Shown here: positions 1 to 32,696 of the stretch, one piece after another | Layout: every line of letters begins with the position of its first letter | Position numbering within the stretch: position 1 is the first letter of the stretch | From: Candidatus Omnitrophota bacterium | GTDB lineage: Bacteria; Omnitrophota; Gorgyraeia; Zapsychrales; Fredricksoniimonadaceae | NCBI GenBank assembly: GCA_903861305.1 | Contig: CAIOTT010000056.1 | Coordinates: forward strand, 69,918 to 102,613 | Reading direction: 5' to 3' | DNA: 32,696 bases | Made by a program: the position numbers and the translations under genes | The notes under the pieces: generated by a model | Told to the model about the DNA's origin: nothing | The model's database searches: none | The model's input: the letters and a program-made list of their open reading frames with translations, nothing else

Positions 1-74
1 ACGGAACGGCGTGAGGAGCGGCGCTTCAACGACAAAAGCCTGCGCCCGCCGGACGATAGCCCATGAAGGATCGC
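1..74. other. Left-edge sequence downstream of the histidine kinase; no gene supported
   Basis: This stretch follows the TGA of the histidine kinase on the minus strand and runs off the window. One minus-strand frame stays open to the edge but has no ATG, and the ATG ending at base 64 opens only a 12-codon ORF. No hairpin followed by a T-run is visible, so the operon may continue past the edge. Confidence 0.3.
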
Positions 75-1289
75 TCATGGACCCTCAGCGGGTTTGGCAC
101 GCTCATCAGCAACGAGCGGTATCTTGACAGTGAATGTCGCGCCTTCCCCTGGCTTGCTCTCAACCAGGATCGTGCCGTGATGTTTTTCAATGATGCTGTG
201 GACCAGAGAAAGCCCAAGCCCCGTCCCCTGCCCCACGGTCTTGGTCGTAAAGAATGGCTCGAAGATCTTCGGCAAATGCTCCGGCTGTATCCCCATCCCG
301 CTGTCTTTAACCTCGGCATGGACATACCCTCCATGGACCAAAGTCCTGATCCAGATGACGCCATCCCCCTTGATGGCCTGCTCCGCGTTGGCGATAATGT
401 TCACGAACACCTGCAGCATCTGCTGTTCCGAGAAAGACACCGGCGGGAGGCTCCCGTATTCTTTGACCAGCTTGATCCTGTACTTGAGGGTGTTCTTGAG
501 GATCTGAAGGGCCCGGTCGATGCAAACATTCAGGTCACCCGGGACCCTGTTCTCTACAGCCGGATGAGCGAATATCTTCAGGTCCTGGATGATCTTCTTG
601 ATCTTTTCTGCCCCCTGGATGGTTTCCTTGATAAGGACGGGGCGATCCTCGAGGGTCCTGAAAAAACCATTCCCGGTCGCGATGTCCGCCGCAGATACGG
701 TCTTCAGGAACTCTTCCAGGAGATGTTCATAACTCTGCAGCGTGTAAAGATTGGAAAGGATATACGCGGTGGGATTATTGATCTCATGGGCGATACCGGC
801 CACAAGCCGCCCCAGGGATGCCATCTTTTCCGACTGGATCATACGCTCCTGGAAGGCCAGGAGCTGTTCATATGCCGCCTTGAGCTCGGCCGTGGCTTTC
901 TTCACGGCGGTGCTGTCACGGATGATCCCGACAATGAATTGATTGCCGGCCTGGTCGGTATAAAGGGACTTCTTCGTCACGATCGTCAGCGTGACGCCTT
1001 TGGCGTCGGTGAAAAACTCCTCGTTGCTGTTCACCACGCCATTTTGAAAGACCTCTTCATCCTTCCCCCAGAAAACATCCGCCTCTTCCCTGGGAAAGAA
1101 CTCATAATCCGACTTGCCCAAAAGCTCTTCCCTGGAACGCCCGACAAAACTGCACATCGCGTCATTGAGCAGGACCCAGCGGTGCTCGCGGTCCTTGACG
1201 AAAATAGGGTCCGCGACAGCGTTAATGATCGCGAAAAGATATTCCCTGGCGTCCCTGGTTTGCTGTTCATGCTCCGCATTCCCCGCCAT
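75..1289 (-). CDS. PAS-domain sensor histidine kinase, apparently soluble
   Basis: A two-component sensor kinase of 404 aa that should autophosphorylate on His and pass the phosphate to a response regulator, which is not in the window. A PAS domain spans about residues 15-127 and a short helical linker about 128-155. The dimerisation/phosphoacceptor box [17 protein letters not shown] follows, with the acceptor at His168. The ATPase domain has the N box NIIANAEQA (297-305), G1 DSGMGI (329-334), F box FEPFFTT (343-349) and G2 [11 protein letters not shown] (353-363). No membrane segment or signal peptide is seen, so the input is probably cytoplasmic. The start is well supported: a GAGGAGG ribosome site lies about 8 bases upstream of the ATG. 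It is the last gene of an operon with the CheX-like and GGDEF-EAL genes, 24 bases after the former. The ligand of the PAS domain cannot be told. Confidence 0.93.
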
Positions 1290-1297
1290 GTGTCACG

Positions 1298-1306
1298 CCT
1301 CCTCAC
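1298..1306 (-). promoter_or_regulatory. Strong Shine-Dalgarno of the histidine kinase
   Basis: On the minus strand GTGAGGAGG lies about 8 bases before the ATG ending at 1289. It is inside the 24-base gap after the CheX-like gene and fixes the start of the kinase. Confidence 0.75.
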
Positions 1307-1313
1307 AACGAAC

Positions 1314-1889
1314 CTACAGTGCGGTCCGCGGGACGGGCCCGATGCACGCCTCGACCACGACGCACTTCTGCTTCCAGAAGGAAAAAGAAATTTCCTGTTT
1401 CTTGAAAAGGTTGTAATCGAACAATACGCCTTCAGGAACGACATTCTTGTACGCAAGAGGGACCGAAAGGATAAGCTCGGCATACCCCAGCGCCTTGAGC
1501 TCGTTCTTGACATTGCCGCCCAGGATCCCGGTGAACTCCCCCACGACGCTTAGGACGGTCAGCTCGTCTTCCGCCTCCCGCGCGGAGCGGCCGAGCGCCT
1601 TGACAAGTTTCTCCGCGATATCCTCTTTCACGTACATGACAAAAGTCCCGACGGGAAATTTCTCGTCGGAGTCCTTTTGCGTCAGGTAATAATTGATAAC
1701 GCCGATGTAGGCCTGGCCGTTGAACTTGTCCATGGGGAAAAGGCGCATATTCCCGTTGTACTCGATGATATCCTTCTCTTCAACGACGGGCTCGGCGGAG
1801 AAATCAACGTGGCACAACTGCCTGAAGGTATCTTCCACCACCCGGGTGGCCGCCGTCTCAATGACCTGTTTTTCAATAGGCCTGGCCAT
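1314..1889 (-). CDS. CheX/CheC-like protein with an altered active-site motif
   Basis: A 191-aa soluble protein that looks like a CheX-type chemotaxis phosphatase domain. Members of this family normally dephosphorylate CheY-like receivers using an E-x-x-N motif on a helix. The helix is seen here as VLSVVGEFTGILGGNVKNEL (about 112-131), followed by the expected Gly-rich turn. Glu118 is kept, but the position of the catalytic Asn is Gly121, so phosphatase activity is doubtful. The gene starts 3 bases after the stop of the GGDEF-EAL gene and is followed closely by a histidine kinase, so the three are probably co-translated and act in one pathway. It may be a binding adaptor for a phosphorylated receiver. 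The family call rests on motif and length only; a distant DUF family remains possible. Confidence 0.5.
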   Translation of the reverse strand: MARPIEKQVIETAATRVVEDTFRQLCHVDFSAEPVVEEKDIIEYNGNMRLFPMDKFNGQAYIGVINYYLTQKDSDEKFPVGTFVMYVKEDIAEKLVKALGRSAREAEDELTVLSVVGEFTGILGGNVKNELKALGYAELILSVPLAYKNVVPEGVLFDYNLFKKQEISFSFWKQKCVVVEACIGPVPRTAL

Positions 1890-1892
1890 GGA

Positions 1893-3818
1893 TCAGGCCG
1901 CCCTGCGCATACTGTCCAGGAAAGGAAAAACTTCATCTTCCGGCATGGGGCGGCTCAGGAAGAAACCCTGGTAGTAGTCGCAATTATTGCTGAACAGTGT
2001 CTGGCGCTGCAGGTCGCTCTCCACGCCTTCGGCCACGACGCTCAGGTTGAGCTTGTGGGCGAGTTCGATGATCGCGTGGATCATGGCATTCTCTTCACTC
2101 TCCTTGGCGATCTCCTTGATAAAAAGACGGTCGATCTTCAGGTTGGCGATAGGCAAACGCTGCAAATGGACCAGCGATGAATACCCGGTCCCGAAATCAT
2201 CCAGGGAGACCTGGACCCCCAAAGCCCGGATGTCATTGAGGATCTTGACGGCCGTCTCAAATGAATCGATCAAAAGGCTTTCGGTGATCTCGACCTCAAG
2301 GCAGCGTGAAGGCAGTCCGCTGACCTCAAGCGCGCGTTTGATGCTCTCGACGATGTCCCCGCGCCGCAGTTGGGCCACGGAAATGTTGACCGAAATGATC
2401 ATGTCGCCGTAACCGGCCTCCAGGATCTTTTTATTGAACCGGCACGCATGCTCAAGGACCCATTCTCCGATAGGAATGATGAGCCCTGTTTCTTCCGCGA
2501 TGGGAATGAACTCGTCAGGGAACACCAGCCCGCCCTCGACCTTGAACCAGCGCAGAAGCGCCTCAAAGCCGCGGACTTTGCCGTCTTTCATGCTGACAAT
2601 GGGCTGATAAAATATAAGGAACTCGTCCTTGTCGATGGCCTCGCGCAGGCCATGCTCGACCTGCATCCGGCTGACCGCCTGCCTGTTCATCACATGGTCA
2701 AAGAAGCAGAACTGGTTGCGCCCGGAGCCCTTTGCCGCGTACATGGCCGTATCCGCGTTCTTGAGGATATCTTCAAGCGTCTCTCCATCATGCGGGAATA
2801 CCGCGATGCCGATGCTCGCCGTGATGAACAGGCTGTTGCCCGATACCACGCGCGGGACATTAAGCTGTTCACGGATACGGTCCGCGGTGTAGCGGGCTTC
2901 CTCGCCATTCGCAAGGTCGGTCAGAAGGACAATGAACTCATCCCCGCCCAGGCGCGCCATGAGGTCCGTTTCGCGGATGCATCCCGCCAGTTTCAAGGCG
3001 GTATCCTTCAGAAGCTCATCACCCACCGAATGCCCCAGGGTGTCATTTACGCTCTTGAAATGGTCCAGATCCACGAAAAGTACAGCGCACTGCATCCCGG
3101 AGCGCCTGGCATGGGCGATCCCCAGGTTCGCTTTCTCAAGGAACAACGTGCGGTTCGGCAGCGCGGTGAGCGTGTCGTAATGCGCCATGGTGAGAAGTTT
3201 GTTCTCAAGGATCTTGCGTTCCGTGATGTCCCTGCCAATGCCCACAAGGCCGCTCACATTGCCCTCCTCATCCCTGAGAGGTATCTTGGATGTCAGCAGC
3301 CAACGCTTGCTGCCCGAAGAATTTTCGACATACTCTTCGCGGCTGATCACAGCGGCACCCTTGCTCAGCACATTATGGTCGTCCTTGATGTACTGTTCAG
3401 CAAGGTGCCGCGGGTAGATCTGCGCGTCGGTCTTGCCGATCACATCAGACTCGGAGGCCACTCCCATGAAATCAAGGTCCGCGCGGTTGGTGAGTATCTT
3501 CCTGCCCTCCGCATCCTTGACATAAACGCTGTCCGGAAGGTTGTTGACCAGGGTGCGCAAAAAACTGTACTGTTTGGATTCGTTGCGGGCAATGACCCTC
3601 ATCGCGTTGCGGATCAGCAAATAAAGGAGGACCACGGTCAAACCGATAAAACACACATCCTTGAAGGCGGGGAACCTGCGGATCAAGTCGCTATTGCCGA
3701 AGTTCTTCCATAAGAGAGCATCCGAAAATAATAACCAGAGCGTCGCGACCACCGCGTAGATCAGGCTGATGGCCAGCGAAAGGAGCACCGCCAGGGACTT
3801 AATGTTAATTTTCTTCAT
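1893..3818 (-). CDS. Membrane PAS-GGDEF-EAL protein (c-di-GMP synthesis/breakdown)
   Basis: This predicted inner-membrane enzyme makes and/or degrades cyclic di-GMP. Two membrane helices lie at about 9-31 and 54-72, with a short loop between them. A PAS domain follows (about 86-200), ending in the usual DITERK linker. The diguanylate cyclase domain has intact GGDEF (291-295) and an inhibitory I-site RETD (282-285) at the canonical five-residue spacing. The EAL domain (about 390-635) keeps EAL (419-421), SVNIS, EITES, DDFGTGYSS, KIDR, AEGVE and QGFFLSRP, so both halves look catalytically competent. I chose ATG at 3818 (641 aa); the track starts at an in-frame TTG nine bases earlier. It heads an operon with the CheX-like and kinase genes. 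Which activity dominates cannot be read from sequence. Confidence 0.93.
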   Translation of the reverse strand: MKKINIKSLAVLLSLAISLIYAVVATLWLLFSDALLWKNFGNSDLIRRFPAFKDVCFIGLTVVLLYLLIRNAMRVIARNESKQYSFLRTLVNNLPDSVYVKDAEGRKILTNRADLDFMGVASESDVIGKTDAQIYPRHLAEQYIKDDHNVLSKGAAVISREEYVENSSGSKRWLLTSKIPLRDEEGNVSGLVGIGRDITERKILENKLLTMAHYDTLTALPNRTLFLEKANLGIAHARRSGMQCAVLFVDLDHFKSVNDTLGHSVGDELLKDTALKLAGCIRETDLMARLGGDEFIVLLTDLANGEEARYTADRIREQLNVPRVVSGNSLFITASIGIAVFPHDGETLEDILKNADTAMYAAKGSGRNQFCFFDHVMNRQAVSRMQVEHGLREAIDKDEFLIFYQPIVSMKDGKVRGFEALLRWFKVEGGLVFPDEFIPIAEETGLIIPIGEWVLEHACRFNKKILEAGYGDMIISVNISVAQLRRGDIVESIKRALEVSGLPSRCLEVEITESLLIDSFETAVKILNDIRALGVQVSLDDFGTGYSSLVHLQRLPIANLKIDRLFIKEIAKESEENAMIHAIIELAHKLNLSVVAEGVESDLQRQTLFSNNCDYYQGFFLSRPMPEDEVFPFLDSMRRAA

Positions 3819-3867
3819 TACTATCAATTCTCTATAATGTTACGTATATTCTTCATGAAATAATAAT

Positions 3868-3903
3868 TTAAATCATAATACGCCATTAACAATAAAGGCG
3901 CAA
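3868..3903 (-). promoter_or_regulatory. Candidate promoter of the GGDEF-EAL operon
   Basis: The gap between giant gene 1 and the GGDEF-EAL gene is markedly AT-rich. On the minus strand TATTAT (3875-3880) resembles a -10 box, with a weak -35 TTGCGC (3898-3903) 17 bases upstream. The -35 lies in the putative terminator stem and matches poorly, so this is a suggestion only. Confidence 0.25.
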
Positions 3904-3932
3904 GGATTTCTGACGTCCTTTTCAGAGGCGCC
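3890..3932 (-). terminator. Possible terminator after giant gene 1
   Basis: Directly after the TAG of giant gene 1, the minus strand can pair GGCGC...AAGGA with TCCTT-GCGCC around a 9-base loop. A 7-base bulge sits on one side. The hairpin is followed by TTTATTGTT. The bulge and short T-run make it a weak intrinsic terminator. Confidence 0.4.
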
Positions 3933-4129
3933 TACTTGCCCGCGCTCACCGGCAACAGCCCAAGGAATTCGGAAATGTCCTTCAGCGGTTCCATGCCGAT
4001 GATCACAGGCCTGATCCCGTCCGCGCCATCCAGCTTGTGCAAGGCGTCGGGAACGAACTGGAACACCGCACCCTGGCCGGCGTCGCGCGACTCAACCGCC
4101 TGCATGCCGGGGCCGAGGTCAATGCCTCC
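3932..4129 (-). other. Conserved C-terminal tail of giant protein 1
   Basis: The last 65 codons begin GGIDLG and end in a segment with GIRPVIIGMEPL. The tail lines up with the last 62 residues of giant protein 2: GGI[DN]L, then RD-x-G-x-G, then a G[IL]xPxI-xx-x-P block. It may be a sorting or anchoring domain; that role is inferred only from its position in two exported proteins with different middles. Confidence 0.6.
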
Positions 4130-7100
4130 GGGAACAGCAGCATGGTCTAGATCCATGCCTGCAGAAGTCGCCACCTTCCCTGGATCTTTTATCTTTCCAT
4201 TACGAACAAGGGCCTCCCTTTTTTTGTTCCACAAAACCATTGCAACCTGAGCAAAGACTTCATCCGGGCTCTTCCCGGACTGTATGGCATATTGAACCAG
4301 TATTTTGCCATCAAGTTCCTTCAGTTCCCAGGCATCCTTTGCCATCAGCTCTTTAATAAGGCTTTGGACTTTTTCAAACACATTCGCTTCGATGACACGG
4401 GAAATATCATGGGTGTCAAAAATACCCTGTTGGCGCAAAATATCTATCTGCGGGAAGTCGCTGTCAGGGTCAATGTGAACCGCCTTCAGGCCGGCAGGGA
4501 CAGCCTGCGCTGAAAACTTTACAGGCGAAGGCCGGACGAGCGGCTCAACAACTTTCTTGCGACGATCAGTTTTCTTCTCTCTGGAGGCTGTGATCACAGC
4601 TTGCACTTTCTTATCCAGATACTGCTTTGCATTGTTAAAACGCTCCTTTTCAACAAGACCTGACCTGCGGGCATATTTCATCAGTACCTGGCTATCAGCG
4701 ACTGATAACTTGTACCCCTCAAGCTCCAATTGACGTACAAGAACCTGGGCCCTCTCAATTCGCCCGTTACCGAGCAAAAGATTGTAAAAATCAGCACTAT
4801 CAAAGATCTGCTGCCCCAGGAACCATTCAACATACCCGGGCATATTTTTCCTGAACGTATTTCCAAAGGATATGGCCAGCACAGCGGCTCGATGCGGCGT
4901 AAAGATCGCCTCGCCTGAGTTTTTTCTGTACATCAAAAAATCCAGCAGGGACATGGCCCGTTCATAGCGATCATCTTTTTTAGCGATGGCATTAGCCTCG
5001 CTCTCTTCCAGCATTTTCTCACCATCCCAGCGCATGCGCAACAATTGCCGGGAAAAAACATCTTTATCCCATGAGTCGGACACAAGAGTTTTCAAAAAGT
5101 CCATCACATCCGTCGAACGCCCAGCTTCCCCGGGCGCGATGGTCAGCTTTTGCCCGAGAGACAGGACGATATCCCTGTTGGTCAGCGTGACGGCCGTCAT
5201 CTTCGAGGCATTCCTTACCGTTGAACTAAAGAATTTCCGGTACTGCATCAATTGTTTATAAGTGTACGGGGACAGCTTCCGCTTTTTAGTCTTCAAACTA
5301 TCGATCAGGGCCATGACCTGTTCGATCGTTCCCAGCTGGACAAGATTAAAGAACTTCGTGGCGTCTATATCGTTCTGGCCCAGGAACCAGCTCACCTGGC
5401 CGGCGACCTTCCCCCTCCTGTACCTGCCCAGCAATCTCGCCAGCGTAGCGGCCCTGGGAATATCAAAAAGCGGCCGGCCTTCCTTGTTCTTGTAATTCAA
5501 AAGTTCCATGAAAAAAAGGACCCGGGCGTAACCATCTTTTTTCTTCGCAAGCCTGCCGGCGGCGGGCTCCTCCCAAACCTTGTCCCCATTGAAGCGCAGG
5601 CGCGACAATTGCACCCTGAAAGGTTCACCGCGTGACGTCTTTTCAAAGTTTTTTAGGTAAACCCGGACAAGATCATCTCCCGAATTCCCGTCGATGGTCA
5701 AGCCCTCCGGGACCGTGACAGTAGCAACAGAAGCCTCAGCGGCATCGGTGTTGAAGCGGTCAAGTGCCACAGGCCCGGGTGGATCTGTTATCAATCCGCG
5801 GCGAACAAGATCCTCTCTTTTGTTCTTCCACAATTCTGCATCGATCCGCACAACCATATCATCCAAACGCAGATCTGAGCGTGTGGCATACTCTGTCAAT
5901 ATTTTACCGTTAAGCTCAGTAAGCTTCCAGACGTACACCACCTCCTCTTTCTCTTCGTCTTTACCTTTATTTTTATCTCTATCTTCATCCTTGTTCTTCG
6001 TCAGCTTGTTCAAGAGCCACTGGACTTCTTCAAAAACATTCCCCGCGACGATACGGGAAATATCATGGCCGTCAAAAATACCCAGTTGGCGCAGCGCCAC
6101 CATCTGCGAACGATAAGATCTCTTCTTGCTCATATACGATTTCCCGGCCAACAGGACAGCGTCATCAAGGTCAAAAAGCGGCCGGCCCTGCTTGTCCTTA
6201 TATGTCAAAAGTTCTGCCAGAAAAACAACACGCGCGTATCGGCCCGGCGACATCAGGACCTTTTTAACCCCTCTCGCCTCAACCACCCTTTTCCCGCCGA
6301 ATTCCATGCGTGCCAATTGCCGCGCAAAGGCCTGCTCATCCCCGGAAGTTCCTGCGAGCTCTTTCAAGAAGTCCGCAGGAGCACCAATGTCCGGACTGAT
6401 GATGACCGGCGCTGCGCCTGCCACGATCGCCGGGAACGGGTACGCACCAACCGCCTTCTGAACGGATCTGACGACCAACGTCCTGGTCAGCTGATCTCCA
6501 GGGCGCTTGCCCCTGCCTTCAGCCGGGGTCATTTTTCCTGCGGACCGATCGACCCGGCGCGCACCGGGAGAAGCCTTCCGTTCTTCCAATTCCTTCTTGA
6601 TCGCATTGATATATATCCCTTTGCCCGCACCGCCATACGGCTTTCTGGCATACTTGATCAATACTTTGCCGTCAAAAGGCGGCCGCCATCCTTCCTTCCT
6701 CAACTTTTGAATATAACCTTTGATCTTTCCGAGTAACGATTCGACAAAAATATTAAAAATATCATCGGCATCAACAATACCCTGCTCCTTGAGCCAGGGC
6801 ACATTCGCTACAACACCCGCCCTGGTCTTCGTCCCCAAAAACGTGGCCAACGTCACCACCTGATAATAATCCAGGAGAGGCCCGCCCTGATCATCCTTGA
6901 ATGTTGAAAGTTCGACCAAGGAAAGGGCCCGCTCATAACGATCAGGTTTCTGCGCGATCTCTTTCGCTATATCGAGCCTCAACGGGATCCCCTGCAGGCT
7001 TATCCGCAGCAACTGCCCTGCAAATGCCCCCTCATCCTTGATCTTTTTCAGGCTCTGCCAAAAAGCCCGGACATCACCCACTTCACCATCTGCCTGCGGT

Positions 7101-10100
7101 TCAACTGAAACCCATTCAGGAAGCTCTGCGACAGGATCTTTTTGCGCCAAAAGCTCCTTCCTTACGCGCTGCAAACATTCCCGGTCCGTAAGCTTGCGGT
7201 CCGCGGCATATTTGATCAACACCTTGCCCTCGACATCAACCCATGGCTGGCCGCCATTCTTCAAAGCATCCACCAGCGATCTGATCCTTTTATACAGCCG
7301 CCCCCTGAAGATACGGTAGATATCATTGCCATCGAAGAGGCCCTGCGCGGCCAGCCAGCCTGTGCGGGCCGGCGCCCACCGCCTGAAATTGGCCCCGTAC
7401 CTTCTGGCCAATGTCAGGGCCTGGGAAAAACTAAAAAGCGGCCGGCCGGCTTTATCCCGATATGCCCAAAGTTCGATCAAAAATACGGCCCGCGCGTACC
7501 GGTCGTCTTCCCTGGAAATTTCCTCCGCGGCTTTTTGTTTCACGCCGGCCCCATGAAAACTGATCCGCTGCAACTGCCGTGCGAACTCATCTTTATCGTC
7601 GATCTTTTGAAGCTGCTTCATAAAACCCGGAACATCCACATCGCCGCTGCCGGCCTCCGGGGTGATGGAGACCCCTTCAGGAGCAAATTTGACCGGAACT
7701 TCTTTCTTTTCCAGTTCAGCCCTCAAGTTGTTTAGCCAGGCTCCGTCTTTGGGCACCCACATGACGGCATATTTCAACAATATCTTGCCATCGAGCACCG
7801 GCGCTTCCCGGCCGCTCTGCATCAATTGCTCGATCATGAACCGGATCTTGACCACCAACCTGTTCTTCAAAATGTAAGAGATATCGCTGCCGTCAAAAAT
7901 ATCCTGCTCCATCAGCCATTGCAGACGCGACCGGACCTGGCTTCTTCCCCGCGGGCCGGACGACCCGGCGATCGTCACGGCTTGTTCAGGATCGAACAGA
8001 GGCAGGCCCTGCACATTCACGTATGTCAAAAGTTCAACCACAAAAAGCGCCTGCGCGTACCGATCGCCGCTTCGGGCGATCTCTTTGGCCGCCACAGGAC
8101 CGATGGGCCTCCCCTGCGACATGAGGCGTGCCAACTGCCGGGTAAAGACCTCTTCGTCGTCGGTCTCTTTAAGATCTCTAAGAAAATCCGCAACAGCAAC
8201 CTCCTCATTCCCTGCGGCAGGCCCGACGGAGATCCACCGGGGAATACCCGTAACGAAAGCTTCTATCGCCTCAAGTTCGGTCCGGATCCTTTTTATCCGC
8301 TCGGCGTCTATCCGCCCCGGCATCATGGCATGCTTGATCAGCATTTTACTGTCGGGCCCTCGCACTTCCGGCACAGCCTGGCTTAACCCTGCCATAAGGA
8401 GCTCGATCTTCAGGAATATCGTGTTTTTGATAATATAATAAATGTCGTCGCTGTCGAAGATGCCCTGCTTCAGCAGCCAGTTTATACGCCATAACGCCTG
8501 TTCTCTCACATTCAAGCCGGGTGATCCGGCCAATGACATGATCTGATCAAGCGTAAAAAGTAGCTGGCCATTCTCATCCTGGTATGTCAACAGTGCGATC
8601 ACGAAAAGGACCCGCGCGTACCGGTCAGGTTCCCGGGTGATCTTTGCCCATGCATTATGGTCCAGGGCTTGCCCCCGGAATTTGATGCGCCGCAATTCCT
8701 TCAGCAGAACGCCCTCCTGAACTTCTTTCAGCCCTTTCAAATATTCTCCTACATCAACGGGCTTGCCATCATCGCCCGCATCAACAGCCAGCCCTTGCGG
8801 AAAACTTGTGGACATTTCGTTACTCTTGAGCTTTTCCTTGATCCACTCCCACGGGTCATTGCCAAAAGCCCCCTGGTTGCTCATGTACGCCATCAATCTG
8901 ATGCCGTCCACCCGAGAAAGCCGGTATCCTTCACGGGACAGGTCATCGATCAGCGCCCTGGCCCTTTCCAGCCAGCTCCTGGCCAGGAGCGTATAAAACT
9001 GCCGGTCATCAAGGACTGTCTGGCCCAGGAACCAGTTGACCTGTCCGGGCAGCTGCATCCTGTTGCTGCGCTCCAAAGAATTTGCCAGCACGCGCGCGCG
9101 TGAAAGATCGAACAGGGGCTCGCCTTCGTTGTTCCTGTAATTTAAAAGTTCCATCAATACAAGGACCCGTGCATACCGGTCTTTCTTGACGGCAAGCCTG
9201 CCTGCGGCCTGCGGATCCCAGACAACTTCCCCCTGGAACCTCATGCGCGGCAATTGTCCTTCAAAAAAGCTTTCTCTCCCGGCCTGTCCAAGTCTTTGCA
9301 GGAAGTCCCGCGCATCCTCCATGCCTCTGCCATTTTCCGGATCGATGGTCAACCCTGCGGGGATCGTTATGCCGACAACAGAAGCTTCGGCGGCATCGGC
9401 ATCCGCTCTTTCGGGGGTCAGGCGTCCAGAGGGATCTTTTATCTCGTTGCGGTGAACTAAGGCATCTTTCTTCCTCGCCCACAATGCCGCATCGATAGCC
9501 CGCGCCATCTCCGTCAGGAGCAACTCTGGCCTGACGGCATACGTGAGCAATACCTTGCTGTCAAGCTCCGCCAATTTCCAGACATATACTTTCTCCTTAT
9601 CCACCGTCAATTTGTTAACAAGCCATTGGACCTCTTCAAACACTCCTTCAGCGAGGATACGATAAATATCATGGCCGTCAAAAATACCCTGTTGCAGCAA
9701 GAGATTGATCTGCCAATGGTAATCCTTCTTCTTCGTCACGGACAATTTTCCGGCTAATACAACAGCGGCCTGAAGACCAAATAAGGGTTGACCCCCGTCA
9801 TTCTTACGCATCAAAAGTTCTACCAAAAAAAGTGTCCGCGCGAATCGGGCCGCCGGCTTGACCAGCGCCACAGCGTTCCGTTCATCCGCGACCCTTTTCC
9901 CGGCGAATGTGATACGCGCGAACTGCCGCGCGAAAACTTCCTCATCGCCGGAAGCGGCCTTAAGTATTGCCAGGAACTCCTGCGGGATGCCATCTTTCGG
10001 GCTAATATTGACCGGGGCTAAACCAGGGGGGATCCGGGCAAGAATACCCCTGAGAGGCGCCTCGTTCTCCTCAAGGGCCTTTTGCTTCTCAAGCACTTTT

Positions 10101-13100
10101 TGCTTCTGAATAGCCTGAAGCTCTTTTTGCTTCTCAAGGGCCTTTTTCTTCTGAAGCGCCTTATGCGCCTCAAGCACCCTTTTCTTTTCAGCGGCTTTTT
10201 GCTTTTCAAGAGACGCCATTTCCTTAATAGTCTCTTGTCTTTCAAGCGCCCCCCGTAAGTCCTGGATACGATCCGCGTCAACAGTCCCCGTCAGGCGGGC
10301 ATACCTGATCAATATTGTCGCGTCAAGCTCAAAGCGGACCTGGCCCAGGGCCTTCAACCGGTCCATGATCAATTCGATCTTGAGAAATAACTGTTGCTGC
10401 AAAATTGAATAAATATCATGTCCGTCAAAGATCTGCTGTTCCAGCAGCCAATTGATACGCCCTAACGCCTGATCCCTGGCGAACCAGCGCAGTGTTCTTG
10501 CCAGTACCGCCGCTTCATGAATGCTGAAAAGAAGCTGTCCTGCGGCATTTTCATATCTTAACAATTCAATTAAGAAAAGGATCCGCGCATGCCAATCCGG
10601 TTCTTGCGCGATCTTTTCAAGTTCATCCTTGTCCAGATCCTGTCCATGGAATTTCATGCGTGACAACTGGCCGGGGACCGCGTCCGTTTTGATACCTTCA
10701 AGATCTTTCAAGAACATTCCAACATCAACGGGCAGGCCGTCTGGTCCCGGATCAACGGTCAGCCCTTCCGGGAGATCCACGTCCGTATCCTCATGTTCCA
10801 ACCTGTCCTTTATTTCCCGCCAGGGGTCTTTACCGAAAGCTCCCAGTTTGGTCGCATAGGCCATCAGCTTGAGGCCATCCGACGAGGAAGGTTCCCACCC
10901 TTCCGCGAGCAGTTCATCGATCGTGTTCCTGGCCTGATTCAATTTACGGCTTGCCAAAAGCACAAAGAACTGCTCCTCATCAAGGACCCTCTGCTCCAGG
11001 AACCAGGCCGCGTTCCCGGACATCCGCTGCCTGTTCGCTTCCTCCATGACATTCGTCAGCACAAGGGCCCTGGAGAGATCAAAAAGAGGCTCCCCCTTTT
11101 TATTCAAATATCCAAGAAGCTCGATCAAAAACAGGACCCGCGCGTACCGGTCTTTCCCACGGGCAAGCCTTTGCGCGTCCGTGGGGTCCAGGGATGCCCC
11201 CTTGAAATTGATGCGCGGCAACTGGCGGGCAAATGTCTCCGGGTCATCGGTCTTTTTCAGATCATTCAGAAAGCCCCGGGGATCCACCGCGCCGCCCCCC
11301 TTTTCAGGAGTGATGGCGATCCATGGCGGAATGACCATGCCGGAACGGTCTTTCTTTTGAAGCTCCCGGCGTAGATCCTTTAAACGCTCCTTATCGGCGG
11401 GGCCATGCAGGCGGGCATACCGGATCAATATACTGGCGTCAAGCGCAAGGAACGGAGGGCCATCCTGCCGCAAGAGGCTGATCATCGAGCTGATATTCAC
11501 AAATAACTGATGATGCACGATGGCATAAATATCATGCCCGTCAAAGACCTGTTGCTCCTGCAGCCAATGGATGCGCCCTAAAGCCTGTTCCCTGGCGAAC
11601 CAGTGCAGGGATCGCGCCAGGACCGCCGCTTCATGCGTGTTGAACAGCGGCCGGCCTCCCGCATTTTCATATCCCAACAATTCAATGTAAAACAGGGCCC
11701 GCGCATACCAATCCGGTTCACGGGCGATCTTTTCGAATTCCTTTTTATCCGGGTCCTGTCCCTGGAATTTCATCCGCGACAATTGGCCGGGGACCGCCTC
11801 CCGGGAGCTCCCTTCGAGGTCTTTCAGGAATCCCCGGACATCCACAAACTGGCCATCGCGTCCCCGCTCAATGGTCAATCCATCCGGGATACTCACATGC
11901 GTATCCTTGTGTTTCAACCTGATCTTTATTTCCTCCCAGGGATCTTTGCCCAGAAAATCCAGTTTGGTTGTATACGCCAGCATCCTGGCACCATCCCGGG
12001 GGGACGGCTCCCAACCTTCCGCCAGCAGTTCATCGATCAGACGACTGGCCTGATGCAATTTGCGGCAGGACAATAGTGCAAAGAACTGCTGGTCATCCAG
12101 CACTTCCTGTTTCACGAACCATGCGACCTGCCCGGACACCTGTGTCCTGTGCGCCGCGGGCAATGTACTCGCCATCACAAGCGATCTGGACAGATCAAAA
12201 AGCGGCACCCCCTGCCGATCCGTATATCCCAGGAATTCGATCAAAGACAGGACCCGCGCGTACGGGTCTTTCGTACGGGAGATCTTTTCAGCCCTTTTGC
12301 TGTCCAGAGCCTGCCCCTGGTACCTAAGCCGCTGAAGTTGATCATAAAATGCACCGGTGGTTTCTATACCTGCAAGCTGTTGCAGGAAATCCCGGACAAC
12401 ATGGTCACCAGGCTTCCCGTCTATGGTCAAACCTTCCGGGATCGTTATAGCGGCAAGGGACGCCTCGGCGGCGTCGGAACGGATCTCCAGCTCATTGGCG
12501 CCATCATAATCAAGCGACTGGTCAAAGATCTCTTCCAGTTCGACGCGTTCGCCATTCAGCCAAACCGTCACGCTGTCATCGGCTAAAGCCCTTTCCAGTG
12601 TCTCGCGGACATCAGCAAAAGATACTCCGAATTTCTGCAAAGCTTCACCCCAGGATTCCGCCTCCAGGTCAAGGCCATGTCCCAGGATATTCAGATGCAC
12701 AGGCACCAGGACCCCTCTCCCTGTCCAAAGTTCATCGCCCGTGCGTGAAGGGTTGATGGGCGGGGCGGGAATAATATGGTATAAGGTCACTTCGGAAAAA
12801 CCGCCGACACCTTTCTTATCCAATGACCGCTCCCTGCCATACTTCTTCGCATACACCAGGTCTTTATAGGTCCATTTTTTCAGCAGCCTGCGCTCGATCT
12901 CTTCTTCATCCAGGCCCGCATTCACAAAAAACTGCCTCCTGTCGCGTATTTGCCGGACAGGTGAAGGCAATTCCTGACGATACACGTGAGGTATTTTATA
13001 CTGATATATTATGGCCCAGTTCCTCATGAAATTGTCCATGCCTGAATTGGCACGGGCCCAGCGATACTTGCCGCAGTAACGGTCGAATCTGGCCTTGAGC

Positions 13101-16045
13101 CCATCCCCTTCCTGGCTTAAGCGCATATACTCAGGAAGGAACTCCTTGAAGAGCCACCCCTGCATCCGGTTGCGAACATCCAGGCTGAAGCTGAGGAACA
13201 AACGCCGCACAATGGGATCTTCCTGCCTTTTCCCTGCTTCCACTTCCTTCAACAGGGCCTTGTCCTCGACAACAGAATCATCAATGTATTGCTTTAGTTC
13301 GTCGGACAGGATGCCGAGCTCATTGAAGAGGAATTTTACGTCCTGCACATCTACCTGAAGGCCCGTTTCAACACCGCTTTTTTTATTCACCATCGTCCCG
13401 GAAACCAGGTCGGCTTTTAATTTCAACGCATCAAGCGGCAATCCCCCTGTTTTATTTACCGTCCGTAACAATAACTTGCTGCGCATATCTCCGGCGAAAA
13501 CAATGGAATTAAGGATCCGCCGCACAGGCAAACCGGTCGATCTAAGCGTGGACCACAATTTCTTGAACAACTCACCTTTTTCCGCAGACCACTGCCCTAT
13601 ACTGATAGAAAAATAGACATCCTCACCATCGGCGATCATCCAACCTTCTTCCTCCTGCGCCATCCAGAAATCCACGACCTGCCTCAAATATCCTATATTC
13701 CTGAGTAACATGACCTTGATCTTGAAAGCGTTGAACAACGGGAACCCGTCATGATCAACCTTTTGTGAAAGCCAGTCGATCTTCGGCATGATCGTTCCGA
13801 GTTCTTCCAATGAAACACGGTCAACCACATACAAAGCTTCCTTCCCCGTGAGCAATCTTTTCCCGCCACGCCGGTACGCCGCAAGAGCCCTGAACATCAT
13901 GAACCGCCGGCAGGCGCCATCCGCCCCAAGTATCCGGTTCAGATCTTTGATCATGTTGGGATCATCCGTCGCTTCTGCGTACTCCCGAAAAACTTTTATG
14001 AACTGCTCTTTAAGCCACGCCGCAGACTGCTGCCTGATATCGAGGCTGAAACTGTAAGCAACCCGCTGAAAGATATCCTCGCTTTCGGCAGAAACATCGC
14101 TTGCCGTTAACTTTTCCAGCAATGCCCTGTCTTCCCGGACCTGCGCATCCACGTGAGCGTCGAAGGCCTCAGGCCCATTTAACAACTTGCGTAACTCATG
14201 AACACCGGCCACATCGATCCTCGTCATCCCTCTGACGATCCGTTCCTGCTGCTCACTGCCCCAACGCGCTTTATTGTTCGTCTTTTTCCGCATCCAGACC
14301 AAAAATGAAATGATGGTTGAAAACTTCGTCCGGCCATCAAGATGCTGACGAAAATATTTCAAGATCGCGGGATCATCATCCAGTCCCCACTGCATGAACT
14401 GAACAATATCACTCGCCTTGAACAACCACTTTCCTGAGATCATCTGTTCTTGCGCCAGTGACTGGGCCTTTGCCGGCAAAAGAGACTGTTGATCGATAGC
14501 CGCATATCTAACCAATTGAACAGCGTGGTTGGCAGTGAACAATCTTTGCCCATCCCTCTTCAGGTCCAAAAGCTTCATTAACGCAAGCAGCCGATCCTGC
14601 AACCCTTTCTTGCCGGCGATGAACAATGCGGTCTGCTCCGTAAAGATATCCGCACCATCCATTTTCATGCGCCGAAGTTGAAGGGCCATGGCCTTGCGCT
14701 GATCCTGATCTCTTTTTTTATAAGTAGAAAATTTAATAAGAAGGGCGTCGAAACTATCTATATGCCCGTCAACCTCAGGCGCGATGGTCAGCCCCCGTGG
14801 GACCTTAACACCAACAGCCTCCCCATTGGCCGACACACTTTCAGCCTCGACATGGACCTCCAAGGGCTGCTGCAGCGCCAGTTGCGACGCGTCGATCGCT
14901 GTGACTGTCTCCGGGGCGATCTTCATCTGCATGCCGCCCGCGAAATATTTCCTGGGGATCGTTTCCCGGGTGGCCGGATCATATTCTTCACGGATAAAAT
15001 TATAAGCGCCTTTTTTGAAGGCTTCCACATACCGGCCCCAGATAGCCTCGGCTTCTTTGGGGTCATCGATATTGATGCCCGGGACCTTGTTATGGTCCAC
15101 ATAGAACCCGAGCGGAGACCCCGGCATGGCGCCCAGGAGCTTCTTCTTGTACCAGGCCGCAAGGATGAGTGAATTGTAAACCTGGCGTAACGGCGCGAAA
15201 TTTTTTCCTTCGTTGACTTCTTTTTCGAGGACAGGAATGATTATCTCGCGGATGATATCTTTGGGCAGATCTTCCCCCCTCCCATCCCCTACCTGCCGAG
15301 GGGAGGGCTCTAATGGCAGGGCAGATAATGCACCGTTCTTTTCCATAGACCGATAATCTGACTCCAGCATGACCTTGAGGCGTGCCTCGACCACGTACCC
15401 CACGGCAGACTCCGGAGGCAACCCGTCTGTCGCGCGCGGCTTTTCGTACACCACAGCCTTCGCGGGCATGATCCAAACTTTGTTGAACGTATCGACCGGG
15501 ATATCCGTGGTCCCGAATTTTGTCCGCGCCTGCCGGTACACTTCTTCCCAGAATTTCTTTCCCAGCCCGTCCTCGGGGTACATCAGGCTCGCGGTGAGCT
15601 GCTTTAACAGATAGTCCTGCGCGAGAAGGTCCCGCCCCATTTCCGTCCGGCCAAAAGCGTCCGGAACAATACGGTCCTTCTCGTACGGTGAAAGATTGAC
15701 CCACAGTTCGTTCTCGGGGACTGTGAGCGAAGCGAGGAAATATTTGATCAGGCGGGTCGCGACGGCTTTCACCTGCGCATCGGCTGCTGAAGGATCTCCT
15801 TTATCGAGGATAAAATCGAAACGGAAAGGGTCATCACGAAAAACCTTGATGCCCTTTAATAAAGGTGGCGCGAACACAGGGCTCAAGGCAATACGGGCCC
15901 CAGGTTCCGGCAGCAAAGCCACCCCCTGGGCATAGGCGCGCAGGTCCGACATTAAAAATGCCGGTATCAGCACAGCCGCCAGGACCCTGTGGATCATTTG
16001 CTTTACGCGCAATCCCATCCCCTGTTTTGAAAAGACCACGTCCAC
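3932..16045 (-). CDS. Giant exported repeat protein (giant protein 1, 4037 aa)
   Basis: An exported protein of unknown function. A signal peptide spans about residues 10-39 (VLAAVLIPAFLMSDL core, cleavage likely after AYA). Next comes a head (about 50-372) clearly homologous to that of giant protein 2, including WVNLSPYEKDRIV, TEMGRD, DTFNKVWIMP and IPRKYFAGGM. A divergent first repeat follows at 415, then a unique region with a duplicated module of about 290 aa. From 1200 come 14 repeats, starting at residues 1200, 1386, 1572, 1758, 2005, 2226, 2415, 2601, 2788, 2975, 3210, 3443, 3630 and 3849. The last is truncated and runs into a tail starting GGIDL. The repeat core has QLxRMxFxG, DRYARVLFLIELL and IFDGHDIYxI, probably helical; I recognise no named fold. 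The start is uncertain: the track uses GTG at 16045, and ATG at 16018 or 15997 also keeps the signal peptide. No frameshift is seen. Confidence 0.9.
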   Translation of the reverse strand: MDVVFSKQGMGLRVKQMIHRVLAAVLIPAFLMSDLRAYAQGVALLPEPGARIALSPVFAPPLLKGIKVFRDDPFRFDFILDKGDPSAADAQVKAVATRLIKYFLASLTVPENELWVNLSPYEKDRIVPDAFGRTEMGRDLLAQDYLLKQLTASLMYPEDGLGKKFWEEVYRQARTKFGTTDIPVDTFNKVWIMPAKAVVYEKPRATDGLPPESAVGYVVEARLKVMLESDYRSMEKNGALSALPLEPSPRQVGDGRGEDLPKDIIREIIIPVLEKEVNEGKNFAPLRQVYNSLILAAWYKKKLLGAMPGSPLGFYVDHNKVPGINIDDPKEAEAIWGRYVEAFKKGAYNFIREEYDPATRETIPRKYFAGGMQMKIAPETVTAIDASQLALQQPLEVHVEAESVSANGEAVGVKVPRGLTIAPEVDGHIDSFDALLIKFSTYKKRDQDQRKAMALQLRRMKMDGADIFTEQTALFIAGKKGLQDRLLALMKLLDLKRDGQRLFTANHAVQLVRYAAIDQQSLLPAKAQSLAQEQMISGKWLFKASDIVQFMQWGLDDDPAILKYFRQHLDGRTKFSTIISFLVWMRKKTNNKARWGSEQQERIVRGMTRIDVAGVHELRKLLNGPEAFDAHVDAQVREDRALLEKLTASDVSAESEDIFQRVAYSFSLDIRQQSAAWLKEQFIKVFREYAEATDDPNMIKDLNRILGADGACRRFMMFRALAAYRRGGKRLLTGKEALYVVDRVSLEELGTIMPKIDWLSQKVDHDGFPLFNAFKIKVMLLRNIGYLRQVVDFWMAQEEEGWMIADGEDVYFSISIGQWSAEKGELFKKLWSTLRSTGLPVRRILNSIVFAGDMRSKLLLRTVNKTGGLPLDALKLKADLVSGTMVNKKSGVETGLQVDVQDVKFLFNELGILSDELKQYIDDSVVEDKALLKEVEAGKRQEDPIVRRLFLSFSLDVRNRMQGWLFKEFLPEYMRLSQEGDGLKARFDRYCGKYRWARANSGMDNFMRNWAIIYQYKIPHVYRQELPSPVRQIRDRRQFFVNAGLDEEEIERRLLKKWTYKDLVYAKKYGRERSLDKKGVGGFSEVTLYHIIPAPPINPSRTGDELWTGRGVLVPVHLNILGHGLDLEAESWGEALQKFGVSFADVRETLERALADDSVTVWLNGERVELEEIFDQSLDYDGANELEIRSDAAEASLAAITIPEGLTIDGKPGDHVVRDFLQQLAGIETTGAFYDQLQRLRYQGQALDSKRAEKISRTKDPYARVLSLIEFLGYTDRQGVPLFDLSRSLVMASTLPAAHRTQVSGQVAWFVKQEVLDDQQFFALLSCRKLHQASRLIDELLAEGWEPSPRDGARMLAYTTKLDFLGKDPWEEIKIRLKHKDTHVSIPDGLTIERGRDGQFVDVRGFLKDLEGSSREAVPGQLSRMKFQGQDPDKKEFEKIAREPDWYARALFYIELLGYENAGGRPLFNTHEAAVLARSLHWFAREQALGRIHWLQEQQVFDGHDIYAIVHHQLFVNISSMISLLRQDGPPFLALDASILIRYARLHGPADKERLKDLRRELQKKDRSGMVIPPWIAITPEKGGGAVDPRGFLNDLKKTDDPETFARQLPRINFKGASLDPTDAQRLARGKDRYARVLFLIELLGYLNKKGEPLFDLSRALVLTNVMEEANRQRMSGNAAWFLEQRVLDEEQFFVLLASRKLNQARNTIDELLAEGWEPSSSDGLKLMAYATKLGAFGKDPWREIKDRLEHEDTDVDLPEGLTVDPGPDGLPVDVGMFLKDLEGIKTDAVPGQLSRMKFHGQDLDKDELEKIAQEPDWHARILFLIELLRYENAAGQLLFSIHEAAVLARTLRWFARDQALGRINWLLEQQIFDGHDIYSILQQQLFLKIELIMDRLKALGQVRFELDATILIRYARLTGTVDADRIQDLRGALERQETIKEMASLEKQKAAEKKRVLEAHKALQKKKALEKQKELQAIQKQKVLEKQKALEENEAPLRGILARIPPGLAPVNISPKDGIPQEFLAILKAASGDEEVFARQFARITFAGKRVADERNAVALVKPAARFARTLFLVELLMRKNDGGQPLFGLQAAVVLAGKLSVTKKKDYHWQINLLLQQGIFDGHDIYRILAEGVFEEVQWLVNKLTVDKEKVYVWKLAELDSKVLLTYAVRPELLLTEMARAIDAALWARKKDALVHRNEIKDPSGRLTPERADADAAEASVVGITIPAGLTIDPENGRGMEDARDFLQRLGQAGRESFFEGQLPRMRFQGEVVWDPQAAGRLAVKKDRYARVLVLMELLNYRNNEGEPLFDLSRARVLANSLERSNRMQLPGQVNWFLGQTVLDDRQFYTLLARSWLERARALIDDLSREGYRLSRVDGIRLMAYMSNQGAFGNDPWEWIKEKLKSNEMSTSFPQGLAVDAGDDGKPVDVGEYLKGLKEVQEGVLLKELRRIKFRGQALDHNAWAKITREPDRYARVLFVIALLTYQDENGQLLFTLDQIMSLAGSPGLNVREQALWRINWLLKQGIFDSDDIYYIIKNTIFLKIELLMAGLSQAVPEVRGPDSKMLIKHAMMPGRIDAERIKRIRTELEAIEAFVTGIPRWISVGPAAGNEEVAVADFLRDLKETDDEEVFTRQLARLMSQGRPIGPVAAKEIARSGDRYAQALFVVELLTYVNVQGLPLFDPEQAVTIAGSSGPRGRSQVRSRLQWLMEQDIFDGSDISYILKNRLVVKIRFMIEQLMQSGREAPVLDGKILLKYAVMWVPKDGAWLNNLRAELEKKEVPVKFAPEGVSITPEAGSGDVDVPGFMKQLQKIDDKDEFARQLQRISFHGAGVKQKAAEEISREDDRYARAVFLIELWAYRDKAGRPLFSFSQALTLARRYGANFRRWAPARTGWLAAQGLFDGNDIYRIFRGRLYKRIRSLVDALKNGGQPWVDVEGKVLIKYAADRKLTDRECLQRVRKELLAQKDPVAELPEWVSVEPQADGEVGDVRAFWQSLKKIKDEGAFAGQLLRISLQGIPLRLDIAKEIAQKPDRYERALSLVELSTFKDDQGGPLLDYYQVVTLATFLGTKTRAGVVANVPWLKEQGIVDADDIFNIFVESLLGKIKGYIQKLRKEGWRPPFDGKVLIKYARKPYGGAGKGIYINAIKKELEERKASPGARRVDRSAGKMTPAEGRGKRPGDQLTRTLVVRSVQKAVGAYPFPAIVAGAAPVIISPDIGAPADFLKELAGTSGDEQAFARQLARMEFGGKRVVEARGVKKVLMSPGRYARVVFLAELLTYKDKQGRPLFDLDDAVLLAGKSYMSKKRSYRSQMVALRQLGIFDGHDISRIVAGNVFEEVQWLLNKLTKNKDEDRDKNKGKDEEKEEVVYVWKLTELNGKILTEYATRSDLRLDDMVVRIDAELWKNKREDLVRRGLITDPPGPVALDRFNTDAAEASVATVTVPEGLTIDGNSGDDLVRVYLKNFEKTSRGEPFRVQLSRLRFNGDKVWEEPAAGRLAKKKDGYARVLFFMELLNYKNKEGRPLFDIPRAATLARLLGRYRRGKVAGQVSWFLGQNDIDATKFFNLVQLGTIEQVMALIDSLKTKKRKLSPYTYKQLMQYRKFFSSTVRNASKMTAVTLTNRDIVLSLGQKLTIAPGEAGRSTDVMDFLKTLVSDSWDKDVFSRQLLRMRWDGEKMLEESEANAIAKKDDRYERAMSLLDFLMYRKNSGEAIFTPHRAAVLAISFGNTFRKNMPGYVEWFLGQQIFDSADFYNLLLGNGRIERAQVLVRQLELEGYKLSVADSQVLMKYARRSGLVEKERFNNAKQYLDKKVQAVITASREKKTDRRKKVVEPLVRPSPVKFSAQAVPAGLKAVHIDPDSDFPQIDILRQQGIFDTHDISRVIEANVFEKVQSLIKELMAKDAWELKELDGKILVQYAIQSGKSPDEVFAQVAMVLWNKKREALVRNGKIKDPGKVATSAGMDLDHAAVPGGIDLGPGMQAVESRDAGQGAVFQFVPDALHKLDGADGIRPVIIGMEPLKDISEFLGLLPVSAGK
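5938..6002 (-). repeat. Low-complexity Lys/Asp/Glu insertion in repeat 11
   Basis: Between NKLT and VVYVWKL, repeat 11 has about 20 charged residues (KNKDEDRDKNKGKDEEKEE) where its closest relative, repeat 5, has only VDKEK. On the plus strand it reads as a pyrimidine-rich run of cttt/tctt words, consistent with slippage expansion. It is in frame. Confidence 0.65.
10045..10245 (-). repeat. Lys/Glu/Gln coiled-coil insertion in repeat 4
   Basis: Repeat 4 is extended by about 60 residues rich in K, E, Q, A and L, with repeated LEKQKAL and ALQKKKAL words and a heptad look. This explains the 741-base spacing to the next unit. At DNA level, short words such as gcttctcaag and ctttttgcttct recur, indicating local tandem growth. 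It probably forms a helix or coiled-coil spacer. Confidence 0.7.
12449..14803 (-). other. Central region of giant protein 1: divergent repeat 0 and duplicated module
   Basis: Residues 415-1199. The first part (VPRGLTIAPEVDG, QLRRMKMDG, RLLALMKLLDLKRDGQRLF) is a divergent copy of the array repeat. Two copies of another module follow, marked by VREDRALLEKL...SFSLDIRQQSAAWLKEQF (near 640-680) and VVEDKALLKEV...SFSLDVRNRMQGWLFKEF (near 925-970), about 290 residues apart. It ends in ELEIRSDAAEASL, the same linker that ends the type C repeats. No named domain is recognised. Confidence 0.6.
14929..15898 (-). other. Shared N-terminal head domain of giant protein 1
   Basis: Residues about 50-372 align with residues about 97-400 of giant protein 2 over nearly their whole length. 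The best blocks are WVNLSPYEKDRIV, LKQLTASLxYPEDxLGKxFW, DTFNKVWIxP, IIPxxEKEVNxGxNF, LRQxYNSxILAxWYKK and the closing PxKYxxGG. The copies differ mainly in loops. I know no named family for it; from memory the region recurs in Omnitrophota proteins. Confidence 0.8.
15281..15307. repeat. GC-rich palindrome inside the head of giant gene 1
   Basis: The plus strand has cccatcccct, an 8-base spacer, and aggggaggg, which pair with one bulged base. The element is translated as the odd stretch LEPSPRQVGDGRGEDL in a loop where giant protein 2 has unrelated sequence. It looks like a small palindromic element inserted in frame. Confidence 0.45.
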
Positions 16046-16047
16046 CT

Positions 16048-16084
16048 ATTATGAAAGATAACATATATTATTTATAGGTTTCAA
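16048..16084 (-). promoter_or_regulatory. Candidate promoter of giant gene 1
   Basis: The 35-base gap before giant gene 1 is strikingly AT-rich. On the minus strand TTGAAA (16079-16084) lies 18 bases before TATCTT (16055-16060), a fair sigma-70-like pair. Transcription would begin only a few bases before the GTG at 16045, which slightly favours a downstream start (16018 or 15997). Confidence 0.35.
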
Positions 16085-16464
16085 GCTGCGGGGGCAAGGG
16101 GGGCCGAAGGACGGTCCGGCATAGCGTGATACTGGTAATGATTGACTTCGATCGTGCCGTTAAAGAGCTTGCGCAGCTTGTCAGGGCGGGCGTCATCCCA
16201 TGCCGCGGCGTCAATGGATGGCCAGTGTTGCGCCGCGAACTCCCGGTTGATGCCCGGGGCCATATGGCGCGCGATCAGTGCGGCTTCGATAAGGATCGTT
16301 CCGGAACCGCACATGGGATCGATCAGGAGCGTTTCTCGGTCCCAGGGGCTGAGCAGGACCCTGTCGGCAACAAGAAGGTCATGGAAACCAAGGTCCTGCA
16401 GTTCGCGTTTAACGATCGCCTCAAGCCCGAATGTTGAAGTTACGATCAGACGGATCTTTTTCAT
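16081..16464 (-). pseudogene. Remnant of an RlmL/YpsC-type rRNA methyltransferase
   Basis: An ORF of 127 aa that still reads as the start and middle of a THUMP-type 23S rRNA guanine methyltransferase, whose members are usually about 370 aa or more. Residues 1-27 (MKKIRLIVTSTFGLEAIVKR and following) are the family N-terminus. From about residue 38 it jumps to SPWDRETLLIDPMCGSGTILIEAAL, APGINREFA and HWPSIDAA, the SAM-binding part of the C-terminal domain. The THUMP domain and linker between them are missing without a frame change, and the NPPY catalytic motif is missing at the end. The last 30 residues are unrelated to the family. It overlaps the RNase gene stop by ATGA, so it is still placed as a translated gene. 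It is almost surely not a working methyltransferase. Confidence 0.75.
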
Positions 16465-17930
16465 CGCCTGGAAGGATTCACCCGTTCGAAATCAATGTGG
16501 CCCTGGTAGGGATCGAGGTCGGTGAGGCGAACATGGACTTTCTGCCCTACCGCCATCCTGTCACCGCCGCGCACCACGCGCCCTTCGACCGGCGGCGCCA
16601 GCAGGCGGACGTAAACACCTTTTTCAGAAGCGCCGGTCACAATGCCGTCGAACGCCTCGCCGATATGCCCGGTCATCAGCACTGCGGCCGCGACCTTCTG
16701 CATGAAGCGCTCCACTTTCTTCGAGGCCTTGTCGCGGTCCGTGCACCAGGCGGAATGTTCGATGAGCTCGCGGCGGTCGTACGGGCACGGCTTGCCGTCA
16801 AGCACCGCCTTGAGAAGCCGCTGGATGATCACATCCACATACCGCCGGTTCGGCGCTGTCGAATGCGTATAGTCGGAGACCGCAAGGCCGAAATGGCCGA
16901 CCGGCGGCTTGCCCGGTTCCAGCATCATGTATTCCCCCGGCCCCAAAAGCTTCACGATGGCCAGCGAAAGGTCGGGGAACCGCACGGGATCCGCGGCCTT
17001 GCGTTTGAACAGGAATAATGACAACGCCCGGGAATCGGGTTCTGGCGGAAGCTTCGTACCAAATTCCGCCGCAAGGTCCACGATGCCAGGCCAGTTCTTG
17101 GGAATGCGCACGATCCGCTGGATCACAGGGACCTTCGCCTTTTCCAGAAAACCCATCACCGTGCCGTTGGCCGCGATCATGAAATTCTCGATGAGATAAT
17201 GCGCCCGGTCCTCGCTCGGAAGGACAAGCGCGGTGACCACCTCGTTCATCATGACCGGCTTGACCTCAAGGCTTTCAAGTTCGAGCGCGCCGCGCTCCAT
17301 GCGGAACGTCTTGAGGCGGCCGGAAGCTTCGTCCTGCAGGCGCACCTGCGTCTCCAGGCCCGGGATCCCGGCAAATGCCGCCGGCGCGGGCCCCCTGTCC
17401 TCAAGCCAGGCGCCGGCCTCTTCATAAACAAGCTTGGCCTTGTTGCACACCAGGGCCCGGTAAATATCCCCGCGGCGGACATCCCCGTTCTTGAGCACCG
17501 CGAACTCAATGACGATCGCCGCGCGGTCCTCACCGGGCTTGAGCGACGTGAGGTCGGTCGAGAATTTCGGGGGCAGCATGGGAAATGTTTCAATGCCGGT
17601 GTAAACGGACGTGGCGTTGTGCTCGGCGTAAAGGTCGGCCTCGCTGCCTTTGTGGACAAAAAGGTCGACGTCCGCGATGGCAACCTTGACCCTGATCTCC
17701 TGGTTCGGGCCGTATTCGGCATATTCGATCTGATCGAGGTCGAGCGAATCCGCGTTGTCAATGGAAGACCACAGCAGGGAACGCAGGTCAGAGCGTTCAC
17801 CCCGATGGGAACGCAGGACGCGCTCGGCATCAAGGCCCCTGAGTTCCTGCTCCACCCGCCGCGGGAACTGGTGATGGAAGCCGTAGCGGTCCATGGCCCG
17901 CCGGGCAATGCTGTGAAGGTCAATAGACAT
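16461..17930 (-). CDS. RNB-domain exoribonuclease (RNase II/R family, short form)
   Basis: A 489-aa cytoplasmic ribonuclease expected to degrade RNA 3' to 5' with metal ions. The RNB domain covers about residues 45-370. Its acidic site reads SSIDNADSLDLDQI (55-68); Asp58, Asp64 and Asp66 match three of the four active-site Asp of RNase II, and the fourth position is Gln67. The conserved HSTAPNRRYVDVIIQRLL block, containing the Arg-rich catalytic segment, is at about 352-370. A C-terminal S1-like beta domain (about 415-485) has GIVTGASEKGVYVRL. The N-terminal cold-shock domains of long RNase II/R are absent, which defines a short subfamily; the Gln may be normal for it. The ATG overlaps the PPK2 gene end by 11 bases, and its stop overlaps the methyltransferase remnant. 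Confidence 0.88.
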   Translation of the reverse strand: MSIDLHSIARRAMDRYGFHHQFPRRVEQELRGLDAERVLRSHRGERSDLRSLLWSSIDNADSLDLDQIEYAEYGPNQEIRVKVAIADVDLFVHKGSEADLYAEHNATSVYTGIETFPMLPPKFSTDLTSLKPGEDRAAIVIEFAVLKNGDVRRGDIYRALVCNKAKLVYEEAGAWLEDRGPAPAAFAGIPGLETQVRLQDEASGRLKTFRMERGALELESLEVKPVMMNEVVTALVLPSEDRAHYLIENFMIAANGTVMGFLEKAKVPVIQRIVRIPKNWPGIVDLAAEFGTKLPPEPDSRALSLFLFKRKAADPVRFPDLSLAIVKLLGPGEYMMLEPGKPPVGHFGLAVSDYTHSTAPNRRYVDVIIQRLLKAVLDGKPCPYDRRELIEHSAWCTDRDKASKKVERFMQKVAAAVLMTGHIGEAFDGIVTGASEKGVYVRLLAPPVEGRVVRGGDRMAVGQKVHVRLTDLDPYQGHIDFERVNPSRR

Positions 17931-18711
17931 CGGGAATAAAATGCTGGCTGTTGATGGGCGGCCGCCTGTAATGTTTGTCCTTCTGGCGCGGCGGCAGCTT
18001 CACCGGCTTGAGGGTAAGGTCCTTGTAAGGGATCAACGACAACAGATGATGGATGCAGTTGAGGCGCGCCCGATCCTTGTCATCGGCCTCGACGACATTC
18101 CAGATGGCTTCCTTGATATCGGTATGGCGGAACATCTCGTCCTTGGCTTTGGAATACTCCACCCACTTGGACCGCGACTGCACATCCATGGGCGAAAGTT
18201 TCCAGCGGCGCACAGGGTCGGTATTGCGCTTCTGGAACCGGCGCTCCTGCTCCTCGTCGCTGATCGAGAACCAGTATTTCACAAGGATAATGCCCGAGCG
18301 GATGAGCATGCGCTCGAATTGCGGGCAAGTGAACAGAAAATCACGGTACTGGTCCTCCGTGCAAAAGCCCATCACGTGTTCAACTCCAGCCCGGTTGTAC
18401 CAGCTGCGGTCGAACAGGACCATCTCGCCGGCAGCCGGGAGTTCATCCACATAACGCTGAAAATACCACTGGCTCTTTTCCTTGTCAGTGGGCGTACCCA
18501 GCGCCACCACACGGCAGATGCGCGGGTTCAGCCGCTGGGTGATACGCTTGATGACCCCGCCTTTGCCGGCCGCGTCACGCCCCTCGAACAGGACAACGAC
18601 CTTTAAGCCCTTCACCTTGACCCATTCGTGAAGCTTGACGAGCTCGATCTGCAATCGGGCGAGTTCCTTCTTGTAGAACTTGCCCTTCAATTTCTTCTTT
18701 TTATCACCCAT
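17920..18711 (-). CDS. ppk2: Polyphosphate kinase 2 (PPK2)
   Basis: A cytoplasmic enzyme of 263 aa that moves phosphate between polyphosphate and nucleotides. The P-loop GRDAAGKGG is at residues 44-52, the Walker B-like FDRSWYNRAGVE at about 98-109, and the lid segment RRWKLSPMD near 178-186. Length and the long C-terminal Arg/Lys-rich tail (KLPPRQKDKHYRRPP) suit the single-domain, ADP/GDP-using class, but the substrate cannot be settled by eye. It lies 92 bases after menE and overlaps the RNase gene by 11 bases. No strong ribosome site is seen before the ATG; GAAAG lies about 8 bases upstream. It may belong to the end of the men transcript or start a new unit. Confidence 0.92.
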   Translation of the reverse strand: MGDKKKKLKGKFYKKELARLQIELVKLHEWVKVKGLKVVVLFEGRDAAGKGGVIKRITQRLNPRICRVVALGTPTDKEKSQWYFQRYVDELPAAGEMVLFDRSWYNRAGVEHVMGFCTEDQYRDFLFTCPQFERMLIRSGIILVKYWFSISDEEQERRFQKRNTDPVRRWKLSPMDVQSRSKWVEYSKAKDEMFRHTDIKEAIWNVVEADDKDRARLNCIHHLLSLIPYKDLTLKPVKLPPRQKDKHYRRPPINSQHFIPDVY

Positions 18712-18803
18712 GACATGACTTTCGGTTGATGCCGGGGACCGTTATCGTCCTGTGCCTCAATGGCGCCTGGCAGAAGGTTATCATAACAACCCGGAACAAA
18801 AAA
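18712..18803. other. Gap between menE and PPK2; no clear signal
   Basis: Right after the menE stop the minus strand has TTTTTTGTTCC and a short GTTAT-G-ATAAC palindrome. The T-run precedes rather than follows the palindrome, so it is not a convincing terminator. No gene or promoter is clear. Confidence 0.3.
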
Positions 18804-20222
18804 TCAAGCGATGCGTTCCAGGCCTTCGCCGGAAACCAGAACACCAGCCCAGCGCGGACGGTCCACCTTGAGCGGCTCAGGCCCTTCGGCCTGGGGCCAG
18901 CGGAAGAAATCGGCCGGGACCTTGAATTTAGGAAGGGATCGGCACAGATGCGCGGCAAGCAAAGCCCGCGAGACCTCGGCCCCCCGCATACATCGGATGA
19001 GCGCTACAGGGACGCTGCCGAACTCTTCATCGGGCTTCCCCGCGACGAGCGCGGCAGCCACACCCGGGACTTTCAGCAGCCAGGCTTCGACCTCCTCGGG
19101 CTGGATATTCTCCCCGCCTCTGAAGAACATGTTGTCCTTGCGGCCTTTGACCCGAAGCCGGCCGTCCGCATCCAGCTCACCGGTGTCGCCGGTGGCGAAC
19201 CACCCGTCCGCGTCGAAAGGCTTTTCCATGCCCGAGGCGCACGCATACCCCTGGAATAAAACCGCCCCTTTGACCATGATCTCACCGTCGTCTGCCAGCT
19301 TCAGCTCACGGTACGGCAATACGCGCGCGCAGGCAGCAACGGCATCAGCGGCCCCAAGCCGGGATGAGGTGGCGACCTGCGACGCTGTTTCCGTCAAGCC
19401 GTAGGAAATATGGATCGACAACCCCGCGGCCACCGCTTTCTCTAGAAGACGCACAGGGATGGGCGCTCCGCCCAGAAGGATGGCTTTCAACGCGCGCGCC
19501 GCCGCAACACCGCCGGGACCCTCGAGCAGGCGGGCCAGCTGGGTCGGCACCAAAGACACGTGCGTGACGCCGTCCCTCACAAGGACCGCGGCAGGGTCCT
19601 GTTCATCGTGGCCCAGGACAACAGCCGCCCCGGCTGAAAAACAGCGCCAGAGGATGCCGATCCCTCCGACATGAAATAATGGCAGTGACAAAAGCCATCG
19701 GTCCCGGGGGCCAACTGCAATGGCGTCCGCGGCGCCAACGGCGTTATAATGAAAATTGCCGCAGCTCAGCACCGCGGCCTTCGGCATCCCCTGGCTGCCA
19801 GATGTAAATACAACAGCCGCCGCCTGATCAGCCGCGAACCCGACCGCTTCAGCCGCATCAGGGCCCGTCAACGGCATGGCTGCAACGGATGCCGCAAGAT
19901 CACTGTCATCGACAAACGAGGCGCAGTCCAGTTGGGACGCCAAAGCCTTCGCGGCAGGCACAGGATAGCGGGGATTAAAAAGAACGCTGACACATCCTGC
20001 CCGCCAGAGAGAAAAAAGAGCCGCGATATGATCAAGGCTGTTACGGGCAAAGAGCCCCACCCGGCTTCCCGCCGCCGGGCCATCCTGCGTGATCCGCCGC
20101 ACGGCGGCGTTGATGCGCCGGTCCAGTTCCAGGTAAGATATTTCATTGCCGCGGTCACGGACCGCGCAGGCCTGCGGCGTGAGACGGGCATGCACAGAGA
20201 TGGGACAGCCTATTTCAGGCAT
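18804..20222 (-). CDS. menE: o-Succinylbenzoate-CoA ligase
   Basis: Activates o-succinylbenzoate with ATP and CoA to OSB-CoA, the substrate of MenB. It is an AMP-forming acyl-CoA synthetase of 472 aa. The phosphate loop VVFTSGSQGMPKAAV lies at about 133-150, SYGLTETASQ at about 271-281, and the hinge region TGDTGELDADGRLRVKGRKD at about 340-360. The C-terminal Lys needed for adenylation is present in LKVDRP near 450. MenE is chosen over other acyl-CoA ligases because the gene directly follows menC in a complete men cluster. ATG at 20222 overlaps the menC stop by 8 bases; the track start is an in-frame TTG ten codons upstream. It is the last men gene in the row. Confidence 0.92.
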   Translation of the reverse strand: MPEIGCPISVHARLTPQACAVRDRGNEISYLELDRRINAAVRRITQDGPAAGSRVGLFARNSLDHIAALFSLWRAGCVSVLFNPRYPVPAAKALASQLDCASFVDDSDLAASVAAMPLTGPDAAEAVGFAADQAAAVVFTSGSQGMPKAAVLSCGNFHYNAVGAADAIAVGPRDRWLLSLPLFHVGGIGILWRCFSAGAAVVLGHDEQDPAAVLVRDGVTHVSLVPTQLARLLEGPGGVAAARALKAILLGGAPIPVRLLEKAVAAGLSIHISYGLTETASQVATSSRLGAADAVAACARVLPYRELKLADDGEIMVKGAVLFQGYACASGMEKPFDADGWFATGDTGELDADGRLRVKGRKDNMFFRGGENIQPEEVEAWLLKVPGVAAALVAGKPDEEFGSVPVALIRCMRGAEVSRALLAAHLCRSLPKFKVPADFFRWPQAEGPEPLKVDRPRWAGVLVSGEGLERIA

Positions 20223-21315
20223 CTTTGACGGGGCGGATGAGTTTGAAATCAAGGTCGCTCTTTTCCAAAGCGTACGGCCCGGGGATGATCATCCTCCCGG
20301 CCGGTTCAAAGGGCTCGTCGAGAAGGTTCTGGGAATACCACTTGCCTGTATCAAGCCCCGCGGGTTCCTCAGGGGTCACCGCGCAGGCCAGATGGGCCAG
20401 CGCCAGCAAACCTACGGAAGATTCAAAGGTGGAACTGATGGCCGCGCGGATCCCGCGGTCATGGGCCCAGCGGACCCATCCCATGGTCTTTTCCCAGCCG
20501 CCCAACAGCATGGGTTTGAGGACCAGCATCTTGAGGTTGTCCAGCCCCTCTAGCTGGTCCTCAGTGCATTCACGCAAGGTCTCATCGAGGGCAAACGGGA
20601 ATTTGGTGATACGGCTGAACTCGTCCAAAGCATCGGGATCGTCAATGGGCTCTTCCAGGTACTCAATGGCACTCGGCTCAAACTCCCTGACAAAATTGAA
20701 CGCCTGGCCGTAGCGCCAGCGGCGATTGGCATCAAGATGAAGCCGGCCATCCGGCGGAAGCACCCCCAGCACCCAGGACACCTTCTGATGGTCCGCCTTG
20801 ATATCAGGGTCCCCGACCTTGAGCTTGAAGGAGCGGCACCCGTCATGGACAGCCGCTAACACCTCTTTCTGAAGGAGCTTCTGGCTCGTTTGCGACAGGA
20901 GCTCCGAACGCGGCACCTGCCCCGTCGACGCCGGGTTAATCAGGCGGTCAAGGCTGACATCACGGCGGCGCGCCAGAAGGTCCAGCACCGCGGTCTCGAA
21001 CGCGCAACGCACGGACGGGAACAACTTCCATGTCCGCAGCCACGCCTCAAAACGCCACGTCAGCGACTCGACATCATCAGGAATGGAATTGCCCCTGACC
21101 TTGTCCTTAAGGAAAAACAGCTGTTTCTGGACATCCTGCAGACGTTCCGCGCTGAAACCGATGAGCGGCGCCACCTCACCCACACCCGTGGTGTGGTCAT
21201 CGCCCTTGATAAAGATCAAGAATCCCGCACGCTCCCGCTGAAACTCTCCGGCAAGCTCAAGCGCCTGGGCCAGCGGCAGGCTGTAACGGAATATCTCAAG
21301 GTCAATGATCTTCAC
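20215..21315 (-). CDS. menC: o-Succinylbenzoate synthase
   Basis: Dehydrates SHCHC to o-succinylbenzoate. A member of the enolase superfamily, about 366 aa. The barrel keeps the KxK pair in SFKLKVGD (about 160-167), the metal ligands in LHLDANRRW, YLEEPIDD and FALDETLRE, and the distal Lys in LVLKPMLLGG (about 262-271). The N-terminal capping domain includes TTGVGEVAPLIGFSAE. I chose GTG at 21315 because it overlaps the menA stop as GTGA; the track ORF extends 12 codons further into menA. An enolase-superfamily epimerase is possible on motifs alone, but the operon makes MenC the clear call. Confidence 0.93.
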   Translation of the reverse strand: MKIIDLEIFRYSLPLAQALELAGEFQRERAGFLIFIKGDDHTTGVGEVAPLIGFSAERLQDVQKQLFFLKDKVRGNSIPDDVESLTWRFEAWLRTWKLFPSVRCAFETAVLDLLARRRDVSLDRLINPASTGQVPRSELLSQTSQKLLQKEVLAAVHDGCRSFKLKVGDPDIKADHQKVSWVLGVLPPDGRLHLDANRRWRYGQAFNFVREFEPSAIEYLEEPIDDPDALDEFSRITKFPFALDETLRECTEDQLEGLDNLKMLVLKPMLLGGWEKTMGWVRWAHDRGIRAAISSTFESSVGLLALAHLACAVTPEEPAGLDTGKWYSQNLLDEPFEPAGRMIIPGPYALEKSDLDFKLIRPVKDA

Positions 21316-22184
21316 AGGCACCAGCCGATCGAAAAAAGGGCAGCATAACACAAAAGGACCCGGCCGGTGGCGGCCAAAGCCTCGTTAAGCGCCGGTCCTT
21401 CACTGAGAGTAAGAACGGTCCTGATCACGGGGGCCGCGACCAGAAGCGTCAGCGCCGCCAGCAGGGTCCAGGGATGCGCGTGCGGGCCTGTAACAAAACA
21501 AAAAGGGACGAGCGCCGCCCCCAGCAGGCACAGGCAATATTCCCATCGGGCAAAAACCCGGCCGAAACGGACCGCGAGCGTGCGCTTGCCGGCCTTGCGG
21601 TCGGCGTCAATATCGCGCAGGTTGTTGACGCAAAGGATGGCGGTCGACAGAAGCCCCGGCCCGACTCCCGCCGCGACAGCCGCCGGATCAAGGCGAAGGG
21701 CCTGCACATAATACGTCCCGGCAACAGCCACAGGCCCAAAAAATACCAGGACAAAAATATCCCCCAGCCCGAGATACCCGAGGGCATGGCGTCCCGCCGT
21801 ATAAAGGATCCCTGCCGCGATGGAAAAGACCCCGATGGCCACCACGGGCCAGCCGCCGCGCCAAACCAGATAAAGCGACACGAGCGCCGCCAGCGCAAAG
21901 GCCAGGATAAAACTGTTGCGCACTGTCGCAGGCGCGATAAGACCCGCCTGCGTCACACGCACGGGGCCGATGCGCTCCGGCGTGTCAGCGCCTTTGCGGA
22001 AATCAAAATAATCATTGGCCAGGTTGGTGCCGATCTGGATAAGGAGCGCTCCCGCCAATGCGCAGCCAGCGGCAAGCGCATGCCCCGCGCCGTCATGCCA
22101 GGCCATGGCCGCGCCGACAACAACAGGCGCCGCGGCCGCGGGAAGGGTTCTGGGACGGATGGCCATCAACCATGGATTTGACAT
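21312..22184 (-). CDS. menA: 1,4-Dihydroxy-2-naphthoate prenyltransferase
   Basis: An integral membrane UbiA-family enzyme of 290 aa that attaches the polyprenyl tail to DHNA, giving demethylmenaquinone. The two Asp-rich metal/diphosphate sites are visible: NLANDYFDFRKGAD (54-67) and NNLRDIDADRKAGKRTLA (about 187-204). The rest is a series of hydrophobic helices. It starts 27 bases after the menB stop with a modest AAGG ribosome site about 10-14 bases upstream, the only non-overlapping junction inside the men operon. Its stop overlaps the menC start. The prenyl length cannot be inferred. Confidence 0.95.
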   Translation of the reverse strand: MSNPWLMAIRPRTLPAAAAPVVVGAAMAWHDGAGHALAAGCALAGALLIQIGTNLANDYFDFRKGADTPERIGPVRVTQAGLIAPATVRNSFILAFALAALVSLYLVWRGGWPVVAIGVFSIAAGILYTAGRHALGYLGLGDIFVLVFFGPVAVAGTYYVQALRLDPAAVAAGVGPGLLSTAILCVNNLRDIDADRKAGKRTLAVRFGRVFARWEYCLCLLGAALVPFCFVTGPHAHPWTLLAALTLLVAAPVIRTVLTLSEGPALNEALAATGRVLLCYAALFSIGWCL

Positions 22185-22211
22185 AAAAGAAAACCTTACC
22201 TTTAGCGATCG

Positions 22212-23036
22212 TCAGGGACGCCGGGGGAATTTTGAAAAATCAGGTTTGCGTTTTTGAACGAACGCATCCCTTCCCTCCTGGGCCTCGGGAGACATGTAAA
22301 AAAGCATGGTGGCATTGCCCGCGAGTTCCTGCAGGCCGGCCTGCCCGTCGCAATCAGCATTGAGCGCGGCTTTAAGGCAGCGAATGGCCATCGGTGAGTT
22401 GGCCAGGATCTCGCGGCACCAGCTGACCGTCTCTTCTTCAAGGCGCTCAAGCGGTACCACCACATTCACAAGCCCCATCGCCAGCGCCTGAGCGGCATTG
22501 TACTTGCGGCAAAGGAACCATATTTCACGCGCCTTCTTCTGCCCGACGATGCGCGCCATATAGCTGGCGCCGTAACCCCCGTCAAAAGATCCCACACGCG
22601 GGCCGGTCTGGCCGAACACCGCATTTTCCGCGGCGATGGAAATGTCGCACAGAAGATGCAGGACATGCCCTCCGCCAATAGCGTACCCGGCGATCATCGC
22701 GATCACGGGCTTGGGACAGGTGCGTATCTGGCGCTGGAGGTCGAGCACATTGAGGCGGTTGACTCCCTTGGCATCCTTGTAGCCCGCCTCCCCCCTGACC
22801 TTCTGGTCGCCGCCGGAACAGAACGCCCGGCCGCCCGTGCCTGTAAGGATAACGACCCCGATCTTCGCGTCGTCGCGCGCATCATACAACGCCTGCGCCA
22901 TTTCCGTCACCGTCAGCGGACGGAACGCGTTGTGGACCTCAGGGCGGTTGATGGTGATCTTCGCCATACCGCCTGATTTTTCATACGTGATATCCTTGAA
23001 CGTCGCGGCTTTTTTCCATTTCAGCGCGGGGATCAT
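22212..23036 (-). CDS. menB: 1,4-Dihydroxy-2-naphthoyl-CoA synthase
   Basis: Closes the second ring, turning OSB-CoA into DHNA-CoA. A crotonase-fold enzyme of 274 aa with all the MenB hallmarks: CSGGDQ (73-78), the oxyanion loop [11 protein letters not shown] (116-126), [16 protein letters not shown] (141-156) and the characteristic C-terminus [13 protein letters not shown]. The ATG overlaps the menD stop as ATGA, indicating translational coupling. Near-identity to the family consensus makes another enoyl-CoA hydratase unlikely. Confidence 0.97.
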
Positions 23037-24808
23037 GCTTGTCCTTCCGGTAATGTTTTATCGATGAACACTTTCAGATCTTCCTGCCACGCCTGGTGCA
23101 GACGGAGATTTTCATCGCGGCGTGTCACGACCTCAATGAGCGCGGGGCCTTTGCGGCGGACCGCTTTGGCGTAGGCACGGATAAATGCCGCAGGGGTCTT
23201 AGGCTGCTCATACGGCACCCCGAACATGGCGGCCGCGTGTTCGAAATGATACCCGTGCGGTATCCCGAAAAGACGGTCAACGTCATCCCCAAGCCGCGCC
23301 ACGGGCAGGAAAGAAAATATCCCTCCGCCGTCATTATTCATCACAACGACCGTGACGGGCAGGCGATTGGCCGCGAGGATGGCCAGTGAATTGATATCAT
23401 GCAACGCCGCGAGGTCGCCGATAACAAGCGTGACCGGCCTTGCCAGGCCGCGCGCGAACCCCCCCGCGCTGGCCATGATCCCGTCAATGCCGCTGGCGCC
23501 CCTGTTGGCGCCTATGGCGATATCCCCCGGCCTGACGGCCCCGTACATATCCATGTCGCGCACAGGCATGCTGTTGCTCAGAAAAAGTCCGTGCCCCGCC
23601 GGGAGCTGCCGGGAGACCAGGCGAGCGACCCCGGGTTCGCTCAACGGCCCGCGCGCGGCTTTCTCTATCCTGGCCGCGATCTTCTGCGACAATTTCTGCA
23701 TGGCAACCAGCGCCGGATCTTCCCGCCGCGCCTTGACCTTTGGCGTCACGGCACAACAGAATGCCTCAACCCCCGCCTCGATGCGCAATGTCACCTGGTG
23801 GGCCGGATCATTGCGCAAAGGGTGGTTAAGGACCATCACGTAATGTTCCAGCCTGCGGCTTTCCAGAAAAAGGTTGAGGCGCTTTGAGGTCATCCGCCCG
23901 CCGACCTGCAGGATCCCGTCGATGTCCAGGGACGCGGCAAAACGCGCGCTCAGCAGCATCTGGTCAAAATGATGGATCACGGGCCCTTGCGCCGGCGTCA
24001 ACCGCAATGTGGAGGTGACATCCGGGAACAGGGGCCACTGCAATCTTTCCGCCAGCTCCAGGACAGCGTCCCTCTCCCCCGGCGAACGCAGTTTCCCGAC
24101 AACGATAATACCGCGCTTGACCGCGTCAAGCGCACGGACAACCTCTGCCGTCGCCGCCGCGTTAAGGGTCCCATCCGGAGCGTGGTAGGCCGTATAGGGT
24201 GCCGTGCCTTCCCGGTGCCTGGCAATATCGGCCAGATAATCATCCGGATCAGCGGCACCGGCCACAGGCGCCAGCGGTTCGCGGAACATGCAATTCAGAT
24301 GCACGGGCCCGCCCGGTGAACGCCTCGCCCGGTAAACCGCCTGGTCCACCGTGGTGAGGACCATGGCGGGCGGGATCTCGATCGTCGGGCACGGCAGGTC
24401 ATACTGGAAGCGCACGTATTCAGTGAAAAGGCCAGGCTGTTCGATCGCCTGGTCCGCGCCCGTTTTGCGCAATTCGGGCGGACGGTCCGCCGTGAGCACA
24501 ATGAGAGGAAGTTTTTTTCTGGAACATTCAATGATCCCGGGAAGGAAATTGGCTGCGGCTGTCCCTGACGTGCAGACAATGACAGCCGGCTTTCCCGCCG
24601 CCGCCGCATAGCCCGTCGCAAAGAAAGCCGCGGCCCGTTCATCAAAATGGACAAGCGCTTTGGCGCGCGGTTCACCGGCAATGGCCAGCGCCAGGGGCGC
24701 GGAACGCGATCCGGGGCAAATGATAAAGGTATCAATGCCGTTACGGATCAACTCATCCACAATGAGCCCGGCCCAGATAAAATTGATGTTGGGATCAGCT
24801 GCTGTCAT
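23033..24808 (-). CDS. menD: SEPHCHC synthase (menaquinone pathway, ThDP-dependent)
   Basis: Joins isochorismate and 2-oxoglutarate to SEPHCHC with thiamine diphosphate. The protein is 591 aa, a typical length. The N-terminal Pyr domain has [25 protein letters not shown] and [17 protein letters not shown]. The C-terminal PP domain has NRGASGIDG and the ThDP/Mg motif in [15 protein letters not shown]...[12 protein letters not shown] (about 455-500), diagnostic of MenD. Both gene ends overlap neighbours by ATGA (menF upstream, menB downstream). The following steps need MenH, which is not in the window. Confidence 0.97.
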
Positions 24809-26163
24809 GAAAGCGCCTTGAGGATATTGCTGATCTTAAGCTCGACCTCCGCCCATTCACGGTGCGGATCTGACCCCGCCACAATCCCCGCGCCCGCGAA
24901 AACAGAAAGTTCCCTCCCGCGCACCAGCCCTGAACGGATGGCCACCGCGAATTCAGCCTCGTCGCGGCCGATCCAGCCGACAGGCCCGGCATACCAGCCC
25001 CGGTGAAACGCTTCGGCCGCAGCTATACGTTCCAGCGCCGCAGGGGTCGGTGTCCCCGCCACGGCGGGGGTCGGGTGCAAACGCTCCAGGATGTTCCCGT
25101 CCGTAGTATCAGCCGCCAGCACGCACGTGAAACGGGATACCAGGTGCTGGCTGTCACGGAATTTTTCCACCACCGGCAGCTCGTCAACAGTGCTCTGCTG
25201 GCGCAGCGGCAACAAACTTTCACGGATCGCGTCAATCACATGGTGGTGCTCAAGCCGCTCCTTGGGATCGTTCAATAATTCCGCCGCGAACACCCTGTCC
25301 TCGGCGTCGGATGCGCCGCGCGGCCGCGTCCCGGCAACAGCCTCGGTCCAAAGCCGCGTGCCGCTGCGTTTGAACAACCTCTCAAAAGAAGCCCCAAAGA
25401 ACGCTTCGCCCGCGGACGGCTGGAACAGGAAATGGTAACATCCCGGCGTCACCTTCTGGTAAGCGCGCAGGATCTCCAGCGGGTGGCACGCCGCGGATAA
25501 GGACAGGTCTGTCCTCCTGGCCAGGACGAGTTTTGTGATCACGCCCTCGCCAATGGCCTCCAGGGTCCTTTGCACCGCATCGGCCCAGGCCGCACGTTGG
25601 GGAAGATCGCGTTCACGGGCCACGGTCACGGACGGCGCGGCCGCCGGCACGAAGTCCTGCCTGATCCCGTCAAGCGCGCGCAAGGCGGCGCGGCGGTCCT
25701 CCTTCCCCGGACCATCATTGAAAAAATTAACGGCCAACGACATCCGTTGGCCATGACGATTGATCTCGAGGCGCGCCAGGATGAACCACACGGCCGGAAA
25801 GCCCTGCCATTCCCTGCCCCGGCAAACCTGCGCGAAGGAACTTCCCCCGAAATACCGCGCGCCGGGGGCTCCTGCCGCAAGCACCGGCCGTAAGGCCGCG
25901 TCACACTCCTTGAAATCCTGCGCCGCCATACGGATCTCGTGCGCCATGCCCAGCCCGCCGGTTTCCTGCAGGCCTGAACGGTCCTGCCAGTACACAAGCG
26001 GGTGCATATCCTGCGTTTCAAGAAATGATTTTATATCAAGGGGATCGAGGGCAACTTCAACGCGCTGCCAGCCATCTGCGGCGGAAGAAATGATGCTCTC
26101 TCGCAAAACGGCCAAAGCCTGGGGCAGTGTGAACGTTACCGGTGATGTCAGTGATGGTGCCAT
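24805..26163 (-). CDS. menF: Isochorismate synthase
   Basis: Converts chorismate to isochorismate, the first committed step toward menaquinone. The chorismate-binding domain fills the C-terminal half: KLVLARR (about 211-217), TEAVAGTRPRG (about 273-283), LHPTPAVAGTP (about 363-373) and AGAGIVAGSDPHREWAEVELK (about 423-443). ATG at 26163 is chosen because AAGGA lies 8 bases upstream, giving 452 aa; the track begins at an in-frame TTG 23 codons earlier, and an ATG at 26205 is also possible. It is the first men gene and begins 72 bases after the stop of giant gene 2, with no clear terminator between, so read-through is plausible. MenF rather than a siderophore EntC is supported by the linked menDBACE. 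Confidence 0.94.
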   Translation of the reverse strand: MAPSLTSPVTFTLPQALAVLRESIISSAADGWQRVEVALDPLDIKSFLETQDMHPLVYWQDRSGLQETGGLGMAHEIRMAAQDFKECDAALRPVLAAGAPGARYFGGSSFAQVCRGREWQGFPAVWFILARLEINRHGQRMSLAVNFFNDGPGKEDRRAALRALDGIRQDFVPAAAPSVTVARERDLPQRAAWADAVQRTLEAIGEGVITKLVLARRTDLSLSAACHPLEILRAYQKVTPGCYHFLFQPSAGEAFFGASFERLFKRSGTRLWTEAVAGTRPRGASDAEDRVFAAELLNDPKERLEHHHVIDAIRESLLPLRQQSTVDELPVVEKFRDSQHLVSRFTCVLAADTTDGNILERLHPTPAVAGTPTPAALERIAAAEAFHRGWYAGPVGWIGRDEAEFAVAIRSGLVRGRELSVFAGAGIVAGSDPHREWAEVELKISNILKALS

Positions 26164-26171
26164 GGGTACAG

Positions 26172-26176
26172 TCCTT
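26172..26176 (-). promoter_or_regulatory. Shine-Dalgarno that decides the menF start
   Basis: AAGGA on the minus strand, 8 bases before the ATG ending at 26163. Neither upstream in-frame start (TTG 26232, ATG 26205) has a comparable site. Confidence 0.6.
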
Positions 26177-26235
26177 AAGGACGCGTTAAAAAAACCGGGC
26201 ACCATCTTATCAAATCCGGCGCAAAATGGCAAAGG

Positions 26236-26424
26236 CTAGGGTTGCGTTATGGCTCCCTGCTCCAATAGAGCCGGGATGCTGACGGGAACGATCTTCCTGA
26301 TCTGCGGCTCCAGCCCGCTGATCCTGATCCCCTCCAACGGTTGGCGGGACAACGGCAAGGGAACGCCGTGGCCGTCGCGAAGGATCTGGAGACCCATCAG
26401 CGCGGCGTCGAGGTTGATGCCGCC
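26236..26424 (-). other. Conserved C-terminal tail of giant protein 2
   Basis: Residues 2059-2120: GGINLD, then RDGHGVPLP, then the GLEPQIRKIVPVSIPALL block. It parallels the last 65 residues of giant protein 1 in length, order and spacing, although the two proteins have no common middle region. Confidence 0.6.
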
Positions 26425-29400
26425 GGTTTTTTCGATCTCTTGGCTGCTATCTCCCTGCAACAACCCGGCAGGACTGCGCGCCTCTCCAAGGACAGCGGCA
26501 TGCGCATCATTGTAAACATCCACGACCAGCCCTACGGCAACACCCGTCTGTTCCTTGATCCAGGCCTCCATCTCAGACTTAACCTTGACCGCCAAAGAAT
26601 AATTCTCAAACGGCAAATTCGGGGCTTTGAACGGCGTCCCGACTATCCCGCGCTCCCGGTCTACCGGACCGGCAAAGGCGATGCCGATCTTGCGCAGCAA
26701 AGTCACGTCAGCCCCTGCCAGGGATCTCTTGACTTGATCAACTATGCCCCGTGTCACTCCGTCGGAAGATTCGGGATACGCCTCACGCCATTTGACCTCA
26801 ACAGGCTCATCCGTCATGATCCGCCCATCGAGAGAGATTTGCCCTGCCCCGATCTTAGTGCCGCCGATACTAACACCCACCGCAATATACGGCTTATCTC
26901 CCGCAGCTTCCCTGTCCTTGATACGCGTCATTTCGTCAGCCGTCAAGCGCGCCGCAATGATCTCCCTTTCCCAGCTGATACGCGAACGGTGGACACCATT
27001 GACGATCTCCTCAACGCGACTGCCGGCCACCCCGGCGCGTATCAACGCCTCACGCACCCCGTGACGGATACCATGCAACAAAATGTCCTTCTCGGGATCA
27101 CGCGCGCGGGCAAAATTCTCCCCGACACCTGAGACCATAACAAAATTCTTCACCCACGGAGCATCTTGATATACAACAAACATCGCGGCCAAAGCCGAAC
27201 CGATCTTCCCCCCCAAACGATCGACAAAATCCTCAACGGCGTCCTCTTTCTTGTCCACCAGCCCGGACCCTGCACGCAACACCATGTCAACCACCAGGGC
27301 TCGCTGCCGCTTGTTCTCTTCATTCGTATCGGAACTCAATATATTCAAATAAGCCGTTATCTCATCCTCCTGCAAATCCGTATCCATATTTTGAAAAAGC
27401 TTGGACCTGAATGAACTGTCATCCCACAACTGCCGGGCGATCCCGACACCATTAAAAATACTTTCAAACGTATGATCTCCTGGCTCCAGGACAGGCTTCC
27501 GCCCCAGCATTTCTTTCCCGGTAAAAACCCATTGATCGGTTGAGGCACGAAAAACAATATTATGTCCCAACTCCAGCAACGCGCCGCCATCCGTTTCAAT
27601 ATTCCCGTCTTCTCCAACCACCGCACCATTATTGCCTGTGCCGAAAATAAACGCCATGCCGGCCTTGATCAACTGAACCGATGTCTTCTTGTCCGCACCA
27701 ACACGGGCCGACGATGATATCGCCGTTAATCTTTCCAGCGATCCCTTAACAAATTCCAGCGAAGCACCCGTCTGCTCGGCAATCTTATCTGGCGCAACAC
27801 CTTCACGTGACAAACGGACAACATCCTCCCGTGTCACGATCGTAAAACTGGCCGGCCCCTCGCGCGCGGCTCCGGCAGGGATCAATTCCTGAAGTTGCGA
27901 CAGCTTGTCTGTTCCCAGGCTGAAAGGATCCCTCACGGTAGCCGTGGGTTCCAGCGCCCCGGCACCCGCCATTTCCGTCCATCCCGTCGCCAGGGGGAAC
28001 TTGCGCGCGTCAGCTTCGACCACGATCTGCCGGTCCTCCATGGTCACCCATGCGCGCCAGAGACCATCCTTGTCCGGTACGGCCTGAAATGTGTCGTTGA
28101 ACGCCCCGGCTTCTCCGGTCGTGATCTTCTGCCCATCACCGATGTTCCTTCCGGCGATGATATCCTCAAGAGCACCCGTTGGAAAATTAACATGCTTCTT
28201 CAAGCTCATCAAGATCCGTACCTGCGCGGCTTGCCACCACGGATGGATACCAAAAAGATCGGGCACAGGGCTGTCGCCTTTGTTAAGCGTGCTTTCCCAG
28301 ACAGTCAATCGGTTCCCCTTGAGCGTGACCGCCATGGTAGCCGCGAGATGTCCGGGGATGATAGGGCTGTCCTTGACCTCCACACCGGCCTTCACTGTCA
28401 CACCATGGTCGTCGGATGAGATCCCCTGGATCGACCAGCCCAGCTCCGCTCCGGGATGGTAATAGTGCCCCTCCCAGGTGCTCAACCCCGGTTGGCCTTC
28501 AAGCCGATATTCTTTCCCGTCCGCGACAAATGTTTTGGACACTTCTCCGATGGGAAACCCGTAATGCATGGGCGCCGCATTGACATCCACGCCGTCAGAT
28601 CCTGTAAAATGAAAAACCCTGAAACCATCCTCCGGCGACACCTCGAGCTCGGTGCCCGCCTGTTTGTCCGCGATCTTGTAATGTGCGGCCAAAACGCCGT
28701 CCCTTGCCGCAAATGAAGCCGTGATCTCGAATTTTCCTTCCCTGTTGATCCGTGCGATATCGTCCTGTATATGCAAGGGAATAACAAGCTGCCTGGCGGG
28801 CCTTGTCCCTGTCGCCGCGGAGATCTCGTCCCCAAAGGCCTCGGCCACGGTGGCGACAAGATCGGCCAGCTGGCCCTGATTGATAAGCGGCAGCGAACCG
28901 TTCAGCAGCCCCGCAATAATATCCTGCCGCGGCATCCCCTGATTTTCGTACGTCGTGAACACCTGCCCCCAGAGATCCCGGTATCTTTCCGAGTAATAAA
29001 CCCGGAAATCCGCCAAGCCGGTCTTCCTGAGCCTGTCACGGGTGTCCGCATCAAGTTCATTGTCCAGCATATTGGCATTGACGAGTGCCCCGAGGAAGGT
29101 CACGATCTTCTCACGCATCCCTTCATCCTGAACAACGCGCGTGTAGTCGACCTTCATCCCGTCAAACGCGCTCTCCAGACGGGAGAAGATATCCTCCGCT
29201 GGATGAGACGATGTCCCAACCACCTCCTGCGGCACCATCTTTTCAAGGGCATCGATCAGGCTTTTCGCCTGTTGCGGCAGGGTAAGGAATCCTCCGTCGC
29301 GTGCGGCCGCACTGCGGGACAGAATAATATAGGGCCGGCCATCCGTGTGCTGATAAACGGCCGTCAGGATGCCCTGGCGCAGATCAGCTTTGCGTACCCG

Positions 29401-32400
29401 GCCGTTATGAAGCGTTGCCGCAAGCACTGCCGCCAACTGTTTTTCCCGCGCATTCCCCTGGCCCAGCACACGCAGCGCCAGCTGCGCGACAGGTGATGCC
29501 ATGCGCACCGGTTCGCGCCGTTCGATCCAGTTGTCGGCAGATCGCCGGGAATCCACGACCAGCTTCTTCAACCGGTCGATCACCTCATCGTTGAATGCCC
29601 CCTGGAGCATACGCCAGGACCAATTGTTCGGATCCTCCGTGCCCGGGATATTGTAACGGTCCATAAGGCCCACAACGCCATCATCCCCCGCAAGGACATC
29701 CGCGTAATGAAGGACAGCCGTATCAGAATTCGTCATGAACAGGAGCTGGTCCATCAAGAAAGCGATCTTTTCTTCCGAAACCGCCTCCGTGATCCCCGCA
29801 TCGGCTAAAACAACACCAAGCCTGTTCCTTTGTCCCTCATTTAAACTGCGGTACCAGGCCCGCGTGGTCTCATTGTCGTGCGTCCCGTTAAAAGCAACGG
29901 TATCCGTAAAATAATTCCGCGGATTGAAAATATCTTCCTTCGGCCCGACGCCTTCCGGGTTCACTGACATGAATTGCGTCAACTTCATCCCTTTGAGGCC
30001 CGTATCATTCAACAACTTTACCGTGAGCGGCGTGACCGCGCCAAGATCCTCAACGAATAAAAGGTCCGGCAAGTTCGGGTACTGTTCACGCAACGCATCG
30101 AACAGAACGCGCGGATCAATGGTAGCCTGTTCATCCCTTAACCGGTGCCCATCAGACGCCCTGATACCTTCCGGTACGACCCAGGGGTCGGCCAACCCGA
30201 TAAAATGATCGCTGCGAAGCGGGTCCCCCTCCGCCAGTTCAAGGCTGTAAATGAACCGTTTCAGAAGAAAATCAATGCCATCTTCCCGCATCCAGTTATA
30301 AACAGGGTGGCCCCAATCCTGGCCATCAGGCGCAAACGCGTCGCCGGGAACTCCTGAGTGCACAGGTAATTTCCCTGTATCCTTCTCATAAATATAAGCC
30401 GCCTGGTTGCCCCACATATCGGCACTGTTAAAGCGCGGGTAGATCGGCATGTCCGACAGGATGCGGACATGATGTTCTTTGGCGAATTGCTTGCGACGGT
30501 CCCATTGCTGTCGAAGAAGGAACTGAAAAAATTTGATGAATTCGATCTCGTCCCGATGCGCGGCTTCAAAGCTTGCGACAGCGTCGGGTTCCCTGTCCCT
30601 CAATCCCGCCGGCCAATGGGTCCAATCGCTTTCACCCTGAACTGCGCTGATGGCGCGGAACTGGGCAAATTGTTGAAGCCAGTCCATGCGCAGCTTCCTC
30701 CCGCCGATCACCACCTCACGCGCGGTATGGTCAGACTTGAATTTCTCAAATTTATCCCGTAGCGCCATGGCATTGGCATCTTGCCCCCGGCCCAACGCGG
30801 CGAGATAGTTCCCATAACCTTTACGCGCCAGCATTTCCTTATAGTGAAGTGCGCTAAAAGGAACACGTGACGCGGCAATATTCTCCGGGACGATCGCCTT
30901 ATAATCGTCTTCGCTGATCAACTTATCCCGCAGCAGCGCCTCTGGACTTAACGAATTTTCATTAAGCGCGAACAAGGAGCTCCCGTTATATGGACAACCG
31001 TTCTCGTCGGTCATATGCGGCGGCAGGTCCAGCCAGTCCCGCACACCCGCTTTCTCTAACATCAGGATGTGCTCCTCGGAAGCCGGGCCAAAGTCCCCGA
31101 TACCGGTATCCCTTCCATAAAGATATGTGGAAGGTCGCAGTGCGGCCGTCGGCATCAAGACCCCGGCACCCGGTGCCTGCGCCTCGACAGCACCCAATAC
31201 CTGCGCGTTGGTCAATGGTTTCGCACCAGGCATGAACCTGGCCGCCAAAGCCGAAAGCACACTGGCCCGTGCCTTCTTTTCGGCAGCCTCTGCCAGATCA
31301 ACAGACACCTCCGCGGCCCCATCCGGCTTCCTGGCCGCTATCCACGGCCTTGCCTCTTCTCTCGTCGCGGCCCTGAGGTTTTTCTCGGAGAATCCGGTCG
31401 CCCCACCCGACACGTACTTCTTCGGCACCGTGTCACCGGTAACGGGATCTGCCTCTTCCTTGATATAATTGTAAACACCGGCCTTGAACGAGGCCACGTA
31501 CTGTTCATAGATCTGCTGGCGGAACTTCGGGTCGTCCACCCGGATGCCGGCCGTCCTGTCGCGGTCAACGTAGATCCGGCCAAGCAGGCTTTCGCGCAGG
31601 GTCTTCTTGTACCAGACCGCGAGGATCATGGAATTGTAGATCTGGCGCAGCGACGCAAAGTTGCGGCCTGTATTCACTTCTTTCTCGATCGCAGGAATGA
31701 TGACCGCGCGCACAACATCGCTCATCACAGCACTCACAGCCTTATCACCTGCCTGGGCCCCGCCCTTTTTCCTCGTCTTCTGCAAGGCCAGATAATCCTG
31801 TTCCAGCATGACTTTCAGATGCTGTTCGATCACGAACACCTTGTTCCCTTTTTCGTACACAACGCCCTTGTCCGGGATGATCCAGACCTTGTTGAACGTA
31901 TCCAGCGGCACATCCGTCACGCCAAAACGGTACTTCGCCTGCTGGTACACTTTTTGCCAGAACTCTTTGCCCAGCTCATCCTCGGGATAGACCAGCGACG
32001 CGGTCAGCTGTTTGAGGATGTAATCCTGCGCCAGCATGTCGCGGCCCATCTCGGTCTGGCCCAACCCATCCCCGACGATGCGGTCTTTTTCATACGGCGA
32101 AAGGTTCACCCACTGCTCTTTTTCAGGAACGGTCAGCGCGGCAAGAAAATATTTTACAAGTTTTGAAGATTCCTGGCGGAAGGCATCGCTCTCAAAGGAA
32201 AGGCCGGAGTCGCCCTTATCGATGATAAAACTGAACTTCAAAGGATCGTCGCGGTTGATCGCCATGCCGCACGCGAGGGGCGGAAGATACACCGGGCTGG
32301 TGCGGACCATGGTGCCGGGGACCGGGAGGTTCAATGCCGCAATGCCCCCCTGGGCCAAAGCCCCGCCCGCCGGAAGGAGCGTGTTGACAAGAAAGACCAC

Positions 32401-32466
32401 GAGCACGGCAGCGGTCTTAACCCGGGACATGGATCTTCCGTTGAACAAATGATCTGAAACCGTCAT
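26236..32466 (-). CDS. Giant exported multi-domain sugar enzyme (giant protein 2)
   Basis: Numbering follows the 2120-aa track; my start is Met45 (ATG 32466, AGGAG 5 bases upstream; 2076 aa). Met37 (32490, AGGAGGAGG 11 bases upstream) is an alternative. The signal peptide is 58-82 (cleavage after ALA), and the head domain shared with giant protein 1 is 97-400. A GH77 4-alpha-glucanotransferase (491-1030) keeps nucleophile Asp797 (RSDHFIGL), acid/base Glu850 (VEDLG) and Asp908 (GTHDNET), so disproportionation of alpha-1,4-glucans is expected. A galactose-mutarotase-like domain (about 1270-1550) has PDLFGIHPWW. An HTH-like helix pair is near 1587-1619. A ROK kinase C-lobe (about 1639-1855) is followed by a ROK N-lobe (1904-2050, with SIGGTK and Asp2031 in YNDAHAAVLGE). 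The tail is about 2059-2120. An exported ATP-dependent kinase is paradoxical. The 72-base gap suggests co-transcription with menF. Confidence 0.92.
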   Translation of the reverse strand: MTVSDHLFNGRSMSRVKTAAVLVVFLVNTLLPAGGALAQGGIAALNLPVPGTMVRTSPVYLPPLACGMAINRDDPLKFSFIIDKGDSGLSFESDAFRQESSKLVKYFLAALTVPEKEQWVNLSPYEKDRIVGDGLGQTEMGRDMLAQDYILKQLTASLVYPEDELGKEFWQKVYQQAKYRFGVTDVPLDTFNKVWIIPDKGVVYEKGNKVFVIEQHLKVMLEQDYLALQKTRKKGGAQAGDKAVSAVMSDVVRAVIIPAIEKEVNTGRNFASLRQIYNSMILAVWYKKTLRESLLGRIYVDRDRTAGIRVDDPKFRQQIYEQYVASFKAGVYNYIKEEADPVTGDTVPKKYVSGGATGFSEKNLRAATREEARPWIAARKPDGAAEVSVDLAEAAEKKARASVLSALAARFMPGAKPLTNAQVLGAVEAQAPGAGVLMPTAALRPSTYLYGRDTGIGDFGPASEEHILMLEKAGVRDWLDLPPHMTDENGCPYNGSSLFALNENSLSPEALLRDKLISEDDYKAIVPENIAASRVPFSALHYKEMLARKGYGNYLAALGRGQDANAMALRDKFEKFKSDHTAREVVIGGRKLRMDWLQQFAQFRAISAVQGESDWTHWPAGLRDREPDAVASFEAAHRDEIEFIKFFQFLLRQQWDRRKQFAKEHHVRILSDMPIYPRFNSADMWGNQAAYIYEKDTGKLPVHSGVPGDAFAPDGQDWGHPVYNWMREDGIDFLLKRFIYSLELAEGDPLRSDHFIGLADPWVVPEGIRASDGHRLRDEQATIDPRVLFDALREQYPNLPDLLFVEDLGAVTPLTVKLLNDTGLKGMKLTQFMSVNPEGVGPKEDIFNPRNYFTDTVAFNGTHDNETTRAWYRSLNEGQRNRLGVVLADAGITEAVSEEKIAFLMDQLLFMTNSDTAVLHYADVLAGDDGVVGLMDRYNIPGTEDPNNWSWRMLQGAFNDEVIDRLKKLVVDSRRSADNWIERREPVRMASPVAQLALRVLGQGNAREKQLAAVLAATLHNGRVRKADLRQGILTAVYQHTDGRPYIILSRSAAARDGGFLTLPQQAKSLIDALEKMVPQEVVGTSSHPAEDIFSRLESAFDGMKVDYTRVVQDEGMREKIVTFLGALVNANMLDNELDADTRDRLRKTGLADFRVYYSERYRDLWGQVFTTYENQGMPRQDIIAGLLNGSLPLINQGQLADLVATVAEAFGDEISAATGTRPARQLVIPLHIQDDIARINREGKFEITASFAARDGVLAAHYKIADKQAGTELEVSPEDGFRVFHFTGSDGVDVNAAPMHYGFPIGEVSKTFVADGKEYRLEGQPGLSTWEGHYYHPGAELGWSIQGISSDDHGVTVKAGVEVKDSPIIPGHLAATMAVTLKGNRLTVWESTLNKGDSPVPDLFGIHPWWQAAQVRILMSLKKHVNFPTGALEDIIAGRNIGDGQKITTGEAGAFNDTFQAVPDKDGLWRAWVTMEDRQIVVEADARKFPLATGWTEMAGAGALEPTATVRDPFSLGTDKLSQLQELIPAGAAREGPASFTIVTREDVVRLSREGVAPDKIAEQTGASLEFVKGSLERLTAISSSARVGADKKTSVQLIKAGMAFIFGTGNNGAVVGEDGNIETDGGALLELGHNIVFRASTDQWVFTGKEMLGRKPVLEPGDHTFESIFNGVGIARQLWDDSSFRSKLFQNMDTDLQEDEITAYLNILSSDTNEENKRQRALVVDMVLRAGSGLVDKKEDAVEDFVDRLGGKIGSALAAMFVVYQDAPWVKNFVMVSGVGENFARARDPEKDILLHGIRHGVREALIRAGVAGSRVEEIVNGVHRSRISWEREIIAARLTADEMTRIKDREAAGDKPYIAVGVSIGGTKIGAGQISLDGRIMTDEPVEVKWREAYPESSDGVTRGIVDQVKRSLAGADVTLLRKIGIAFAGPVDRERGIVGTPFKAPNLPFENYSLAVKVKSEMEAWIKEQTGVAVGLVVDVYNDAHAAVLGEARSPAGLLQGDSSQEIEKTGGINLDAALMGLQILRDGHGVPLPLSRQPLEGIRISGLEPQIRKIVPVSIPALLEQGAITQP
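26430..27690 (-). other. ROK-kinase module with lobes in swapped order
   Basis: The C-lobe signatures come first: FIFGTGNNGAVVG (ATP phosphate motif), GGALLELGH, GDHTFESIFNGVGI (equivalent of the ROK GCLE-ASGPAI block without the zinc cysteines) and LGGKIGSALAAMFVVY followed by VMVSGVGENF. The N-lobe signatures follow: VGVSIGGTKIGAG, IGIAFAGPVDRERGIV, APNLP and YNDAHAAVLGE. Normal ROK proteins run N-lobe then C-lobe. Confidence 0.65.
31398..32310 (-). other. Shared N-terminal head domain of giant protein 2
   Basis: Residues about 97-400 (track numbering), from MVRTSPVYLPPL to VPKKYVSGGA. The core WVNLSPYEKDRIVxDxxGxTEMGRD through DTFNKVWIxPxKxVVYEK is nearly identical to giant protein 1 apart from scattered conservative changes. 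Linker residues after it (DGAAEVSV) resemble the DAAEASV linkers of giant protein 1. Confidence 0.8.
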
Positions 32467-32471
32467 GAAGG

Positions 32472-32476
32472 CTCCT
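32472..32476 (-). promoter_or_regulatory. Shine-Dalgarno proposed for giant gene 2
   Basis: AGGAG on the minus strand, 5 bases before the ATG ending at 32466. A stronger AGGAGGAGG farther up (32501-32510) sits 10-11 bases before the in-frame ATG at 32490, so the choice is not certain. Confidence 0.5.
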
Positions 32477-32540
32477 GCCAATACCGGCATCCTGACAATG
32501 TCCTCCTCCTGCGTTACGGAGCGCCTACCTGTGATCCTGA

Positions 32541-32576
32541 TAAAAATAAACCCGGATTTTTCATTAGAAAAATCCG
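32541..32576 (-). terminator. Terminator-like hairpin upstream of giant gene 2
   Basis: The minus strand has a perfect 9-bp stem CGGATTTTT / AAAAATCCG with a 6-base loop, followed by GGGTTTATTTTTA. It could end an upstream gene beyond the window or act as an attenuator in the leader of giant gene 2. The arms are AT-rich near the loop. Confidence 0.45.
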
Positions 32577-32593
32577 CCCCGCAGGGGTCGCGT

Positions 32594-32616
32594 GGCAAAT
32601 CCGTCGAGGATTTGCC
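32594..32616. repeat. Perfect 9-bp inverted repeat
   Basis: ggcaaatcc, 5-base loop gtcga, ggatttgcc. It sits beside a smaller cccc-gca-gggg hairpin (32577-32587). It has no T-run and looks like part of a structured intergenic element. Confidence 0.6.
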
Positions 32617-32641
32617 AGCTTTGCGAGGTAATCCTGGACTT

Positions 32642-32696
32642 TTGCACGCACTTTTTAGTGCACAGTATTCTCGACGCTGTTTTGAGAAGCGTGCAA
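32642..32696. repeat. Nested inverted repeats at the right edge
   Basis: An outer perfect 8-bp pair, ttgcacgc (32642-32649) and gcgtgcaa (32689-32696), encloses gcact-tttt-agtgc (32648-32661) and a ttctc/gagaa pair. The outer arm ends exactly at the window edge and may extend beyond it. Confidence 0.6.

What the first reader, a model, noticed from the sequence alone, without database searches (positions are those of the whole stretch)
26236..32466. Exported fusion of glucanotransferase, mutarotase-like domain and sugar kinase
The GH77 site is intact and the mutarotase and ROK parts are recognisable, so one chain could transfer glucan, interconvert anomers and phosphorylate the sugar. Yet an N-terminal signal points outside the cytoplasm, where ATP is not expected. 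Either the kinase part is structural, or it uses another donor, or the protein sits in an unusual compartment.
Basis: partly seen in the sequence, partly recalled or inferred. Interest (0 to 1): 0.7.

Follow-up and report, generated by a model that had tools for sequence, protein, structure and literature searches.

The report
Exported payload protein with permuted kinase
In a tiny uncultured bacterium of the phylum Omnitrophota, about one seventh of the assembled genome encodes some 60 exported proteins that share the same front and back ends around different, mostly cell-interior-type enzymes; the protein flagged here is one of them, carrying a starch/glycogen enzyme, a sugar mutarotase and a rearranged, probably inactive sugar kinase.

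Summary
The fusion is real and is one of about 60 alike. The ORF (ATG about 32490 to stop 26236, minus strand, about 2084 aa) has a Sec-type signal, a 310-aa header, GH77, a conserved middle domain, an aldose-epimerase-like domain, a ROK-like domain and a 60-aa "GGIDL…PVI" tail. Header and tail match no Pfam or NCBIfam family. Own genome: 63 header frames, 13.9% of the assembly; nearly all complete ones end in the tail, as do about 92 of 99 in four relatives. The payload between them varies: dikinases, starch synthase, phosphoglucomutase, radical SAM, deaminase, an AvrB-like domain.
Export is supported independently: cysteine is 0.18% in payloads against 1.39% in 230 ordinary proteins; the target has 2 where 29 are expected. 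Cysteines needed for catalysis survive (radical-SAM CxxxCxxC, deaminase PCxxC), so payloads look selected for activity after export.
The GH77 triad is intact. The ROK part is circularly permuted (C-lobe before N-lobe; relatives have the normal order) and lacks the DxGGT aspartate and zinc motif, as do exported relatives; free-standing ROKs of the phylum keep both. It probably is not an ATP-using kinase.
Best reading: secreted payload acting on glucans of prey or host. The destination is inferred, not shown.

The parts
26236..32490 (-). whole gene: header-payload-tail protein, about 2084 aa from ATG 32490
   Evidence: GGAGGAGG 11 nt upstream of ATG 32490; alternatives ATG 32466 and 32430
32350..32430 (-). 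Sec-type signal peptide core ending in ALAQ
   Evidence: same feature in 54 of 57 paralog N-termini
31402..32334 (-). header domain, about 310 aa, no Pfam/NCBIfam match, no PDB fold match
   Evidence: (pLDDT 80, pTM 0.79)
29599..31116 (-). GH77 4-alpha-glucanotransferase domain
   Evidence: Pfam E 2e-84; PDB 1fp8 E 3e-54
30208..30210 (-). GH77 nucleophile Asp (RSDHF)
30049..30051 (-). GH77 acid/base Glu (VEDLG)
29875..29877 (-). GH77 third catalytic Asp (THDNE)
28819..29571 (-). middle domain of unknown function, conserved with GH77 in same-genus ortholog L215
27934..28566 (-). aldose-1-epimerase-like domain (His in EGHYYH and GIHPWW, Glu in LEPTATV)
   Evidence: below Pfam cut-off
27727..27831 (-). 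short helix-turn-helix-like segment
   Evidence: sequence reading only
26941..27663 (-). ROK C-lobe (GTGNNG, LELGHN, RSRISWEREI), placed BEFORE the N-lobe
   Evidence: matches L181 1072-1340, E 1.5e-38
26482..26895 (-). ROK N-lobe (VSIGGTK to YNDAHAAVLGE); Asp of DxGGT replaced by Ser
26239..26427 (-). C-terminal tail module GGINL to GLEPQIRKIVPV
   Evidence: absent from 94,420 aa of control proteins
3932..16045 (-). sister giant (4037 aa) of the same family: header 14918-15889, tail 3935-4132

Best explanation
The gene encodes one member of a large Omnitrophota family of exported 'header-payload-tail' proteins. A Sec signal takes the chain out of the cytoplasm (strongly supported). The shared 310-aa header and 60-aa tail are handling modules for onward sorting or secretion, probably across the outer membrane (inferred). 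The interchangeable middle is an enzyme payload that works outside the producer (supported by kept catalytic residues). This payload processes alpha-glucans: GH77 disproportionates maltodextrin or glycogen and releases glucose, the mutarotase-like domain equilibrates anomers (both inferred from intact motifs), and the circularly permuted, Asp-less ROK domain most likely binds sugar without phosphorylating it. The likeliest place of action is the contents of an attacked or colonised cell, where glycogen and cofactors are available (inferred).
For: Family: 63 header frames, 241 kb = 13.9% of own assembly; 44 carry the tail in the same frame, most others are cut by contig or region ends or by single stops; 74 of 99 complete frames in four relatives end in the tail by HMM and about 18 more by eye; no header or tail in 16 control regions. 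Export: signal-like N-termini in 54/57; Cys 0.18% in own payloads, 0.14% in relatives', against 1.39% in 230 other proteins, Fisher 9e-152; target 2 Cys against 29 expected, P 1.4e-10; matched control: target GH77 1 Cys/550 aa, own separate MalQ 9/525. Activity: GH77 triad kept in target and L215; payload L038 has 3 Cys in 938 aa, all in the radical-SAM motif, and L035 has 2 in 1035 aa, both in the deaminase zinc motif; the same in L255, L253, L272, L250, against 0.0005 and 0.014 motifs expected by chance. ROK: swapped lobes against L181 and 8 others; S for D and no zinc motif in exported forms. Route and lifestyle: secretins in every genome checked, 3 in this one and up to 10; predator-to-prey transfer of molecules reported in another Omnitrophota, Ca. 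Velamenicoccus (PMC13153191).
Against: No direct localisation or activity data. Cysteine depletion shows life or passage outside the cytoplasm, not entry into another cell. Some payloads have lost catalytic residues (L302 GH77 lacks the third Asp). No ATP/ADP translocase was found in the family, though no control genome rang either. About half of the payloads have no Pfam match, so the family may be mainly adhesive or structural.
Confidence: 0.45

Rival explanations
1. Payload proteins stay with the producer, in the periplasm or a surface coat, and degrade or modify glucans that diffuse in; nothing enters another cell.
For: Signal peptides and Cys depletion need no more than export. GH77 and mutarotase need no cofactor. 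Giant coat-like proteins are proposed for Ca. Velamenicoccus (PMC10066038).
Against: Sister payloads keep radical-SAM, ATP-grasp/phospho-His and other motifs that need SAM, Fe-S or ATP, which are not expected in a periplasm or coat.
Confidence: 0.3
2. The payloads are mostly exapted, inactive enzyme folds used as structural, adhesive or decoy modules.
For: ROK lost its Mg Asp and zinc site and is permuted; L302 GH77 lost a catalytic Asp; giant ORFs in the phylum are proposed adhesins (PMC10066038); payload turnover is fast, 21 of 56 with any match in sampled relatives.
Against: GH77 triad intact in target and ortholog; catalytic cysteines kept while nearly all others are gone; PPDK/GWD motifs kept.
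Confidence: 0.17
3. The kinase works outside with another phosphate donor, such as polyphosphate, giving extracellular sugar phosphate.
For: The N-lobe model superposes on polyphosphate/ATP glucomannokinase 1woq at 2.5 A; a PPK2 gene lies in the window at 17920-18711; catalytic Asp in NDAHAA and ELGH kept.
Against: The DxGGT Asp, shared by ATP- and polyP-using ROKs (general knowledge), is missing in the exported subfamily; PPK2 is a separate gene without a header and its neighbourhood need not mean anything.
Confidence: 0.06
4. The N-terminus is misread and the protein is an ordinary cytoplasmic fusion enzyme.
For: Start codon not proven; the gene sits at a contig end.
Against: Hydrophobic signal plus AxAQ-type site in 54/57 paralogs; 14-fold Cys depletion in the target; a normal Cys-rich cytosolic MalQ exists separately.
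Confidence: 0.02

Closest known systems
GH77 amylomaltase / MalQ (Thermus 1fp8; own cytosolic copy G000:C40)
   Same: Domain complete, catalytic Asp/Glu/Asp conserved
   Different: Exported, 1 Cys, fused in a 2084-aa chain; distant from the cytosolic MalQ of the same genome (E 3e-86 against 7e-170 to Pfam)
ROK kinases (Streptomyces glucokinase 3vgk) and ROK repressors such as Lmo0178
   Same: N-lobe fold and sequence, catalytic Asp, ELGH sugar motif
   Different: Lobes swapped; DxGGT Asp is Ser; no CxCGxxGC zinc motif
Giant ORFs of Omnitrophota (Seymour et al. 2023, PMC10066038)
   Same: Same phylum; very long exported proteins, few annotated domains
   Different: That paper uses a 20-kb size cut-off and stresses adhesin domains; the passages read do not describe a shared header and tail or cytosolic-type enzyme payloads
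C-terminal sorting systems (T9SS CTD, PEP-CTERM, MYXO-CTERM) and polymorphic effector families
   Same: Constant terminal module with variable passenger, dozens per genome (as MYXO-CTERM, PMC11980579)
   Different: Tail has no invariant Cys, no hydrophobic helix, no basic end and no NCBIfam match; constant module at both ends

Membership tests
GH77 4-alpha-glucanotransferase | full-length domain above Pfam cut-off | tested here: met
   284 bits against cut-off 25, profile 8-462 of 465
GH77 4-alpha-glucanotransferase | catalytic Asp, Glu, Asp | tested here: met
   RSDHF, VEDLG, THDNE align with the Thermus enzyme and 25 MalQ of the family
Aldose 1-epimerase | family score above cut-off | tested here: not met
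   17.9 bits against 27
Aldose 1-epimerase | two His and one Glu of the active site | tested here: inconclusive
   both His align with 3nre; Glu assigned by motif LEPTATV only
ROK sugar kinase | both lobes in N-to-C order | tested here: not met
   C-lobe 1646-1886 precedes N-lobe 1902-2039
ROK sugar kinase | DxGGT phosphate-1 Asp | tested here: not met
   VSIGGTK; Ser or Arg in the exported relatives, Asp in free-standing ROKs
ROK sugar kinase | catalytic Asp (ND motif) and ExGH | tested here: met
   YNDAHAAVLGE, LELGHN
ROK sugar kinase | CxCGxxGC zinc site | tested here: not met
   also absent from some bona fide ROK kinases (general knowledge)
Omnitrophota header-payload-tail family (defined here) | signal peptide, header and GGIDL tail on one chain | tested here: met
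Sec-exported proteins | signal peptide cleaved, protein outside the cytoplasm | not testable with these tools
   indirect support only: hydropathy and Cys depletion
PEP-CTERM / sortase / MYXO-CTERM sorting tail | short motif, then hydrophobic helix and basic end at the C-terminus | tested here: not met
   tails have none of this; no NCBIfam match
Giant adhesin ORFs of Omnitrophota | ORF over 20 kb with adhesion domains | tested here: not met
   6.3 kb, enzymatic domains

The most novel reading that the evidence does not exclude
Omnitrophota possess an undescribed protein delivery system: a constant N-terminal header of unknown fold and a constant C-terminal tail carry a fast-changing library of cytosol-type enzymes, including radical-SAM enzymes, dikinases and glycogen enzymes, out of the cell and into the cytoplasm of prey or host, taking up about 14% of the genome; circular permutation of a payload domain is one by-product of its rapid shuffling.
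Probability: 0.35. Interest if true: 0.92.

Novelty: new variant of a known kind. Interest (0 to 1): 0.74.

Why it matters
Giant ORFs are a hallmark of Omnitrophota and their role is an acknowledged open question (PMC10066038). A shared header and tail give a simple genomic handle on the family, and cysteine depletion with retention of catalytic cysteines gives a sequence-only test of which payloads are exported and still active. If payloads work in other cells, this would explain how ultra-small predatory or epibiotic bacteria process host polymers. The permuted, Asp-less ROK domain is a natural case of an enzyme fold rearranged in an exported protein; one full-text search of the held library found no description of a permuted ROK.

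Tried and rejected
ATP/ADP translocase as a sign of an ATP-rich niche: none found, control empty, so uninformative. Amber readthrough for the in-frame TAGs: no CTA-anticodon tRNA among those detected, genome 68% complete, inconclusive. Tandem ROK duplication as source of the permutation: no self-similarity in L182, L183, L184, L186, L187, L191, L192; L186 is itself offset (partial C-lobe before N-lobe), so the route is open. Mixed-fragment alignments for the permuted ROK model were mostly misaligned (A2-A6); A7 was used and leaves the first C-lobe hairpin unmodelled (pLDDT under 50), so the model supports the N-lobe fold only, not the closed permuted kinase. Header fold search found nothing. 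Misassembly as cause of the fusion: judged unlikely because the frame is open throughout, Cys-poor throughout, and L215 shows the same header-GH77-middle-tail without the mutarotase-ROK segment; only one assembly of this species was available, so the permutation itself is unconfirmed by a second genome. Literature searches found no description of the header or tail.

Full report
What is in the sequence. The reported ORF is real: a minus-strand frame from the contig end to the stop at 26236. The best start is ATG 32490, 11 nt behind GGAGGAGG. In order it carries a signal peptide ending ALAQ, a 310-aa header, GH77, a middle domain, an aldose-epimerase-like domain, a ROK C-lobe, a ROK N-lobe and a 60-aa tail. 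Residue numbers are those of the 2120-aa frame from TTG 32598.

It belongs to a large family. A search of the own genome (1.74 Mb, 68% complete) with the first 400 residues gave 60 matches, mostly 45-56% identical, nearly all at the start of a long frame. Counting fragments there are 63 header frames, 241 kb, 13.9% of the assembly. Complete frames end in a tail of the type GGIDL-x45-LTPVIxxIxP: 44 in the same frame, others after one in-frame stop, the rest cut by a contig or region end. In four relatives (two of the same genus, two of the same family) 74 of 99 complete header frames end in the tail by HMM and about 18 more show it by eye. Neither header nor tail occurred in the frames of 16 control regions. 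Pfam and NCBIfam know neither module. A model of the header (pLDDT 80, pTM 0.79) has no PDB match, best E 0.5. In the phylum 137 of 384 genomes have headers: nearly all genomes of the same order, and scattered, mostly divergent ones in the class; no genome of another class was listed.

The payload varies. Between header and tail lie, by Pfam, GWD/PPDK dikinase domains, starch synthase, phosphoglucomutase, NAPRTase with NUDIX, PLP enzyme, radical SAM with histidine phosphatase, HD with methyltransferase and deaminase, HAD with GNAT, HATPase, a weak RelA/SpoT match, glycosyltransferase, WD40, TPR and an AvrB-like domain. In relatives also amylo-1,6-glucosidase, glutamate dehydrogenase-like, DnaJ and 2'-5' RNA ligase-like domains. 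About half of the payloads have no match. Only 21 of 56 own payloads have any counterpart in the sampled relatives, few over full length, so turnover is fast. The target shows this directly: the same-genus protein L215 has the same header (71% identical), GH77, middle domain and tail, but no mutarotase or ROK. Those two were inserted before the tail in this lineage, or lost in the other.

Export. In 54 of 57 paralogs the header is preceded by a hydrophobic stretch, usually with an AxAQ-type site. Independent evidence is amino-acid composition. Obligate anaerobes tend to exclude cysteine from exported proteins (PMC12453122, citing Daniels et al. 2010). Payload cysteine is 0.18% here and 0.14% in relatives, against 1.39% in 230 other proteins of the genome (Fisher 9e-152). 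The target has 2 where 29 are expected (P 1e-10). As a homology-matched control, the separate cytosolic MalQ of the same genome has 9 Cys in 525 aa, the target's GH77 1 in 550. The depletion covers header, payload and tail, so the whole chain has a history outside the cytoplasm.

Activity. Where a payload type needs cysteine, it is kept: L038 has three Cys in 938 aa, all three in the radical-SAM CxxxCxxC; L035 has two in 1035 aa, both in the deaminase PCxxC; relatives L255, L253, L272 and L250 repeat this. Chance would give 0.0005 and 0.014 such motifs. This argues that these payloads are catalysts under selection after export, and that their place of work can hold a SAM/Fe-S enzyme. By reading, the dikinase payloads L031 and L039 keep ATP-grasp and phospho-His motifs. 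In the target the GH77 triad is intact and the mutarotase His and Glu motifs are present.

The kinase part. Compared with its closest relative L181 (a header-tail protein of another family in the same order), the target's C-lobe (1646-1886) and N-lobe (1902-2039) match at 34% and 47% identity but in swapped order. Eight or more further relatives have the normal order; L186 has a partial C-lobe before its N-lobe, with another cut point; L182 and L187 show weak C-lobe-end similarity before the N-lobe. The target's cut lies between the lobes and nothing obvious is lost. The AlphaFold model supports the N-lobe fold (PDB ROKs, 2.5-3.3 A over about 145 columns) but not the whole permuted kinase, because the first hairpin had no alignment. 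All exported ROK relatives in which the motif could be read have Ser (Arg in two) for the DxGGT Asp and no CxCGxxGC, while the free-standing ROKs of the phylum with a readable motif have Asp, nearly all with the zinc motif (one free-standing exception with Ser and few Cys, L084). That Asp helps to place Mg-ATP in this superfamily (general knowledge), so kinase activity with ATP is doubtful.

How it may work. Sec export; header and tail steer a further step; secretins are plentiful (3 in this incomplete genome, 10 in G116), so a type-II-like route is possible but unproven. Another Omnitrophota, Ca. Velamenicoccus, is described as a predator of archaea, and its intron RNA was found inside dead prey (PMC13153191), so transfer into other cells has a precedent in the phylum. 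Glycogen-type enzymes recur among payloads (GH77, amylo-1,6-glucosidase, starch synthase, dikinase, phosphoglucomutase), which suggests use of a partner's storage glucan. Delivery into cells is the weakest step; periplasm or coat is the main rival.

Verdict. The fusion is genuine and the puzzle is real, but it is a family-wide property. The new points are the header-payload-tail family, the cysteine signature of exported yet constrained enzymes, and a permuted, Asp-less ROK domain.

Noticed in passing
L049 1316 and 2438, L041 1080, L037 11460, L054 3663, L033 13617, L064 3216, L043 2262: Eight single in-frame stops interrupt header-tail frames that continue in frame; seven are TAG, one TGA, while TAG also ends 12 of 55 tail frames. 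No CTA-anticodon tRNA was found. Decaying genes or readthrough: open.
   Followed up: partly
window 3932-16045 (-): 4037-aa sister giant with header and tail; its interior is a series of diverged repeats (FARQL.RI, RYARVLFLIELL) without a Pfam family above cut-off.
   Followed up: no
window 18804-26232 (-): Menaquinone-type gene cluster (AMP ligase/MenE-like, MenC, UbiA/MenA-like, MenB-like, MenD-like, chorismate-binding MenF-like) between the two header proteins, with PPK2 and RNase II next to it.
   Followed up: no
L060 1717-5775: NAPRTase payload with the NAPRTase N-domain matched twice, the best copy (1015-1139) after the NAPRTase C-part (471-644): duplication or another rearranged payload domain.
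   Followed up: no
L046 670-3711 (-): Payload with an AvrB_AvrC match (E 2e-15), a family named after plant-pathogen effector proteins.
   Followed up: no
L210 3-7688, L211 10819-16551, L211 16622-19999, L199 4464-7499: Large proteins with hardly any Cys but no header or tail: probably a second set of exported giants.
   Followed up: no
window 63-1553 (+): 496-aa ORF without a Pfam match, overlapped by a 404-aa ORF on the other strand (75-1289); which is the gene is unclear.
   Followed up: no
G116 (relative, same genus): Ten secretin-domain matches in a 2.0-Mb genome, an unusually high number.
   Followed up: no
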